Below, piece by piece: positions 1 to 64,000 of a DNA stretch of 64,000 nucleotides; within the stretch, counting starts at the first letter, position 1; the number at the start of each line of letters is the position of its first letter. Location: assembly GCA_030753015.1 (NCBI GenBank), contig JASMDC010000009.1, positions 37,758-101,757 of the forward strand, read 5' to 3'. The translations under genes and the position numbers were made by a program. The notes below the pieces were generated by a model. The model saw only the letters and a program-made list of their open reading frames with translations. It was not told where the DNA came from and did no database searches. Source of the stretch: Candidatus Undinarchaeales archaeon (GTDB taxonomy: Archaea; SpSt-1190; JASMDC01).

Positions 1-3000
1 GGACCCTGATCGATGCATTCTGTCGTGACCGGGAGCTCGTCGAACCCGTCGAAGCAGCACCAGCCCGTGTCCGAGGAGGCCGTCTGACACCGATCGAAGT
101 ACGGTGCAGCGAGGCCTCCGGCGGCAGGGACGCACTCATCGGTCCCGTTGGCCGACACCCTTGAGGAGTCCAGTGCCATGGTGACGTTGAACATCCGGGC
201 GCAGCAGGCCCGGACGCGGCGTCCCTGCTCGGGATCCTCGGCCTCGCAGGGAACGTTGGTGGTGTGCCACGTCAGGCCCTCCTCGCATACGCACACGCCG
301 GCCTGGGCTTGGCAGTGGGATGCGGACGCGCCATGGCACCGTCGGCATACAGAGGCGCAGTCCATCCCCGGGGTCGTGTAGGTGAGGCAGGCACCGTCCT
401 GGATGAACAGGCGTGCCGGGTCCACGGTCGCAAGGACGTCCACGACCTTCTTCGCCGCGTTCTGGTAGGCGTCGAGGTTGGCGATCTCGATGTTCAGGGG
501 CAGGGCCGTGGCGCGACACGTACCGCACTTACTTGGCGGGCATGCATCGGGATATTCCTCCGGTGTCACCACGATGGGTTCGGTAGGCCCGCCCCCGCCG
601 CATGAGCACGGGCTGTCGGCCACCACGGCAGTCCACCCCTCGTCGTAGCCGTCCACGTTGCGCTTGCAGTACACCTTGCCCACCATGTACTGTGTCCCCA
701 AGGGCTGTCCGAGGTCGAATCCCTGGCCGGAGTTCCATGCTATCGGCTTGTCCTCCGAGATCACCACGCAGGTGCTGGTGTCCTTGGACGCGATGTTGTT
801 CCGCCACGGGCACGGTTCCTTGGACAAGCAGAGCCTGACGACACCCTTCCTGCAGTATATCTCCAAGCTGTCGTCGCTACCCCGCGGTCCGCTGTCATGG
901 ATGAGGTGTTGGTCGATGAGCCCTACGTAGCCGTCGTCCCGGCCTGTACAGTTGAGCTCGACAGCGGGTTTGTCGCACGAGCATGGCTGGTCGGTGCCGT
1001 TCCCGGCGCCCCTTACTGCCGCGAGGAGCACATGCTTCCCTTCAGCGGGATCGATGTGGTTGTTCGCGACCGTAAAGACCTTGCCGTCCCAGGCGTAGAA
1101 CATCACCGTGGTCTTCTTCTTGACACGCCAGACGAACACCACGATGTCCCCTTCACCATTGCCGTCGAAGTCACCGACGAGCATATTGAGCGGTGGTCGC
1201 TTATCGCACTGTTTCTCGATAGTACCACAATCGGCGTCAAGGTCATTGGCCATACGGGCAGCTACCTGGCCGATGGCGTTGAGCCGGTCGAACTCGTCAA
1301 GGGTGAGATCGGCGTTAAGGTTGTCGGCGTTACGGCGCTCCACGGTGCCGCTCCAACTGTAGAAGACGGCCTCGCCCTTTGCAGAGTGCACGGCCAGCTC
1401 TGTCCGCCCGTCACCATTGAAGTCGCCCGCCGCCATCTTTGGGAAGGTCTTCGGGATGTAGAGAGGGATGAGTCGGCCAAATTCCGCGAATTCTGGTTCA
1501 TATATTATGGTGTCCCCGGGGCTGGACGGACCCAACGTGCAGGGGGAGAAGGGCCAAGAGCGTGGGGGGCACGAGCGCGTGGAATAACGTGCGTCCCACA
1601 CGAGATAGCTGCGTTTGTGCTCCTCCAGCTCCCATCGCTTCCCGTCGCCGCCCTTGGGTGTGATGATCCCGTTCCACCGATAGAACCGTATGTGGTCCCT
1701 CTTTACGACCACGGCCAGTTCGTCTCGGCCGTCCCCATCGAAGTCCCCAGCAGTCGTACCATGATAGATATCATCCCCTTCGATTTGGAGACGTGGTCCG
1801 TCGCGGGCCTTGACCTCACCCTTCCACCGGTAGAAGAACACATGGTCGTCGGTGTTGTAGTTGATGGCCAGCTCGTCAGTGCCGTCGCCGTCGAAGTCAC
1901 CCGCGGCCGTCCATATGATATGGGGGTCGCCCCAGCCCATGCCGTCCAGATGCTCCCCTGAGCGCTCGTGGAAGGTGCCGTCCCAGCGGTAGAACCAGAT
2001 GTTGTCATCTGTCTCGAAGTTGATGGCGAGCTCGTCGCGGCCGTCACCGTCCACGTCGATGGCGGTCATACCGGTGATCCGCGGCGTACCCCAGGTCATC
2101 GGATCGAGGTGACCTCCTCTCTTCTCGTGGACAGCCCCTGTGAACTTGTAGAACTTGACGTTGTCCGTTTCAAGAGGGATGAGTGCCATGGTGTCGCTCT
2201 TGTTATCGCTCTTCTTAGGCTGCTGGAGGTACGCCCGCCTAGGTCTCAGGAGCGATTGATCGAGGGTATCGAGCCAGGATGGTTCGGTCATCCCGCTCAT
2301 CTGTAACTGCTTTGGTTTGGGGTCCTTGAACACGGGCTTCCCGTTCACCTTCCATGTCTCGCAACAGAACTTACAGTCATAGGCAACGCCCGTTTCGCCC
2401 CGACCGGCGCAGGCCGTATCCCGACAGCCGAACCCACCATCGTTGTACCCCTTCGCCACCACGAGCCATGTACCGCAAGAGGGCATACACTTGCCGTTGT
2501 CCCAGCTACAGTGGGGCTTACGGCCGTTACACACCTCGGCGGTCTCGTGCTTGCACACGCCTTTGGTCTTATTACCATCGCCTGGACCGGGTGGCTCTTT
2601 CCCCTTACGACCAAAGCACTTCCCCACGGCGAATCCCTCGCAGTACTCCTTCCATGGGCCGTCACCGGAGAGGAGCACGCCTTCGGCCTTCACACGGAGA
2701 CCCGCCTTCCCGACGTCCTTGGGGACGGCGGGATCGGCCAGGATACCGATCAGCTTCTTCAGGCGGGTCTGGAACTCGGTGATGTTGAGGTCGGCCGACT
2801 TGAACGTGGCATTGATCAGGGCCTGGAGTTCCTCAATATCCTCTTTCAAAGGTTCGGTGGCCGTGCCGTTGGTCGTGCCATTACGCACCTTGCTCACCAT
2901 CTCGTCCATTGCCTTGACGAGCCCGGGGAGGAGGGTGAGGAGGTTATCCTCGAGATACGCGCGGAGCGAACCTACTTCCTTGGCGAGCTCGCACACGTTC

Positions 3001-3998
3001 GCTTTGGAGCCAAGAGTGCAGGCGTCGTTCACTGCACCCACCAGCCGGGTGCACTCATACACACGAACGGGTAGAGGGAGGCTTGCCCGCTGCAAGGTGC
3101 ACGACCCGCCGCTCCGGCAAGGGATGCCATCGCAGAGGGGGCAGGCGCCGAGGGAGCTGTTCTTTACACCGCTCCCGCACTTACCGGGGCATGCGGTCTT
3201 GGCCGCCTTCGCGCAGGCCGACGGGTCCAACGTTCCAGGACCCTTCCCGGGACCCTTTTCAGGACCTTTTCCCGTTCCATTTCCCTTTCCGGTGTCGTTG
3301 ACCGGATTCGCCAGAGCACCGCCGCACTGGGCGTATCCCTTGGCATCGAAGGCACCTTTGGTGCGCTCGCACACCTTGCAGTGCGCGTTCAGGGTGTCCT
3401 GGATGATCGCAAGATTGGTGACAAGAGCCATGTAGAACTCGTTGAACTGACCATAGACGTCCCGACTGGCCTCCAGGTATTCGACGATGTTGTCGAAATG
3501 CCGTGACTCACACTTGAGCTTAGACATGTCCAGTGGTTCCACCTTGCCCTCGACGTTCACGCTGCCGGTAAAGGTGAACGGTGGGATGAGCCCGCACATG
3601 TCCGGCGAGATACACTTATCGCCGCCCCCCTTTCTCTTCTTGCAGTTGCAATGGTGCGTGGGCAGCGTCTGGCGCCAATCGTCGTAGTCGCCGTACCGGC
3701 ACTGTCCCGGCGACACCTGTTTGCCGCAGCACCACCGCTTGCCATCGCGAAGTCTGCATCCCCCCTCGAGGTGGTCACCGAACTCTTGCAGCCCTGAACC
3801 GTTCTCCACGTTGCACACGTTGCACCGGGGCCCGTCGTATTGTAATACGGGGCCATTGTACCCGTTGTTCGTGCTGCACACTTGGTTGCAGTCCTCACCG
3901 TTGGTGGCGACCCACTCGGTGCCCCCCGCCGCTACGCTCAAGGACGTGGAGAGCGCTAGCGCAATAACTATCGCTAGCAGGGCGTGGAGACCTTTCAT
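1..3998 (-). CDS. Secreted Cys-rich FG-GAP repeat surface protein (3' end outside window)
   Basis: One minus-strand frame stays open from an ATG at 3998 to the window edge (at least 1332 residues), so the C-terminus is missing. Residues 1-24 are a signal peptide (MKGLHALLAIVIALALSTS), so the product should be exported. A Cys-rich region follows, with a Gly/Lys/Pro linker near residues 235-255. Five FG-GAP/VCBS calcium-loop motifs lie between about residues 645 and 945: DVDGDGRDE, DFDGDGTDE, DFDGDGRDE, DFNGDGRTE and DFDGNGEGD. In known families these form beta-propeller blades used in adhesion or ligand binding. More Cys-rich sequence continues to the edge. A GTG three codons upstream (4007) is an alternative start. 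The style matches the Cys-rich proteins at 16.5-31.6 kb, which suggests a shared surface role. The specific ligand is unknown. Confidence 0.85.
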   Translation of the reverse strand, partial: MKGLHALLAIVIALALSTSLSVAAGGTEWVATNGEDCNQVCSTNNGYNGPVLQYDGPRCNVCNVENGSGLQEFGDHLEGGCRLRDGKRWCCGKQVSPGQCRYGDYDDWRQTLPTHHCNCKKRKGGGDKCISPDMCGLIPPFTFTGSVNVEGKVEPLDMSKLKCESRHFDNIVEYLEASRDVYGQFNEFYMALVTNLAIIQDTLNAHCKVCERTKGAFDAKGYAQCGGALANPVNDTGKGNGTGKGPEKGPGKGPGTLDPSACAKAAKTACPGKCGSGVKNSSLGACPLCDGIPCRSGGSCTLQRASLPLPVRVYECTRLVGAVNDACTLGSKANVCELAKEVGSLRAYLEDNLLTLLPGLVKAMDEMVSKVRNGTTNGTATEPLKEDIEELQALINATFKSADLNITEFQTRLKKLIGILADPAVPKDVGKAGLRVKAEGVLLSGDGPWKEYCEGFAVGKCFGRKGKEPPGPGDGNKTKGVCKHETAEVCNGRKPHCSWDNGKCMPSCGTWLVVAKGYNDGGFGCRDTACAGRGETGVAYDCKFCCETWKVNGKPVFKDPKPKQLQMSGMTEPSWLDTLDQSLLRPRRAYLQQPKKSDNKSDTMALIPLETDNVKFYKFTGAVHEKRGGHLDPMTWGTPRITGMTAIDVDGDGRDELAINFETDDNIWFYRWDGTFHERSGEHLDGMGWGDPHIIWTAAGDFDGDGTDELAINYNTDDHVFFYRWKGEVKARDGPRLQIEGDDIYHGTTAGDFDGDGRDELAVVVKRDHIRFYRWNGIITPKGGDGKRWELEEHKRSYLVWDARYSTRSCPPRSWPFSPCTLGPSSPGDTIIYEPEFAEFGRLIPLYIPKTFPKMAAGDFNGDGRTELAVHSAKGEAVFYSWSGTVERRNADNLNADLTLDEFDRLNAIGQVAARMANDLDADCGTIEKQCDKRPPLNMLVGDFDGNGEGDIVVFVWRVKKKTTVMFYAWDGKVFTVANNHIDPAEGKHVLLAAVRGAGNGTDQPCSCDKPAVELNCTGRDDGYVGLIDQHLIHDSGPRGSDDSLEIYCRKGVVRLCLSKEPCPWRNNIASKDTSTCVVISEDKPIAWNSGQGFDLGQPLGTQYMVGKVYCKRNVDGYDEGWTAVVADSPCSCGGGGPTEPIVVTPEEYPDACPPSKCGTCRATALPLNIEIANLDAYQNAAKKVVDVLATVDPARLFIQDGACLTYTTPGMDCASVCRRCHGASASHCQAQAGVCVCEEGLTWHTTNVPCEAEDPEQGRRVRACCARMFNVTMALDSSRVSANGTDECVPAAGGLAAPYFDRCQTASSDTGWCCFDGFDELPVTTECIDQG

Positions 3999-4064
3999 CG
4001 CTGACACTGGTGATACGACCCTCCTATGAGTGGTCCCATTTTGGTTCTGTATCGTCCCAGTTTT

Positions 4065-4073
4065 ATATAATGT
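4065..4073 (-). promoter_or_regulatory. TATA box for the FG-GAP surface protein gene
   Basis: TTATATAAA read on the minus strand. Its centre is about 70 bases upstream of the ATG at 3998, giving a predicted transcription start near 4043 and a leader of about 45 bases. The rest of 3999-4234 holds no convincing gene; part of it is the 3' flank of the disrupted transporter. Confidence 0.6.
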
Positions 4074-4397
4074 TCTTGGAACGCCTGTGGGACGCGTGAA
4101 ACGCCCGTTGTTCTTTCGAGGCTAGGGAATGGGGGCGCTCCGCCCTTACTGGTCAGATTGGGCGGTTCTATCGGCAGGATGAACGCTCGGGAGCAGATAA
4201 CATGGTGTAGTTTTTACAGGAGCAGGGGGTGCGCTCAGCCTACGACCAGCACGATACCAATGACCGTGGTCACGACACCGCCGAGCATCCTCAGGCTCGC
4301 TGCCTCGCCCAGGGCGATCGATATCAATGCCGTGAGGATGGGGCTGGATGCTGTGATGGAGGAGATCACGCCACCATCGGCGAGCTCGAGGCCCTTG

Positions 4398-4405
4398 TAC
4401 GTGAG
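4398..4405. repeat. Target-site duplication, left copy (TACGTGAG)
   Basis: Identical to 5979-5986 on the other side of the IS66-family element. The eight bases are coding sequence of the disrupted transporter. Confidence 0.92.
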
Positions 4406-5978
4406 GTACTTGTTAAGCTGCCCGCATGCATAGCTCCCTGCTGAGCAGCTCTTTCAGTTCCCCGTACACGTTCTTTCCCTGGAATCTCCACGTAGCGACC
4501 AAGGACGCGATGTACTGGTAGTTCTCGGCGCCTTCATCAGAGCGGAAGCATCCTATGATCTTGCGCCACAGCACACATTCGCGGATGGCCTGCTCGCCGA
4601 GATTGTTCGTCGGCTCCATGCCCGGATGGGCGACGCATGTGTACCAGCTCCCCAATCCGTTACGGATGTACGTCACCGGGACATGAAGCTCCTTGTACTT
4701 TTCGAACTTGCACACGAGCTCCTCCATCTCCTGCTCCCAGACCGCCTTCTGGCGGAGCCGCTCCTCCATCGGAGGATCCTTGTCCAGGAACCGTCTCAAC
4801 TTCTTGAACTTCTGATGGATCCGCTTGCTTAGCAACTTTCCCTGCTTGGATACGCCCTTCACATCATCCACCTTCCGAAGGAGGTGGGCCCAGCATCTCT
4901 GTAGTTGGAGGAAGATGTTGTATGACTTCCACCCGTCCGTCACGCCGATGCCGTTAGGTATCTTGCCAAGGATCTCCGCAACCACTTTCGCGCCCCGCGA
5001 GTCCCTGAGAGCGAAGAGCACATGGCCGTCGGGGTCGCGGAATATCCAGAGCCACCACCTCTTCCCGAGGACCGAGAAGCTGGTCTCGTCGACGTACTTG
5101 TACGGCGCTTGGGCGATCAGTTGCCTGGTTCTCTCGTACTCTCCCTTGCACGCCTCGCCCACCCGGCGCAGGACGTTGTGGACGGTGGTCGCAGTGATCG
5201 GGAAGCCGTGGACGGACTGGATGTGCTCTGCCGCCTTGCGCAGAACCCCGCGCAGTGCGTATGTGAGCATGACGATGTTGAGGATGACGTTCAGGCCAAG
5301 CTGCCCCTTCTGCGGGCACTCGGGATGGGCGGCCGTGAACTCGTGCCCGCAGTCACTGCACTTGTACTTGTTGCACTCGTACGCGGTGACGATGGGCTCC
5401 GAGGGCGTCTCGATGTCCTCGCGGACCTTCACCTCACTCTCGCCTTCAAGTTCTTCGATGTTCCCTGAACCGCAGTGAGTGCAGTGATCCGACTCCACAG
5501 GTACGTGCCGGTTCGGCACGGGCGTGGGCCGTGTGGCCCCAGGATGGCCCTTGGGTGCCCCCCTCTTCTTGGGACCTTTGGAGCGGTCCACCTCCTTCTT
5601 GGGCTTGATCCTCTGCTGGGATGGGGGCGTGTTGGGGTTCTTGTAGAAACAGAGTTCTCTCTTGAGCTCGGTGATCTGCTTCCTGAGCGCCGGGATCTCA
5701 GCGTTCTCTGCCAGAAGGCTCTCAACGGTGAATTCAAGTTCCTCGATCCGGCTGTCCTTCTTGGCGTCAGACGCTTGAAGGGATTCAACTGTAGACTGAA
5801 GCGACTCCACAAGATGGGTCAGCAGTTCAACCTTCGATTCAAGGTTGGCGGATCCAGTGGCAAGGGGGAGAATGTCCTGTGTGTTGCATGCGCCTGGGGG
5901 TGGCACGAAGAAGTGAGAGGACAATCATCGTTTTTCTCAGTTTGCTACGCGGGAAGTGCCGCCAAGCTTAACAAATAC
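4406..5978 (-). mobile_element. IS66-family insertion sequence, complete, single ORF
   Basis: A 1573-bp element bounded by imperfect terminal inverted repeats. The left end reads GTACTTGTTAAGCT and the right end, on the other strand, GTATTTGTTAAGCT (13 of 14 match). It is flanked by a perfect 8-bp direct repeat, TACGTGAG, at 4398-4405 and 5979-5986; 8 bp is the usual IS66 duplication size. Only the DDE transposase (TnpC-like) is present and no TnpA/TnpB accessory genes are seen, as in ISBst12-type IS66 elements. It lies inside an EamA transporter gene on the same strand. Confidence 0.93.
4413..5924 (-). CDS. IS66-family transposase (TnpC-like)
   Basis: About 503 residues. In order: a long heptad-rich coiled coil (residues ~28-95, repeated ESLQ and RIEELEF patterns), a basic PPSQQRIKPKKE segment, a zinc-finger region (CTHCGSGN at ~147 and CSDCGHEF at ~195), then the IS66 catalytic core. 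The DDE residues are visible in YKYVDETSF (~277), VTDGWKSYN (~328) and NNLGEQAIRECV (~444). The stop codon TAA lies inside the left terminal inverted repeat. The upstream boundary is uncertain: the longest frame begins at a TTG at 5924, with no ATG before the coiled coil. All signature residues are intact, so the enzyme could be active. It probably mobilises only its own element. Confidence 0.93.
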   Translation of the reverse strand: MSSHFFVPPPGACNTQDILPLATGSANLESKVELLTHLVESLQSTVESLQASDAKKDSRIEELEFTVESLLAENAEIPALRKQITELKRELCFYKNPNTPPSQQRIKPKKEVDRSKGPKKRGAPKGHPGATRPTPVPNRHVPVESDHCTHCGSGNIEELEGESEVKVREDIETPSEPIVTAYECNKYKCSDCGHEFTAAHPECPQKGQLGLNVILNIVMLTYALRGVLRKAAEHIQSVHGFPITATTVHNVLRRVGEACKGEYERTRQLIAQAPYKYVDETSFSVLGKRWWLWIFRDPDGHVLFALRDSRGAKVVAEILGKIPNGIGVTDGWKSYNIFLQLQRCWAHLLRKVDDVKGVSKQGKLLSKRIHQKFKKLRRFLDKDPPMEERLRQKAVWEQEMEELVCKFEKYKELHVPVTYIRNGLGSWYTCVAHPGMEPTNNLGEQAIRECVLWRKIIGCFRSDEGAENYQYIASLVATWRFQGKNVYGELKELLSRELCMRAA

Positions 5979-5986
5979 TACGTGAG
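5979..5986. repeat. Target-site duplication, right copy (TACGTGAG)
   Basis: Identical to 4398-4405. The perfect identity shows that the two flanks belong together and that the insertion has not decayed. Confidence 0.92.
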
Positions 5987-6875
5987 TATCGAACCGAAGA
6001 CGGAGCCCACGACACCGCCGATGCTGAGCAGGGCAACACGGCGACCGCTCAGGAGAGACATGTTCGATCGCATGTTCCTCGTCATGGCATTGATGACCAT
6101 CATGAAGACGAATCCTCCTGTCAAGCGGTAGAGATTGAGGATCTCAGGGCGTACCGCGTCAACAACCGTTTTGAAAATGGAGATGCCGACCGCCCAGCAT
6201 AATGCGGCACCCAGGGAGAGGGCGATGCCCATGCCATAATTTGAATGCATAAAAGCGTCTTTCGTCAGGACAGAGGTCGTGGCACGCAGGCGTTTGAGCG
6301 TGTAGGCTGGACGCAGGGCACGCCCGAGACCGAATCCGTATCGCTGGTGATCTTCCGAAGGCTTGTAGATGGCCCCCTCCTCGCTGCGGGACGTGGACAC
6401 CAGGTAGATACCCATCATCACAAGGGTGATCCCAATGAGGGTCCGCACAACGATGGACTCTCCCAGGATGAGCATGACGAAGAGCGGGTACACTGAGCTG
6501 ATGCTCACCGCTCTGGACACACCGATGGCGCTGATCGCTCGAATGAGGAGGGTGTCGGCGATGGCGAGGTTCACCACACCACCAGCGAGGATGAGGGCTA
6601 CATGTGTGTCGCTGACGGCCAGCACCTCACTGGCGAACGGTGCCATTGCAACGATAAGTGTGAGCACAGTGAGGGGGGCAGCCAAACGCACAAGGCTGGC
6701 GAAGGGTGATGGTAGGTCCTTTGCACCCCGCTCGAAGAATACAGGGCACATAGCGAAGCACAGAGCTGCCCCGAACGCGTAGAAGATTCCCTCGTTCAGT
6801 GACATTGTCCTGCCTCGCGGGGGATGGCACACATTCCACGCTTCTTAAGGATTGAGTTGGGGTATAAGGACGGGA

Positions 6876-8531
6876 TTATGCTCCCGAGTAGAGCACATCG
6901 CCAGCTTGCTCGCCGAGCTCGTCCCGGCCGTCATGGTTGTCGTAGGCGACCTTACCGTTGACGAGCACGTAGTCGATGCCCTCGGGATGCTGACACGGAT
7001 CCTCGAAAGTGGCATTGTCCTTGAGGTCCTGGTAATCGAAGACCGTGATGTCGGCGCGTTTGCCCACCTCGATCGAACCGCGCTCGTCGTCGATGCCTAG
7101 CGCCTGTGCCGGCCGGTAGGTCATCATCTGGACCGCCTCGGGCAGGGTGAGAACGCCCTCGTCCCGGGCGTACTTCGCAAGCACCCGGGGGAAGCTACCA
7201 TAGAGACGCGGGTGGGGCTTGCCCATGACAAGCCCGTCCGTGGACACGGTCTGGTAGGGGAGCTGCAGGAATCTCGACTTGTTCTCCTCGCTCATGGAGT
7301 GGGCGATCATGGAGACCCCCATCTCCTCGTTCTGGAGGAGGTCGAACACGTGGTGGAACGCTTTGCGGGACGTGGGATCGATGCCCTTCTCACGGCAGAT
7401 CTCGGCGATCGACTTGCCCACGTCGCCCTGGTACGGGCTGCCGTCGCTCACCGAGGAGACGTAGATGCCCTCCCAGCCCCCGTTGGAGAACTTGTAGAAG
7501 TTATCCCAGTCGCACGGTCCCTGGGCCAACATGTCATCGATCATTTGCTCCCGCTCCAGGGGATTGGCGAGCCGGACCAGGGTGGCATCGGTCCCGCCGT
7601 CGTGGACCCATGGTGGCAGGACCGCGCCGAGCATTGTGGAGCCGGCGGTGTAGGGATACATGTCGCTTGTGACGTTCATCCCTTCATCACGGTAGGAATC
7701 GATGAGCTTGATCATCTCGTCGGCCTTGGCCCAGTTGTCGCTGCCTGCAGCCTTGAGATGGGAGATGTGTACGTGGACGCCGGTCTTCTTACCGACCTCC
7801 AGCACTTCCTTGAGCGATTCCACAACGTAATCGCTCTCGTTGCGGATGTGGACCATGAAGATGCCGTCGTGCTCGGCCACGGTGGAGCACAGTGCCTCCA
7901 CCTCGGGGGAGTCTGCATAGCACGCAGGCGGATAGATGAGACCCGAGGATAGCCCATAGGCCCCCTCCTCCATGGACGATTCGAGCACATCCTTCATTCG
8001 GACGAGCTCGGCGTCGGTGGGGGCATGGTCTCCTGCGCCCATCACGTGCTCACGCAGGGTGGAGTGACCCACCAGGGAGGCCACGTTGGTAGCGGTGTGG
8101 GCGTCGACCCTGTCGAGGTACTCCCCCATGGTATTCCAGTCCCAATCTGCGGGATCGAGGGCGCCGTCCACTCCGCCGAGCTTGCGGGCGAGTTCCTCCT
8201 TGTCTGCATCTCGTACGGGTACTACGGAGAGGCCGTCCTGGCCGGTTACCTGGGTCGTGACGCCCTGCTTGATCTTGGGTACATCGCCGCGGTTCAGCCC
8301 TTCGGGAGTAGGCTCGAACACCGCGAGGTCCGCGTGTGCGTGCATGTCGATGAACCCGGGGGCGACGTATTCCCCGTCGAGCTGGATCACCCGGTCCGCG
8401 GACTGGCCGTCCAGGTCGCCGATGGCGGTGATGACGCCGTCCTTGACAGCGATGTCAGCACTATAAGGATCGCCGCCGCGCCCGTCAACGACGGTACCGT
8501 CGCGAATGATCAGGTCGTAATCAGGATCCAT
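6876..8531 (-). CDS. N-acyl-D-amino-acid deacylase / D-aminoacylase-like amidohydrolase
   Basis: 551 residues from the ATG at 8531. This start fits the TATA box at 8564-8570; a longer in-frame start at 8591 lies upstream of that box and is rejected. The fold is the amidohydrolase superfamily: an N-terminal beta-sandwich (YDLIIRDGTVVDGRGGDPYS), the metal-binding GFIDMHAHADL motif near residue 60, VHISHLKAAG in mid-protein, SMIAHSMSEE, and a closing GSIEVGKRADITVFDY segment. D-aminoacylases hydrolyse N-acyl-D-amino acids; related enzymes act on D-glutamate or hydantoin-like substrates, so the exact substrate is open. There is no signal peptide, so it should act in the cytosol. Its promoter diverges from a ParB-like gene and both flank a shared inverted repeat, which suggests co-regulation. 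Confidence 0.88.
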   Translation of the reverse strand: MDPDYDLIIRDGTVVDGRGGDPYSADIAVKDGVITAIGDLDGQSADRVIQLDGEYVAPGFIDMHAHADLAVFEPTPEGLNRGDVPKIKQGVTTQVTGQDGLSVVPVRDADKEELARKLGGVDGALDPADWDWNTMGEYLDRVDAHTATNVASLVGHSTLREHVMGAGDHAPTDAELVRMKDVLESSMEEGAYGLSSGLIYPPACYADSPEVEALCSTVAEHDGIFMVHIRNESDYVVESLKEVLEVGKKTGVHVHISHLKAAGSDNWAKADEMIKLIDSYRDEGMNVTSDMYPYTAGSTMLGAVLPPWVHDGGTDATLVRLANPLEREQMIDDMLAQGPCDWDNFYKFSNGGWEGIYVSSVSDGSPYQGDVGKSIAEICREKGIDPTSRKAFHHVFDLLQNEEMGVSMIAHSMSEENKSRFLQLPYQTVSTDGLVMGKPHPRLYGSFPRVLAKYARDEGVLTLPEAVQMMTYRPAQALGIDDERGSIEVGKRADITVFDYQDLKDNATFEDPCQHPEGIDYVLVNGKVAYDNHDGRDELGEQAGDVLYSGA

Positions 8532-8563
8532 CCTATTGTCCTGGGATATTATGGGGGGAGCGG

Positions 8564-8570
8564 TATATAA
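8564..8570 (-). promoter_or_regulatory. TATA box for the deacylase gene
   Basis: TTATATA on the minus strand, with predicted transcription start near 8541, ten bases before the ATG at 8531. It is followed upstream by an AAGG-rich segment and then the inverted repeat at 8584-8605, the same arrangement as at 49.7 kb. Confidence 0.65.
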
Positions 8571-8583
8571 ACCTTCCCTTTTT

Positions 8584-8605
8584 GTTACCACTCTGGAGGA
8601 GTAAC
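8584..8605. promoter_or_regulatory. Inverted-repeat operator-like site A (GTTACCACTC...GAGTAAC)
   Basis: A 22-base imperfect inverted repeat between two divergent TATA boxes (8564-8570 minus, 8606-8614 plus). It shares its first ten bases and last five with the 22-base site at 9662-9683, and resembles the 23-base site at 49699-49721. The position beside the BRE/TATA region suits a transcription regulator. No regulator gene is identified. Confidence 0.6.
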
Positions 8606-8614
8606 ATATATATA
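8606..8614 (+). promoter_or_regulatory. TATA box for the first ParB-like gene
   Basis: ATATATATA directly after operator-like site A. Its centre plus 26 bases predicts transcription starting near 8636, just before the TTG at 8638. The ATG at 8614 overlaps this box and therefore cannot be the translation start if this is the promoter. Confidence 0.6.
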
Positions 8615-8637
8615 TGAGTTCTGACTACTATACTCCG

Positions 8638-9459
8638 TTGGTCTATACCGATGCCGTACAGTACGTAAAACCCAGTGAGGTATACGGCTGGGAGCACGGT
8701 GATACCTACGACGCTCTTGTCGATGTCGCTAAAGAGGGCAAGTGGGAGGAGTACAACATCCCTCCCGCCGAGGTGGTGCACTTCCCCAACGGTGTCACTA
8801 AGGACCTGCCCAACGTACATTACGTCATCGTCAACGGCCATCACCGCCATAACGCCGCCCACCAGGCCGGAGAGAAGTTCCCGGTGCTGCCCGTGGACGT
8901 GGGGAAGAAGGGGCGAGATGGCTATGCTGAGAGCGCCATGCGCTATCATGGTGGTGGAACGTACGATTCTAAGTTCAATCCATACAAATCCATGAAGGAC
9001 AAGAGCCCGGAATGGAACGCGGACGGAGTTCCTACCAAGCACATCCTAAAGGAGTCGACCACGATCAGCGACTACTGGGATGACATGTTCAAGGTGGAGG
9101 CCCTGCGCGATCCGGGGATCCTGGAGAGCTCAATCTACGATCTCCTGCACGACAAGGCATACAAGCTTGGGCGAAAGAAGGTGGACAAAATCGACCTCCA
9201 GATAGGTAGCTCAGTGTACGACCATGCCGCCAGCGGTAAGTCGACATCCTTCGACTACGTGACGATCTCGTACTCGGGCGACAAGGAGCACCCCGACAAC
9301 ATCGATGATCTACTCGAGCATGGCCGAGTGAAGGTGGGCAGCCGCTCTTTCAAAGCGAAGGACGTGGCGAACAAGCCCATCTACGATCTTCTGCCAAAGA
9401 AGGCTAGACGCGAGACACCGCATGAGATAGAGCTGGGGATCAACGTGGATCTCTATTGA
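8638..9459 (+). CDS. ParB/sulfiredoxin-like domain protein, copy 1
   Basis: 273 residues if it starts at the TTG at 8638. That start fits the TATA box and makes the N-terminus (MVYTDAVQY) line up with copy 2 at 10130 (MTYTDAVVY); the longer ATG start at 8614 would add eight residues. A conserved N-terminal half contains NIPPAEVVHFPNGV, then VHYVIVNGHHRHNAA and PVLPVDVG. This resembles the ParB/Srx fold, where a GxxR-type box binds nucleotide or a partner, but the match rests on motifs only. The C-terminal half (YDHAASGKST, YSGDKEHPDN) is shared only with copy 2. No signal peptide or membrane segment is seen. Function is unknown; DNA partitioning or nuclease activity is possible by family. Confidence 0.72.
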   Translation: MVYTDAVQYVKPSEVYGWEHGDTYDALVDVAKEGKWEEYNIPPAEVVHFPNGVTKDLPNVHYVIVNGHHRHNAAHQAGEKFPVLPVDVGKKGRDGYAESAMRYHGGGTYDSKFNPYKSMKDKSPEWNADGVPTKHILKESTTISDYWDDMFKVEALRDPGILESSIYDLLHDKAYKLGRKKVDKIDLQIGSSVYDHAASGKSTSFDYVTISYSGDKEHPDNIDDLLEHGRVKVGSRSFKAKDVANKPIYDLLPKKARRETPHEIELGINVDLY

Positions 9460-9661
9460 GGCCAACTTCTTCATGAATAATCGTACTAGCGGATATGCCC
9501 TACTCTCGATACCTTGAGATGGGGAAATTAGTTAATCTCGGAACACTCATACCTGATCACGTTCTATTGATGGTTCAATGGGCCTTCGTATGCTGATTAC
9601 AGGGATGAATAACCATGGTTTCAGTGAGGTGAAACCATCCGGAACAGTGGATGTGCTACTC
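9460..9661. other. Non-coding spacer with a perfect 9-bp stem-loop
   Basis: No credible ORF. A stem-loop at 9615-9638 pairs ATGGTTTCA with TGAAACCAT around the loop GTGAGG. No U-run follows directly, so it may be a processing or RNA-stability element rather than a terminator. Confidence 0.5.
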
Positions 9662-9683
9662 GTTACCACTCAACAGAGGTAAC
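9662..9683. promoter_or_regulatory. Inverted-repeat operator-like site B (GTTACCACTC...GAGGTAAC)
   Basis: A 22-base inverted repeat ending one base before the TATA box TTTATATATA at 9685-9694. It has the same length and the same outer bases as site A at 8584-8605. Confidence 0.6.
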
Positions 9684-9684
9684 A

Positions 9685-9694
9685 TTTATATATA
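9685..9694 (+). promoter_or_regulatory. TATA box, leaderless promoter of the 134-residue gene
   Basis: TTTATATATA; its centre plus 26 bases falls on the ATG at 9716, so the transcript should be leaderless. Confidence 0.65.
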
Positions 9695-9715
9695 GGACGA
9701 ACTATCGTCGCTTGT

Positions 9716-10120
9716 ATGATCTACGCGGAAGCCATTGAACATGGTGATCCACTCCTCCTCGAGAATAACATCGCGGACCTCAAGGTCACCGCACAAGAGT
9801 CCTATTCCATCGGTGGTAGGACCTATGTGCAAGCGGGTGCCGAGTTCTCTTATGCGTCATTGCAGCGATTCTGCCACATGCAGGGTATTGACATACTGGA
9901 CTTCGACGATATGCACGCCGTGGACAAGGCAGGCAATGACCTCTACACTGTCAAGGACCGTGTGTTCGACAAGAACTACGAACTGTGCTCACAGCCCCTT
10001 CACGTAAAGGACGGGCATGCCTACGGGACTGCCGTCACCAAGGACATGATCGAGGCCAATCTCGACCAGGTAGGTGGATGGGAAAACGTAGAGCGTGTCG
10101 AGAACTATTTCATGTACTAG
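9716..10120 (+). CDS. Hypothetical protein, 134 residues
   Basis: Not recognised. A soluble acidic protein with no signal peptide or membrane segment (MIYAEAIEHGDPLLLENN). It contains the stretch YSIGGRTYVQAGAEFSY, which has a beta-hairpin look, and ends ENVERVENYFMY. It is expressed from its own TATA box with operator-like site B directly upstream. It lies nine bases before the second ParB-like gene and probably forms an operon with it. Its placement between two ParB-like paralogues suggests a shared process. Confidence 0.75.
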   Translation: MIYAEAIEHGDPLLLENNIADLKVTAQESYSIGGRTYVQAGAEFSYASLQRFCHMQGIDILDFDDMHAVDKAGNDLYTVKDRVFDKNYELCSQPLHVKDGHAYGTAVTKDMIEANLDQVGGWENVERVENYFMY

Positions 10121-10129
10121 GCTGTAACC

Positions 10130-10954
10130 ATGACCTACACCGACGCTGTTGTATACGCGAATCCCCGGGAGGTACTGGGGTGGGAGCATGATAACACCTA
10201 CGATGCCCTGGTCGACGTGGCCAAGGAGGAGCGATGGGAGGAGCTGAACATCCCCCCTGCCGAGGTCGTGTACTTCCCCAATGGCGTATCCGAGCGTCTC
10301 TCTGACGTGCACTATGTCATAGTCAACGGCCACCACCGCCATAATGCTGCAAAGGAGGCGGGCAAGCCCTTCCCCGTGCTCCCTATCGATGTAGGGGAGG
10401 ACGGGATGGAACGGTACGCATCCCTCGCCCGCGTTGGCGGTTATGATCCTGAACGCAATACCTACACCCTCATGGACCCGAAGGTCCCTGATTGGAACGC
10501 CGACGGCATCCCCACAACCCACTACCTCAAGGAGACCACGGAAGTAAATACGCCCACGGACTGGACGCCATGGTTCAAGATCAAGGCCATGCGCGGGGCC
10601 CGGGTGCTGGATGGCACTGTGGACGAACTGCTGCGCGATCCCGCCTACACACTGGACACCCATCAGGTAGACGCCCTCAAGTTCCAGCTCGGGCGCACGA
10701 CCTACGACCATGCCAAGAGCTCGGAGTCCACCGGCTATGACTACTTCACCGTCGCCTACGCGGGTGATAAAGAGCACCCGGGCTCGTACGAGGAACTCCT
10801 GGCCGACGGAGAGATACGATTCAGCGGTTCCGACGAGGAGCGCACCTACAAGCTCAGTGAGGTTCGCGACACGCCCGTGCGTGAGCTCCTGAAGGCCAGC
10901 CGGCACGATACGGTCCATGAGGTGACCCTGGCAATCGACGTGGACACCTACTGA
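10130..10954 (+). CDS. ParB/sulfiredoxin-like domain protein, copy 2
   Basis: 274 residues, a clear paralogue of the gene at 8638-9459 along its whole length. Shared blocks include WEHDNTYDALVDVAKEE, NIPPAEVVYFPNGV, VHYVIVNGHHRHNAA, PDWNADGIPT and YAGDKEHPGS. The GHHRHNAA segment resembles the conserved box of ParB/Srx-fold proteins. The first copy has a few extra residues around YAESAMRYHGGG. It follows the 134-residue gene with a nine-base gap and probably uses the same transcript. The protein is soluble and acidic. Molecular function is not established. Confidence 0.75.
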   Translation: MTYTDAVVYANPREVLGWEHDNTYDALVDVAKEERWEELNIPPAEVVYFPNGVSERLSDVHYVIVNGHHRHNAAKEAGKPFPVLPIDVGEDGMERYASLARVGGYDPERNTYTLMDPKVPDWNADGIPTTHYLKETTEVNTPTDWTPWFKIKAMRGARVLDGTVDELLRDPAYTLDTHQVDALKFQLGRTTYDHAKSSESTGYDYFTVAYAGDKEHPGSYEELLADGEIRFSGSDEERTYKLSEVRDTPVRELLKASRHDTVHEVTLAIDVDTY

Positions 10955-10970
10955 AGGCCCCAAAGACTAG

Positions 10971-10978
10971 ATATAAAA
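10971..10978 (+). promoter_or_regulatory. TATA box, leaderless promoter of the 302-residue gene
   Basis: ATATAAAA; its centre plus 26 bases falls at 11001, two bases before the ATG at 11003. Confidence 0.65.
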
Positions 10979-11002
10979 ACCGACTCTCGGGCGGGCCGCT
11001 CC

Positions 11003-11911
11003 ATGACAGAGATTGCGGTCGACGAGCTCTATTCACAGTTCAACGCCGGCTACGAGAAGCTGGCTCACGAAATCGAGGTGAAGGGACATCCCGTTCCCGA
11101 TCATACAGAGCGCCAGTTCCGGTTGTGCCTGTACAACGGGGACGTCGCCATAGCAGCGACATTGGGCGCCGACGGCCCTCATCACATCGACATCATGACC
11201 CGTGCCGAGAACATGGCCCGGACGGGCATCCAGCGGCTCTTCCAGGTCTACGCCAATCACAACGCCTTCGAGAAGAGCGATTATGTCCGTGAGCCCTCCC
11301 TGGCGCTCTTCGCCAAGAACCGGGATGCTGGAGACGAACGGTTCTACATCGGGCAGGAATCCCCTCAGCTCAAGCACCACCTCGAGCAGGTCCACATGGC
11401 CTGGCAGGGCCATGAGGGGGACGTACCCTATGGCATGATCCCGAGCACGGCCGCGGCCTTCGATGCAGCGCTCAAGGCCGTCGATGTCGATCCTGCGCGC
11501 CTCGAGAACGAGGAGCGGGACGAGCGGTGGGGTGCTCGGTACAACCTCCAGCGTGGGGATTTCATTCACATCAACAACTTCCTCGACGCACAGGAGAGCG
11601 TCGTTTCCACCGCTCCCGACCTGTACACGCAGCTTATGGGAGAGGACGTGCGTGGTACGTCATCCGTGAAGCTCGTCCAGAGCGACGGCCTGCGGGGAGT
11701 TCACATCGAGCTCTACCGGCCCCGGGATGACGAGGACCAGGTCGTCGGCCGCGAGGCCTTCGAACGGACCGTTGCTGAGCTGGAACGGCTCGACATAGAC
11801 CTCTCGGGTGACTGGGAGGTCACTGTCAGCCCTGACCATTTCGCCTTCAACCAGGAGATCAACCGGTACTTCGAGGGTGCGGATATCCTCAAGGACAGGG
11901 GGGCGGCCTGA
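11003..11911 (+). CDS. Hypothetical soluble protein, 302 residues
   Basis: Not recognised. An acidic protein with no signal peptide (MTEIAVDELYSQFNAGYEK). It has His-rich stretches (ADGPHHIDIM, QLKHHLEQVHMAWQGHEG) but no HEXXH motif. The C-terminal half alternates charged and aromatic residues (VHIELYRPRDDEDQ). The start is supported by the TATA box at 10971-10978. It runs one base from the next gene, so the two are probably co-transcribed. Confidence 0.75.
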   Translation: MTEIAVDELYSQFNAGYEKLAHEIEVKGHPVPDHTERQFRLCLYNGDVAIAATLGADGPHHIDIMTRAENMARTGIQRLFQVYANHNAFEKSDYVREPSLALFAKNRDAGDERFYIGQESPQLKHHLEQVHMAWQGHEGDVPYGMIPSTAAAFDAALKAVDVDPARLENEERDERWGARYNLQRGDFIHINNFLDAQESVVSTAPDLYTQLMGEDVRGTSSVKLVQSDGLRGVHIELYRPRDDEDQVVGREAFERTVAELERLDIDLSGDWEVTVSPDHFAFNQEINRYFEGADILKDRGAA

Positions 11912-11912
11912 G

Positions 11913-12416
11913 ATGGTGCTCGAACTCTCAATGTCGGATTATACCGATCTCACGAACGAGAACGTCTACACTGCGATCGAGGCGTCCTACCGCCTGGCTG
12001 GAGACGAGCGTGTGATGGTGAAGCTCCCCTACGAGCTCAAGGACGTCGAAGGCGAGCAGGATGTGCTCGATGCTGTGCACGAGCACTTCAGCGAGCGGTA
12101 CGACACCTGGTCGACATTCCTCGAGGAGGAGACGAAGGGTGAGCGGTTCAAGCGCTACGTCACCCACGATATGTGGGTGAAAGAGGACGGTGACTACACA
12201 AAGGGCCTCAGCGCGGGCATGCTCGGGCTCATCACCGTAGCCACCGCCGCGACCCTGCCCTTCAGTCTCGAACTGCTGCCCGCGACGTTGTTCGCCGGAT
12301 TGTTCACCGGCACGGGCGTCTTCAGCTGTTACCAGGGCGCCGCTCAACGGGACCAGAACAAGATGGACTCTTATCATGAGCTTGCTGAGCTGAATATCGA
12401 ATTCGTCTACGGTTAG
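11913..12416 (+). CDS. Hypothetical protein with two membrane segments, 167 residues
   Basis: Starts at an ATG one base after the TGA of the preceding gene, so it is likely translationally coupled; an in-frame ATG at 11931 is an alternative. Residues 1-95 are soluble and acidic. Two adjacent hydrophobic segments follow at about 104-140 (AGMLGLITVATAATLPFSLE and LLPATLFAGLFTGTGVFS), then a soluble tail QRDQNKMDSYHELAELNIE. The layout suggests a cytosolic domain fixed to the membrane by a helical hairpin. Family not recognised. Confidence 0.75.
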   Translation: MVLELSMSDYTDLTNENVYTAIEASYRLAGDERVMVKLPYELKDVEGEQDVLDAVHEHFSERYDTWSTFLEEETKGERFKRYVTHDMWVKEDGDYTKGLSAGMLGLITVATAATLPFSLELLPATLFAGLFTGTGVFSCYQGAAQRDQNKMDSYHELAELNIEFVYG

Positions 12417-12419
12417 GTA

Positions 12420-14171
12420 CTAGTGCCCCCGGGGGAACCATACGTCACCGATGACATGATGACCCAGGTATCGTCGGACGATGTTGTCAGGACCGAACCG
12501 ACGGACGATGCAGCGTATGAGGTCGCGGGTCGTACGTGTGGCCCTGGCATGCTCCATTACCAGGAACGAGCATCGGTTACCGGGTGAGATCGAGACATCG
12601 CGGCCGAGCACCTTACCGCCGCTCACGGTGGCCATGTGTAGCGCTTCCCTGTCGGTGAGCCTGCAGCCCCTGGCAAGGAGCTCCATCTCGCGGAACAGGT
12701 TGGGAGAGGACACGAAGCTGTTGTCGGTCCCAAGCCCGACCTGGAGCCCGGCGTCGAGGAGGTCCCTCACGGGTGGGAGCCTATCGGTGAGGGTGAGGTT
12801 GGAGCGTGGGCACACGATGACGGACATCACTGCGTTGGCCGCGCACGTAGCGTGCTTCGGCAGCGCGTGCGTCATATGAACAGCGATGTCGACCCCGAGC
12901 TCAAGGGCATTATCCAGCTGCTCGGGTCGGGGGGCCTCGAGCACGTGGGCGGCCACGGGTTTGTGAGCGCGGTGAGCGGCCGACACCATGTCTGCGTCCA
13001 AGCTGCTCGGGCTCGCGGCTCCCAGACCGTCCGCCTCCATGACGACCGATGCGAGCTCCTCCGGATTGTCGGCACGCCCCAGAAGGATCATATCAAGCGG
13101 TGCATAGGCAATCGCTTCTCGGGCGAGACGGACACCTACCAGCCCGCCCTCGCGGAAGTCCGATGCGACACCGATACCCATCCGGACCATCTCCCATGTG
13201 GTCTGGCGCATGGCGCTTGCAAGCATCCCTGGCGGGGTTTGTGCGAGCAGGCGGTGCTTGAGCCCATTCGGCGGCGCCACGAGCTCCTGGAGCGGGACGC
13301 TCTGGCCGATGTCTAGGAAGGCGCTGTCCCCCAGATGGACGTGGGCGTTGACCATGGACGGGATGATGATGCGGTTCCGCCGGTCACCGGCCACGGGACC
13401 CTCCTCGATCGATTTGATGACACCATCGCGAACCACAACGGCACCCTCCACGGGCTCAAGCTCGGGCCCTACGAGGGCGACACCCTCCTCGATAAGGTCC
13501 TGGGCAGGGACCTGTGCACAGAGGCCCTCGACCATGGATGAGAACCATGCCTCACCCTTGGCAAAAGTGGCATGACGTGGATCCCCCATGACGCCTGTGT
13601 TGGACCGGGCGAGGTTCAGACCCCCGTGCGGGCGAGGGCCCGTGGTAAATGTGTCCCACTGGGGCGGTGCTGGTTCCACGACCACGGTGCTCGGGTCCGA
13701 GCCGAAAAGGAAGGCGGCCAGTGATCCCTCGAACTCACCGGCGTGGCAGCACCCGCCCGGCGAGGAGTCCCGCATCGAGTTCACCAGGTCGCGGTCCACT
13801 AGGTGCCATGTGTGGAGGACCGTCACCCCTTGAAGCCCCTCCACTGCCTGTTTGTTCCCCCCGTGTCCGTTGATGACGAATATCTGGCCTTCCAGTGAGC
13901 CCACAAGGTCCTGAATATAGGTGTGAAGCGACTCCGCCGATACTGAGACAGTCCCCGGCCTGGCACTATGCTCGTGGCTGTCGCCCACTCCCACCAATGG
14001 AAGGACCAGCGCTCCTGTGCGGTCGGCTACAGCCGCCACTAGGCGCTGGGCCACCATCGCGTCCGTGCCCAAGGGGAGATCGGGGCCATGGCCCTCCAGC
14101 GAACCCACAGGGACCAGGATAGGGCGGACCACGTATCCAGCGCGGGGTGATGCCTCCTCCGAGGCGTACAT
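12420..14171 (-). CDS. Creatininase-family domain fused to an amidohydrolase
   Basis: 583 residues with two enzymes in one chain. Residues ~15-215 match the creatininase family: PVGSLEGHGPDLPLGTD with metal-ligand Glu, His and Asp, and FVINGHGGNKQ. That family includes creatinine amidohydrolase and the archaeal formamide hydrolase ArfB of flavin/F420 synthesis. Residues ~230-560 are an amidohydrolase of the cytosine-deaminase/SsnA type: MVNAHVHLGDSA, VAAHVLEAP, HMTHALPKHA and GLGTDNSFVSSPN. Both active-site sets look intact. A bifunctional hydrolase acting on successive amide or amidine bonds of one heterocycle is a reasonable inference; the substrate is not known. A TATA-like TTTATAATGG on the minus strand lies near 14200, at the expected distance from the ATG at 14171. 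Confidence 0.85.
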   Translation of the reverse strand: MYASEEASPRAGYVVRPILVPVGSLEGHGPDLPLGTDAMVAQRLVAAVADRTGALVLPLVGVGDSHEHSARPGTVSVSAESLHTYIQDLVGSLEGQIFVINGHGGNKQAVEGLQGVTVLHTWHLVDRDLVNSMRDSSPGGCCHAGEFEGSLAAFLFGSDPSTVVVEPAPPQWDTFTTGPRPHGGLNLARSNTGVMGDPRHATFAKGEAWFSSMVEGLCAQVPAQDLIEEGVALVGPELEPVEGAVVVRDGVIKSIEEGPVAGDRRNRIIIPSMVNAHVHLGDSAFLDIGQSVPLQELVAPPNGLKHRLLAQTPPGMLASAMRQTTWEMVRMGIGVASDFREGGLVGVRLAREAIAYAPLDMILLGRADNPEELASVVMEADGLGAASPSSLDADMVSAAHRAHKPVAAHVLEAPRPEQLDNALELGVDIAVHMTHALPKHATCAANAVMSVIVCPRSNLTLTDRLPPVRDLLDAGLQVGLGTDNSFVSSPNLFREMELLARGCRLTDREALHMATVSGGKVLGRDVSISPGNRCSFLVMEHARATRTTRDLIRCIVRRFGPDNIVRRYLGHHVIGDVWFPRGH

Positions 14172-14199
14172 GACTAGTGTATACCCGTCTTTGTTCCAT

Positions 14200-14215
14200 T
14201 ATAAAGCTTGCATGG
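14200..14215. repeat. 16-bp promoter-region direct repeat, copy 1
   Basis: TATAAAGCTTGCATGG, identical to 14248-14263. This copy overlaps the TATA-like box of the minus-strand creatininase-amidohydrolase gene. Confidence 0.8.
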
Positions 14216-14247
14216 CCGGGACCGCGTTCGACGGGGGCACATCTCTA

Positions 14248-14263
14248 TATAAAGCTTGCATGG
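14248..14263 (+). promoter_or_regulatory. 16-bp direct repeat, copy 2, with the TATA box of the SpeE-like gene
   Basis: TATAAAGCTTGCATGG, identical to 14200-14215. Its CTATATAAAG box predicts transcription from about 14275, eight bases before the ATG at 14283. Confidence 0.65.
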
Positions 14264-14282
14264 AAGGCCAACGCGGGGCTTT

Positions 14283-16553
14283 ATGGACTCAGTTAAGGCG
14301 CGGGCGATGGGGATATTCCTCTATTCTTTCGGCGCCCTTGTGTACGAGATCGCTCTGATCATGCTCCTACCCCTCTTTACTGGATTCCTGTTCTTCGACC
14401 GGTCCGCCTCGCTCATGGCGGTGGCCTGCTTCTTCATCGGCTCCGGTATCGGGGCCGTCATGGCCGCGCGACTGGGCGACCGTTACCTCGATACTGCCGT
14501 CTATGCACAGATCTCCTGCGTGCTCCTCCTTCCACTCCTGGTCCCTTTCTTTATTTCGAGCGTCCCTGGTCCCTCCTGCCTCCTTTCAAGCGAATGCATT
14601 GGTTTGTGGGTAACGCACGTGAGCGGGGACGCGCGGATATCCAACGCCATTTGGGGCGAGGCTCCTCCGAGCACATCGGGCCCGTTCACGAATGTTATAT
14701 TTGGGATGGATTGGGTGCTGGTCCTGGTCGCGCTCCCCTTCATCAGTGTCGGCTATGTGATATCCCGCGTATTGGGGAGAGCGTTGGGCGACGGGGAACT
14801 TACGAGCGTGTACGCCTGGGACCTGGCAGGTGCCTGTTTCGGGGCCGCCCTGTGCGGCTACCTGATGATCCCCAAGCTCGGGATGGAGCTCACCCTCCTG
14901 GTGAGCCTTGCTGCGACCCTGGCCGGCGCCGCTCTCCTGGGGATCGTACGACCTCGCCCCCTACCCGCCCTGATATGCCTCCTGCTGACCGCTAACCTCA
15001 TTAACATCGGCATCGAGCCAGGTATTGCTCGAGGATGCCTCGATGAGGGGGACGAGCTCCTCTTCCGTGGCTGGTCCCCCCTCCAGCGGATATCCCTCAT
15101 CCGTTCGCAGAACACGCACTGGTTCTGCTTCAATGGCGTCCGCTACAGCCTTGTGGCACGCGCGGGGCCCGATAATTCCACGCTCACCGAGCTCGGGCGG
15201 CTCGTCTTCAAGGATCTGCGTCCGCGCACCGTACTGGTGGTAGGTCCCGGCGGGGGGTACAAGGACGTATACCAGGCCACGCTCGCGCATGCAGCGGACC
15301 CTGACGTGGCCGCTGCAGTGACCGCGGTCGAGGTGGAGCCGCTCATGGTATCAACCCTCACGGGCGCGTTCTCCCATGTCAATGATGGACTCTATCTCTC
15401 CCCTGGTGTCACCGCGATCAATGATGACGGTCGTTCTTTCCTGGAACGACCGGGGGACACCTATGACCTTGTCCTGTTCTCCAAGGTCACGGACCTGGCC
15501 ACGTTCCGTTCCTATGTGCTCTCCGAGAACCGCATGTTCTCTTTCGAAGGCATCCGCAGTACACTGGGCAGGCTCGCTCCTGACGGGTCCGTCGTGGTAG
15601 TTCTCACCTCTCGGCACGAAGCCCAGGCAAGGCGGCTCGTCGCCACGGGCAGGGAACTGACAAGCGAGCTTTTCCCCGGCGGGCGCTGGCAGGACCACGT
15701 CAGGCTCCTGCGGCTCCCGAGCGGGGACACACTAGGTGATGACCTTATTATCGTCATATCCATGAGCCCCACCGCTCTGGGCGTCCTGGACGAAGTTGCA
15801 GTGCCCGAGACGGAGATGGTCGCATGGACCGCCGACACCCTGCCCCTGTCCATGGACCGGCCATTCGCCTACAACGATCCCGTGGACAACATCCCATCGG
15901 GGCTCCAGAAGCTTTCGGCCGGCGCAGTTGCTGTGATCCTGCTCTTCTTGGTAGCAGCGGGACATCTACTGGCCCCGCGGACTAGACGACGGGGCCGTGC
16001 GTTACGAGCGCTTTTGGTATTCCTCCTGATGGGATGCTGGTCCATGACCTTCCAGGGCCTCTATCTCGCGAAAGCGGGAGAGGTCGTCGGTGTATCGCTG
16101 GCAGCAAAGACCACCGTCATCACTGCGTTCCTCCTCTTCGGAGGCATTGGGAGCCTGCTGGTATCTCGTACCCTCCCGTACCTGCACCTCCTTATCGCCC
16201 TTATGCCCATCGTGAACGTCCTTGTACAGTCCCTACTCCCGTATGCAATCACTCCGCTCATGGGACTTCCGTCCCAACTGGCCACATTGGCACTGTTCAT
16301 CCTTCCACTTGCCCTGGTCAACGGGATGGTGTTCCCCGGAGCTCTCCTGCTCGCGCGTCGGCTCGAGCCCGAGGTGGATGCTCCGTGGGGGTACGCTGCG
16401 GATGTCGCCGGTGCCGTCCTGGGTGTGTTCATGGCCGTCGTGCTGCCCATAACCTACGGCTACGGCGCCACCCTGCGCTGGTTCCCATTCGTGGCCCTGG
16501 TCCCCGCAGCGCTCCTCTACGGACTGGATGTCGGGAAAACAGGGAGAGAATAA
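14283..16553 (+). CDS. Polytopic membrane protein with an internal spermidine-synthase-like domain
   Basis: 756 residues from the ATG at 14283; the frame opens earlier at a TTG that lies within the TATA region. About six membrane segments come first (residues ~10-240). A central soluble domain of roughly 250 residues carries the methyltransferase-fold glycine loop VLVVGPGGGYKDVYQATLA, the acidic strand VTAVEVEPLMVS and NDDGRSFLERPGDTYDLVL, as in spermidine synthases. Another six or so membrane segments follow (~555-750). Membrane-embedded SpeE-like proteins occur in bacteria and archaea, usually with unknown substrates. Polyamine synthesis should not be assumed: the family's catalytic Asp is replaced or unclear around VLFSKVTDL. 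It is divergent from the creatininase fusion. Confidence 0.8.
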   Translation: MDSVKARAMGIFLYSFGALVYEIALIMLLPLFTGFLFFDRSASLMAVACFFIGSGIGAVMAARLGDRYLDTAVYAQISCVLLLPLLVPFFISSVPGPSCLLSSECIGLWVTHVSGDARISNAIWGEAPPSTSGPFTNVIFGMDWVLVLVALPFISVGYVISRVLGRALGDGELTSVYAWDLAGACFGAALCGYLMIPKLGMELTLLVSLAATLAGAALLGIVRPRPLPALICLLLTANLINIGIEPGIARGCLDEGDELLFRGWSPLQRISLIRSQNTHWFCFNGVRYSLVARAGPDNSTLTELGRLVFKDLRPRTVLVVGPGGGYKDVYQATLAHAADPDVAAAVTAVEVEPLMVSTLTGAFSHVNDGLYLSPGVTAINDDGRSFLERPGDTYDLVLFSKVTDLATFRSYVLSENRMFSFEGIRSTLGRLAPDGSVVVVLTSRHEAQARRLVATGRELTSELFPGGRWQDHVRLLRLPSGDTLGDDLIIVISMSPTALGVLDEVAVPETEMVAWTADTLPLSMDRPFAYNDPVDNIPSGLQKLSAGAVAVILLFLVAAGHLLAPRTRRRGRALRALLVFLLMGCWSMTFQGLYLAKAGEVVGVSLAAKTTVITAFLLFGGIGSLLVSRTLPYLHLLIALMPIVNVLVQSLLPYAITPLMGLPSQLATLALFILPLALVNGMVFPGALLLARRLEPEVDAPWGYAADVAGAVLGVFMAVVLPITYGYGATLRWFPFVALVPAALLYGLDVGKTGRE

Positions 16554-16557
16554 TTAC

Positions 16558-19500
16558 CTACCACACGGTTATCTCGACGCTGACGAGCTCCTCCTCGTCC
16601 TCGTTGACCTCCATGATGGCGAAACGCTTGACCAGCTCCACGTCCCGCCCCAGGGCCGGCAGGCGCACGTAGTAGTCGAGGATCTCGAGCAGCTGGATGC
16701 GGCGGATGATCACCGGGATCTCCAGTGCCTTGACCTTGCCCCCGATCGTGCACCGGTCATCGTTCTGGTCCCGCACGTAGATCTCCAGCTTGGACGTATG
16801 GGTGCTCTGGAGCCCCGGTGGGTTGAGGATGATGTTGAAGGTGACCTCCTGGAGCGCATCGAGCGTGGGTGGTGGGACGGGGTAGAGCTGTGCCCAGTGT
16901 CGAAGGGACGGGCCGGTCTTGATCGTCAGGCTCGTGAGCCCGCCGAGGTTCTTGATGCGGAGGTCGACAGAGCAGGGCGTGGCATCGATGGATACGCACT
17001 CCAGCACCGATGGATGGTACTCGAGCTTCGACTTGCCCTTCATGCGCACGAGCACCGTATTGTTAGCATGCTTCACACCGGACGCGACCGAGGCGCGCAG
17101 GGACCATGCCTTCCGCGAGTCCTCACAGCGGTCGGTGTCAGTGCCCTTGTTGTACAGCGGCTTGCAGTTCTTGTCCTTGGTGAGGTTGAAGTGACCCGTG
17201 GCGTTGGTGTTCACCTTGCAGTTGTTGGAGGACTGTACGATGTTCCCGAACTCGTCGAGCACCGAGATCTTGACCTCACTGAGCGGGAAGTTGCTCTCGC
17301 CCCAGATCTCCATGGCGGCCTGCCCGTCAATGACCTCGCCGTTCTTATGCGAAGTGATGAGGACGCGGGGCGTCTCCCCCACCGTGAAGGTGTGGAGCGC
17401 GAGGTAGGACTGGCCGTTGGGCATGACCTTGCCCTCGTTGGGATCACCTTCGGGGAACACGTCCTCGGCCCAAAGCTCGACGTGGTAGTCTCCGTAGGCC
17501 AGGGTAGTATTGATACCGAAGGAGCGCTTGAACGTACGTCCGACCTTGACGATGTTGTCCCTGTCGTACACGACAACGGGATCGTTGCCCTTGGCCTTGA
17601 GTCCGATGGAGCCCTTGCCCGGGACGACCATGGTGACGTCGGCGCCCGACCGGGTGAAGGTTATCCCCGTCCCGGAGCTATTGGCCACCGTGAGCTTGGA
17701 ATCATCACCGTTCTTGACGAACGTTACGATGTCGAGGACCTTCTCGTCGTCGTTCACCTCGAGCTTCCAGTCGTTTACGACTGTCGTGGCACCGAGGGAG
17801 ATGTCCATGAGGATATCGTCCCCGCTGCGCGTGAGGGTGGCCTTGTTCCCTGCGTGGGTTAGAGTGACGACGTTCCCGTTGACCGTGATGGGCCCCACGC
17901 CCACCCAGTCCCTTTGCTCATGCCAGTACCGCAGATACTCACGCAGCCCCCACTGGTCGTCGCTGTTGATCTCGCCCAGCTTGCCCCAACCGAAGAGAAC
18001 CCGCCGCTGGATCCATTCGACCCCGCGAAAGATGACGAGGTACCTGCGAAGGTCGAGCTCGTCCTCACCGGGCACCTCCGACCACCTGAACAGCTCAGAA
18101 CCCACGTTCAGGGAGTAGCGGATGGTATCGTTGTCCAAGTTGTCGCACCTCCAAGTGAGGTCAGGGTTGAGCTCGGTGGTGACGTTGGGAGCGATGTTAT
18201 AGGGTGTGCCGGGCGCATCGTTGGCGCACTTGAAGATGGCGTCGGTGACCGTCGAGATGCCGCCGTGCGGGTCCTCGCTGTAGAGCCGGACGAAGTAGTC
18301 CGTGTCGAAGGTGAGGGTGGACGTGATGTCATAGGATGTGCCGGTGGTCTTCTTGTCGTTGACGACGTCCGATCCGTATAGAGCGGATCCGACGAAGACG
18401 TGGTACGTGAGGGCGTCACCGTCATAGTCGAAACCCTTGGTCCATTCGATGGTGGTCGAGGTGTCATGGGTGAGCTCCGGCTTCAGGTTCGTGGGAGCGT
18501 GAGGATTGGCGTTCACGCACCCATCGATCATCACGGCATCGATGCTGCTCCAAGCCTGGTCGGCCTCGTCGCTCACGGCCTTCAGATCGATGCGGACCTT
18601 ATCGACCTTGGACTGCGTGCGCGATATGCTGGGGCTCCAGTACGGGCGCTGCTTGGTGTTGTCCTTGCAGTAATCGACGTGGTCCTTGTCCGAGAACCGT
18701 TCCCACTTGTCGTCCCCCCAGGCAGCGTCCCACACCTTGTTGGCGCTGTCGGCATACCACTTGGGATCGGTGCTATCTATGGGATGGACGGTGATGTTCG
18801 AGATGCGACCCGGCTCGTAGTCGAGCACGAGCACGATGCGGTCCAGGTACACGGGGATGGTGTAGGTGAGCTCGAGCCAATCATGGTCCTTGCGGGTCGA
18901 GGGGCGCCACTCCATGTTCGCCTTGGGATCGCAGTTTGACGGATCTGGTGGGGAGGAATCCCATTCAAGTGGTTCCCCTGAGGCCGCCGACGCCTTGTGG
19001 CTGGCCTTGTTGGTGGACGACGTGGCGCTCGCTGCCCACTGATCCGTGGTCGCCGAGCACCAAGGGACACCCTCGTACATGCAGGTGTGATCGAAGGTAA
19101 GGCCTTTTGCGTTGCGATTCGCACCGGCGTTCTTACAGTCACCCGTCTCGACCTGGTATCGTAACCGCTGGGTCTTCTCAGGCAGGTCCCACGTCTCCTT
19201 GAGGAACACCTGACCGGTCCCCGAGAGGCTCGCCCACTCGCCCGTGTGCTTGCCAAGTGTGCTCCCTCCACCGTCGTACGCGAACAGTACGAGGCGAGCA
19301 TCGTCATCAGCGCAGTCCTTGTCCGCGGGCTTTACGGTGATACCGTTGACCCACAGCTGGGCGATGGCCTGGTAGCCCTCGATGGTGGAGGGTACAGCCA
19401 CGTCCTGATGGAAGAGGTCCGCGTATATCCCGTCGGCCTTCTGCTGGACGCACTTGGAGCCATCATAGCACACAGAACCGCTCGCGGTCTGGACGACGGT

Positions 19501-19629
19501 GCCAGCGGCGCTCCAGTTGTCAGTTCCCTTCTCGAAGTCGGCGTTCTTGACGTCGTTGTTGTCGTCGCACTCGTCACCGGCCGACATAGTCAGCAGGAGC
19601 ATGAGGACGAGGACCGCGGCCCGGACCAT
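16558..19629 (-). CDS. Large secreted beta-sandwich / fibronectin III-like protein
   Basis: 1023 residues from the ATG at 19629; a GTG at 19671, four bases after the upstream stop and preceded by GAGG, would add 14 basic residues. Residues 1-17 are a signal peptide (MVRAAVLVLMLLLTMSA). A carbohydrate-binding-like beta domain follows (NADFEKGTDNWSAAGTV), then a discoidin-like segment (LELTYTIPVYLDRIVLVLDY). Two fibronectin III-like domains start near PHAPTNLKPELTHDTS and DAPGTPYNIAPNVTTELNP, and further beta domains fill the rest. No C-terminal membrane anchor is seen, so it probably stays at the surface by binding a partner. It is the last gene of a minus-strand run with the 2823-residue protein and is probably co-translated with it. 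A structural or adhesive role is inferred. Confidence 0.85.
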   Translation of the reverse strand: MVRAAVLVLMLLLTMSAGDECDDNNDVKNADFEKGTDNWSAAGTVVQTASGSVCYDGSKCVQQKADGIYADLFHQDVAVPSTIEGYQAIAQLWVNGITVKPADKDCADDDARLVLFAYDGGGSTLGKHTGEWASLSGTGQVFLKETWDLPEKTQRLRYQVETGDCKNAGANRNAKGLTFDHTCMYEGVPWCSATTDQWAASATSSTNKASHKASAASGEPLEWDSSPPDPSNCDPKANMEWRPSTRKDHDWLELTYTIPVYLDRIVLVLDYEPGRISNITVHPIDSTDPKWYADSANKVWDAAWGDDKWERFSDKDHVDYCKDNTKQRPYWSPSISRTQSKVDKVRIDLKAVSDEADQAWSSIDAVMIDGCVNANPHAPTNLKPELTHDTSTTIEWTKGFDYDGDALTYHVFVGSALYGSDVVNDKKTTGTSYDITSTLTFDTDYFVRLYSEDPHGGISTVTDAIFKCANDAPGTPYNIAPNVTTELNPDLTWRCDNLDNDTIRYSLNVGSELFRWSEVPGEDELDLRRYLVIFRGVEWIQRRVLFGWGKLGEINSDDQWGLREYLRYWHEQRDWVGVGPITVNGNVVTLTHAGNKATLTRSGDDILMDISLGATTVVNDWKLEVNDDEKVLDIVTFVKNGDDSKLTVANSSGTGITFTRSGADVTMVVPGKGSIGLKAKGNDPVVVYDRDNIVKVGRTFKRSFGINTTLAYGDYHVELWAEDVFPEGDPNEGKVMPNGQSYLALHTFTVGETPRVLITSHKNGEVIDGQAAMEIWGESNFPLSEVKISVLDEFGNIVQSSNNCKVNTNATGHFNLTKDKNCKPLYNKGTDTDRCEDSRKAWSLRASVASGVKHANNTVLVRMKGKSKLEYHPSVLECVSIDATPCSVDLRIKNLGGLTSLTIKTGPSLRHWAQLYPVPPPTLDALQEVTFNIILNPPGLQSTHTSKLEIYVRDQNDDRCTIGGKVKALEIPVIIRRIQLLEILDYYVRLPALGRDVELVKRFAIMEVNEDEEELVSVEITVW

Positions 19630-19675
19630 CTCCTTGGCGTGTCGCCCGTTCCTATTTCCTCGTCGTCCCACGGGC

Positions 19676-22600
19676 TCAACCCTCACGTCCGTTCGCGGTG
19701 ACGGTGCGCCGGCGCGTCCTCCGTGCCAGGAACAGACCTGCCAGGGCGAGCAGGAGCGCGACATCCACCGCGCCCACGCCGGGAGCTGTTGCCATGAAGG
19801 CACTACCGCTGGCGTACACGACACGCACGTAGAACTTCTTCTCGTTGAGTCGCTCAAGCGAGTCCGCGTCCACGACGTAGATCTCGATGAGACCTGCAGA
19901 GGTGAGCTTGTAGGGATTGATCTCCACCGGTATGGTCTTCGACTCGCCGGGGAAGAGGGTGAACGCCTCTTCCTTGAAGGTGGACCACATCTCCTCCTTG
20001 TGGAGCTTGAGCACGAGGTTCATAGGCTGGGTCCAGTAGTTCGTGACGTGGGCTCCGAGGAGGAACGTCTCACCTACGAAGGTCGACATGGTGTTCTCGA
20101 CGACATCGGCCTTCCCGGACATCTTACGCACCTCCAGCTTGACGAACTTCTCGAAGGAGAACACCGTCTGGTAGTGGGCGTCGGTGTAGAGCATGCAGAT
20201 GCCCGTCTCAGGTGCTGGCGTGCCCTCATACTCGCACTGGTCCGGCGCTGCCTCCTGGGTGCAGAAGTGGCACATGGGCAGGGTGGCGGTGATTGTCATC
20301 ACCGGTCGCGGTTCGTTGGTGACCAGACCGGAGACGTCGCACAGGAACACGCCGGAGCCCTGATGAGTACAGGTCTTCTCGATGTTCTTGTAGGAGAGGG
20401 TTGCCTGGCACATATTGCACCGCTCCGGCGCGCCGCCGTGTTGCTGGAGGTAGGATGACACGACCACGTGGAAGGCGATCTTGACGTCCTTCTTACCGCC
20501 GGGCAGCGTCTGCTTGCGCACCTTGATGTCCTTGACCGAGATGGCGGGGATGGGGCCGTCCCTGGGGTGGCACAGCTCGCGCTCGTAGCCGAGAGTTGAG
20601 GATAGCACCTGACACCCGGTCTTGGAACAGGTGTAGTATCCACCGTCGATGTAGTCGATCTGACCCTCGGTCTCGTTGAAGAGGGCTTTCTCGTGGTAGT
20701 AGCAGTTGAGGGTCGTGACATTCACGGTACCGGGGTACGGGCAGTTGCCTTTGAACACGTCATCGGACCAGTCGAATCCGTCGTAGGCGTCATCCCCGTC
20801 GTCCTTGCAGATGTCCCCGTACTTCTTCTCGTCCTTGTCGAAGGCGTGGTAGCATGTGTGGGTGGCGTTGTCCAGGCACCAGCCCTCGGTGGCGACGTCG
20901 ATGCTGATTGGCTTCTTGTTCTTCAGCTCCTGGTTGAGGCGGAAGCGCGAGTTGTCTGCGGCGTTCGCCTTGTCGAGCTCGAGCCAGGTGCACCGCTGGC
21001 GGTGGCTGGCGTCCTGCGGTTCCACGGGCGCCTGGTGGCAGCCCTGGGAGTCGCAGTCGGTGGCCTTGGACCAGTCAGATCCGGTCTCCGAGTCCTTATC
21101 GTCCCAGAAGTAGCAGGTGAGCTGGTAGTTCTGCTTGTTGCTGACGAGGTTGTAGATATGGCCGACGATCTCCACGTCACCCGCGCCGTCGCAGTCCCTG
21201 GTCTCCTGGCTGTCCACACCGAAGAAGTCGTTGTAGTTCGTCGAATCGATACCATTGTAGAGCTTGTTGTCCACTTGGCTCGTCTTGTTGACACCCTTCT
21301 CGCAGTAGTGGCAGTAGTCACGGCTGTCCGAGTAGTAGTAGAAGTTATCGTTATCCCCGTCGTCACCACAGCACGGTGCCTCGGCGTTTGTACCCGCTTC
21401 GTCGTGGAGGCCGCCGTCGCCGATGTCGGGGTGGTCGTCGGGCTCGAACCAGGCGTGTTTGTTGTACTTGTCCACATCATAGCTGCGGGCACGCCAGGAC
21501 AGGCAGTGGCACGCATTGGCGCTGACGTCGCCGCCCTTCTTGCCGCCGGTCTCTGTCGAGTCGTAGCAGGTACCGTTGGACACGCAGTCCATCTCCCGCG
21601 GGCAGCAGGCGAGGTAGTAGTTGTACGTCTTACCGCTGGCGAAGTTGGGCGCGTCCGAATCCTGCCATGAGCGCACACCTATGTTGTCGGCCGGCACGCG
21701 GTGGAGCGAGCCTGTGCCCGTCCCCTCCGAGCGCAGGGACCACTCGCTGCTGTCGTCACCGCAACATGCGCCCTTTGAGTCCGAACCGCCGTTGTTGACC
21801 GAGGTGCCGTACTTGACGTCCCACCAGAGGCCTTGGTCCTTGTTCTGGCTGCCGGTCGAGGTGTCGGAGAAGCATCGGGTATCGCAGTACCTCCAGGCGA
21901 TGGACGCATCATCGGCCTTGCTCTGGCCGGCCACATCCCGGTTATTGTTGTTGAGGTTGTCGTAGTCGACGTAATACATCTGAGAGTATGCCTTCTCGTT
22001 GGAGTTGGGGAGTCCCGTCGGATCGTCGCTCGTCGGCGTGTCGTCGAAGTAGCGGTTGCGGTTGCTCTTGCCGGAGTAGCTCGAACCGCCCATGGCACGG
22101 TTCTCGCCGTAGTACTGCCACAGCATCTTGTACTGATAGCTCCCCTCCTGGGTGCACATCTCGAGCGGGTCGGTGGTGCGCTTGATTGGATCGTGGTTGG
22201 TGGGTGTCGTCGTGATGGTGTTCACTGATATCTTGTTGTCCGAGGTGCCATCGTTGAGCACGTAGGTGAAGGTGTAGCTGCACGTCTCCTTGCCGTACTC
22301 GCTCGTGCCGATGCGCCAGGTTGTGGGACCTCCACCCTCGTTGACGCAGGTCATGGCAATGTCCTTACGGTACTCGATCCCGTCTGGCTTCTTGAACGAG
22401 TAGGTGCCGTCCGTGTCGTAGCCGCAGTAGTAGTAGCTCTGGCATGTACCGGTGCGGCAGCCTTTGCGGTCGCCGGTCTTCTGGTCGTCGCAGGAGTTGG
22501 GGCAGTTGGAGATCTTGCTGGCCCCGATTTCGACGGCGTTGTTGTCACAGCAGTAGGTGTTCACGGGCGTCTTGCCGGGAATCGAATACTGGAACTTGAC

Positions 22601-25600
22601 ATAACCGTAGTACCAGCTGCTGACGGTGCAGGCTGTGAACTCCTTCGAACAGTGGGCATAACACCAGTCGGAGTCGGACGTGCCACTGGCGCGGGAGTAG
22701 AAGTCACACTCGATCTGTTTCATGTTGTCGTTATACCTGCATGTCGTCTTCTTGTTCTTGTACGTGGCACCGCACTTCAACTCCCCGCAGTTCAGGGATA
22801 CCTTGGGGCTGCTGGCGTCGCCGTTGTAGAGCTGCTCGTCCTGATCCCAGAGGAAGAGGAAGGGGGCGACGGAGGCTATATCGACCCACTCGCCAGCCCG
22901 GCAGAACTCCTTCGGATTGTCGTTGTCCACGTTCGCGAGGTACTCGTGGTGGTAGCACTTGTTATTGTACACACAGTCCGTGGCCGTCGGACAGCACGCG
23001 ATGTCGTCCGCGGACGCGTCGCATGCGTTGTCGGTCTCGGTCTCGTCGCTGTGACACTTCAGGTAGAACTCGTTGGCATCGTCGCCGCAGCACGTATCAG
23101 CGCTCGCTGTCGATCCACCGTCGTTAAGGGCGATCTTGTACCACGATCCGTCGTTCTTCTTGGTCTTCGTGCCTCCGCCGAGGTTCCAGCCGACGCCCTG
23201 GTCGTTCGCATGCACCGTTGTGTCGTCGAAACAGGTGGCCGAGCAGTAGCGGTCGGCGTCAACTGTCGCGGAGGCGTAGGTGCCGGGATCGCCCGGTGGT
23301 GCCTTGTTGACATTGCCGTGGTTATCGAAGTTGACCTTGTAGATGGTCGTCCAGTCGTACTCCTCAACAGTTGTCTTTGAGCTCGCACCGCCACACTCGC
23401 CATTGAAGTAGAACTTGGATTTAGCTTCGTACGTGCCCTCGCGCTCGCAGTGAGCTCGCTCGAGGTCCTTCCACTCCATCTTGCATTTATCGGAAAGAAT
23501 CTCATTGTTGCCCTGGCAGCTGGACTTGGGGCAGGTCAACACCTTCCATCCGCCAGAGAGGTCGACCTTCGAGTCCTTGTGGCGTATCTTGTAGTACCCC
23601 GGCGAGCACCAGTAAGCGTTGATAGGCCCTTGCCACTCCGGGGTAACGATAGGTAGGTCGTCGCAGGTCTTCCCATTGAAGATAAACTCCGACTTCACAG
23701 TGTACCGTCCCGCGATCTTGCACGAACCATAGCTCCACGTGGGACAGTCATTGGTAGTGATCTTCATGACCCTGTTCCCGCTACCGTCCTCCTGGCAGAA
23801 CTTGTTCGCACCCTTACCGGGGCAGTCGAGGATTCCGGAGTTGGCCTCCTCGGTGCCGACACCGTTGTAGATGCGGTGGCGGATCTGGACCGGAGGTTTG
23901 GACGCCCAACATCTGAAGATCTTGTTGTTCTTGAACGTCTCCGCCGTGGTGCGGAAGGCCGTCTGTTTGCAGTTCTTGCCGTTGTAGGTGAAGTCGACCT
24001 GGGCCCGGTACCAACCGTCCTCGGTGCACGTGTCGGGGAAGGAGAACGTCTCACACGTCTCTACGCGTGCCTCGCCGCTGCACGAGGTCAGGCAGCTTGC
24101 GGTCTTGTCGAACACGACCTTGTTGCTGGGCGAGTAGATACGGATGCGGGCATTGTCCCGGCGCAGCTTCCACACGCCGTTCTCGCACAATTCATTATAT
24201 CCGTCGCCGTCGGCGTCCAGGTCGTACCCGTTGTCGAAGCACTTCCCGTTGCTGACACAGTCGTAGCGTGACGAACAGCATGCCTTGTTGTCGCTGTGGC
24301 GACAGGCCGATGGGGTCGCTGACTTCTCATCATCGCTGGTCTCGCACGTGCGGTACCACTCGTTGTTGTCATCACCGCAGCATGAAGAGGAAGCGGTCTC
24401 CCCACCAAGGTTCCAGGCGATACCGTTGTCGTGGGCGCCCGTGGTCTTGTCGCCGAAACAGGTGAGCGAACAGAAGATGCCGCTATGGGCGTCCCAGTTC
24501 ACGTTGTACTTGACTTCGTCGATGTCCTGGTACGTGGCCGCCAGCGCCCTCCCGTCCCAGTTCTTTCCCGAATAGGACATCCGGCTCACGAAGTGCATGT
24601 CCCCCTCGTAGTCGCAGCGTTTGTTCATGCTACTATGGGTGATATAGGGCGAGGGGTCCCAGGTGTACGAGCACGGGATCACGAGCGATTTGTGCGTGGG
24701 ATCGTGGGAGAACTGGTCGGCTGTGTCGGTACAGGACATGTCCTTCCAGTTGAGGAGCGTCGTACCACCGACATAGATCTTGATCTTGGCAGTGGTGTCG
24801 AGAGCGCACGAGAACACCTTCATCTTGCTGTCCTCGACCCAGCTGCTCGTGTGGGGGAGGGCTGCTCCGTTGACGCACGAGTTGCCCTTGTGGGTGACCT
24901 TGGCGCGGACGGTGTAGTACCCGTTGGTCTGCGAGCAGATCGCCTTCTCCGGGACGGTGTACGTCTCGCAGTCCGACATGTAGGTCCCCCCGTCGCACGA
25001 CGTGTCGCACTTCTTCTTGGGGCTGGTGTGAGCGAGATTTCCGTTGGGATGGTAGACGTAGTAGTAGACCTCGTCATCGATGTCACAGAAGTAGAGGTTC
25101 GTCTTGCTCAGTCTCGATTTCACGTTCGATGTGGGGCGGTTCTGGCATTCGGGCCGGTTATGCAGTATGTCCACCTCGGCCTGGTAGTAGCCTGGGATCT
25201 TGCACTCGCTAAAGTCCATCGTGCACTCGTGGTATGTCTGCGCCTCATTGCCAGTGCCCGAGGGGCAGCTGGTGGCACAAGTGACGTCGTAGGACTTGAT
25301 CTGGCCAGCGGTGTAATGGAAGATGCGGTACTTGGCCTTCTCGGGCAGATCCTGCCATACGCCGTTGACGCACTTCTCCTCGGCGTTATCGCCATCGATG
25401 TCACCGATGTGGTTGTTGTTGTAGCAGTTACCGAAAGCCACACAGTCGTACTGGGCGTTGCAGCATGCACTGTTGTCACCCTTACAGGCGTTCTTTACCA
25501 GCTCGTCGGTCTCGCACTTGCGGTACCATTCACTGCCATCGTCACCGCAACAGGTGGTCGATGCGGTCTCGCCTCCGATGCTCCAGGCGATGCCGAAGTC

Positions 25601-28147
25601 GTGGGCACCGGTCGTCTTGTCATTGAAACAAGTGGGCGCAGAGCAGTAGGTACCGGAGTGGCCGTCCCAGTTGACGTTGTACGCCGTGATTTGCAGGTCC
25701 TGTGAGGCGTCCTCGAGGGCCGTGCCGTCCCAGTTCTTGCCGCCGTAGTGGACACGGACCTTTATCTTGTGGTCGCCCTCACGGTCGCACTGGTGCTTGT
25801 TCCCACTGACGGTGACATAGTGGCCGGCAGTGGGCGACCATCCGGAGTAGCTGCACGCGACGACTGCGCTGTTGTCAGTGGGATCGTGTGAGAACTGGTT
25901 AGCAGGACAGTCGATCCACGCACCGTTGACATAGTAATGGCCGCCGACCCAGTACCACATCTGCATGGTCGTGTCAAGGCCGCAGGAGAACACCTTCTTC
26001 TTGCTGTCATCTACCCAGCTGCTCGTGAATCGGAGGGCGTTACCATCGGTCACGCACGAGCTGCCTGAGTGGGTGACCTTGGCACGGACACTGTAGAAAC
26101 CGTTCTGCGTGCAGAGGCCGGCCTCGTCAATGGTGTAGCTTTCGCAGTTGGACATGTACGTGCCGCCGTCGCAGGAGATCGTGCAGCTCTTCTCGGCGCT
26201 GGTATGGGCGGCGGCCCCGTTGGGGTGGTAGACGTAGTAGGTCACCTTGTCGCCGATGTCCTTCCACGCTCCGCTATCACAAATCTCTTGGTCGTTATCG
26301 GTGTCGCTGTCCCCGGTCCAGCCATGGGCATAGCATTTGTTGTGGGCGACACAATCGGTCTGGTGGGAGCAGCAAGCACTGTTGTCGCCATCGCATGACT
26401 TCGGGTTCACCTTCTCGTCGGTCTCGCACTTGCGGTACCATTCGCTGCCATCGTCGCCGCAGCAGGACGAAGCGGCCTTTTCCCCGCCGATGTTCCAGGC
26501 GACGCCGAAGTCGTGGTTGCCGGTGGTCTTGTCGCTGAAGCAGGTGGGTGCCGAGCAGTAGACGCCCCCCTCGCCGTCCCAGTTGACATTGAACTTCTTC
26601 TCGGTCAACGTCTCCTTGCGGTGCGAGGCCGGCGAGTGCAGGCTCGTACCGTCCCAGTTCTTCCCCGAGAACGAGAACTCCACCTTCGTGTAGTAATCAC
26701 CCTCGATGCGACAGTAGCGCTTCTGGCTGCTCACGGTCACGAACTGGCCCGCGGGTGGCGTGTAACCGGCGTAGGTGCATTCGTGGAGCCCCGCATCGTC
26801 TTTACCCGGATTGGTAGCGTAGGCTTTGGGGCAGTCCATCGCCTGGCCGTTGACGAAATAGGTGCCGCCCACATAGTACCAGACCTTGCCGGTGGCCGAT
26901 AAGGAGCAGGAGAACAGCTTTTGGTTCGCTTCGTTCACCCAGCTTGTGCCGATATTGAGGGGCTTGCCGTCCGAACAGGAGTTGCCCTTGTGATCGATGC
27001 GGGTGTTCATCGAGTAGTAGCCGCCGTCCTTTGTGCACAGTGCAGTTCTGTCAATGGTGGCCGCGGGGCAGTCGGAGATATACTCCTTCGCAGAGTTGCA
27101 ATTAGCGGGACAGTCAATGTCCTTCTTCCATACATACTGGCTGCTGGACGTGGATGGCGAGTTGACCCCGGGCTTGTATATGTAATACGTGCCCTTGTCA
27201 GTGATTTCGCATGTGAACAGGTCGTGCCTGCCGATATTGCTCTTCCCACCGATGCTTCCACCGGTCTTGCCATCGCACTCTAAATCCCCATGGGTGACGG
27301 AGGCCTCAGCCTGGTACTGACCGGGGATCTTGCATCCCGCTTTGGAGTAGGTGTAGGTGCAGGCCGACTCACGCTGACAGTTCGCGGAGGTGCATGGGCA
27401 TGTTGTCGTGCACTCGATATTGCTCTTGGTAGTGACGAGCCCCCCCGTCTTGTGATAGATCTTGACCTCGCCGAACTCGGGGCACTCATAGAGCTTCTTT
27501 GTGAAGGAGCTGGTCGCTCCCTGGGAGGTCTTGCCATCGCATTCGTTAGCGCCGTGCTTCACTTTCACCTTGGCCTCGACCCATCCTGGAGCGTTGCACG
27601 AGTCGTAGGTATGGGAGCACTCGGCGTAGCGCTGGGAATTGGCTCCCGTACCGGATGGGCACGAAGCCGTGCATTCAACGTTGACGGTCTTCATATGGCC
27701 CCCGAGGCCGTTGTAGTACTTGATCTCGGCAATATCATTACAGGTGTAGAGGTCGAAGTACGAGGACGTGGCCGAACCGCCGCCGGTGGTCTTGCCATCG
27801 CACTCCTTGTTCCCGTAGCTGAATGTGGCTTTCGCCTTCACCGGGCCGGGGGTCGTACATGTCCGGGAGTAGCTGACGGTGCACTCGCAGACCTGCTGTG
27901 CATTGGCACCTGTGCCGCCGGGGCAGGAGCATGAGCAGCCACCGGTGTTCTTGGTATCGATGTGGTTGTTCTGCCAGTCGTAGATCTTGATCGTGGCACT
28001 CTCTGAGATGGCCGTCTGGACCGCTAGAAGCACGAGAACGCCTGTGAGGAGCAGGAGGGTGGCGAGGGAGGCAGCGGCGCGCGTAGAGCGAGAACTAACT
28101 CTAGAAAAGCCTCCTCGCTCTATTGATGACTGAATAGGATGAACCAA
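19676..28147 (-). CDS. Giant Cys-rich repeat surface protein (2823 residues)
   Basis: Starts at a TTG at 28147 with GGGAG five bases upstream; no ATG precedes the signal peptide. Residues ~25-50 are the signal peptide (SLATLLLLTGVLVLLAVQTA). Two repeat types follow. Type 1 is a ~85-residue Cys-rich beta module starting near IKIYDWQNN and repeated at IKYYNGLGG and VKIYHKTGG, each with ECDGKT. Type 2 is a longer module with YCSAPTCF.DKTTG, CCGDDGSEWYRKCETDE, CC...DCV...CY and an acidic D.D.DN loop. CCGDD cores occur near residues 562, 866, 1256, 1687, 2128 and 2260, the last ones degenerate. The C-terminus has a stalk, then APGVGA, a hydrophobic helix and ARRTRRR, resembling a PGF-CTERM sorting signal. 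Many disulfides and possible calcium loops suggest a rigid extracellular filament or adhesin. I cannot assign the family. Confidence 0.88.
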   Translation of the reverse strand: MVHPIQSSIERGGFSRVSSRSTRAAASLATLLLLTGVLVLLAVQTAISESATIKIYDWQNNHIDTKNTGGCSCSCPGGTGANAQQVCECTVSYSRTCTTPGPVKAKATFSYGNKECDGKTTGGGSATSSYFDLYTCNDIAEIKYYNGLGGHMKTVNVECTASCPSGTGANSQRYAECSHTYDSCNAPGWVEAKVKVKHGANECDGKTSQGATSSFTKKLYECPEFGEVKIYHKTGGLVTTKSNIECTTTCPCTSANCQRESACTYTYSKAGCKIPGQYQAEASVTHGDLECDGKTGGSIGGKSNIGRHDLFTCEITDKGTYYIYKPGVNSPSTSSSQYVWKKDIDCPANCNSAKEYISDCPAATIDRTALCTKDGGYYSMNTRIDHKGNSCSDGKPLNIGTSWVNEANQKLFSCSLSATGKVWYYVGGTYFVNGQAMDCPKAYATNPGKDDAGLHECTYAGYTPPAGQFVTVSSQKRYCRIEGDYYTKVEFSFSGKNWDGTSLHSPASHRKETLTEKKFNVNWDGEGGVYCSAPTCFSDKTTGNHDFGVAWNIGGEKAASSCCGDDGSEWYRKCETDEKVNPKSCDGDNSACCSHQTDCVAHNKCYAHGWTGDSDTDNDQEICDSGAWKDIGDKVTYYVYHPNGAAAHTSAEKSCTISCDGGTYMSNCESYTIDEAGLCTQNGFYSVRAKVTHSGSSCVTDGNALRFTSSWVDDSKKKVFSCGLDTTMQMWYWVGGHYYVNGAWIDCPANQFSHDPTDNSAVVACSYSGWSPTAGHYVTVSGNKHQCDREGDHKIKVRVHYGGKNWDGTALEDASQDLQITAYNVNWDGHSGTYCSAPTCFNDKTTGAHDFGIAWSIGGETASTTCCGDDGSEWYRKCETDELVKNACKGDNSACCNAQYDCVAFGNCYNNNHIGDIDGDNAEEKCVNGVWQDLPEKAKYRIFHYTAGQIKSYDVTCATSCPSGTGNEAQTYHECTMDFSECKIPGYYQAEVDILHNRPECQNRPTSNVKSRLSKTNLYFCDIDDEVYYYVYHPNGNLAHTSPKKKCDTSCDGGTYMSDCETYTVPEKAICSQTNGYYTVRAKVTHKGNSCVNGAALPHTSSWVEDSKMKVFSCALDTTAKIKIYVGGTTLLNWKDMSCTDTADQFSHDPTHKSLVIPCSYTWDPSPYITHSSMNKRCDYEGDMHFVSRMSYSGKNWDGRALAATYQDIDEVKYNVNWDAHSGIFCSLTCFGDKTTGAHDNGIAWNLGGETASSSCCGDDNNEWYRTCETSDDEKSATPSACRHSDNKACCSSRYDCVSNGKCFDNGYDLDADGDGYNELCENGVWKLRRDNARIRIYSPSNKVVFDKTASCLTSCSGEARVETCETFSFPDTCTEDGWYRAQVDFTYNGKNCKQTAFRTTAETFKNNKIFRCWASKPPVQIRHRIYNGVGTEEANSGILDCPGKGANKFCQEDGSGNRVMKITTNDCPTWSYGSCKIAGRYTVKSEFIFNGKTCDDLPIVTPEWQGPINAYWCSPGYYKIRHKDSKVDLSGGWKVLTCPKSSCQGNNEILSDKCKMEWKDLERAHCEREGTYEAKSKFYFNGECGGASSKTTVEEYDWTTIYKVNFDNHGNVNKAPPGDPGTYASATVDADRYCSATCFDDTTVHANDQGVGWNLGGGTKTKKNDGSWYKIALNDGGSTASADTCCGDDANEFYLKCHSDETETDNACDASADDIACCPTATDCVYNNKCYHHEYLANVDNDNPKEFCRAGEWVDIASVAPFLFLWDQDEQLYNGDASSPKVSLNCGELKCGATYKNKKTTCRYNDNMKQIECDFYSRASGTSDSDWCYAHCSKEFTACTVSSWYYGYVKFQYSIPGKTPVNTYCCDNNAVEIGASKISNCPNSCDDQKTGDRKGCRTGTCQSYYYCGYDTDGTYSFKKPDGIEYRKDIAMTCVNEGGGPTTWRIGTSEYGKETCSYTFTYVLNDGTSDNKISVNTITTTPTNHDPIKRTTDPLEMCTQEGSYQYKMLWQYYGENRAMGGSSYSGKSNRNRYFDDTPTSDDPTGLPNSNEKAYSQMYYVDYDNLNNNNRDVAGQSKADDASIAWRYCDTRCFSDTSTGSQNKDQGLWWDVKYGTSVNNGGSDSKGACCGDDSSEWSLRSEGTGTGSLHRVPADNIGVRSWQDSDAPNFASGKTYNYYLACCPREMDCVSNGTCYDSTETGGKKGGDVSANACHCLSWRARSYDVDKYNKHAWFEPDDHPDIGDGGLHDEAGTNAEAPCCGDDGDNDNFYYYSDSRDYCHYCEKGVNKTSQVDNKLYNGIDSTNYNDFFGVDSQETRDCDGAGDVEIVGHIYNLVSNKQNYQLTCYFWDDKDSETGSDWSKATDCDSQGCHQAPVEPQDASHRQRCTWLELDKANAADNSRFRLNQELKNKKPISIDVATEGWCLDNATHTCYHAFDKDEKKYGDICKDDGDDAYDGFDWSDDVFKGNCPYPGTVNVTTLNCYYHEKALFNETEGQIDYIDGGYYTCSKTGCQVLSSTLGYERELCHPRDGPIPAISVKDIKVRKQTLPGGKKDVKIAFHVVVSSYLQQHGGAPERCNMCQATLSYKNIEKTCTHQGSGVFLCDVSGLVTNEPRPVMTITATLPMCHFCTQEAAPDQCEYEGTPAPETGICMLYTDAHYQTVFSFEKFVKLEVRKMSGKADVVENTMSTFVGETFLLGAHVTNYWTQPMNLVLKLHKEEMWSTFKEEAFTLFPGESKTIPVEINPYKLTSAGLIEIYVVDADSLERLNEKKFYVRVVYASGSAFMATAPGVGAVDVALLLALAGLFLARRTRRRTVTANGREG

Positions 28148-28263
28148 GTCATCTCCCTTCCAATGCCTCTTCTTTCCTGTCGTTCCTCACTCTATAACGT
28201 CTGTTATGACCACCTCCGATGGTAAATAACAGCTACTACTGACTATACTATACTAGTCCGCGA

Positions 28264-28275
28264 TGCGATATAAAC
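28264..28275 (-). promoter_or_regulatory. TATA box upstream of the giant surface protein gene
   Basis: GGTTTATATCGC on the minus strand. It predicts transcription from about 28243 and a leader of roughly 95 bases to the TTG at 28147. The 132-base gap also holds the AT-rich TATACTATACTA run at 28244-28255. It otherwise shows no gene. Confidence 0.5.
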
Positions 28276-28279
28276 CTTT

Positions 28280-29191
28280 TTACCCGGGCACGATGCGGAC
28301 AGTGAGCATCTTACCCTCGACGATCACGTCCATGCGCTTGAGGGAGGACACACCCGAGCGGGGGAGGGCGATGCGGAGCAGGTAGGTCCCGGGAGAGATG
28401 CAGGTCGCGGGCTCGAAGGTCAGCCTCCCGTCGAGATCGGTGGAGGTGACCGTCTTCGCAAGCGGCTCGGCATCCAGTCGAGGGAGGATCGAAAGCTCGA
28501 CCTCGGTGTTAGTCAGGCGTAGTGCCGGCGCCTCGGTGAATCCCTCCACGAAGTACGTACCGTGTAGCGTGGCGGAGAGCACGATGCGGGTGCAGCACAC
28601 GTCCTCGTGCTCCTCGTCATCATCGGTGTCGATCCATGCGCCGTTGTCCGCACCTGTGCACTCCGTCTTGCACGAACCGCCCACGCAGTGGAAGGACGGG
28701 GAGCAGTCCGAGCCCGTCCGACACGTACGCCGACATTCCCCGGCATCGCACCCGAACGGCGAACAGTCCTGGACGGCCACCGCCGCACCAGCACGGCACC
28801 GCGAGCCATCATCATCGGTGGCACATGAGTACCCGACAGCGTAGCGCTCGTGCCCATGGCAGAGCGTGTAGTCCAAGGAGCGGCAGTCCACCCACGTTCC
28901 CGCGCAGGTGTTCGCTTGTGCCACGAGCTCGTACAACCAGGGACCCATGCACATGTCGTGGTAGTCGTACCGTATGCAGAAATCCTGGTAGCTACCCTGG
29001 TGGTCGGTGCAGAATCCGCCCTGGAGGAGGTCGAATCCGTCGGAGTCCTCGCTGTCGGTGCGACACTGGTCAGCGATCTCCTCGAAGGCGGCGAAGGCGT
29101 TCCCTCCCGAGAACAACCCGCTTGTCGGTGCACCGAGGGCGAGGGCCAAGCACAGGAGGGCGACGGCCGCGACCAGGTACATTCGCGGCAT
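28280..29191 (-). CDS. Secreted Cys-rich protein with C-terminal beta domain
   Basis: 303 residues from the ATG at 29191, chosen because TATTTATAG-like sequence near 29221 predicts transcription from about 29195; the frame extends 19 residues further but into the promoter. Residues 1-20 are a signal peptide (MPRMYLVAAVALLCLALALG). A Cys-dense middle follows (CRTDSEDSD, CAGTWVDCRSLDY, CRRTCRTGSDCSPSFHCVGGSCKTEC), which looks like stacked small disulfide domains. The last ~100 residues form a beta-rich carboxypeptidase-regulatory/Ig-like domain (LTNTEVELSILPRL, GTYLLRIALPRSG). It lies immediately upstream of the giant Cys-rich gene and downstream of the pilin-like genes, so a shared extracellular structure is likely. 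Confidence 0.82.
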   Translation of the reverse strand: MPRMYLVAAVALLCLALALGAPTSGLFSGGNAFAAFEEIADQCRTDSEDSDGFDLLQGGFCTDHQGSYQDFCIRYDYHDMCMGPWLYELVAQANTCAGTWVDCRSLDYTLCHGHERYAVGYSCATDDDGSRCRAGAAVAVQDCSPFGCDAGECRRTCRTGSDCSPSFHCVGGSCKTECTGADNGAWIDTDDDEEHEDVCCTRIVLSATLHGTYFVEGFTEAPALRLTNTEVELSILPRLDAEPLAKTVTSTDLDGRLTFEPATCISPGTYLLRIALPRSGVSSLKRMDVIVEGKMLTVRIVPG

Positions 29192-29244
29192 GATACTATG
29201 TACGTGGCGCTTGTGGGCTATAAATGTGCCCCGTGGACGGGGCC

Positions 29245-29826
29245 TCAATCATCCGGCTCGGATACATCGAGGTAGACGTAGAACGTGCGCGTCTGGAAGG
29301 CCTTCGTCTCTCCGAGCGCTGTCCAGTTCACGTCCGCATAGAGCCGTTCGAGATGAAACTGGAATGTCATCTGTACGTCGTCCAAGGCATCGTCGCTGCC
29401 CTTCTCCTTCACGATGATCACCCGGGAGGAGTTGAGGGGGATCTCTAGGTGGGCTTTCACCACGGTGTCCTCCACATCGTACGTCGAGGTGAGGTGCACA
29501 GGGTACCGGTAGTTCGTCCCATCGGCCTTCCAGTCCGAGACGTACCGCACCTGGCCTTCCCAGTCTACTGCCTCCGTCTTCAGGGAGGCCTGGAAGAGGA
29601 TGTCAAGTGCTCGCATGTTACGCTCGCGGGAGAAGTCGTCGGAGAGCGTGTCCACCGTGTCCACGGCCGATAGGAGGTTCTCGAACTCGTTGAGCTGGCC
29701 TATGGAGATATCGCCCATGGGCACATGCCGCTGGGTGATGTACATACCGATCATGTGGAGGGACATGATCACGAGCACGCTTGAGACGATGAAGAACTGG
29801 CCTTTGCGGTGTGTAGTGAGCATCAT
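29245..29826 (-). CDS. Pilin-like membrane-anchored protein (KGQ-FF motif)
   Basis: 193 residues. The N-terminus is short and basic, followed by KGQFFIVSSVLVIMSLHMIG. This fits the archaeal prepilin pattern in which a class III signal peptidase cuts between Gly and Gln and the hydrophobic helix packs in a filament core. The rest is a beta-rich extracellular domain ending FQTRTFYVYLDVSEPDD. The start overlaps the stop of the 187-residue gene upstream by one base (29826). It shares the motif and the C-terminal YVYLD/YIYFN pattern with the protein at 30386-31084, so the two are likely distant paralogues. Pilus subunit or pilus-like anchor is inferred; no pilus ATPase or prepilin peptidase is in the window. 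Confidence 0.78.
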   Translation of the reverse strand: MMLTTHRKGQFFIVSSVLVIMSLHMIGMYITQRHVPMGDISIGQLNEFENLLSAVDTVDTLSDDFSRERNMRALDILFQASLKTEAVDWEGQVRYVSDWKADGTNYRYPVHLTSTYDVEDTVVKAHLEIPLNSSRVIIVKEKGSDDALDDVQMTFQFHLERLYADVNWTALGETKAFQTRTFYVYLDVSEPDD

Positions 29827-30389
29827 CAGTGTCGACCTCTCAAGTGGAGCGCATCGGTAGAGAACTCCGCATAGAAATTATAGCCGTTCTGTTCGATGGG
29901 GAAGGTCTGGACGTGATGGGTGGAGGCGTTGAGCGTGATGGTCATGCCGTCAGAGGGGGTCCCGTAATCAAGGAGGGTGATGTTCCCGCTGTTCAGGACC
30001 GTGCGTAGCTGATTGAAGCTCGGTGTCTCGACGAGGATGTGGAACCTGGTCGTGGACGGGTCCCGCAGGATCTGGACGGGGGCGTGGACGGCGCCCGTGA
30101 TCTTCCCCCAGCTCTGGACGGTGCCCTTGACACGGAGACACTCGCCCGCTGGCATGCTCGCATCGAAGGACTGCCACGACTCGACCTTGATGTGTATAAG
30201 CTGGTTCGGCTTCACGGGAATAACCCACTCAGATGGATCTCCCAGAGAGTACCACGAGAGTTCTTCCCCGGTGTCCAGGTAAGTGACATTGACGTACTTG
30301 AGCTTGTAGAATCCCTGGTTCGCTCCGCCGCCGCTGTTGAGCAGGAGCACCAGCGCTGCCAGGACCACAAGGGCGAGAGCGGATCTCAT
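29826..30389 (-). CDS. Exported beta-rich protein between two pilin-like genes
   Basis: 187 residues. Residues 1-18 are hydrophobic (MRSALALVVLAALVLLLN), then a Gly-rich GGGAN and a beta-rich domain (VNVTYLDTGEELSWYS, IHIKVESWQSF, MTITLNASTHHVQTFP). It may be a cleaved secreted protein or stay anchored. It overlaps the upstream pilin-like gene by four bases (ATGA at 30386-30389) and the downstream one by one base, so all three are translationally coupled. Such coupling suggests a fixed-ratio complex. Family not recognised. Confidence 0.78.
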   Translation of the reverse strand: MRSALALVVLAALVLLLNSGGGANQGFYKLKYVNVTYLDTGEELSWYSLGDPSEWVIPVKPNQLIHIKVESWQSFDASMPAGECLRVKGTVQSWGKITGAVHAPVQILRDPSTTRFHILVETPSFNQLRTVLNSGNITLLDYGTPSDGMTITLNASTHHVQTFPIEQNGYNFYAEFSTDALHLRGRH

Positions 30390-31084
30390 AGCCCCTCACC
30401 TCTCGTCGTCGTGTTGAAGTAGATATAGAAGCGCTGGGGCTGGAACGGCTTGAGCTGGGAGACTGTCCATGTGAAGTTGACCTTCCATGAGCTCTCGGGG
30501 ACGCACTCAGCATGAGGCAACATGCTGTTCTCGGCAACGATACCCGATTTGAGGGTGCAGATGACCTTGTACTCGACAGTGTCACCCTGGGGGACGTCCG
30601 TACCCATCTCCACCATCCATATTTCGGTCGCGAAGTCGGTCGTCAGTGGGAGGGGGATCACCTCATAGACCTGCACCTCGTCCATCGGATAGTTTGCAAC
30701 GACCTCCACTGGGATGCGGTAGGTGAGAGTATTAGTCGCGGGGACCAGGTTCCAGGAGGTGGCCGTGGTATAGGTGATCTCCCCGTTCCAGGAGAACCCG
30801 AGCTCGTTCGCCGTACGTTGCATGAAGAACACATAATCGTTGAGGTTCTGTGTCATGATGTCCGAGCACACGCTGTCCCTGGCCGACGCCTGGGTGCACG
30901 ATGCATCGACGATCTTGGATCCCTGCTGACGGCTGTTCTGGAAGAAGAGGAGGGGCATCAGGGAGAAGTCGTCGCGATTGAGGGGGCGGTGCTCCCTGAT
31001 CATCGACTCCATGACCAGGAGGGCCATGAGGATCGTGATGCAGGAGATGACGTAGAACTGGCCGCGCTCCGACCGGACCGACAT
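30386..31084 (-). CDS. Pilin-like membrane-anchored protein (RGQ-FY motif)
   Basis: 232 residues from the ATG at 31084, two bases after GGAGGT; an ATG at 31102, close to where a TTTAATAC box would start transcription, is the alternative. The N-terminus MSVRSERGQFYVISCITILM matches the basic-GQ-hydrophobic layout of the 29245 gene and of archaeal prepilins. The extracellular part is beta-rich with several Cys (SCTQASARDSVCSD, ICTLKSGIVAENS, HAECVPESS) and ends in RFYIYFNTTTRG. It begins the tightly overlapping trio 30386-29245. A role as major or minor subunit of a surface filament is inferred from the N-terminal motif only. Confidence 0.78.
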   Translation of the reverse strand: MSVRSERGQFYVISCITILMALLVMESMIREHRPLNRDDFSLMPLLFFQNSRQQGSKIVDASCTQASARDSVCSDIMTQNLNDYVFFMQRTANELGFSWNGEITYTTATSWNLVPATNTLTYRIPVEVVANYPMDEVQVYEVIPLPLTTDFATEIWMVEMGTDVPQGDTVEYKVICTLKSGIVAENSMLPHAECVPESSWKVNFTWTVSQLKPFQPQRFYIYFNTTTRGEGL

Positions 31085-31151
31085 ACACCTCCCACTACCC
31101 ATTGGAGATATCTAGGTCGTGGAGGTATTAAATCCTTTCGCGTGCGGGACC

Positions 31152-31637
31152 TCAAACGGACTCGGTGCGTGTGCACACGCTCGACTCGGTACGCTCGATC
31201 ATGGGTGTCACGGCGAGGTCGATGATATCGTTGTAATCGGCGAACTGTGTTCCCGAGATAGCGAAGATCCGGGTGCTCCCCCCCGCCCATCCTTCGACCG
31301 TCTGTTCGATGAGGAAATCACATTTGTTCCCTGTCACGACCAGGGTCTCGTTAGCGATCCATGATCCCGCGTTGTACTCGAACATAGCTCTCTCGAGCAC
31401 CCGGTGCGGTATCCGGTTCTGCCCTTTGTTGGTGATGGCAAGACATACTGCGCCGGGAAGGGTTCCGCACCTGGCGGTGACGTTGTCCGGGCAGGCATAG
31501 ACCACCCTGCAGCCTAACCTGTAACGAATGTACGCCGAATCACCTGCGGAGGAAGCGTAGACGTGGAGCACGGCCACTATCAGACCTGTGAACACGGCGA
31601 TGGCCACGACCACCATTGCAAGCGTTCGATCGGCCAT
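31152..31637 (-). CDS. Small membrane-anchored extracellular protein
   Basis: 161 residues. The N-terminal helix MVVVAIAVFTGLIVAVLHVY starts almost at residue 8, so the protein has a short inside tail and an outside domain, or is processed as a pilin. The domain has Cys residues in RLGCRVVYACPDN, ARCGTL, GAVCLAI, GNKCDFL and SSVCTRT. GGAGGG lies four bases before the ATG, and a TTTTTAAGG box near 31670 gives transcription from about 31644. It is the first gene of the minus-strand run that continues to the pilin-like genes, although a separate TATA-like box at 31126-31133 precedes the next gene. Confidence 0.76.
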   Translation of the reverse strand: MADRTLAMVVVAIAVFTGLIVAVLHVYASSAGDSAYIRYRLGCRVVYACPDNVTARCGTLPGAVCLAITNKGQNRIPHRVLERAMFEYNAGSWIANETLVVTGNKCDFLIEQTVEGWAGGSTRIFAISGTQFADYNDIIDLAVTPMIERTESSVCTRTESV

Positions 31638-31681
31638 GGTCCCTCCATATTTATTCGTCGTTCAAGCCTTAAAAACCCTCC

Positions 31682-32848
31682 TCAGGAGTCAGCGCCTTCC
31701 TTGAAGGGATCGTGCACGACGATCTCGTAGGACGGGTTCCCGAGCGCGAGGGTGCGAGCAGCCTGGAGCTGAAAGCGGGGATGCGCCTTCGTCGACGTCC
31801 GGTACACCTCCCCGAACGTGTCCTCACGTATCTTCTTGTCCAGGGCGGAGGACGGTGCTGGCGGACAGGCGTTCACGAGGTCTAGACTGGCGCGGTCGAT
31901 TGCCAAGGGATCGGCGCCTGCGAGGATGCCCAGGTCGGGGACCAGGGCGTTGTCGGAATGAGGGATGCAGTCGCATTGCGGGGTCACGTCCAGCAGCACG
32001 TTGACGTACGTGAACCGTTCAGGCCCTAGGAGATCCAGGACTGCCTTGGCCGCGTCCACCATCTTCACCGACGTGCGTTCCGCAGAGGACCAAGTGACAT
32101 GCACGGCGTGCTCGGGGCACGACTCGGCGCATCCCAGGCACCGCACGCACCTACCGGCGTCGATGGTGTGGTCCTTGCCGATGGCGCCCGTGGGGCACAG
32201 CTTGGAGCAGACATCGCAATCGGAACAACGCTCCGGATCGATGACGGGGAGGTCCTCCTCCAGGTGGATGGCGAACTTCGTGGGCTTTGCCACGCACCCC
32301 ACGCCGATGTTCTTGAGAGCGCCTCCGAATCCACCGAGAGCATGTCCCTTGAAGTGGGCGAGGGACACCACATGGTCCGCCTCGGCGATGGCACGGGCCA
32401 CGTAGACCTCCTTCAGGGCGACACCAGCCACCTCGACACGGACACCATCGATGCCCTTGAGGCCGTCAGCGATCACCAGCGGTGCAGCGCAGGTCTCAGC
32501 GGTGAACCCGTTCTCCTTGGCGATCTCCAGCCGTCCCGTGCCGAAGGAGCGCGGGTAACGCATGCCCAGCCCGGTCGTCTCGGTGACGAAGGGATGAGCT
32601 CCCTTGTCGGCGATGGCAAGGGCGAGGCGGCGAACGTAGAGGGAACGGATGGCCTTGGTGGTCCCACGGTCCCCGAAGTGGGTCTTGATGGCAACTTGGT
32701 CGCCTTCCTCAACCCGGTCGAGGATGCCGCTGGCACCGATGAGGAACGTGAACTTCTCCGCAAGACTGTGTCGGGGGTCGAAGAGGTCGCGCCGGCTCTT
32801 GGAAATCGTGACGCGTGACGTGACGAAATGGAGGGGGACCTTGGTCAT
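31682..32848 (-). CDS. DUF362-type protein with two 4Fe-4S clusters
   Basis: 388 residues from the ATG at 32848. The frame is open to 33721, but that extension lies antisense to the repeat-protein gene; the start also fits the TTAAACC box near 32872. DUF362 features include THFGDRGTT, FVTETTGLGMRYPRS and HFKGHALGGFGGALKNIGVG. A dicluster ferredoxin insert follows at residues ~190-235: CSDCDVCSKLCP and CVRCLGCAESCP, each a complete CxxCxxCxxxCP set. Members of this family are uncharacterised but appear in redox contexts in archaea and clostridia. The protein is cytosolic. It shares a 63-base divergent promoter region with the next gene. Confidence 0.87.
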   Translation of the reverse strand: MTKVPLHFVTSRVTISKSRRDLFDPRHSLAEKFTFLIGASGILDRVEEGDQVAIKTHFGDRGTTKAIRSLYVRRLALAIADKGAHPFVTETTGLGMRYPRSFGTGRLEIAKENGFTAETCAAPLVIADGLKGIDGVRVEVAGVALKEVYVARAIAEADHVVSLAHFKGHALGGFGGALKNIGVGCVAKPTKFAIHLEEDLPVIDPERCSDCDVCSKLCPTGAIGKDHTIDAGRCVRCLGCAESCPEHAVHVTWSSAERTSVKMVDAAKAVLDLLGPERFTYVNVLLDVTPQCDCIPHSDNALVPDLGILAGADPLAIDRASLDLVNACPPAPSSALDKKIREDTFGEVYRTSTKAHPRFQLQAARTLALGNPSYEIVVHDPFKEGADS

Positions 32849-32911
32849 GGAGCTGGCAGGGCCGCCAAGGTTTAAGTCTTTTGCCGGGCGAAAACCAGCA
32901 AGGTACGCTCC

Positions 32912-34057
32912 ATGTCCATGCTCGACAATGTCCTGGGCAGGAAACGCGAGGAGGAACCACCGCCCCCGCCGCGCAAGCGCGCTGAGGCCCTGGAGCGAAA
33001 GGGACTGTTCGAGCAGGCGGGCGAGGCCTACCTCGAGGCGAACGAACCGCTCAACGCGGGCCACTGCTTTCGCAAGGCAAAGACATGGGACAGGGCGACC
33101 GATGCCTACCGCCAGGCCAACGACTGGATGGCCGCCGCCGAGTGCGAGAAACGAGCCGCTGCCGAGCGGAAGGAATCCGAGCGGAAGGACATGGAGAGCT
33201 TCTGGCGGGAGAGCGCGCTCCAGCACGAGGAGGCGGGTCGATGGGACCTCGCTGCCGAGGCGTTCGAGAAGGTGCGGGAGTGGGAGCGGGCCGCTGAGTG
33301 CTACGAAAAGGCCGAGAACTGGCCTCCTGCTGCCCAGTGCTACCTCAAGTCGGGCCGCCTCGAACCTGCTGCACGGAGCTTCCATCGAGCAGGCCAGCGG
33401 GAGAAGGCCGCAGAGCTCTTCGAGGAAGCAGGTGCCTGGGCCGAGGCGGGTGAGGCCTACGAGTGGCTCGAGGAATGGACCCGTGCCGGTGATTGCTTCG
33501 TCAAGGCGAACGAGTTCGACAATGCCCGGCGAACCTACGCGAAAGGCGAGCGATGGGACCGCCTTGCCAGCGTGGCTTTCAAGGGGGGCGATTTTGATGA
33601 GGGGATCGAGTTCCTGATTAAGGCCAAGCGCAACGACGTCGCCGCCCGTCGTCTCCTTAGGCGCGCTGTGGAGCGACTGGACGAGCCGGAGGACGCTCTC
33701 AAGGACGTGAAGCAGGCCCACTCATGCTACAACATAGTGGGACTGCGTGGTGCGATGCAGCTGCTCGAAGGTGTGATCGGGAAGGATGTAGCTCGTGTGC
33801 ACGAGGGTGCTGCCATCCTCGAGTCGGGCAAGGATTTCGAGCCTAAGGCCGCCAAGGAGTTGCTGGCGTTCGCCAAGAAGACCGCCGATGAGCTCAAAGA
33901 GACCAAGGGTGAGCCTACGAAGGAGAAGACTGGGGACGGAAAGCGGCGCAAGCGCCGTCTCGAGCTCATCGAGGAACTGGTTCGCAAGGGCACGATCAGC
34001 CGTGTTGAGTATGAGCGTCTGAAGAAGAAGCATCTCAAGGAGCTGTTGGACGAATAA
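32912..34057 (+). CDS. Helical repeat protein with 13-residue periodicity (TPR-like)
   Basis: 381 residues. After a Pro-rich EEEPPPPPRKR segment come about 14 units of 13 residues, for example WERAAECYEKAEN, WPPAAQCYLKSGR, REKAAELFEEAGA and WTRAGDCFVKANE (aromatic at 1, Ala at 4 and 5, Tyr/Phe at 8). Pairs of such helices build a TPR or alpha-SNAP-like superhelix that binds protein partners. The C-terminal ~60 residues are highly charged and coiled (EPTKEKTGDGKRRKRRLEL, YERLKKKHLKELLDE). The protein has no signal peptide. A second ATG lies two codons in. Binding partner unknown. Confidence 0.85.
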   Translation: MSMLDNVLGRKREEEPPPPPRKRAEALERKGLFEQAGEAYLEANEPLNAGHCFRKAKTWDRATDAYRQANDWMAAAECEKRAAAERKESERKDMESFWRESALQHEEAGRWDLAAEAFEKVREWERAAECYEKAENWPPAAQCYLKSGRLEPAARSFHRAGQREKAAELFEEAGAWAEAGEAYEWLEEWTRAGDCFVKANEFDNARRTYAKGERWDRLASVAFKGGDFDEGIEFLIKAKRNDVAARRLLRRAVERLDEPEDALKDVKQAHSCYNIVGLRGAMQLLEGVIGKDVARVHEGAAILESGKDFEPKAAKELLAFAKKTADELKETKGEPTKEKTGDGKRRKRRLELIEELVRKGTISRVEYERLKKKHLKELLDE

Positions 34058-34111
34058 GGCGCTGGCGCATAGAAAGGTTTTTCCCCTTATAGACCTATGA
34101 GCTGATGGGCG

Positions 34112-36052
34112 ATGATGATGAGGACGACAGGCATTGCTGTAGCAACGCTCATCCTCATCACGACCTGTGGCCTTTGCGCGGACGGACAGGTCGCCAGCCA
34201 AGACATAAACACCCTTGATCATGCTATTGCCTTTCTTTCTCTTCTCGTCGTGTTCGTCCTCCCCGGTCTGCTACTCGCGAGAGCGATGCTCCCCGATGCG
34301 CGGCCGGAGGAATCCCTCGCGCTCGCCCTTGGGAACGCCACGTTCATACTCCCGCACATCTCGCTCACCGGTGCCATGCTTATCGGCACGACCTTCTCTC
34401 CGAGATTCATCATCCTCATAGGCTGCATCGCGTGCATCGCATCCGCCCTCGTGCGCGGACGAGAGGTAGTACCCTCCGTCGGTCACCTCCGGGACCTTCT
34501 CTCCACACCACTCACCCCCGTGTGCATCGTCGTGATGATCGCTGCAGCCGCCCTGTCCGGCGGGCACCCCCTTCAGGCCGAGGGCGCGTACGTGCTGGAG
34601 ATGGAGGGCGGTATCTCTCGCCACCGTCAGACCCTCGACGGATGCGAGCCTCTCGCCCATCTCTCTCTCCCCGAGAACCTAGTCGTCCACGTCGAGCGTC
34701 TCGGTGGGCCTGCCATCCTGGGCGCGTACCATGCGGTGGCCGGGGATGCAGGCCTCGCCATTGCCTTCGGCCTTGCCTTTGCTACATGTCTGGCATCAAT
34801 GTACGCGGCGGGAAGAACGCTTTCGATAAGGCCGATGATCGCCCTTGCGACGTCGCTCCTCGTACTCACCTCCCCGCTCGTCGTCCGTGGCTTCGATGAG
34901 GCCCGGACCATGCACCTTATGTCCGCCCCGGCCGCTTCGCTGGTGCTGTTCCTTGTCATCAGGGCAAGGACGGTGCCGATGCTCATGCTCACGGGCATGG
35001 CCTTCGGTTCCCTGAGTGGTGTGATGCATATCACTGCCCTCATGGCCCCGGTTCTTGCGCTGGCAGTGGCCAGATCACGACACCCGACAAGGGCCGCTCT
35101 CGCCCTTCTATCGGGCCTCGCGCTCACTGCTTTTCCCTGGGTCCTGTGGCATCGGTACGCTTATGACGCCATCCTCGTCCACGAGACCCAGCCCCCCTTG
35201 GGGCAGCTCCTCCTGGGCGGCGAAGACGCAGCGTCCTTCAACGGTATGCTCAACTCGCTCCGCGACCCGGTCCGGACACCAGGGTTCCCTCTCCCATCCT
35301 TCCTCTATCTCCCGTTCTCGTTCCTCGGCTCTCTCGGCGCCCTCCTCTCATCAGCGACGATCCTCGGTCTGGTGCATCTGCCCTCTCGGCACCGTACGAC
35401 ACTTATTCTCTGGCTGGTGCCGTTCCTCCTATTCCTTGGGCTGAACGAGAACTGGGACGGGACCAAGACGTACCTCTCGCTCCCGGCCTTCATAGTCCTG
35501 GCGCTCCCGGCCGGTTACTACCTGAACGACCTCCTCTCTACGGGATCGGCCTTCCCCCGCCGTGCCACCGTCTTCGTCGGCCTGATCACTGCTCTCCTCC
35601 TCCTCCCCCGGGTCCTTCCCGTCCCTGCGTACCCGCTCGATCCACGCTGGACCCTGCGCTTCCCCGGAGAGCCCATCCCCACGAACGACCTCCAGTTCAC
35701 CAGGAGGGAGCTGTTCTCGCCAGGCCTTCTCCCTGATACACGGCTCCTTCCATCGGGCGACCTCACGAGGGACCGGAAGATCCTGGTCCCTGTACACAGT
35801 ATACACTTCACGGGTCTCGGTGATGAAGAATTCATCGATCCGTGCGATCCAGGGCTCCGATGCTACTGGGTTGCGTTCAGGACCATCAGGAATCCGTCCT
35901 CATGGATCGATTCCCCGTGCCATGCAGTTGCCTTCACGTCCCGGTTCAACATGACACATTCACACGTTTGCGTGCTCGAGCGCAGATTGGAAGAGTGCCC
36001 CGTTGATGACACGCTCGCATCCAAGGGCTACATGCGGGACCCTGTCATCTAG
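34112..36052 (+). CDS. Polytopic membrane protein, possible GT-C-type glycosyltransferase
   Basis: 646 residues. The start ATG at 34112 is placed 26 bases after a TTATAG box near 34088, so the transcript is probably leaderless; two more ATG codons follow. It has an N-terminal signal-like segment, then roughly 10-12 hydrophobic segments (FLSLLVVFVLPGLLLARAML, GNATFILPHISLTGAMLIG, LWLVPFLLFLGLNENWDG) and a soluble C-terminal domain of ~130 residues with four Cys (DPCDPGLRCYW, SPCHAV, HVCVLERR). The overall plan resembles integral-membrane sugar transferases, but no diagnostic motif is certain. It neighbours a membrane-anchored polysaccharide deacetylase-like gene. Confidence 0.7.
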   Translation: MMMRTTGIAVATLILITTCGLCADGQVASQDINTLDHAIAFLSLLVVFVLPGLLLARAMLPDARPEESLALALGNATFILPHISLTGAMLIGTTFSPRFIILIGCIACIASALVRGREVVPSVGHLRDLLSTPLTPVCIVVMIAAAALSGGHPLQAEGAYVLEMEGGISRHRQTLDGCEPLAHLSLPENLVVHVERLGGPAILGAYHAVAGDAGLAIAFGLAFATCLASMYAAGRTLSIRPMIALATSLLVLTSPLVVRGFDEARTMHLMSAPAASLVLFLVIRARTVPMLMLTGMAFGSLSGVMHITALMAPVLALAVARSRHPTRAALALLSGLALTAFPWVLWHRYAYDAILVHETQPPLGQLLLGGEDAASFNGMLNSLRDPVRTPGFPLPSFLYLPFSFLGSLGALLSSATILGLVHLPSRHRTTLILWLVPFLLFLGLNENWDGTKTYLSLPAFIVLALPAGYYLNDLLSTGSAFPRRATVFVGLITALLLLPRVLPVPAYPLDPRWTLRFPGEPIPTNDLQFTRRELFSPGLLPDTRLLPSGDLTRDRKILVPVHSIHFTGLGDEEFIDPCDPGLRCYWVAFRTIRNPSSWIDSPCHAVAFTSRFNMTHSHVCVLERRLEECPVDDTLASKGYMRDPVI

Positions 36053-36069
36053 ATGGAGATCCCGTCCCC

Positions 36070-36942
36070 TCACACCTCGTCGAGCTCCTTGTACAGATTC
36101 TGCATCAGCACGATGCGGGCACCTGGCCGCTCCTTGGCCATGCGGATGACATCGCGCAGGAGATTGAGGTTCTCTGGTGTGTGGTGCCACTCGTGGTGGA
36201 GCATGATGCCCACAGCCCCTGCGGTCGAGGCACAGTCATCGATCTCCGCGGCGATCTCATCCCGTGCCTTGAAGGCGAGCGGGTCCCATGTCATGATGTC
36301 GACACAGGTCGAATAGTCCTTTACACGGGGATTCCAGACCAGCCCCTGTGCGTATGTATTGCTCCAGAGCTGACGCTCGATACCAGCATAATGGGTCGAA
36401 TACCCGATGAGGTCGGTCTTCCATACCTCGCCCACAGCCTTGATGTCGAAGGCGCTGAACGGGACGGTGATGATGAGCGAGAAGTCGTCACCGAACTCCT
36501 GGAGCAGGATGCCGTACCCCGAGATGATCTCGTTGATTATATCCACCTGCCGCCGTCGCCCCCTGAACTCGGACCTGTCCCCCACAACCTTTACCTGGTG
36601 GGTGAACCCGTGCTGGTCCAGCTCGATGAGGTCAGGGTGACGTCGCTTCATCTCCTTGAGCCACACGGTGCACTCCGGCGTCAATGCCTTGGGCATGATC
36701 CCCAGGGCGACCGGCACGCCCTCATCAATGAACATCTGGGTGAAATTGACGAGCGCCGGGGTCAGCGATCCCACGTCGTCGTCACGGAAGAAGATGGTGA
36801 CAGGCCGGGAGTGCACGGTCCACCAAGCCCAGGCCCATACGAGGAGCAGGATGATCGAGACAGAACAGACTAGGAGCAGGAGCTTGGAGCGACGCGGACG
36901 ACTCGTGCTCATCCCTTCCTCAGACGACCCCCCCTCTTCCAT
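36070..36942 (-). CDS. Membrane-anchored polysaccharide deacetylase-like protein
   Basis: 290 residues from the ATG at 36942; a TTG at 36957 is less likely because a GATAATAG box predicts transcription from ~36948. A basic RPRRSK is followed by the membrane anchor LLLLVCSVSIILLLVWAWAW, placing the domain outside. The domain has the NodB/DUF2334-like pattern: the FFRDDDVGS aspartates, PVALGIMPKAL, ELDQHGFTHQ and GIMLHHEWHH near the end. This superfamily removes N-acetyl groups from polysaccharides or hydrolyses related C-N bonds using a metal held by Asp and His. It ends 17 bases from the convergent membrane protein gene. Substrate unknown. Confidence 0.82.
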   Translation of the reverse strand: MEEGGSSEEGMSTSRPRRSKLLLLVCSVSIILLLVWAWAWWTVHSRPVTIFFRDDDVGSLTPALVNFTQMFIDEGVPVALGIMPKALTPECTVWLKEMKRRHPDLIELDQHGFTHQVKVVGDRSEFRGRRRQVDIINEIISGYGILLQEFGDDFSLIITVPFSAFDIKAVGEVWKTDLIGYSTHYAGIERQLWSNTYAQGLVWNPRVKDYSTCVDIMTWDPLAFKARDEIAAEIDDCASTAGAVGIMLHHEWHHTPENLNLLRDVIRMAKERPGARIVLMQNLYKELDEV

Positions 36943-36995
36943 GACAATCTTCTGCAAGCAAACCTTTTTCTATTATCCGGAGCGGGTTCCTTCCC

Positions 36996-37505
36996 ATGGA
37001 AAGGTTCGTCAGGATCATCGCCGTCCTCTTTCTCATTACCGTGTTCGGCCACGCTACCGATACTCATGTGGAGATCGGCCGCACCGATATCTATGAGGCT
37101 CAAGGCCTGCCGGCCATCAAGGGGGTGGTGATCGGATACAACGCAGCCGTCACCGATTACATCGTGGCCGCGCGAATCGCCGTCCGGCTCACGTCCAAGG
37201 CGTTCATGCGCACCACCGTCCAGCTCTCATGCACCGATGGGGCGCCGCGCGAGGTCGCCCTTATCCTACCGAAGGAGCGTGAGGTCCCACTCTATGCGGA
37301 CATCGACAAGCCCTCCGGACTGGTGGTCGTGGTGGGAGGTCCCCGTGTGAACCAATACTCACCGGATCACCTGCTCGAACGGCTCAAGGACCCGGGGGAT
37401 GCCGTCGTCATCCGAGAGGGCGACCGGATCCATATCGCCGGCTACACCGCCGAGGACACCGTGAACGCCGTGGAGTCGTTCCTGCGGTTCGTCGACCAGG
37501 TCTGA
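36996..37505 (+). CDS. Small exported protein with S-layer-like domain
   Basis: 169 residues with a signal peptide (MERFVRIIAVLFLITVFGHA). The middle, GVVIGYNAAVTDYIVAARIA, and the end, LVVVVGGPRVNQYSPDHLLERL, IHIAGYTAEDTVNAVESFLRF, follow the pattern of archaeal S-layer proteins, where a GG-P-V-N motif and a GY.-.DT.NA.. motif recur. It is much shorter than a full S-layer protein, so it may be a minor envelope component. It is divergent from the polysaccharide deacetylase-like gene, 53 bases apart, and upstream of serS. Confidence 0.72.
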   Translation: MERFVRIIAVLFLITVFGHATDTHVEIGRTDIYEAQGLPAIKGVVIGYNAAVTDYIVAARIAVRLTSKAFMRTTVQLSCTDGAPREVALILPKEREVPLYADIDKPSGLVVVVGGPRVNQYSPDHLLERLKDPGDAVVIREGDRIHIAGYTAEDTVNAVESFLRFVDQV

Positions 37506-37563
37506 CATCTGCTCCCCACCGAAAAGGATTAAAGGGATGCCCGGTTCGCCCGGGGTGGTTGGA

Positions 37564-38850
37564 ATGCTCGACATCAAGCTCATCCGCGAGAACCCGGACA
37601 TCGTGCGCGCGGACCTGGAGAAGCGCGACGCTGAGGACAAGCTCGATCTCCTGGACGAGCTCATCAACGTGGACCTTGGCTGGCGCAACACACGCACTCA
37701 GCTCACTGAGCTGCAGCACAAGCGCAACGTCATGGCGCGCGAGATCGCCAACCTGAAGCAGGCGAAGAAGGACGCGTCATCCCTGATCGCCGAGATGAAG
37801 GGGATTGGTGCGACCATCAAGGACCTCGAACTGGCAGTGGAGCAGCAGCGCGAGCGCTCCCGCTTCCTGCTGATGTCGCTCCCCAACCTCATGCACGAGA
37901 GCGTTCCCGTAGGCGTGGACGAGACAGAGAACGTCACCGTACGCACATGGGGCGGGACACCGACACCGGACTTCCCCGCCAAGAGCCATGTGGACATCAT
38001 CGCCGACCTGGACGTCGTGGACATCGAGCGAGCAGCGCGCATCGCCGGTGCCCGGTTCTACTATCTCAAGCGCGAGATGGTGCTCATGGACCTCGCGCTA
38101 CAGCGGCTGGCCCTGGAACTTCTGGCCGAGCGAGGATTCATCCTCGTCCAACCGCCGTTCATGATCAGCCGCAAGGCCATGGAGGGAGCCGTGAACCTTG
38201 GCGACTTCGAGGATGTCATCTACAAGATCGAGGGCGAGGACCTATACCTCATCGCCACATCCGAGCACTCCCTGGCCGGCCTGCACATGGGCGAGATTCT
38301 GGAGAAGAAGGACCTACCACTGCGCTACGCCGGACTGTCGGCGTGCTTCCGCAAGGAGGCGGGCGCCCACGGCAAGGATATGAAGGGCATCTTCCGCGTC
38401 CACCAGTTCAACAAGATCGAGCAGTTCGTGTTCGCCCGTCCCGAGGACTCATGGGAGGAGTACGAGAAGCTGATCAAGAACGCCGAGGACCTGTTCAAGA
38501 TGCTGGAGCTGCCGTACCGAGTGGTCAACATCTGCACCGGTGACCTGGGCGGGACAGCGGCCAAGAAGTTCGATCTCGAGTGCTGGATGCCGGCCCAGGA
38601 CACCTACCGCGAGATGGTGTCCTGTTCCAACTGCACCGACTACCAGGCGCGCAAGCTCAACATCCGGTACCGGGAGCAGGCCCACCTCGATACCCAGATG
38701 GTCCACACGCTCAACTCGACGGCGATCGCTACGGGCCGGGCCATGGTCGCCATCATCGAGAACAACCAGCAATCCGACGGCAGTATCAAGGTGCCCGACG
38801 TGCTTGTCCCGTTGATGGGCGGGATTCGCACGATCGGCAAGAAACAGTAG
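37564..38850 (+). CDS. serS: Seryl-tRNA synthetase
   Basis: 428 residues, the normal length for the common (bacterial/eukaryal-type) class II SerRS; this is not the rare methanogen type. It charges tRNA-Ser and, where present, tRNA-Sec. An N-terminal coiled-coil arm (residues ~30-100, RNTRTQLTELQHKRN) grips the tRNA. Motif 2 is FRKEAGAHGKDMKGIFRVHQF, and motif 3 is TGRAMVAIIENNQ with PDVLVPLMGG. The ATG at 37564 gives the standard MLDIKLIRENPD start; the in-frame ATG at 37537 would only add a non-conserved tail. A GATTAAAGG box near 37530 serves as promoter. Confidence 0.96.
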   Translation: MLDIKLIRENPDIVRADLEKRDAEDKLDLLDELINVDLGWRNTRTQLTELQHKRNVMAREIANLKQAKKDASSLIAEMKGIGATIKDLELAVEQQRERSRFLLMSLPNLMHESVPVGVDETENVTVRTWGGTPTPDFPAKSHVDIIADLDVVDIERAARIAGARFYYLKREMVLMDLALQRLALELLAERGFILVQPPFMISRKAMEGAVNLGDFEDVIYKIEGEDLYLIATSEHSLAGLHMGEILEKKDLPLRYAGLSACFRKEAGAHGKDMKGIFRVHQFNKIEQFVFARPEDSWEEYEKLIKNAEDLFKMLELPYRVVNICTGDLGGTAAKKFDLECWMPAQDTYREMVSCSNCTDYQARKLNIRYREQAHLDTQMVHTLNSTAIATGRAMVAIIENNQQSDGSIKVPDVLVPLMGGIRTIGKKQ

Positions 38851-38860
38851 GAAGATTATG

Positions 38861-38892
38861 TGCGGGCCCGCCGCCACCTTGGCGTGCCCGCA
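38861..38892. terminator. Stem-loop between convergent serS and MinD-like genes
   Basis: TGCGGGC (38861-38867) pairs with GCCCGCA (38886-38892), with a secondary CGCC/GGCG pairing inside. It lies between the two convergent stop codons, so it could act in both directions. There is no U-run, so termination is only inferred. Confidence 0.4.
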
Positions 38893-38919
38893 GCTCTCGC
38901 ATAAGCTGGAAACGTCTCG

Positions 38920-39699
38920 CTAGTACTCGTCGATCAGGTCCTTCCACATTTCGCGGAGACGGTCGATCGCGGTCATGTCGTGCACGAACTCGCGGCCAAC
39001 AAGCTCGGCGCCGAGCTTGCGGTAGGTGCGAGCGGCGCCGGAGTTGGGCCGCGCGAGCACGACGGGGCTGCAGTAGGCGATGCCCTTGCGCACGTTGTGG
39101 TCCTCGGGGACCTCGGCGATTATTGGAGCGTCGAGGAACGACTCGATCTGGTCGGTTGGGGGCTCGATACTCTCGTTACGGCGCTTGTTGAGGATGACGC
39201 CCGTGGTGTAGACGCCCAGTTCCTCGGCGAACTTGATGGTCTTCATGGCGTCAGCAATGGAGGGCCACTCGGGGTTCACGACCACGAGCAGCTCCTGGGC
39301 CGAGCCGATCCCGACCATGGCGTCCGAGCCGAGACCGGGAGCGCAGTCGAGGAGGATGAAGTCGTAGTGACCGTGGAGGTCCGCCATCGAGTTGAGGTAA
39401 GCGTCGATGTCCACCTGCCGGACGTCATCGAGGGTGAGCCCGGCGGGGATGTAATGGAATCCGCCATTGTCATGTGTGTGGATGGCGTCGTGCACCTTTG
39501 CCTGATGCCGGAGCACGTGGTGGAAGTGAATGGTGTTCGCTGGGGCGCCGAGGTGCAGCCCGAGGTTGGGCGCGGTGAAGTTGGCGTCGACGGCGATGAC
39601 GGCGTGGCCATGAGAGGCCAGGGATGCTGCGAGGTTCGTGACGGTCGTGGTCTTGCCCACGCCGCCCTTGCCGCTGGCTATTGCGATTCTACGAGACAT
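38920..39699 (-). CDS. MinD/ParA-family ATPase
   Basis: 259 residues from the ATG at 39699, which has AGGTGA five bases upstream; a GTG at 39708 is also in frame. It carries a deviant Walker A motif, ASGKGGVGKTTTVTNLAASL, the switch region AVDANFTAPNLGLHLG, and LLDCAPGLGSDAM. These proteins cycle between ATP-bound dimers and monomers to position or segregate partners. The C-terminus, LREMWKDLIDEY, is not an obvious amphipathic membrane-targeting helix. A TATA-like ATTATAAAC lies near 39745. No MinE or ParB partner is next to it; the ParB/Srx-like genes at 8.6-10.9 kb are far away. Confidence 0.9.
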   Translation of the reverse strand: MSRRIAIASGKGGVGKTTTVTNLAASLASHGHAVIAVDANFTAPNLGLHLGAPANTIHFHHVLRHQAKVHDAIHTHDNGGFHYIPAGLTLDDVRQVDIDAYLNSMADLHGHYDFILLDCAPGLGSDAMVGIGSAQELLVVVNPEWPSIADAMKTIKFAEELGVYTTGVILNKRRNESIEPPTDQIESFLDAPIIAEVPEDHNVRKGIAYCSPVVLARPNSGAARTYRKLGAELVGREFVHDMTAIDRLREMWKDLIDEY

Positions 39700-39897
39700 A
39701 CTACTCACCTGGGGGGGTAAAGGTGACTAGTGCTGAGATTGTTTATAATATTTTGTAGGATTTATTCGTATCCATCCTCTTAACATCATAGTTACTCTCG
39801 TCAGTAGGGCACGGTGTTTTTTATACTATGCCCGCCATGTATTCCTATTGGTTGGAACCGGATCCAGAAGTCCCGGATCCACAATCAGGGCGAGGCC
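39700..39897. other. Intergenic region with promoter and short repeats
   Basis: It contains the AT-rich promoter of the MinD-like gene and a plus-strand TTTTTATA box at 39821-39828. It also has a 9-base direct repeat CCGGATCCA separated by seven bases near 39858-39882. A plus-strand frame from 39837 runs antisense into the next gene and is not accepted as a gene. Confidence 0.4.
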
Positions 39898-40536
39898 CTA
39901 CTGCCGCCCGAACAGCGCCCAAGAGGCGCCAACGGACGCAAGGACGATGGCCAGCGCGCCGAGCGCGAGTTCCCCGGCGAAGGCGCCGAGTACGACGTCC
40001 CGGTTGTCCTTGACGCCCCGGCCCACCAGCTCGCGGAGCTTGGCGGGATTGCGCTCCAGGTATCCGTCCACGGATGCGTCGATCACGGCCGGTTCGGTAG
40101 CGAGGGTGATATTGAGCAGTCGGCGCACCACACTCGGATTGGATCGCATGTAGTCGGTGACGATGGCCTCCACCGTCCCCGGGTTCCTCTTCAGATAGTC
40201 CTCCACGATTGTCTCCACCCCCTTCGGCTCGCTCTTCTGGTAGGTCTCCACCGCCCCGGTGATGCTCTTTGGATGCTTGGAGATGTAGTCGTTTATGATG
40301 GCTTCCACGGCACGGGGCTGTTTGTAGAGATAGGTCTCGACCACTTTCGTGACCGTCTCGGGATTGTCCTCCACATGCATGTCCACCACCTGCTCAATGC
40401 AGGGTGCAATAAGGTCGGCACCCAGGCTGATGAGACCCAGGTCGATGTCGCACAGGTCGCGCACGCCGCGTTGCGCGGCGGACGCAGACGTCGCCAGGAG
40501 GAGCACTGCGAGAAGGATGATCGTTCGTCGTTCCAT
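39898..40536 (-). CDS. Exported protein of eight 15-residue repeats with C-terminal anchor
   Basis: 212 residues. The ATG at 40536 is supported by a signal peptide (MERRTIILLAVLLLATSASA); the longer frame to 40689 runs through the promoter. Residues 59-178 are eight consecutive 15-residue units, each beginning with Pro: PRAVEAIINDYISKH, PKGVETIVEDYLKRN, PGTVEAIVTDYMRSN and so on (Pro at 1, hydrophobic at 4, 7 and 8, Tyr at 11). Residues ~183-207 are a membrane helix with the tail ALFGRQ at the end. Two Cys flank the region before the repeats (DLCDIDL, APCIEQV). The units should form short helices stacked outside the membrane. Function unknown. Confidence 0.82.
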   Translation of the reverse strand: MERRTIILLAVLLLATSASAAQRGVRDLCDIDLGLISLGADLIAPCIEQVVDMHVEDNPETVTKVVETYLYKQPRAVEAIINDYISKHPKSITGAVETYQKSEPKGVETIVEDYLKRNPGTVEAIVTDYMRSNPSVVRRLLNITLATEPAVIDASVDGYLERNPAKLRELVGRGVKDNRDVVLGAFAGELALGALAIVLASVGASWALFGRQ

Positions 40537-40577
40537 GGGCCGTGTTAAGTACCCAACACAGAAAAAGTTATGGCCGA

Positions 40578-41231
40578 CTATCGCTCCCAGCCGTGCTCTC
40601 CGATGAGTGGGACGAACCTGCACCCGCAGATGTGCCGCTTGCGCACCCCCCCCTTCTCCCGCTCGATGGCCACCAGCTCCTGGAACCACGAGCCGCCAAC
40701 AGGGATGACCAGCCGTGCACCCTCGCCCAGCTGCTCCACCAGTGGCTCGGGCACCGTGGGCGCGGCAGCGGTGACGATGATACCGTCGTACGGTGCCTCA
40801 CCGGGATGGCCCTTGGTCCCGTCGCCCTCGACGACCGTGACGTTATCGTACCCCAGCTCTGCAAGACGCTCCCCGGCGCTCCGGGCCAGGGCCGGGACGC
40901 GCTCGATGCTCACAATGTCGCCCTGGGGCCCTACGACCTCGCTGAGCACGGCCGCCTGATAGCCGGAGCCGCACCCGATCTCCAGCACGTGGTCGCCGGG
41001 TGAGAGATGCATGTTCTCCGTCATGAGGGCGACGATGTAGGGTTGGGAGATTGTCTGGCCATCGCCCACAGGGAGGGGGAAGTCGCCATGGGCCTGGGAC
41101 AGAAGGGATGACGGGACGAAACGGTGGCGGGGGACGGCGCGCATGGCGTCGAGCACGCGCGGATCGGAGACGTCGCGACGCGCTATCTGGTCAGCGACCA
41201 TCTGCCGCCGCTCCCGCGCGAACTCGTCCAT
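40578..41231 (-). CDS. pcm: Protein-L-isoaspartate O-methyltransferase
   Basis: 217 residues. It methylates isoaspartyl residues that form in ageing proteins, starting their repair. Diagnostic blocks are MVADQIARRDVSDPRVLDAM, the VGDGQTISQPYIVALMTE region, the SAM loop VLEIGCGSGYQAAVLSE, and IIVTAAAPTVPEPL. It begins directly after the TAG of the zinc-finger gene (TAGATG), so the two form an operon. Confidence 0.95.
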   Translation of the reverse strand: MDEFARERRQMVADQIARRDVSDPRVLDAMRAVPRHRFVPSSLLSQAHGDFPLPVGDGQTISQPYIVALMTENMHLSPGDHVLEIGCGSGYQAAVLSEVVGPQGDIVSIERVPALARSAGERLAELGYDNVTVVEGDGTKGHPGEAPYDGIIVTAAAPTVPEPLVEQLGEGARLVIPVGGSWFQELVAIEREKGGVRKRHICGCRFVPLIGEHGWER

Positions 41232-41771
41232 CTACCTCACCGTAGAACAGTAGATTGTCGTGATTTCGTCCGCTAGGGCCGTGCCACGACGTAAGGTGCG
41301 GCCGTCGGCACGGATACCGGTGATGCGGAGGTCGGCCTTTTCGAACTCGAGGAGCTGGCCGACAGTGAACTCGGTCTCGGGCCGCGCCTCCATCAGGATT
41401 GACTGCGTCTTGCCCTTCCCGGTGCGGATGGCCAGCCTCAGGCGCACATAGGACCGGTCAATGAGCCAAACGCACTCCACGTCCCGGGGCATGGCGCGGG
41501 GCACGCTCCTGACGCCCACCTCCACCTTGGTGATGCGGCAGATCACGTCGTCGAGGAGCATGTCGTCACCTACGGCGAGCTCGGCGTCACCGGGGACGGA
41601 GATGCGACGGCGTTCCGACTCCTCCTGGTGGGAGAGTACCGCGGTGATCTCCACGGCCTTGTCCTCGACCTCTATGAAGAAGGTGCCACACTCCGCGCAC
41701 TTGAAGTGCTTCTCCCGGCCTCGCTCCTTGATCAGGATGCCTTCGCCGCCGCACTCATCGCACTCGGACAC
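41232..41771 (-). CDS. HVO_0476-family zinc-finger protein
   Basis: 179 residues from the GTG at 41771; the upstream ATG at 41798 overlaps the TTTATG promoter box near 41803, and transcription should start at about 41777. An N-terminal zinc ribbon has CDECGG and CAECGT pairs. A beta-rich domain follows (GDAELAVGDDMLLDDVICRI, ECVWLIDRSYVRLRL) with FEKADLRITGIRADGRTLRRG near the end. The layout matches a euryarchaeal family of unknown function, often associated with information processing. It is operonic with pcm. Confidence 0.8.
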   Translation of the reverse strand: MSECDECGGEGILIKERGREKHFKCAECGTFFIEVEDKAVEITAVLSHQEESERRRISVPGDAELAVGDDMLLDDVICRITKVEVGVRSVPRAMPRDVECVWLIDRSYVRLRLAIRTGKGKTQSILMEARPETEFTVGQLLEFEKADLRITGIRADGRTLRRGTALADEITTIYCSTVR

Positions 41772-41819
41772 GGACGGGCCTCTCCCACCAAGACACATAA
41801 ACCTATGGATGCGGCGGGC

Positions 41820-43304
41820 TCAGCCGTCGCTCTCCATCATCCAGGACAGCACCGGCTTCCGCACGGCAGCGACCTCGTCGAGCCTGGAGGAGGACGTGAG
41901 CGTGGGCGCGGCGTGCACCTTGCCCGGGTCGTCCCGTGCATCGGCGAGCGTCTGGCGCAGTGCGTCGGCCCATCCTTCGAGCGCCTCCTTTGGCTCTGTC
42001 TCGGTGGGCTCGATCATCAGTGCGTTGTGGACGATGAGCGGGAAGTTGATCGTGGGCGCGTGCACCCCGCAGTCCAGCAGCCGCTTGGCGAGGTCGATCG
42101 CGTCGCACCCGAAATCGGCCTTGCTCGGATCGGCGGAGAACACGCACTCGTGCTTGCGCGGCGTCCCCGGAGCGTAAGGCAGGTCGATACCCTCGGTGCC
42201 CTTGAGGATGTGCAGGACGTAGTTGGCGTTGAGCACGGCCATCTCCGACGCGGTCGTGAGGCCGTCCCCGCCCATGGAGAGGATGTAGGCCCATGCCTTG
42301 GCGAGCACGCCTACGTTACCGTGGAACGAGTGCACCTTTCCGATGGACTTCGGGCGGTCGTTGTCGAGCACGTATCGGTCGCCCTCCTTCTCCACAACGG
42401 GCGTGGGCAGGTAGGGGACCAGTCGCTCGACGACGCCTACGGGGCCGGAGCCTGGACCGCCCCCGCCGTGAGGCGTGGCGAATGTCTTGTGGAGGTTGAA
42501 GTGCATAACGTCGAACCCCATATCGCCGGGCCGTGCCTTGCCCATGATGGCGTTGAGGTTGGCACCGTCGTAGTACAGCAGCCCTCCAGCATCATGGACG
42601 ATGGCCACGATCTCCTTGATCTGACGCTCGAACACGCCGATGGTATTGGGGTTGGTGAGCATGAGCCCCGCCGTGCGCTCGTTCACGGCGCTCCGCAGAG
42701 CGTCGAGGTCCACGCACCCATCATCCCCCGAGGGGATCTCGATGACCTTGAACCCCGCCATGGCGGCCGACGCGGGATTGGTGCCATGGGCCGAATCGGG
42801 TACGATCATCTCGTCTCGTTCCTCTCCACGGTCCTCGTGATAGACGCGGATGAGCAGCATGCCAAGGAACTCGCCGTGGGCGCCAGCAGCGGGCTGGAGC
42901 GACACGCGGGCCATCCCGGCCACCTCTGCAAGCCACGTCTCCAGCTGGTGCATCATGGCCAACGTCCCCTGGACCGTCCCCTCGGGCTGGAGGGGGTGGA
43001 GGTTCGCGAGTCTGGGGTCGCTGGCGACGTCCTCGTCGATGCGTGGGTTGTACTTCATGGTGCAGGAGCCCAGGGGGTACATCCCCGAGTCCACGCCGAA
43101 GCACATCTGGGAAAGTCGTGTGTAGTGGCGCACGACCTCGGGCTGGCTCACCTCGGGCAACCGTGGAGGTCGGGTTCGGCGTAGCCCCTCGGGCACCTCG
43201 AACGGTTCGTCGGCGCCATGGGGCACACGAATCCCGCGCCTGCCGGTACCGGAGCGCTCCCTGAGGCTCGGCTCGTCCCACACGGCCTGTCGGTGCCCGC
43301 TCAT
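41820..43304 (-). CDS. gcvPB: Glycine dehydrogenase (decarboxylating) subunit 2
   Basis: 494 residues, the C-terminal half of the P-protein and the PLP-bearing subunit of the split archaeal/Gram-positive type. The Schiff-base Lys is in NLHKTFATPHGGGGPGSG. Other blocks are SPLGSCTMKYNPRI-like (MYPLGSCTMKYN), PAAGAHGEFLGML and DSAHGTNPASAAMAG. With gcvPA it decarboxylates glycine and passes the aminomethyl group to lipoyl-GcvH. The start overlaps the gcvPA stop by four bases (ATGA at 43301-43304). Confidence 0.96.
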   Translation of the reverse strand: MSGHRQAVWDEPSLRERSGTGRRGIRVPHGADEPFEVPEGLRRTRPPRLPEVSQPEVVRHYTRLSQMCFGVDSGMYPLGSCTMKYNPRIDEDVASDPRLANLHPLQPEGTVQGTLAMMHQLETWLAEVAGMARVSLQPAAGAHGEFLGMLLIRVYHEDRGEERDEMIVPDSAHGTNPASAAMAGFKVIEIPSGDDGCVDLDALRSAVNERTAGLMLTNPNTIGVFERQIKEIVAIVHDAGGLLYYDGANLNAIMGKARPGDMGFDVMHFNLHKTFATPHGGGGPGSGPVGVVERLVPYLPTPVVEKEGDRYVLDNDRPKSIGKVHSFHGNVGVLAKAWAYILSMGGDGLTTASEMAVLNANYVLHILKGTEGIDLPYAPGTPRKHECVFSADPSKADFGCDAIDLAKRLLDCGVHAPTINFPLIVHNALMIEPTETEPKEALEGWADALRQTLADARDDPGKVHAAPTLTSSSRLDEVAAVRKPVLSWMMESDG

Positions 43305-44665
43305 CGTCCGCCACCTCCCGAGATGGAGTCGACGAGCAGGTCGATGTCCTCGGTGGTGTGGCGCTCAGTGGCGCACAGGAGGGCGACGTTGTCGAGGCCG
43401 TCCAGGTGGGCCCCGAGGTCGAGCCCGCCCATGATGCCCGCGCTCAGGAGGCGGTGGTTGAGGTCCGTGACAGTGCCGTCCTCGACGCGCACGGTGAGCT
43501 CGTTGAAGTAGGGCGCGTCCAGATGGGGGACGCTGAGTCCGTCCACTTCACCCAGTCGTCGCGCCAGGTAGCGGGCGTTGCGCATGCACGCCTCCCCCGC
43601 CTCCCGCAGTCCCGCTGGGCCCAGGGATGCGAGGGTGATGCCCGCCGCCACGGCTACGAGCGCCTCGTTTGAGCAGATGTTGCTGGTCGCCTTGTCACGG
43701 CGGATGGCCTGCTCGCGCGCCTGGAGCGTGAGCACGTACCCGAGCTTTCCGTCTGACGTCTCTGCGCGGCCAACGAACCTGCCCGGCGCCTGTCTGATGG
43801 TCTTGCGGTCGAAACGGCAGGCGAAGATGCCCAGTCCCGGCCCGCCGAACGATGGAGGTCCTGCCAGGCTGGCACCCTCGCCCACGGCAACGTCCGCGCC
43901 GTAGGCGCCCGGTGCTTCGAGCACGCCCAGGGTCCACGGGTCCACCCCGGCCACGAACTTCGCTCCGGCGTCATGGGCGATCTCGCACAGTCCCTTGACT
44001 CCGGTCTCAAGCACGCCCAGGAAGTTGGGATTCTCGGCGTACACGCAGGCCGTCGTGTCATCGACTACCGCGGTCACTGCATCGGGATCAACACGCCCGT
44101 CCGGTCCCGCGGGGATGTCGACGATACGGCCGCCGGGTCCCCTGAGGAAGTTCTCCAGCACGGAACGGCGCCAGGGCGCGATAGCGCCCGCAAGCACGAT
44201 CGTGTCCCTGCGGGTGAGGCGTATGCACATCAGCGCCGCCTCTCCCATGGCGGTGGCCCAGTCGTACTGGGAGGCGTTGACGCACTCAAGCCCGGTGAGC
44301 TCGGCCATCATGCTCTGGTACTCGTAGAGCGCCTGGAGCATGCCCTGCGAGATCTCGGGCTGGTAGGACGTGTAGGCTGTGAGGAACTCGCCCCGTTGGA
44401 CCAGATGGGCCACGTGCGCGGGCACGTGGTGGTACTGCAACCCCGCGCCAAGGAAGGAGAGCAGCGGCCGGTTCCGGGCTAACACCCGGTCAGCCTCCCG
44501 CGCCACCTCGCTCTCGCTCCGGCCCGGCGGGATGTCCAGGGGCCGGTCCAACCGCACACCGACGGGGATGTCGGCGAAGAGCGCCTCCAAGGTGGTGCCC
44601 ATGGTCGCGAGCATATCGTCCGCTGCGTGGGCGTTCGGGATATAAGGGTGAGGGGCAGCGGCCAC
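43301..44665 (-). CDS. gcvPA: Glycine dehydrogenase (decarboxylating) subunit 1
   Basis: 454 residues, the N-terminal half of the split P-protein. It starts at a GTG with GGAGGG upstream, 12 bases after gcvH. Family blocks include HPYIPNAHAADDMLATMG, FLGAGLQYHHVPAHV, TAYTSYQPEISQGMLQALYEYQ and LTLQAREQAIRRDKATSNIC. It forms a heterodimer or heterotetramer with GcvPB. The order gcvH-gcvPA-gcvPB and the tight spacing indicate one transcript from the TATA-like box at 45156-45165. Confidence 0.95.
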   Translation of the reverse strand: MAAAPHPYIPNAHAADDMLATMGTTLEALFADIPVGVRLDRPLDIPPGRSESEVAREADRVLARNRPLLSFLGAGLQYHHVPAHVAHLVQRGEFLTAYTSYQPEISQGMLQALYEYQSMMAELTGLECVNASQYDWATAMGEAALMCIRLTRRDTIVLAGAIAPWRRSVLENFLRGPGGRIVDIPAGPDGRVDPDAVTAVVDDTTACVYAENPNFLGVLETGVKGLCEIAHDAGAKFVAGVDPWTLGVLEAPGAYGADVAVGEGASLAGPPSFGGPGLGIFACRFDRKTIRQAPGRFVGRAETSDGKLGYVLTLQAREQAIRRDKATSNICSNEALVAVAAGITLASLGPAGLREAGEACMRNARYLARRLGEVDGLSVPHLDAPYFNELTVRVEDGTVTDLNHRLLSAGIMGGLDLGAHLDGLDNVALLCATERHTTEDIDLLVDSISGGGGR

Positions 44666-44677
44666 CTGTGGACCCTC

Positions 44678-45091
44678 CTAGTCCTTCTTGTTCTGTTCGA
44701 TGAACTTCACGTACGCGGTGGCGTTCATCAGACCGGCCTTCTCGGAGGGGTAATCGTCCGCACTGATAATGAACAGCCAGCCCTTGTCGTAGGGCGACTC
44801 GTTGACCACCTGGGGCTCGTCCTCCACAGCGTCGTTGGTCTTGACGATCTCGCCAGAGAGGGGGACGAACACGTCGGTCACTGCCTTCACGGACTCGAGC
44901 TGGAGGACGACATCGCCCTGTTTGAAGGTGCTACCCTCGTCGGGAACGTCGACGAACGCTATGTCGCCCAGCTCCGACTGGGCGAAGTCGGTGATGCCCA
45001 CCATGAACCCCTCGGGGACCTGCTTGAGCCAATCGTGCTCCTTGCTGTAGAGGAGGTCGTCGGGGACCTCGAACCTTCCCAATGCCTTCAT
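44678..45091 (-). CDS. gcvH: Glycine cleavage system H protein
   Basis: 137 residues. The lipoyl-carrier domain is clear: YSKEHDWLKQVPEGFMVGIT, DIAFVDVPDEGSTF, and the lipoylated Lys in QLESVKAVTDVFVPLSGEI. It shuttles the aminomethyl group between the P- and T-proteins. GGAGG lies eight bases before the ATG. It is the first gene of the gcvH-gcvPA-gcvPB operon; gcvT is 12 kb away and no L-protein is in the window. Confidence 0.96.
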   Translation of the reverse strand: MKALGRFEVPDDLLYSKEHDWLKQVPEGFMVGITDFAQSELGDIAFVDVPDEGSTFKQGDVVLQLESVKAVTDVFVPLSGEIVKTNDAVEDEPQVVNESPYDKGWLFIISADDYPSEKAGLMNATAYVKFIEQNKKD

Positions 45092-45303
45092 GCTCTCTGC
45101 CTCCTTAGTCCCGGACCCGGCGGACCCAGGGGAACAACGCCCACCACCGTGCCGGTTAATTTAAACCTTTGGCCGGTCGTGGCATGTGGTCACATTACCC
45201 GTGCCCCACCCGGTTTATTTTTAAACGCCGGACCAGTGGCGCCGCCCGGGATGGAGGGTGACCACTATTGACGGGCCCGTCCCGTTGTCAGGAGGGAATG
45301 ACC
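45092..45303. promoter_or_regulatory. Divergent promoter region of gcvH and the FAD oxidoreductase genes
   Basis: The minus-strand TATA box (TTTAAATTA, 45156-45165) points to gcvH. The plus-strand box (TTTATTTTTAAA, 45213-45224) points to the oxidoreductase. Between them lies the inverted repeat ATGTGGTCACAT at 45184-45195, placed to affect both directions. No riboswitch is evident. Confidence 0.55.
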
Positions 45304-47394
45304 ATGTCAGACGAGCGCGGCGCGTATCGCATTGTAGGCCACCCCATCCTGCCCGCAGAGGAACGAGGTGAGGTGAGGTTCACCTGGCAGGGGCGCCCCT
45401 TGAAGGCCCTGGAGGGCGAGGTCCTCTCGTCAGCCCTCTTCGCCAATGGCGTGAGGACGTTCGGCCACCACCACAAGGACGGTGCCCCCCAGGGTATCTT
45501 CTGCGCCAACGGCCAGTGCTCTCAGTGCATGGTGATCGCAGACGGGCTCCCAGTGAAGTCCTGCATGGTCACGGTAAGTGAGGGGATAGCGGTCGAGCCT
45601 GCTGAGGGGCACCCGGCGCTCCCCGCGGTCGATGCGGTCCCGCCCATGGGCGACATCCCCGTCATAGAGCGTGAGGTGCTCATCATCGGCGGCGGTCCGG
45701 CCGGTCTGGCGGCGGCCATCGAGCTGGGGAAGGTAGGGATGAGCGTACTGCTGGTGGACGACAAGGACCGGCTGGGCGGGAAGCTCGTGCTCCAGACCCA
45801 TAAGTTCTTCGGGAGCATCGATGCCTGCTACGCGGGCATGCGTGGTATCGACATCGCCGCCAAGCTCAAGGAGAAGATGACCAAGCACGGGACCGCCGAG
45901 TGCTGGACCAGCACCACGGCCGTGGGCGTGTTCGCCGACGGGCTGGTGGGCGTGCTGAAAGGTGACGAGTACGTGCTCGTCCGTCCCGAGGTGCTCCTCG
46001 TGGCCACCGGCGCCCGGGAGCGGTCGCTGGTATTCAAGGGCAACACCCTCCCCGGCGTGTACGGTGCCGGCGCGTTCCAAACGCTCGTGAACCGCGACCT
46101 GGTGCGCGCTGCTGGTCGTGTGTTCATCGTCGGTGGTGGGAACGTGGGCCTCATCGCCGGCTACCACGCGCTCCAGGCGGGCATCGAGGTGGCGGGTCTG
46201 TGCGAGGCTTTGCCCGAGTGCGGGGGGTACAAGGTCCACCGGGACAAGCTCGAGCGTCTGGGGGTCCCCATCCATACCTCGCACACCGTGGTGAGCGCCA
46301 ATGGGACGGACTCCGTGGAGTCAGTGACCATCGCCCAGGTCGGTAAGGACTGGCAGCCCGTCCCCGGAACGGAGCGGACGTTCGCCTGCGACACCCTGCT
46401 GGTCGCTGTGGGCCTGGACCCGGTGGACGAGTTCATCACCAAGGCATGTGCGTGCGGGATCACCGTGTATGCAGCGGGCGATGCCGACGAGGTCGCCGAA
46501 GCCTCGGCCGCCATATTCTCGGGCCGCATCACCGGCATCGAGATAGCCCGGGCCCAGGGCGAGGACGTCGAGGAGGTGCCCGCCGACTGGATCGTCACCC
46601 GCGACGTGCTCAAGTCCAAGCCTGGTCAGGTGCACCCGCGGCAGGCGCTGGGGATGGAGAGGGGCGTATACCCCGTGTTCCACTGCCACCAGGAGATCCC
46701 CTGCAATCCTTGTACCTCCGTATGCCCCCAGGAGGCCATCCTGATCGGCGAAGACATTCGCGGCATTCCCCGGTACATCGGCGGGGAGCTGGGCAAGGAC
46801 TGCCTCGGCTGCGGCAAGTGCATTGCCATCTGTCCGGGACTGGCGGTCACCCTGGTCGACCACCGCAAGTACCCCGACACCCCCGTGGTGACGCTGGCGC
46901 ACGAGTTCCAAGCGGACTCCATAGAGGTGGGCGACACTGTGATCGCCGTGGGGGCAGACAACGAGGACCTCGGTGAGGCCGATGTCGTGGACGTGCGCGC
47001 AGGCCGGGTGTGGAACCGTACACTCCTGGTCCAGGTGAAGGTCGACAAGGCCATAGCTGCGGACATCGTGGGGGTCCGCATCCAGCATCCCGGCGTCACC
47101 CAGGCCATGGACAAGCCCGTGGTACGGATCGAGGACGACGTCATCGTGTGCCGGTGCGAGCGGATCACCGCTGGTGAGGTGCGGAGGCTCGTCCGTGACG
47201 GCGCCCGGGATATGAACGCGATAAAAGCGGTCAACCGGGCCGGGATGGGCGCCTGCGGCGGTAAGACCTGCTCGGCCCTCATCAAGCGCATCTTCCGCGA
47301 GGAGGGCGTAGACCTCGGGGACGTGGTCCCCGGCGTGGACCGGCCCCTGTTCGTTGAGGTGCCCCTGGGCGCCTTCTGCGGAGGTGAGAAGTGA
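45304..47394 (+). CDS. FAD/iron-sulfur oxidoreductase, large subunit (sarcosine oxidase alpha/HcnB-like)
   Basis: 696 residues. Domain order: a 2Fe-2S ferredoxin-like N-terminus with Cys66, 71, 74 and 85 (CANGQCSQC); an FAD/NAD(P)-binding disulfide-reductase-type core (VLIIGGGPAGLAAAIELG near 125 and FIVGGGNVGLIAGYHAL near 275); a dicluster ferredoxin (CNPCTSVCP and CLGCGKCIAICP, near 475-515); and a C-terminal BFD-like 2Fe-2S domain (VCRCERITAGEV, ACGGKTCSAL). This layout occurs in multi-subunit amino-acid and amine dehydrogenases. Electrons probably go from the partner flavoprotein through the clusters to an unknown carrier. An ATG two codons earlier (45298) is possible. Confidence 0.87.
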   Translation: MSDERGAYRIVGHPILPAEERGEVRFTWQGRPLKALEGEVLSSALFANGVRTFGHHHKDGAPQGIFCANGQCSQCMVIADGLPVKSCMVTVSEGIAVEPAEGHPALPAVDAVPPMGDIPVIEREVLIIGGGPAGLAAAIELGKVGMSVLLVDDKDRLGGKLVLQTHKFFGSIDACYAGMRGIDIAAKLKEKMTKHGTAECWTSTTAVGVFADGLVGVLKGDEYVLVRPEVLLVATGARERSLVFKGNTLPGVYGAGAFQTLVNRDLVRAAGRVFIVGGGNVGLIAGYHALQAGIEVAGLCEALPECGGYKVHRDKLERLGVPIHTSHTVVSANGTDSVESVTIAQVGKDWQPVPGTERTFACDTLLVAVGLDPVDEFITKACACGITVYAAGDADEVAEASAAIFSGRITGIEIARAQGEDVEEVPADWIVTRDVLKSKPGQVHPRQALGMERGVYPVFHCHQEIPCNPCTSVCPQEAILIGEDIRGIPRYIGGELGKDCLGCGKCIAICPGLAVTLVDHRKYPDTPVVTLAHEFQADSIEVGDTVIAVGADNEDLGEADVVDVRAGRVWNRTLLVQVKVDKAIAADIVGVRIQHPGVTQAMDKPVVRIEDDVIVCRCERITAGEVRRLVRDGARDMNAIKAVNRAGMGACGGKTCSALIKRIFREEGVDLGDVVPGVDRPLFVEVPLGAFCGGEK

Positions 47395-48548
47395 TGGCCG
47401 ACAGGTACGACGTCATCGTCATCGGCGCGGGGAGCATCGGCGCCCCCGCGGCCATGGAGCTGGCGGACGCCGGGCTCTCTACCCTGGTCATCGACCTAGC
47501 CGCCAGCGTGGGCCAGGGCGCCAACAAGGCCGCCATCGGCGGCGTACGCGCCACACACTCCGAGAAGGGCAAGATCGCAGTATGTCAACGCAGCCTGGAT
47601 ATCCTCTCCACCTGGAAGGAGAAGCACGGCCACAACATAGAGTGGCGGCAGGGCGGGTACTCATTCGTGGCGTACCGCGAGAAGGAGGAGATGTCGCTCA
47701 AGGAGCTTTTGAAGGTTCAGCGGGCCTTTGGATTGGACATCGACTGGAAGGACCGTGACGACCTGCTCGAGCGCATACCGTCGCTCAACAGGGAAGGCCT
47801 CATGGGTGGGACCTTCTCTCCCGGGGACGGGAGCATTTCCCCGCTGCTCGCGGTGCACGCGTTCTACGACCGGGCCCGGGAACTGGGGGCGATGTTCCAG
47901 TTCCGGGAAAAGGTCACGGGCATCGATGTCGAGGACGGCGCAGTGAGGGCCGTGACGACAGACAAGGGCACATACCAGACAGACTGCGTCGTGAACGCGG
48001 CCGGCGCCGCAGCAGCGGAGGTGGCGAAGCTCGCCGGTGTCGATGTGTCCGTCCGACCGGACTGCCACGAGGCGGGCATTACCGAGCCCGTGAGGCGGTT
48101 CATGGAGCCCATGGTAGTGGACATCCGGCCCGGACCGGGCTCGGCGAACTTCTATTTCTACCAGCACGGGACGGGGCAGGTGATCTTCTGCATCACGCCC
48201 AGACCCAGCATCTGGGGCGACGACAGGCGGGCGACGTCGGCGTTCCTGCCCATGGTCGCCAAGCGCATGGTGGACGTGATGCCGCTTCTGGCGAACCTGA
48301 AGGTGCGCCGTACCTGGCGCGGGCTCTATCCCATGACCCCGGACGGCCTGCCCATCGTGGGGTGCGCAGAAGACCTGGAGGGCTACGTGAACGCTGTGGG
48401 GATGTGCGGCCAGGGGCTCATGCTAGGGCCCGGACTGGCGACGTTCATGCCCGGGCTGGTGAAGGGCGACCTCTCTTGCGAGGACCGCGAGCTGCTCGCG
48501 GGCTGGCACCCCTGCCGGGACTTCTCCTGCGAGGAGAAGCTGAAGTAG
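47394..48548 (+). CDS. FAD-dependent amine/amino-acid oxidase, DadA/SoxB-like subunit
   Basis: 384 residues. The ATG shares one base with the TGA of the large subunit and follows GGAGGTGA, so the two are co-translated. The N-terminal dinucleotide motif is DVIVIGAGSIGAPAAMELAD, and the DAO-family C-terminal block is RTWRGLYPMTPDGLPIVGCAE with AVGMCGQGLMLGPG. Relatives oxidise sarcosine, proline, glycine or D-amino acids by removing a hydride from the C-N bond. Being divergent from the glycine cleavage genes favours a glycine-yielding substrate such as sarcosine, but this is inference. Confidence 0.87.
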   Translation: MADRYDVIVIGAGSIGAPAAMELADAGLSTLVIDLAASVGQGANKAAIGGVRATHSEKGKIAVCQRSLDILSTWKEKHGHNIEWRQGGYSFVAYREKEEMSLKELLKVQRAFGLDIDWKDRDDLLERIPSLNREGLMGGTFSPGDGSISPLLAVHAFYDRARELGAMFQFREKVTGIDVEDGAVRAVTTDKGTYQTDCVVNAAGAAAAEVAKLAGVDVSVRPDCHEAGITEPVRRFMEPMVVDIRPGPGSANFYFYQHGTGQVIFCITPRPSIWGDDRRATSAFLPMVAKRMVDVMPLLANLKVRRTWRGLYPMTPDGLPIVGCAEDLEGYVNAVGMCGQGLMLGPGLATFMPGLVKGDLSCEDRELLAGWHPCRDFSCEEKLK

Positions 48549-48551
48549 GGA

Positions 48552-48695
48552 CTACTTGCCGCTTTTACCGCCCATCGCCCATGCCAGTACGATGAGCAGG
48601 ACCACGATGACGCCCAGGGTCCGCGGATCCAGGAACCAGTCGACAGGCTCCTTGGGCTCGCACACGTAGTTGAGCACGTCACACTTGTCGGTCAT
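48552..48695 (-). CDS. 47-residue membrane microprotein
   Basis: A short complete frame, ATG at 48695 and TAG at 48552-48554. It encodes a Cys-containing outer part (MTDKCDVLNYVCEPKEPVD), a membrane helix (LGVIVVLLIVLAWAMG) and a basic tail GKSGK. The order of helix then Lys suggests outside-N, inside-C topology. It lies three bases after the convergent oxidase stop. A TTTATTCC box lies near 48773, giving a leader of about 50 bases. The codon pattern and clean topology support a real gene, but there is no homology evidence. Confidence 0.6.
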   Translation of the reverse strand: MTDKCDVLNYVCEPKEPVDWFLDPRTLGVIVVLLIVLAWAMGGKSGK

Positions 48696-48797
48696 CGGAC
48701 AGTCAAGGGGCCCTGCAAAGCACTCTCTTGCAACAAGCGTTTCTCTCAGAAGGAACGGGCCCGAGGATGGAATAAATCGGTATCTATGAGGGGGTGG

Positions 48798-49652
48798 TCA
48801 CGCGTCACCGTTGATGGCCTGTTCGAACACACCCTTCAGACCGTCCTTCTCTAAGGTGCGGGAGAAGTCCCAGTAGCCAGCGGTGTACTCGCGCTTGGCG
48901 TGGACGTGGAGGGTGCTCATGCGTTCCTTGTACAGGTCCTGCATCTCTTTAGTGCCCTGCTCGGCGAGCACCTGCTCCTCCATCACCAGGGCGAAGCCCT
49001 CCTTGAGGCGTGTGTCCGGCTGGAGCGTGAACATGGGATCGCCTATCGTAAAGGGCCATGGAGCTTCGCGGATGCCGTTGTGCAGGTGGTGCATGGCCTC
49101 GTGGACCATGATTGTCTGGAGCTGGGCCGAACGTGTGTAGCCTTCGTACGCCGTGCCCTCGAGAACATCCTCGTTAGTGGGGAGCGTGCCATAGTCGCCC
49201 ACCTTGTCCTCCACCGTCATCCGCAGCGGGGCGGAGTCGAAGCATCCGTTGTAGCGATCGGTCGTGGGCACCACCCTCAGTATGTCCACGGTGAGGTCGT
49301 CAAGGTGCTGGAGGTACTGTGGTGCGTGGTCGGCGAGGTAAGAACGTACGCGCCCCATGGCCTCCTCGAAGTTGCGCTCAACGAGCTTTCGGTCCGCGGA
49401 CAGGTAAGTTGACCGATGGACGATCTCGTCCTTGTCCCCCATGACCTTGTAAACACCGGGGAGCTTGCGGTCCAGAACGCCAAGGGTCTCGAGGGTGTCG
49501 CGCTCCTGTCCATCGGGGAGCGGCCCCACATGGTAGCCGTGCAAGGTGCGCTCGCTCGCCTTCTGGTAGATGGACAGGCCTTTCTCGCCGACAGTCTCAA
49601 GGAGAGCTCCCTCAAGGTCCATATCGGCAGGATCGGCGTACACGTTAGGCAC
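48798..49652 (-). CDS. HEXXH putative zinc metallopeptidase, 284 residues
   Basis: Starts at a GTG at 49652, about 30 bases downstream of a TTATTAA box. A zinc-protease signature is in IMVHEAMHHLHNG (residues ~190), and a downstream Glu in LKEGFALVMEEQVL could be the third ligand of a gluzincin. The N-terminal half is a charged helical region of unknown type. No signal peptide is seen, so it should act in the cytosol. The promoter carries operator-like site C, as at the deacylase gene. Family not identified. Confidence 0.72.
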   Translation of the reverse strand: MPNVYADPADMDLEGALLETVGEKGLSIYQKASERTLHGYHVGPLPDGQERDTLETLGVLDRKLPGVYKVMGDKDEIVHRSTYLSADRKLVERNFEEAMGRVRSYLADHAPQYLQHLDDLTVDILRVVPTTDRYNGCFDSAPLRMTVEDKVGDYGTLPTNEDVLEGTAYEGYTRSAQLQTIMVHEAMHHLHNGIREAPWPFTIGDPMFTLQPDTRLKEGFALVMEEQVLAEQGTKEMQDLYKERMSTLHVHAKREYTAGYWDFSRTLEKDGLKGVFEQAINGDA

Positions 49653-49698
49653 CTCGCGGGGCAGATGACCCCTCGCTGGTTAATAAAGGTTCCCTTTT

Positions 49699-49721
49699 GT
49701 TACTACTTTATAGGGGTAAAC
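49699..49721. promoter_or_regulatory. Inverted-repeat operator-like site C (GTTACTACT...GGTAAAC)
   Basis: A 23-base imperfect inverted repeat just upstream of the TATA box of the HEXXH gene at 48798-49652. Read on the minus strand, the order operator, AAAAGGGAA, TATA box matches the region upstream of the deacylase gene (8564-8605). Confidence 0.55.
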
Positions 49722-49725
49722 GGGC

Positions 49726-51000
49726 TCACTCGACAGGGTCCATCCGGTCCTCCAGGGCATAGATACCCCGTACCATCTCCAGGCAGTCGAAGGCGTCGAA
49801 CCGCTGCTTCATGCGGTCCACAGCTTCATCGGTAAGTGTGTAGCTCGCCGGGAGCAGGAACTCGATGATGTTCACAGCGTCCTCGAACCTGCGGTCCCGA
49901 TGATAGCGACTCTCCCGCTCCACATGCTCACGCAGATGCTCGATCATCTCCTCCCTGGCACCGTCCTCGCCCAGCTCCTTTACCCGGTGCTGCCAGTACT
50001 CGTTGTGGCCGTCCTCGAAGAAGTCGTCCTTGCGGATGAGCTCGGCAGCCGTCTCGATGAGCTCGGTCTTGGAGTAGTATTTCTGGGTGGCCGCCCTTTC
50101 CGGAGTGAGAGTGCTCCCCTCCCACAGCCGGGCGTACTCGGTACGGAGCTCCTCGTAGAACGCCTTGTACTGGGGACGAGCGCGCTCGAAGATGGGACGG
50201 AAGGCGTTGAAGAACACACAGGACGAGCCGGGGATGTGATCGGAGGCCTTCTCGACGAACTCCGTGAGCTTGGCCGGATCTCGGACTATGTCGGTGGCGG
50301 AGAAGCCGAACTCGGTAGCGAACGCGTCGTCATGCTCCTCGTAGCTCTCCCTTATCTTGGGGAGGGTGTGATGGTAGAACCATGAGTCGAGCACCGGATC
50401 GTCCCGGGCGAGGACGTTGAGGGCGTGGTAGCCGAGGACCTGGCCTGGGATTTCGGTACGGAAGGCGTTGAGGAAGCGATTTGTGTTGTCGGTGAGCGCA
50501 TCACCGGTATCGGTGTCCAGCTTGTACTCCTGCTTGTCGAGCAGAGCATCATCGGCCCAGTGAGCGTACTCGTGGGCCAGCACCCACGCATTCTCCGCAA
50601 TTTTGTTGGAGGGGGCGATGAACACCGTGGACTTTCCAGTGAAGTCGTGGACGATGCGATTGGCGGCGTGGATGTAGTGCCGGGAGAGACTGTTCTCGGG
50701 CGCGAGGTCGTCGCCGTCGTTGATGAGGGTGGACTCGTGGCAGTACAGCCCCTTCCAGTGACCGTAGTTGGTCACGTAGGCGTGGGGGGCCTCGACATCA
50801 GGGGCATTGAACATGTCCATGTACACGTCGACCACGGCATCGCAGTACGCAGTGATGACGGGCTGATCCTCGGGGGTGAGCTCGACGGCCTTGTACGCGA
50901 ACTCCCGACCATGGATCTCCCCGAGTTCGTTCCAGGTGGCCCACAGGGCCTTGGTCTCAGCGATGATCCCTTCGCCGTCGAAGGAGTAGTCCGTCTCCAC
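49726..51000 (-). CDS. HEXXH putative zinc metallopeptidase, 424 residues
   Basis: Soluble acidic protein with the motif WVLAHEYAHWADDALL at about residue 145 and a region DDAFATEFGFSATD that may supply the distal Glu. A nearby FIAPSNKIAENA precedes the motif. The C-terminal 150 residues are helical and charged (RERESRYHRDRRFEDAV-type sequence). A TTAATAAC-type box lies 30 bases upstream of the ATG. It is unlike the neighbouring 284-residue protein outside the zinc motif. The substrate and family are unknown; its position between two other HEXXH genes suggests a proteolytic or peptide-processing cluster. Confidence 0.73.
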   Translation of the reverse strand: METDYSFDGEGIIAETKALWATWNELGEIHGREFAYKAVELTPEDQPVITAYCDAVVDVYMDMFNAPDVEAPHAYVTNYGHWKGLYCHESTLINDGDDLAPENSLSRHYIHAANRIVHDFTGKSTVFIAPSNKIAENAWVLAHEYAHWADDALLDKQEYKLDTDTGDALTDNTNRFLNAFRTEIPGQVLGYHALNVLARDDPVLDSWFYHHTLPKIRESYEEHDDAFATEFGFSATDIVRDPAKLTEFVEKASDHIPGSSCVFFNAFRPIFERARPQYKAFYEELRTEYARLWEGSTLTPERAATQKYYSKTELIETAAELIRKDDFFEDGHNEYWQHRVKELGEDGAREEMIEHLREHVERESRYHRDRRFEDAVNIIEFLLPASYTLTDEAVDRMKQRFDAFDCLEMVRGIYALEDRMDPVE

Positions 51001-51215
51001 GATGTCGGCCGCCTGGGATGCGGTTATTAAAGGTTCCCCCGGGTGCTCCGAGATGTGAGGGCCTCATCCCTCCTTTCTTTCGGGCTCACATGCACGATCA
51101 GTTCATGGATCATGAACACTCTTTTCAGAAAACGTGAACGAACGCCCCCCGACCCATGGGAAAGCCATATAAACCGGATGTCGGGCTGGACACCGTCATC
51201 CTAGGAGGACATGGT
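51001..51215. promoter_or_regulatory. Divergent promoter region with a perfect palindrome
   Basis: It contains the minus-strand box for the 424-residue gene (near 51030) and the plus-strand CCATATAAACC box (51163-51173) for the M3-like peptidase. A perfect 17-base inverted repeat, GTTCATGGATCATGAAC, lies at 51101-51117 with 7-base arms, a typical operator layout. Confidence 0.6.
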
Positions 51216-52814
51216 ATGCTCGAGGTCGACGATCCAACCTTCGACGCGGAGGCAGCGCCCTACGTCGAGGACTTCTCGAAGCAGTACGAGCAGCTGTCCC
51301 TGGACTCAAACCAGGCATACTGGGACCTCTACTCCACGGGTAAGAGCGACGAACTGGAGAAAGTGCAGGAGCGCGAGCGTGAGCTGTACAGCAGCGACGA
51401 GCTGTATACCAACATGGCCAAGTGGGACGGCCATATCACCGACCCCATGCTCGCCCGACAGGTAAAGGGCCTGTACGAGGCCGCCAAGCAGTACCACTCG
51501 GACAAGGACCGACTGGAAGAGATCGACAAGAAGACCAACGAGGTCAACGAGATCCACATGAACTACCGGGCCACCTACCAGGGCAAGGAGGTGACCGACA
51601 CCGAGCTCAGGAAGGTCCTGGAGGAGGAGAAGAACCCGGCCCTGCGCAAGGAGGCGTGGCTCGCGTCCAACGCAAAAGGCGACAAGGTCGCACCGGGGCT
51701 CATCGAGCTCGTGAAGCTGCGCAACGAGTTCGCCCAATCGCAGGGATACTCCAACTTCTTCGAGATGAGGTTGAAGGAGCAGGACATCGATCCTCAGAAG
51801 CTGTACGACCTGCTCGATGACCTCGACAAGGTATCAGAGGCCCCCTTCACCGAGCGCAGGGATGCTTCGAAGGAGAAGATCGCCAAATTATTCAACATCC
51901 AGTTGGACGAGCTCAGGCCGTGGCATTTCGGGTATGACATCGACAAGTTCTCCAAGGAGCTCGACGCCCACTTCCCCAAGAGCCGGCAGCTCAAGATCCT
52001 CAAATCATCCTACAATGACATGGGCTACGACCTCGATGCGATGGGTGTGCAGTACGACCTCGAGCAGCGGCCGGGGAAGACCCAGCACGCCTTCTGCTTC
52101 GGAATGAGCATCCCCGACGACGTGCGCATCATCGCCAACGAGGAGCCCACCCATTACTTCCAAGAAGTGCTCCATCACGAGAGCGGACACGCAGTGTACG
52201 ACAAGGGCATCCCCGCGGCCCTGCCCCCACTCCTGCGCGGCTGCGCCTCCTCGGTGATGACCGAGGGTGCTGCCATGATGTTCGAGCGCCTAGCCAATGA
52301 TGCAGCATGGCTCCAGGAGTACGGTGGTGTGCCCAAGGAGCTTGCAGAGCGTAATGAGGAGAAGAACCGAAAGGGCGGGCAATCCTTCATCCGCGCCTAC
52401 CTCGCATACATCAACTTCGAGAAGGCGTTGTACGAGGATCCCGACCAGGACCTTGCCGGACTGTGGTGGGATTTGCGGGAGAAATACTCGCAGACGCCGA
52501 AGCCCGAGGACACATCCCTCAACGGCTGGGCCGAGACCATCCACTTCACCGGTTACCCGGCCTACCTCCAGAACTACCTGCTGGCAGAGATGGTAGCAGC
52601 CCAGCTGCATGACAAACTTGTCGATGAGAACGGCTCAGTGATCGGTAATCCCAAGACGGCCGAATGGCTCGACCGCGAGGTGTTCGCCCAGGGAGCGACC
52701 ATGGACGAGGCAGACCTGCTCGTGCAGGCCACCGGCGAGAAGCTGAACCCGCAGCACTACGTGGACTACGTTTTCGGCCGGGATGATGATGATCGGGACG
52801 ACGGGAATCCCTGA
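51216..52814 (+). CDS. M3/M2-like zinc oligopeptidase
   Basis: 532 residues. The ATG at 51216 has AGGAGG eight bases upstream and lies about 20 bases after the predicted transcription start; the longer frame from 51156 overlaps the TATA box. Long N-terminal helices (KVQERERELYSS, RLEEIDKKTNEVNEIHM) precede the catalytic region EVLHHESGHAVYDKG near residue 325. The third ligand is probably in MTEGAAMMFERL. The fold plan matches M3 oligoendopeptidases and the related M2 dipeptidyl carboxypeptidases, which cut short peptides in the cytosol. No signal peptide is present. Confidence 0.85.
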   Translation: MLEVDDPTFDAEAAPYVEDFSKQYEQLSLDSNQAYWDLYSTGKSDELEKVQERERELYSSDELYTNMAKWDGHITDPMLARQVKGLYEAAKQYHSDKDRLEEIDKKTNEVNEIHMNYRATYQGKEVTDTELRKVLEEEKNPALRKEAWLASNAKGDKVAPGLIELVKLRNEFAQSQGYSNFFEMRLKEQDIDPQKLYDLLDDLDKVSEAPFTERRDASKEKIAKLFNIQLDELRPWHFGYDIDKFSKELDAHFPKSRQLKILKSSYNDMGYDLDAMGVQYDLEQRPGKTQHAFCFGMSIPDDVRIIANEEPTHYFQEVLHHESGHAVYDKGIPAALPPLLRGCASSVMTEGAAMMFERLANDAAWLQEYGGVPKELAERNEEKNRKGGQSFIRAYLAYINFEKALYEDPDQDLAGLWWDLREKYSQTPKPEDTSLNGWAETIHFTGYPAYLQNYLLAEMVAAQLHDKLVDENGSVIGNPKTAEWLDREVFAQGATMDEADLLVQATGEKLNPQHYVDYVFGRDDDDRDDGNP

Positions 52815-52908
52815 GCGGACGACCTGTTAACACCGCCCCACCGAAAGCTTTAAGGGCAACCTCCGTAACGATACAGTAGCAGTTGCGAGCACCATCTCGC
52901 GGTGAGAT

Positions 52909-53151
52909 ATGATGGTGGAAGAACCATTCCTCTTTGAACGGCTCGTGTATCCTTTCACCGAGCTCGTGGACATCCCGGCCTGGACCTGGCCTCTGCTGGT
53001 CGCGCTGTTCGCAGCGGTCATGGCACTTGCTTACCGGGACCGCCTGCGGGCCGCAGAGGAGCAGGAGCGAGCCAGCCGGTTCCCTGATGCTTGGAGCGAT
53101 CCGCCGGGCAACCCCTGCTCTCGCATCAAGTCGATCCAGAAGAGTCAGTGA
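52909..53151 (+). CDS. 80-residue single-pass membrane protein
   Basis: Starts MMVEEPFLFERLVYPFTELV, then one membrane helix (WPLLVALFAAVMALAY) and a basic/acidic tail RDRLRAAEEQERASR. The C-terminus, AWSDPPGNPCSRIKSIQKSQ, is a distinct motif that recurs in the short ORF at 53286-53423. GGTGAG lies two bases upstream of the ATG. Topology predicts the motif on the inside, after the RDR stop. Family not recognised. Confidence 0.72.
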   Translation: MMVEEPFLFERLVYPFTELVDIPAWTWPLLVALFAAVMALAYRDRLRAAEEQERASRFPDAWSDPPGNPCSRIKSIQKSQ

Positions 53152-53285
53152 ACACTACTGTGTATGACCTGTATATACATTAGTTTTATAGCGATTCAGC
53201 GCTTACAGAGTATTTGGGCGTTATACGCGAGAATTATCTGTGAGGGGCGAGAACAATCGACGAAGAACAACCGCTACTACACACG

Positions 53286-53423
53286 GTGCTGCGCACGGTG
53301 GCCGATGTGCTGGGGATGGAGTCGGAGGAGCGACCCCGGCCACCGAGTGCGTGGAGCGATCCGCCCGGCAGACCTTGCCAGAGGATTACCAAGCTCCAGC
53401 GTACCAAGAGCGCTTGTGCCTGA
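53286..53423 (+). CDS. Short ORF sharing the AWSDPPG-PC-RI motif, possibly a gene remnant
   Basis: 45 residues from a GTG; the frame is open from 53244, after a TGA, but has no ATG. It ends AWSDPPGRPCQRITKLQRTK, closely matching the C-terminus of the 80-residue membrane protein just upstream. No membrane helix is present, so this is either a soluble partner or a duplicate that has lost its N-terminal half. TATA-like TTTTATA (53184-53190) and GTTATACG (53219-53226) lie upstream. It is too short for a firm gene call. Confidence 0.45.
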   Translation: MLRTVADVLGMESEERPRPPSAWSDPPGRPCQRITKLQRTKSACA

Positions 53424-53612
53424 GCCGTGAGCGAAAGTGAGAAAGGGAAGGTAGGAAACCCGGCGGGAAGGGAGAGATGGCCGGGGCGCTTCTTCTATCG
53501 ATACATCGGTCTCTTAACGGAAGGATGGTGATGGGCCGGGGACGATGCCCCGGCACGTAGGTGATGGTTTGAGGTCGTGGTCGATCCTAAGTGATGAACG
53601 GTCGTACGGCCC
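53424..53612. other. Non-coding stretch with a GC hairpin
   Basis: No credible ORF. A stem-loop GCCGGGG (53535-53541) / CCCCGGC (53548-53554) sits 60 bases before the convergent stop at 53613 and may act as a terminator for either side. Confidence 0.4.
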
Positions 53613-54170
53613 CTATACCGCGTCGATGTCGGCCTGGTCAAGGTTCTCCTGTGGTCCGCCGGTGGTGCCGTAGGGTCCAAGATCGGTGGGCGTGTAGGTA
53701 CGGTCCGAGGGATTAGGGATGAACTCGTTGACGTATGACGCTTGGTGCTCGTGGTGCTGGTTGAAGCTATGGAGCCGGCCGTTCATGTGCTCGACCACAT
53801 TCTCGGCAACCGCGCCCTGCCACATTGAGTGGCACTCGCCGCTGATGGCGATGTACTTCTGCTCGCGTCCGGTCTCGCCGTAGAATCCCATGACCTGGGC
53901 CTGCTTGCACAGGCTGTAGCCGCGCACGCCGTCGGCGGCGATGTCCAGCACGTCCTCGATCTCGTCGGGGGTGAGCTCCGAGACGTCCAGTGTAGCGAAC
54001 CGCACCATTCCGCTGGAGCGGCCCTCGTCGATCTCACGGTCGTACCCGTGCATATCGAACCGCTCGCCGAAGAAGTACGGATCCTGGTCCCAGTCGAGGA
54101 GCCCCTTGTGGCCCTGACGTCCGATGAGGAGGTTGCCCAGTTTCTTGAGGAGCCGGCCCATGGTGTTCAC
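53613..54170 (-). CDS. Paralogue B of a tandem pair of unknown function
   Basis: 185 residues from a GTG at 54170 that overlaps the stop of the upstream gene by four bases; an ATG three codons in (54161) is the alternative. The protein is about one-third identical to the next gene along its whole length, sharing HGYDREIDEG, SSGM, EIEDVLDI, GFY, YIAISGE, NEHH-like HHEHQ and YTPTDLGPYGTTGGP. There is no signal peptide. The conserved TYTPTDLGPYGTTGG tail is distinctive. Function not recognised. Confidence 0.78.
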   Translation of the reverse strand: MNTMGRLLKKLGNLLIGRQGHKGLLDWDQDPYFFGERFDMHGYDREIDEGRSSGMVRFATLDVSELTPDEIEDVLDIAADGVRGYSLCKQAQVMGFYGETGREQKYIAISGECHSMWQGAVAENVVEHMNGRLHSFNQHHEHQASYVNEFIPNPSDRTYTPTDLGPYGTTGGPQENLDQADIDAV

Positions 54171-54778
54171 GCTCCGTACTCGCCGTCGCGCTCTTCCTGG
54201 ACCTGGTCGTGCAGCTCCTTGGCAGCATCGATGTCGGCCTGCTCGAGGTGCTCAGGGGGTCCACCAGTGGTGCCGTACGGTCCCAGGTCAAGGGGCGTGT
54301 AGGGCTGCGCGTTGGGGATGGAGACGAAGCCGTTCTGGTAGGTGACCTGATGCTCGTGGTTCTCGTTGAACTCGAAGAGCTTCCCGTTGACGTGATCCTT
54401 GTACATGCTGGCGGTGCTGCCCTGGTAGTAGTGGTGGCTCTCACCGCTCACGGCGACGTACTTCTTCTCTCCGCCGTCGCTACCCTCGGTGTAGAACCCA
54501 GCGACCTGGACCTGCTTGCACATGCTGTAGTCGCGGGCCTCGTCGGAGACGATGTCCAGGACCTGCTCGATCTCCTTGTTATCGAGCTCGGTGACGTCGA
54601 TGGTGACCAGTCGACGCATGCCGCTGGACATGCCCTCATCGATCTCCCGGTCGTAGCCGGACTGCTGGAACGTCTCGGCGTAGAAGGGATTGAAGTCCCA
54701 CTTCGTGTCCTCGCCGTGACCCTTATCACCTGTGACTATGCCTGCGAGCTTCCTCAGGAACTTGCCCATTGTGTTCAC
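54167..54778 (-). CDS. Paralogue A of a tandem pair of unknown function
   Basis: 203 residues, the first gene of the pair. It starts at a GTG at 54778 or an ATG three codons in; both paralogues keep the order GTGAACAC-ATGGG, so the GTG is plausible for each. Shared blocks are SGYDREIDEGMSSGM, DVTELDNKEIEQVLDI, KKYVAVSGESHH, ENHEHQVTY and PYTPLDLGPYGTTGGP. It has a longer acidic tail (ELHDQVQEERDGEYGA). A GCTTAAGAGG box near 54818 gives a short leader. The two probably form a complex, given the coupling. Confidence 0.78.
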   Translation of the reverse strand: MNTMGKFLRKLAGIVTGDKGHGEDTKWDFNPFYAETFQQSGYDREIDEGMSSGMRRLVTIDVTELDNKEIEQVLDIVSDEARDYSMCKQVQVAGFYTEGSDGGEKKYVAVSGESHHYYQGSTASMYKDHVNGKLFEFNENHEHQVTYQNGFVSIPNAQPYTPLDLGPYGTTGGPPEHLEQADIDAAKELHDQVQEERDGEYGA

Positions 54779-54915
54779 GTCCGTTCTTACGAGAAGCGCG
54801 CCACAGAGGCCCCCTCTTAAGCATTGCCTTGGGGAGGTCCCCCCTCACGGTCGTCACAAGAACATATAGTGCCCGACCGACATCCACCGATCATGGACGA
54901 GGAAGGTACGGACCT

Positions 54916-55125
54916 TTGCAGGGGGTGGACGTGACGGCGGACGGCTGGCGTAACTACGCCTGGTACACGAGCGCCGACCTGGCCGATTACGCTGGAAGAT
55001 GGATCGTTGTGGTCGACCGCCGGGTGGTCGGCTCGAGCGATGGCTCCGACCTGCGTGACATGCTCCGGCGGGTGCGCGACCGGTTCCCGGGAAAGGACTC
55101 TCTGCTCGCGCTAGTACAAGCCTGA
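54916..55125 (+). CDS. DUF5678-like small protein
   Basis: 69 residues if it starts at the TTG at 54916, which has GGAAGG nine bases upstream; GTG codons at 54925 and 54931 are alternatives, and the long frame from 54769 is rejected because a CATATAG box at 54863-54869 starts transcription near 54893. The core YTSADLADYAGRWIVVVDRRVVGSSDGSDLRDML follows the DUF5678 pattern of a small alpha/beta domain with a Y-G-W-I-V-V segment. Role unknown. Confidence 0.62.
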   Translation: MQGVDVTADGWRNYAWYTSADLADYAGRWIVVVDRRVVGSSDGSDLRDMLRRVRDRFPGKDSLLALVQA

Positions 55126-55213
55126 TCGGCACTATGTATCATGCACAGGCCAAAGGCAACACTTTTAACCCGGGCCAAGACCTCAACAGTCCTGTTCTAG
55201 TGGAGATGCACCC

Positions 55214-55651
55214 ATGTACACTGATATTGCTGCACCTGAGGGCACGGAGGTGCTCGACTATCTGGCCGAGCATGGTATGCAGGAGTTCGCGGGCCTCATG
55301 CACGCGACCGGCCTCTCCTCCACAGAGGTCATGGAACAGCTGGACGGCCTGAACAAGGCCGGACTCCTGGAGCAGTATCCCTTGCGAGGATGCGGCGAGA
55401 CCTACATGGACCTCAAGGAAGAGGTGCTAGAGGCGCGCGAAGTGTTCAGCTACCTGGCCGAGCATGGTATGCAGGAGTTCGTGGGCGTCTCCAACGGCAC
55501 GGGTCTCGACCTCACAGAGACCATGCACCAGATGGGCGTGCTCAACCGCGCGGGCCTGCTGGAGCGACATCCTTTACGGGGGTGTGGCGAGGAGTACTTC
55601 TCGCTCCCCGAGGACGTGCCCGAGGTCGTCGTGCATTACATGGGCAGATAG
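55214..55651 (+). CDS. Tandem winged-helix-like protein
   Basis: 145 residues made of two ~72-residue copies, each with YLAEHGMQEF, a GL-ST/LTE helix, L-AGLLE and PLRGCGE-Y. The copies are over half identical, so the duplication is recent. The pattern of three helices ending in a turn with AGLLE resembles winged-helix DNA-binding domains, but DNA binding is inferred. GGAG lies eight bases before the ATG. A related single copy occurs in the next gene. Confidence 0.7.
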   Translation: MYTDIAAPEGTEVLDYLAEHGMQEFAGLMHATGLSSTEVMEQLDGLNKAGLLEQYPLRGCGETYMDLKEEVLEAREVFSYLAEHGMQEFVGVSNGTGLDLTETMHQMGVLNRAGLLERHPLRGCGEEYFSLPEDVPEVVVHYMGR

Positions 55652-55691
55652 GGCCATCCCCCAAGGGAAGGCCAAAGACGGTGGACCAGCC

Positions 55692-55961
55692 ATGCCGTGG
55701 AAGGAAGTTGAACGGGAGTTGAAAGGTCTTTCCCGTGAGCGGACGGTCCCACTCGACATACCTGACTTCGTGTTCCAGGAGCTGGCGAACGTGGGCGTGC
55801 GCACGGGACTGGACCTGGACGACGCCTTCGATGTGCTGTCCGAGCTGGACGAAGCGGGCCGCACCCGGGTATTCCCCACGCCAAAGGGTATCGACCCCCG
55901 CCGTCACCCGCAGCCCCCGCCCCGGCCCCACGAGCCCACCAAGAGGTACCTGCGCAGCTGA
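55692..55961 (+). CDS. Small protein with one winged-helix-like module
   Basis: 89 residues starting MPWKEVERELKGLSRERTV. The middle, ELANVGVRTGLDLDDAFDVLSELDEAGRTRVF, aligns with the repeats of the preceding protein (GVSNGTGLDLTETMHQMGVLNRAGLLE). The tail is Pro- and His-rich (RRHPQPPPRPHEPT). It follows the upstream gene by 40 bases and is probably in the same transcript. Confidence 0.6.
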   Translation: MPWKEVERELKGLSRERTVPLDIPDFVFQELANVGVRTGLDLDDAFDVLSELDEAGRTRVFPTPKGIDPRRHPQPPPRPHEPTKRYLRS

Positions 55962-56011
55962 GGGCACCCTGGTAGGTCAGACTTATATCGTTCGCAGCCC
56001 ATCCGTCCTCC

Positions 56012-57229
56012 GTGGACCAAGGTGAGGTGGACGCCTACGTAGACGCGTACCTCGCCCGTGGCTACACCCTCGACCAGGTCCGCCAGGGCCTCATGAATGC
56101 CGGTGTACCAGCCGCCCAGGCGTACGCCCACCCAAAGCTCCAGAACCCCTCAGGCTCGTACTACGCCGCCTACGCTGCCGGATACGGTGGGTACGGCGGC
56201 TATAGCGAGTACGGCTACGGCCAGCAGGCCGCTGCCGCCGGGGACGGCGAGGACGTGTCCGTTCCGGCCGAGGAGGCAGCGCCGCCCCCTGGTGAGCCGG
56301 AAGTGGGCGGGCACGGGATGCTCGTACCGGTGGTGCTCGTTATCGTGCTGCTGGTGGCCGCCGGCGGGGGGTACTGGTACGTCCAGGGAGGCGCCGCCCC
56401 CGTAGCGACACCGACCGTGGAGCCTATGGTGAGCGCCACACTCGCGCCGACGACCACACCAACGGCGACCCCTGCCCCCCTAGGCACACCATTGCCCACT
56501 CCCACACCGCGGCCCACCTTCGGCCCGGTGACCACCGACACGGCCAGCCCCACGCCCAGGGCTCCCCGCGAGTACTGTGATTACACCGACATGGCCGTGA
56601 TCACCATGGCCCATGACAAGTCCGGCGTCCCGCTCGAACCGGTACCGGGCGAGGAGGCAGTGGCCCAGCTCTACGCCCAGGGAAGAGTGCAGAAGTTCTA
56701 CATGCAGGGCGGCGTGGTCAACCAGTACGTAGTGGACGGGAAGGACAGCAGCCAAGCGGGGGCAGCGCTCGCCGGACTGGTGTTCGTGGAGGCGTGCGGG
56801 GCGACGACCCTTGCCTTCTACGACACCTTGGCCGAAGGTGGTGGCGGCGTGATGGCGCCAGACTTCAACGCAGACGACCGGTGGTTCGAGCGCAAGGGAT
56901 TCACCGCTGAGGACGTGACCTGGACTCGGTGCAGACTGGGCGTGGTGGGCGATGCGTCGTACGTGGTTTGGGAGACACGACGTCACGCACCATCGCTCGA
57001 TGAGAGCGGCCCAGATAGTCTGGAGGTACGGTTCGAGGAGCTATGGCGCGATACCGGGTTCGTCAAGAAGGTAATCACGGTGGACGGGCCGGCGGGGACG
57101 ATCGTGGATATAGCGACATCGATAGACGATCTCGTGGCCTCGCCCCCTCAGGGCGCCTCGGTGGCCGTCAGGGAGTTCGGCTACCTGTTCGGCAACGGTG
57201 ATCGACTAGGACGGGTCGAGACGCGGTAG
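56012..57229 (+). CDS. Single-pass membrane protein with UBA-like N-terminus and Thr/Pro stalk
   Basis: 405 residues. The GTG start at 56012 lies 26 bases after a CTTATAT box, so the transcript is leaderless. Residues 1-40 (EVDAYVDAYLARGYTLDQVRQGLMNAG) follow a helical motif frequent at the ends of archaeal membrane proteins. Next are a low-complexity YGGYGGYSEYGYG stretch, an acidic Pro-rich part, a membrane helix (residues ~103-122, MLVPVVLVIVLLVAAGGGYW), and a Thr/Pro stalk. The outer domain of ~220 residues has EYCDYTDM, EACGATTLAFYD and a conserved-looking WTRCRLGVVGD. The outer domain was not recognised. Confidence 0.75.
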   Translation: MDQGEVDAYVDAYLARGYTLDQVRQGLMNAGVPAAQAYAHPKLQNPSGSYYAAYAAGYGGYGGYSEYGYGQQAAAAGDGEDVSVPAEEAAPPPGEPEVGGHGMLVPVVLVIVLLVAAGGGYWYVQGGAAPVATPTVEPMVSATLAPTTTPTATPAPLGTPLPTPTPRPTFGPVTTDTASPTPRAPREYCDYTDMAVITMAHDKSGVPLEPVPGEEAVAQLYAQGRVQKFYMQGGVVNQYVVDGKDSSQAGAALAGLVFVEACGATTLAFYDTLAEGGGGVMAPDFNADDRWFERKGFTAEDVTWTRCRLGVVGDASYVVWETRRHAPSLDESGPDSLEVRFEELWRDTGFVKKVITVDGPAGTIVDIATSIDDLVASPPQGASVAVREFGYLFGNGDRLGRVETR

Positions 57230-57319
57230 TACCGGACCACCGTGACCCCTGGTGACATCCGCCACCGGCATTTTTTTAAGCATGGCCCCACTGTCCGGGA
57301 CCGTACGAAGGGATGATCC

Positions 57320-58507
57320 ATGGCACGTGTCCAGCTGCACGAGTGGCATGCAAAGCGGGCAAAGATGGGACCGTTCTGCGGGTACGAGATGCCCCTGTGG
57401 TACGGTGGTGCCCTTAAAGAGCACATGACGGTGCGCGAGGCGGCCGGTGTGTTCGACATATCCCATATGGGGGAGCTGGTGCTTACCGGCCCCCAGGCCC
57501 TGCCCTTCATGAACATGCTTGTCACAAGCGATCTCGCCCGGATGCCCGTGGACCGCGCCAAGTACACCTGCATGTGTAACGAGCGCGGTGGGCTCAAGGA
57601 CGACATAGTCGTGTACCGCACCGGCGAGGAGGACGTGCTGCTCCTGGTCAACGCTGTGAACAAGGACAAGATCGACGCGTGGATCCGGGCGCTGCTTACC
57701 ACCGCCGAGTCGATGGGTGCCGACGTACCGGGATACTGCGACGCCACGGCCGAGCATGCGCTGTTCGCCGTCCAGGGCCCGCGCGCGCTGGACATCGCCG
57801 ACGACCTGGGGCTCACCGTCCCGGAGAAGATGTTCGCTATCACCCGCGGCGAGGTCAACGGTGTCGAGCTCATCGTCAGCCACACCGGGTACACCGGCGA
57901 GGACGGGTACGAGCTCATCATACCCTCCACAACACCCTACCACCCGGACCCCGAGATGCGGGGCACAGGTGCTGAGGCCATGGCCGTGTGGGACGGTGTG
58001 TGGGCCTCCGGGGAGCCTGTGGGTATGGCACCCATCGGGCTGTTCGCCCGGGACACCCTGCGTCTGGAGGCCGGATTCATCCTCTACGGTAACGAGGCGT
58101 GGGAGAAGCAGGTGCCGTTAGCGACGGTGGACGACATCACTCCCCTGGAGTGCGGGCTCGGCTTCCTGGTGTCACCCAAGAAGGAGCTGTACATCGGCCG
58201 GGACGCGCTGCACGAGCGGGCCCGGAACATGGAGCGCACCCTGGTCAATCTCCGGCTCACCGACCGCGGCATCCCCCGTCCCCACTGCCGTGTGTTCGCC
58301 GGGGACACGGACGTGGGCGAGGTCACCAGCGGCACCATGTCGCCGCTCATCAAGCAGGGGATCGCCCTGGCCCTGGTCCACCCGGACCACGCTGAAGAGG
58401 GCGGCCGGCTCGAGGTGGAGGTGCGCGGCAAACGACTGGCCGCCGAGGTCGTGCCCAAGCCGTTCTACGATCCGTCCCGATACGGGCGCACGAGGGAACG
58501 AACGTGA
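57320..58507 (+). CDS. gcvT: Aminomethyltransferase (glycine cleavage T protein)
   Basis: 395 residues. It takes the aminomethyl group from GcvH, releasing ammonia and transferring the C1 unit to the folate-type cofactor. Key blocks are YGGALKEHMTVREAAGVFDISHMGE, the DDIVVYRTGEEDVLLLVNA core and SHTGYTGEDGYELIIP, followed by LRLEAGFILYGNE. The stop overlaps the thyX start by four bases (GTGA at 58504-58507), so C1 transfer and thymidylate synthesis are linked in one transcript. A TTTTTTTAAG box lies near 57275. Confidence 0.96.
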   Translation: MARVQLHEWHAKRAKMGPFCGYEMPLWYGGALKEHMTVREAAGVFDISHMGELVLTGPQALPFMNMLVTSDLARMPVDRAKYTCMCNERGGLKDDIVVYRTGEEDVLLLVNAVNKDKIDAWIRALLTTAESMGADVPGYCDATAEHALFAVQGPRALDIADDLGLTVPEKMFAITRGEVNGVELIVSHTGYTGEDGYELIIPSTTPYHPDPEMRGTGAEAMAVWDGVWASGEPVGMAPIGLFARDTLRLEAGFILYGNEAWEKQVPLATVDDITPLECGLGFLVSPKKELYIGRDALHERARNMERTLVNLRLTDRGIPRPHCRVFAGDTDVGEVTSGTMSPLIKQGIALALVHPDHAEEGGRLEVEVRGKRLAAEVVPKPFYDPSRYGRTRERT

Positions 58508-59241
58508 GCCGCGAGGCCGAGCTGCACGTGCGGCTGCTAAGGAACACGCCCGAGCCCGAGCGCGCTGTGGCCACCGCCGCCCGGCTGTGCTACTCACCGG
58601 CAGGTGTAGAGGAGATCGACCAGCGTATGGACGACGCTCAGGTCGAGAAGCTCGTCGGCAAGCTGGTGGACCTCGGGCACGAGTCGCCCTTCGAGCACGC
58701 CAGCTTCACCTTCGGTGTGGAGGGCGTTTCGCGTGCGCTCACCCACCAGCTGGTGCGCCACCGCATCGCTTCCTACTCCCAGCAGTCCCAGCGGTACGTG
58801 GACGCGTCTGGCGACAACGGATTCCGGTATATCGTGCCCCCGTCCGTCCGGGATGACGCCCAGGCGTACAAGCGGTTCACATGGGTGATGGAGCGGCTCG
58901 CCGACACCTACGGCCGGCTGGGCGCCGACGTGCCGCGTGAGGACGCACGCTACGTCCTGCCCAACGCCGCCGAGACCAAAATAGTCATCACCATGAACGC
59001 CCGTGAGCTGTGGCACTTCCTCCAGGTGCGGTGCTGCGAGCGCGCCCAGTGGGAGATCCGGGCCATGGCCACCGAGATGCTGCGCATCCTCATGGGACGG
59101 TTCCCGCTGCTGTTCGCGCATGCGGGGCCCGGGTGCGTGCGCGGGCCATGCACTGAGGGGACTATGACCTGCGGGAAGGCGAAAGAGGTCAAGGAGCGGT
59201 TCGCACGGATGTGCGAGGACGCAGCGCCCGGTGACGAATAG
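58504..59241 (+). CDS. thyX: Flavin-dependent thymidylate synthase
   Basis: 245 residues. It makes dTMP from dUMP using methylene-folate and FADH2. The ThyX signature RHR-xx-S-x4-S-xR is present as RHRIASYSQQSQR near residue 80. HESPFEHASFTFGVEG and RCCERAQWEIR are also typical. The C-terminal Cys-rich tail (GPGCVRGPCTEGTMTCGK) is usual for archaeal members. The GTG start is coupled to gcvT. Confidence 0.96.
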   Translation: MSREAELHVRLLRNTPEPERAVATAARLCYSPAGVEEIDQRMDDAQVEKLVGKLVDLGHESPFEHASFTFGVEGVSRALTHQLVRHRIASYSQQSQRYVDASGDNGFRYIVPPSVRDDAQAYKRFTWVMERLADTYGRLGADVPREDARYVLPNAAETKIVITMNARELWHFLQVRCCERAQWEIRAMATEMLRILMGRFPLLFAHAGPGCVRGPCTEGTMTCGKAKEVKERFARMCEDAAPGDE

Positions 59242-59455
59242 GGGCGGCCTTCAGGAGATCTGAACGGTCCTTCAAGGTCTTATCAACAGAAACGGGTGCC
59301 CCTCAGCCCTCAGAAAAGTCTAATCTACACTTTCCTGTTCGCTATTTCCGACAATGTTCCGTTCTCCTGACGTCCCCCTGCCATCCCCTCCCACGGCCCT
59401 GCCCAAACCCCTTTAAAGCTAGCTTCACTGTCCCCGGCCACAAGGTGCGACGACC
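59242..59455. other. Intergenic region upstream of glyA
   Basis: It holds the CTTTAAAGC box at 59411-59419, with predicted transcription from about 59441. No gene, hairpin of note or tRNA was seen in the rest. Confidence 0.5.
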
Positions 59456-60712
59456 ATGACGCTCACGTACATACCCCAGGTTGATCCCGAGGCCGCGAAC
59501 ATCCTCGCCGATGAGGCTGCACGCCAGCGCTCGGTTATCAACCTCATCGCCAGCGAGAACTACGCCTCCGTGGCCGTGAACGAGGCCCAGGGCTCGATCA
59601 TGACCAACAAGTACGCTGAGGGCTACCCCGGGCGACGGTACTACGGCGGGTGCCAGCACTATGACGAGATGGAGCAGCTGGCCATCGACCGGGCCAAGGC
59701 GCTGTTCGGTGCCGAGCACGCCAACGTCCAGCCCCACTGCGGCTCCGCTGCCAACATGGGCGTGTACTTCGCCGTGCTCCAGCCCGGCGACACGATCATG
59801 AGCATGGAGCTCTCCCACGGCGGCCACCTCTCCCACGGCTCGCCGGTGAGCTTCTCGGGCAAGCTGTACAACATCGTCCCCTACCGTGTCAATGACAAGA
59901 CCCACATGCTCGAGCACGACGACCTGATGGCCGTCGCCAAGAAGAACAAGCCCAAGCTCATCATGTGCGGCGCCAGCGCCTACCCACGGACCATCGACTT
60001 CAAGATGTTCCGCGAGGTCGCTGACGCCGTGGGCGCCTACCTGGTCGCGGACATCGCCCACATCGCGGGCCTTGTGGCCAGCCGGGCCCATCCAAATCCC
60101 GTGCCCCACTGCCACTTCGTCACCACCACGACCCACAAGACCCTTCGCGGCCCCCGGGGCGGGCTCATCCTGTGCACCGAGGAGCTGGCCAAGCCGCTGG
60201 ACCGGGCCGTGTTCCCCGGGATGCAGGGCGGGCCGCTGATGCACGCCATCGCCGCCAAGGCCGTCTGCTTCCACCTGTGCCTGCAGCAGGAGTTCAAGGA
60301 CTACAACCGCCAGATCGTGGCCAACGCCAAGCGCCTGGCCCAAGTGCTCATGGAGCACGGGTTCACGCTCATCACCGGCGGCACCGACAACCACCTCATG
60401 CTGGTTGACCTCAACGCTCAGGACATCACCGGCAAGGACTGCGAGAAGCTGCTCCAGGACGGGAACATAATCCTCAACCGCAGCACCATCCCCAACGAGA
60501 CCCGCAGCCCCATCGTCACCAGCGGTGTGCGCATCGGTACGCCCCCGGTCACCACCCGCGGCATGAAGGAGCCGGAGATGGCCCTGATCGCCGACCTCAT
60601 CGCCGATGTTATCATCGGGAAAAAGCCCATCGACGACGTGAAGAAGAAGGTCGTCGACCTGTGCCAGAGGTTCCCGGTGTTCGCCGGCGACGTGGGTGGC
60701 GAGCAGTTCTGA
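59456..60712 (+). CDS. glyA: Serine hydroxymethyltransferase
   Basis: 418 residues, full length. It interconverts serine and glycine with transfer of a methylene group to the folate-type cofactor. The PLP Lys is in [18 protein letters not shown]-terminal [31 protein letters not shown] and the C-terminal block [14 protein letters not shown] complete the signature. With gcvPA/PB/H/T and thyX it completes C1 flow in this window. It has its own TATA box. Confidence 0.97.
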
Positions 60713-60774
60713 GAGAACCGTGCGTCCGGTGAGGAAATCCATAAATAATCCGTAGCATCAGGACTCGACCGGGC

Positions 60775-61620
60775 ATGTCCGACGACACCGACCACTCAAA
60801 GCAGGTGAAGCTCACCGAGGCCTTCGAGGCGGCGACCCCCCGACCTACGGGGCACATGGAACTGTTCGGCATCCACACGCGACTCATCGTCCCCGGCGAC
60901 GACCTGCCCCGTCTCCTGGTGGCCGCGCTCAAGGACGCGCGGATCCGGCCCCGGGATGGCGATGTGCTGGTGGTGGCCGAATCTGCCGTCGCCACTGCCG
61001 AGCGGCGTATCTTCGAGCTAGCTGCAGTGGAGCCATCGGACGAGGCCCGAAAGATGTCCGCTGAGTGGGGACTGCCCGTAGAGCAGGCGCATCTCGTGCT
61101 CCAGGAGGCCGACCAGGTGCTCGGCGCCTGCGACGGTGTGGTGCTCGCCCTTAAGGACGGGGTGCTGCTGGCCAACGCCGGCCTGGACATCTCCAACGCA
61201 CCACCGGGGTACGCTGTCGGCCTCCCCAAGAACCCCAACTCCTCGGCAGGCGCCATTCGCATGGCGCTGCTCACAGCCTTCGCCGCCAACGTGGGCGTGG
61301 TCATCGCCGACTCGCGGGTGCTCCCCCTGCGTCTGGGCTGCGTGGGCGTGGCCCTGGGCACCAGCGGATTCGAGGCCGTGGAGGACGACCGCGGCAAGAC
61401 CGACCTTTTCGGCCGTGCGCTGAGCATGACCCGCGTGGCACTGGCCGACAACATCGCCTCGGCGGCCGAGCTGCTCATGGGAGAGACCGACCGGCAGGTG
61501 CCGACGGTGCTGGTGCGCGGCGCCCCGATCTCACTGTCCGAGCGCGAGGGGGTGCCCCTGGTGCGTGAGGACCAGTGCGTGTACATGGGCGTGCTGAGGC
61601 GTGGCGACCGGTCCCGATGA
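60775..61620 (+). CDS. Coenzyme F420-0:L-glutamate ligase-like protein (CofE family)
   Basis: 281 residues. CofE adds glutamate residues to F420-0 using GTP. Family features are LFGIHTRLIVPGDDL, DGDVLVVAESAVATAE, ALKDGVLLANAGLDISNAPPG, NPNSSAGAIRMAL, VVIADSRVLPLRLGCVGVALG and GRALSMTRVALADNIASAAELLMGE. An extra ~20-residue charged N-terminus precedes the domain. It supports use of F420 by the organism, although CofE homologues also occur in other ligase roles. The stop overlaps no other gene. Confidence 0.85.
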   Translation: MSDDTDHSKQVKLTEAFEAATPRPTGHMELFGIHTRLIVPGDDLPRLLVAALKDARIRPRDGDVLVVAESAVATAERRIFELAAVEPSDEARKMSAEWGLPVEQAHLVLQEADQVLGACDGVVLALKDGVLLANAGLDISNAPPGYAVGLPKNPNSSAGAIRMALLTAFAANVGVVIADSRVLPLRLGCVGVALGTSGFEAVEDDRGKTDLFGRALSMTRVALADNIASAAELLMGETDRQVPTVLVRGAPISLSEREGVPLVREDQCVYMGVLRRGDRSR

Positions 61621-61868
61621 TGACGACGAAAGGTTGATAAGCAGGGAGGCCCCACTGGGTCAGCACGTAGTGCCGGTCATCGGGACGCGTCCGGGAGGGC
61701 GCATCCCTACCACCAGAATCCATTCATCATCCCCGGGGGGCCATGCGATAAGTATGGTCCCCGGGGGTGAAATGCTTTCGTGACGACCGGGAGGAGTAGA
61801 ACACCGGCACACCCCCGCCCACATCCTTATAATCCTGACCGACCTACTATCTACACGGGGGAACGACC
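61621..61868. other. Structured intergenic region upstream of the RNase J-like gene
   Basis: It contains a strong stem-loop at 61731-61767: CCCCGGGGGGCCAT pairs with ATGGTCCCCGGGGG apart from one mismatch and one G-U, with a 9-base loop GCGATAAGT. Smaller hairpins lie upstream near 61681-61706. A CTTATAATCC box near 61831 is the probable promoter of the next gene. The hairpin may be a terminator or part of a small RNA. Confidence 0.45.
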
Positions 61869-63281
61869 ATGACCACCATCACCTTCCTGGGAGGCGTCGA
61901 CGAGATCGGCGGCAACAAGGTGCTCGTCCGCGACGGCGACCACGCTATCCTGCTCGACTTCGGGATGAGCTTCGGCCGTTTCGGCACCTACTACGAGGAG
62001 TTCCTCTCGCCCCGGACCGTAAACGGCATGGGCGACTTCCTGGAGATGGGGCTTCTTCCAGACCTGCCGGGCATCTACCGCGCGGACCTGCTACGCCTGC
62101 TCGGCCGCCAGAGCATGGAGGACCGGGCCGTGGACGCGTGCTTCATAAGCCATGCCCACGCAGACCATCTCAACTACGTCTCATTCCTCCGGCCCGACAT
62201 CGCCGTGCATATGGGCGAGACCGCCAAGCTCCTGGTGGAAGGTATCACCGAGGGCAGGGGCCGTGCCATCGACTTCGAGGTGCTCGATTTCAAGGAGCGG
62301 CCCATCAACCGCAAGGAACCGCCGGTCCCTCGCGACATCCAGACCTTCCGCACCGGTAACACGGTGAAGGTGGGCGATATGGAGATCGTCCCGGTCCATG
62401 TGGACCATTCCGTCCCCGGCGCCTATGGGTTCATCATCCGCACATCCGAGGGGACACTCGTCTACTCGGGCGACGTTCGGCTCCACGGCTCCAATCCCGG
62501 CATGACCGAGGAGTTCGCGGCCAGGGCCGCCGAGGCCGAACCGGACGCGCTCATCACCGAGGGCACGCGTATCGACAGCGACGCCCGGGCGAGCGAGGCA
62601 TCGGTGTCCACCACCTGCAGCGACGAGATGGCGGGGGCTGGCGGGAAGGTCGTGTTCACGGAGTTCAACTTCAAGGACGTTGACCGGCTGCGGACCTTCT
62701 CGGAACTGGCCCTCACCCAGGACAGGAAGCTCGTCATCGGGTACAAGGAGGCGTGCATCCTCAAGCGCTACGCCGCCGATCCCGGGCTCGAGAATGTGCC
62801 ATCGCTCGATGACGACCACATAGCTCTCTTCCAGCCACGGAAGAAGTCGGGGACCTACGACGAGAAGGACTATGGTGTGTCAGAAAGGCCGTTCTACCAG
62901 CGCGACAACGTGCTCACCGCCGACCAGATCCACGACCGGCAGCAGGAGCTCATCGTGTTCGTGAACATGTGGAACTTCGGTAACCTCATCGACATGCGAC
63001 CGAACAAGGGTAGCCTCTACGTCCACTCGCTCTCCGAGCCGTTCAACGACGAGATGCGCATCTCCAACGAACGCAAGGACGCATGGCTCGACCACTTCGG
63101 GCTGAAGCGCGTAAACGCCCACTGCTCGGGCCACGCATCGGGACCGGAACTGCGCGAGCTGATCAACAGGATAGCGCCAAATCGTTTGTTCCCGATCCAC
63201 ACCGAGCACCCGGAGCTGTTCACGGGACTGGAGACGAACGACGTGGTCCGGGTGAAAGTGGCTAAAGAATACACGCTCTGA
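61869..63281 (+). CDS. RNase J-like metallo-beta-lactamase protein
   Basis: 470 residues. The MBL fold is evident from FLGGVDEIGGNKVLV, the zinc motif SHAHADHLNYV near residue 96, VPVHVDHSVPGAYGFII, YSGDVRLHGSNP, and the beta-CASP end NAHCSGHASGPELRELI with RLFPIHTEHPELF. RNase J-type enzymes are 5'-3' exonucleases or endonucleases that mature or degrade RNA. This copy is shorter than bacterial RNase J and lacks its C-terminal domain. Substrate type (RNA or DNA) cannot be told. Confidence 0.87.
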   Translation: MTTITFLGGVDEIGGNKVLVRDGDHAILLDFGMSFGRFGTYYEEFLSPRTVNGMGDFLEMGLLPDLPGIYRADLLRLLGRQSMEDRAVDACFISHAHADHLNYVSFLRPDIAVHMGETAKLLVEGITEGRGRAIDFEVLDFKERPINRKEPPVPRDIQTFRTGNTVKVGDMEIVPVHVDHSVPGAYGFIIRTSEGTLVYSGDVRLHGSNPGMTEEFAARAAEAEPDALITEGTRIDSDARASEASVSTTCSDEMAGAGGKVVFTEFNFKDVDRLRTFSELALTQDRKLVIGYKEACILKRYAADPGLENVPSLDDDHIALFQPRKKSGTYDEKDYGVSERPFYQRDNVLTADQIHDRQQELIVFVNMWNFGNLIDMRPNKGSLYVHSLSEPFNDEMRISNERKDAWLDHFGLKRVNAHCSGHASGPELRELINRIAPNRLFPIHTEHPELFTGLETNDVVRVKVAKEYTL

Positions 63282-63893
63282 TCATTTGGGGGCTGACAGC
63301 TCCCAGAACAGCGCCTCCACCATCGCCTCGAACAGCCAGAATGCCCTGCTATCCTCCAAGCCAGCCGCCCGGAACGCGGCCACCAGTTCCCGGTAGTACC
63401 AGGCGACCTCGTCACGCGGTGCGTTGAACCGGTCCCAGAAGCGCGGATCGTTCCCCGTGGCGGACCTGTCGATGTGCATGTCGCGGGCGTTGGCCAGCTT
63501 GTCGGCGAGCAGCACCATCAGCAGGTCCCTGTCGGACGTGCGTCGGATGAGGTCGACGGTGTGTCGCTTGCGCTCCTGCCAGGTCTCTCGCTGCCGCTCC
63601 CGGCCAGCGTCAGGCGTGTTCTGCGGCTCGGTCGCAGCCTCCACCAGCGCGCATACACGGGATCCGAAGTCGCGCTCGAGCTCCTCGCGCGTGTACGACG
63701 TCTCCTCGAGCACGTCGTGGAGGATGCCTGCCACCAGCACGTTCTCGGGCAGATGGCCGTCCGACTCCTTGAGCAGGATGGACAGCACATCCAGGGGATG
63801 GACAGCATAGGGGACGTTGGTGCCCTTACGCGTCTGCCCGCGGTGCAGCTCGAAGGCTGCCTGGAGCGCGAGGGTGATGGTGGCACCGGCCAT
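63282..63893 (-). CDS. HD-domain SpoT/MESH1-like hydrolase
   Basis: 203 residues from the ATG at 63893, which fits the GTTAAATCC box near 63917 and a leaderless transcript; the longer frame to 63989 crosses the promoter. The HD motifs are FELHRGQTRKG, YAVHPLDVLSILL, GILHDVLEETSYTREEL and LLADKLANARDM, the arrangement in the (p)ppGpp hydrolase half of RelA/SpoT and in the stand-alone MESH1 group. No synthetase or TGS domain is present. MESH1-type enzymes hydrolyse ppGpp or NADPH; which applies here is unknown. It is convergent with the RNase J-like gene and separated by a few bases. Confidence 0.85.
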   Translation of the reverse strand: MAGATITLALQAAFELHRGQTRKGTNVPYAVHPLDVLSILLKESDGHLPENVLVAGILHDVLEETSYTREELERDFGSRVCALVEAATEPQNTPDAGRERQRETWQERKRHTVDLIRRTSDRDLLMVLLADKLANARDMHIDRSATGNDPRFWDRFNAPRDEVAWYYRELVAAFRAAGLEDSRAFWLFEAMVEALFWELSAPK

Positions 63894-63991
63894 GGGATAA
63901 GTGAAGAGGGCGGGATTTAACTCTTTTTTGTTTCGACGGGAAGTCCCCTTACGAGAGGGAGGGGATGGAGTCGAAAGGGAAATCTGCATGG

Positions 63992-64000
63992 TTGTATATA
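63992..64000 (+). promoter_or_regulatory. Possible TATA box at window end
   Basis: TTGTATATA at the right edge, placed to serve a plus-strand gene beyond the window. Only the box itself is visible. Confidence 0.3.

Follow-up and report, generated by a model that had tools for sequence, protein, structure and literature searches.

The locus occupies the minus strand of the window (the whole 64,000-nucleotide stretch analyzed, from a Candidatus Undinarchaeales archaeon), as do all of its features described below, and consists of seven genes in a row, as the first-pass annotation had reported; all seven ORFs were recovered, two of them with corrected starts. The row begins with P0007 (31152..31637; 161 aa), an orphan in which a single membrane helix at the N-terminus precedes a short extracellular domain, and continues with the pilin-like P0006 (30386..31102; 238 aa), the orphan P0005 (29826..30389; 187 aa), which has an export-type N-terminus, and a second pilin-like protein, P0004 (29245..29826; 193 aa). 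P0005 overlaps both of its neighbors, P0006 by 4 nt and P0004 by 1 nt, confirming the reported overlap of the middle three genes. The ORF of P0003 was listed as 28280-29248 (322 aa); however, the ATG at 29191 appears the more likely start (28280..29191) given the TTTATA site found 33 nt ahead of it. This gene is followed by P0002 (19676..28147), a Cys-rich, probable surface protein of 2823 aa with 168 Cys, hereafter the giant. The last ORF, P0001, overlaps the giant by 182 nt as listed (16558-19857; 1099 aa); its start is likely the GTG at 19671, 4 nt past the giant's stop, giving a gene at 16558..19671 that encodes an orphan multi-domain beta protein of 1037 aa with an export-type N-terminus.

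A hexamer scan of the window, where TATA-like hexamers have a background of 0.30 per kb per strand, placed such sites ahead of P0007 (31670..31675, at -38), P0006 (31127..31132, at -30), P0003 (29219..29224, at -33) and the giant (28269..28274, at -127), and none were seen upstream of P0005, P0004 or P0001. The positions of these sites therefore suggest four predicted transcription units, namely P0007, P0006-P0005-P0004, P0003 and giant-P0001, instead of a single operon.

Searches of all seven proteins against Pfam, NCBIfam and PHROG returned no family above the cut-off. As far as curated libraries go, this bears out the earlier proposal that each part lacks a recognized family; two of its parts nevertheless fall in families that are widespread in archaea. 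One is the family we call GQF: P0006 and P0004 each have a prepilin-like N-terminus, evident in their sequences and alignment, of basic residues, G-Q-F and then a hydrophobic helix (RGQFYVIS in P0006 and KGQFFIVSS in P0004), and they match one another as diverged paralogs (E-value 5e-10). A profile of six GQF proteins from type IV pilus (T4P) operons, run against 3,357 ORFs taken from the same genome, matched only P0006 (4e-10) and P0004 (3e-8), the next best ORF having an E-value of 2.2, and the foreign matches in single-sequence searches with either protein were GQF-family proteins. Both approaches agree with the description of the two as pilin-like, an identity that is well supported, and show their homology to pilin-like proteins encoded at T4P operon ends. 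Our first pilin profile, built from P0006 and P0004 only, gave weak, mostly N-terminal matches; an 11-member profile was much stronger, and with it we found the family in 52 of 297 archaeal genomes. The GQF profile identified nothing convincing among PDB sequences. AlphaFold2 modeling of P0006 with P0004 reached a pLDDT of 47 and Foldseek gave no match at E ≤ 0.001; in the low-confidence P0006 model, beta strands come after a helix at the N-terminus.

GQF genes often close T4P operons in small-genome archaea. An ATPase or TadC gene was on the same strand at 21 of the 41 GQF loci examined elsewhere, often ~3.2 kb away, and several of these were confirmed by Pfam as T2SSE/T2SSF; the other 20 had no same-strand ATPase/TadC match, and an operon with T4P ATPase and TadC is typical of GQF genes and not strictly defining, being found at about half of the loci. 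In the operons of L084-L087, L089, L091, L093 and L169 the last gene is homologous to P0006 and P0004, and L086, L087, L091 and L169 also contain Cys-rich exported proteins. Unlike these, the pair studied here is detached from ATPase/TadC, and its two diverged members flank an orphan gene for an exported protein. We detected no T4P ATPase or TadC within the window, and the T4P ATPases of this genome sit on other contigs; those on C55 and C63 are 57% and 54% identical, respectively, to the ATPase of genome G004, whose operon has a GQF gene at its end. Because the window shares this lack of ATPase/TadC with nearly half of the GQF loci elsewhere, and because detached pilin loci have been described (passages of the survey by Makarova, Koonin and Albers 2016, PMC4858521, mention some archaeal pilin loci without their own ATPase and TadC), we regard P0006 and P0004 as accessory members of the family and make no claim to core-operon status.

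The giant fits its initial description as a Cys-rich repeat protein, with an export-type N-terminus, tandem ~90-aa units, CCGDD modules that show the conserved Cys pattern and six CCGDD motifs in all. A profile search placed four contiguous Cys-rich beta-type units of this length at aa 49-417 (26897..28003), and aa 313-1331 (24155..27211) include three ~310-aa super-repeats (50–58% identity to the first), each composed of beta-type units plus a CCGDD module. The repeats in the giant go far beyond what chance would give: E-values were 7e-27 to 2e-34 for eight near-full-length ~90-aa units, copies that had also seeded the profile, and for unseeded units they went down to 1e-6 in the giant and 9e-29 in its paralogs. 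The C-terminal module (aa 2467-2823; 19679..20749) also exists as a separate 410-aa protein encoded on contig C73 (51% identity, 3e-114). The family of Cys-rich proteins with CCGDD modules is defined in this analysis, and we found no database entry for it; its profile had no convincing match among PDB sequences and no confirmed match in viral contigs, and an AlphaFold2 model of the 310-aa repeat (pLDDT 42.5) had no Foldseek match at E ≤ 0.001. By inspection, the giant ends in a PGVG motif, a hydrophobic helix and a basic end (APGVGAVD, helix, RRTRRR; 19703..19786), a tail that resembles an archaeosortase sorting signal and the tails of PGF-CTERM/PEF-CTERM type substrates, but the curated sorting-signal models did not match it. 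The same genome encodes an archaeosortase (TIGR04178 on C23, 1.4e-19, above the cut-off), and in several CCGDD proteins encoded elsewhere the C-terminus consists of an FPGL- or PGI-type tail and a helix.

P0003 is Cys-rich and has an export-type N-terminus, in line with its earlier description as a Cys-rich secreted protein, and it matches the C-terminal part of a giant paralog encoded on C26 (26% identity, 3e-28). For P0001, P0005 and P0007 the sequences searched held no convincing relatives; P0001 had weak matches to fn3, CBM4_9 and DUF7402, all below the cut-off, and nothing convincing among PDB sequences. A further Cys-rich ORF, with FG-GAP repeats, is present at window positions 1-4007. 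A giant acting as a secreted enzyme or effector, and not as an adhesin or stalk, would suit a very large protein whose domains are unknown and the carbohydrate-binding-like nature of the weak P0001 matches; but searches of Pfam, NCBIfam and PHROGs identified no catalytic domain in the giant, and its repeated Cys-rich unit architecture and anchor-like tail speak against such a role, to which we give almost no credence.

CCGDD proteins occur widely across DPANN archaea and for the most part lack pilin neighbors; we found no T4P gene in 20 of 24 Aenigmatarchaeota CCGDD stretches or at 19 of 22 named CCGDD loci, and in the window's own genome a giant paralog on C32 has a family-B DNA polymerase, and no pilin trio, next to its start. 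In most cases, then, giants occur without the trio, the very observation that the first-pass annotation had named as refuting its proposed system, and the exact trio-plus-giant arrangement was seen only at this locus. It is quite possible, if somewhat doubtful, that these are independent neighbors, with the GQF pair serving a T4P system encoded elsewhere, the giant, P0001 and P0003 forming an S-layer-like or stalk-like coat, and their adjacency incidental; this would also agree with the separation of the trio from P0003 and the giant by their own TATA-like sites and with the additional Cys-rich FG-GAP ORF. Incidental adjacency is harder to reconcile with the occurrence, in several families of Aenigmatarchaeota, of T4P genes directly next to CCGDD or other Cys-rich genes and in the same orientation. 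All contiguous cases outside the window's class come from this one phylum, however, which counts against a joint system. CCGDD proteins abut T4P genes at four loci of this phylum (L031/L223, L225, L038/L230 and L042/L220): at L038 a pilin-like gene, overlapped by the CCGDD gene, is followed by the ATPase, at L031 and L225 the ATPase adjoins the giant directly, and at L042 the order is TadC-TadC-pilin-archaeosortase-giant. In addition, a pilin cluster lies next to a CCGDD protein at L178, a GQF gene lies 46 nt ahead of the gene for an 86-Cys protein at L155, and a GQF N-terminus and a Cys-rich region are joined in a single ORF at L170. Within the window's own class, genome G007 carries a CCGDD giant on the same contig as a T4P operon, which likewise argues against independence. 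Such related pairings occur in a minority of other small-genome archaea, and the frequency of T4P genes in CCGDD stretches (4 of 24) compared with control stretches (1 of 16) is a weak difference by itself. We dropped the ATPase type found beside the giant at L031 and L225 as a marker of giant loci; 167 of 394 archaeal genomes have it, and at none of 20 other loci did it lie next to a CCGDD gene.

The idea of a filament plus adhesin accordingly survives in part: pairings of a related kind recur (L031, L225, L038, L042, L178 and L170), but most giants are pilin-free and the predicted promoters split the locus, and a single physical appendage made of the pilin pair and the giant is not well supported. 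The abutting genes for a T4P-type ATPase and a giant at L031 and L225, together with the regular tandem repeats and conserved Cys, might instead point to the giant as the main filament in its own right, in the form of a disulfide-linked sheath or hook-like appendage that a pseudopilus of the pilin-like proteins exports or erects, as in type II secretion. We consider this highly unlikely, as one long chain ending in an anchor-like tail would better suit a stalk or adhesin bound to the cell, no gene for a channel was identified, and fold searches returned nothing significant.

The reading we prefer, and to which we give about an even chance, is that the locus encodes extracellular accessory parts of a T4P-type surface system as well as a giant adhesin or stalk that is anchored in the membrane and rich in disulfides. 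P0006 and P0004 would be diverged paralogous minor pilins, cleaved before the Gln of their prepilin-like N-termini and handled by a T4P platform whose genes lie elsewhere in the genome, the candidates being contigs C63 and C55, which carry the ATPase type whose operons contain GQF genes in relatives; P0005 may be an exported partner translated together with them. The giant would be secreted and fold into a chain of disulfide-stabilized beta units and CCGDD modules, held at the cell by its PGVG-helix-basic tail, possibly via the archaeosortase. As the domain of P0003 is fused to a giant paralog in the same genome, P0003 is most likely a partner of the giant, and P0001 could be a further exported protein that binds surfaces or carbohydrate. 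Attachment to surfaces or partner cells is the probable role of the locus. Of this reading, the GQF homology, the link of that family to T4P operons, the repeat architecture and the domain relation of P0003 to the giant come from sequence analysis, whereas export, cleavage, anchoring, disulfides, assembly and adhesion are inferred. Counting against it are the lack of a T4P ATPase or TadC match in the window, the split promoters, the mostly pilin-free giants of other genomes, the poor structure models, the unmatched tail and the three orphans.

The locus looks like a variant of known archaeal pilus and adhesin neighborhoods, not a wholly new machine. Thermoproteales T4P loci, as described by Makarova, Koonin and Albers 2016 (PMC4858521), have minor-pilin-type genes near large exported proteins, with many Cys-rich components, and share with the window locus this proximity of minor-pilin genes to large exported Cys-containing proteins. 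The same account includes arCOG05471, an S-layer-like protein that has conserved cysteines and, at its C-terminus, a single membrane helix, and which we liken to the giant by described layout only; the giant differs in its 2823 aa and in having 168 Cys in tandem modules. A broader proposal, which we hold to be unlikely, is that some archaeal lineages possess a separate class of attachment apparatus, in which disulfide-rich CCGDD giants, held on the cell by archaeosortase-like tails, are displayed by, or assembled with, GQF-type minor pilins and T4P platforms; the window locus would then be a detached, duplicated version of it. With the contiguous and single-ORF cases, the question whether T4P systems carry or display giant Cys-rich proteins can be put to a direct test in selected genomes. 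The GQF profile and CCGDD module, both absent from the curated libraries searched, can serve as handles in the search for T4P accessory genes and for giants of the cell surface. How small-genome archaea attach to partner cells is poorly known, and among the papers covered by our literature search none dealt with Cys-rich proteins together with pilins in DPANN archaea. The SPEARE proteins of nanohaloarchaea (8,880–9,409 aa), which, as predicted for P0002, are giant cell-surface proteins of DPANN archaea, have Ig-like domains and a VirB4/TraG-like ATPase domain, the latter without a match in P0002 in Pfam and NCBIfam, and have been proposed to mediate host contact (PMC10266531).

The pilin-like proteins P0006 and P0004 are paralogues, and a joint profile of the two gave weak matches in other genomes; at the loci reached from these matches a KGQFF-type gene is the last of a type IV pilus (T4P) operon, with Pfam confirming T2SSE (ATPase) and/or T2SSF (TadC) at L084, L085, L086, L089, L091, L093 and L169. 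A six-member profile of this GQF family, built from T4P-operon proteins with the window sequences left out, singled out two of 3,357 ORFs from sampled stretches of the window's genome, P0006 at E 4e-10 and P0004 at E 3e-8 (next-best ORF, E 2.2), and the foreign matches in single-sequence searches with P0006 and P0004 were themselves GQF proteins. With an 11-member profile, members were found in 52 of 297 genomes, and 21 of the 41 GQF loci examined have a same-strand ATPase or TadC gene, in many cases some 3.2 kb away. The window genome's own ATPases nearest to that of the GQF-family operon in genome G004 are on contigs C55 (57%) and C63 (54%); the stretches examined around these two showed no GQF gene.

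All seven minus-strand ORFs that the first-pass annotation had reported at window 16558-31637 (P0007 to P0001) were borne out as described, with two starts revised, P0003 likely beginning at ATG 29191 and P0001 at GTG 19671. TATA-like hexamers (background 0.30 per kb per strand) lie 38, 30 and 33 nt upstream of P0007, P0006 and P0003, respectively, and 127 nt upstream of the giant P0002, while the hexamer scan found none upstream of P0005, P0004 or P0001; based on this placement, a sequence-pattern argument, we infer four transcription units. Export, anchoring, disulfides and adhesion are roles and properties predicted from sequence; the structure models obtained were too poor for use. No convincing relatives of P0001, P0005 or P0007 turned up in any sequences searched.

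The giant P0002 (2823 aa, 168 Cys) has an export-type N-terminus, tandem Cys-rich beta-type units of ~90 aa (four contiguous at aa 49-417), six CCGDD motifs, three super-repeats of ~310 aa (50-58% identity to the first) and an APGVGAVD-helix-RRTRRR C-terminal tail. Its whole architecture was matched only within its own genome, by three pieces (the L009/L011/L012 set): 1,012 aa of the N-terminal part on C32, running to the contig end; 2,542 aa filling C86, open at both ends; and 1,315 aa on C26, including the C-terminus. As their parts are complementary in order and C32 terminates within a repeat, these pieces may derive from a single gene for at least 4,869 aa, with the breaks falling at repeats. 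A T2SSE-type ATPase gene (C26:55565-57865; relatives at E <= 1e-50 in 167 of 394 archaeal genomes) lies ~11-12 kb from the C-terminus of the C26 piece. That C-terminus is matched by P0003 (26% identity, E 3e-28), and the C-terminal anchor module of P0002 recurs as a separate gene for a 410-aa protein on C73 (L010 10245-11477). Each module thus occurs both as its own gene and within a giant, which argues for, but does not prove, P0003 working with the giant. The C73 gene adjoins an IS110-type transposase gene, and a pilin-like ORF with a class-III signal is ~4 kb away.

A profile of the Cys-rich CCGDD module reached 22 named loci, chiefly of Woesearchaeota, Aenigmatarchaeota and other DPANN groups, plus an Altiarchaeales MAG and one MAG each labelled Euryarchaeota and Deltaproteobacteria. 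The module is present in 12 of 297 archaeal genomes (E <= 1e-5), among them the same-class G001 and G007, and, within the phylum to which G220 belongs, in 20 of 156 genomes. It may also be present in bacteria, since the Deltaproteobacteria-labelled MAG encodes a tandem pair of CCGDD proteins, one with 121 and one with 146 Cys (L028 4256-11479). A hydrophobic helix ends 12 of the 47 CCGDD proteins whose stop lies inside the locus, preceded in seven by a PG-type motif. The window's genome encodes an archaeosortase; the window giant had no match to curated sorting-signal models. At L042 an archaeosortase gene (7881-8354), downstream of two TadC genes, separates a pilin-like gene from a CCGDD giant.

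The exact order of the P0006-P0005-P0004 trio plus giant was seen in the window and at no other locus. In favour of a pairing, pilin or T4P platform genes and CCGDD or Cys-rich genes adjoin in loci of Aenigmatarchaeota, or of the same phylum by family label. At L038/L230 a CCGDD gene overlaps a pilin-like gene by 4 nt and is followed by a second pilin-like gene and an ATPase gene; at L031/L223 the ATPase gene overlaps by 4 nt that of a CCGDD giant of >3,700 aa, an order repeated in a different genome at L225; L042/L220 reads TadC-TadC-pilin-archaeosortase-giant; at L178 a CCGDD gene precedes a pilin cluster; at L155 a gene for an 86-Cys protein follows a GQF gene by 46 nt; and at L170 a single ORF joins a GQF N-terminus to a Cys-rich, CCGDD-containing remainder. 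G007, a genome of the same class, has a T4P operon whose last gene encodes a GQFYVIS protein, and ~7.6 kb from this operon, on the same strand, lies a CCGDD giant (L169, L096). Against it, 20 of the 24 CCGDD stretches of the Aenigmatarchaeota phylum have no T4P gene; 1 of 16 control stretches has one, so that simple counts differ weakly and contiguity and orientation carry the argument for pairing. Also against it, 19 of the 22 named CCGDD loci had no T4P gene, and the C32 giant of the window's genome starts next to a family-B DNA polymerase gene.

For Thermoproteales, one source (PMC4858521) describes T4P loci that encode minor pilins and large exported proteins together with an S-layer-like protein that contains Cys and has a C-terminal helix; pilin loci without an ATPase of their own are also known from it. 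Based on these precedents we place the window locus as a variation on archaeal T4P surface-protein loci already described. The nanohaloarchaeal giant surface proteins (PMC10266531) differ from the window giant in make-up.

The window's genome has 3.85 Mb in 117 contigs (98.9% complete, 5% contamination), against 0.6-1.1 Mb in each of the nine same-class relatives compared; either the lineage has an unusually large genome or the assembly is partly mixed. At the window edge (1-4007, minus strand) is a further Cys-rich ORF with 70 Cys, FG-GAP repeats and an export-type N-terminus. In a single minus-strand ORF at 12420-14171, the N-terminal part matches a creatininase/MftE-type model, and the remainder matches a chlorohydrolase-type amidohydrolase model.
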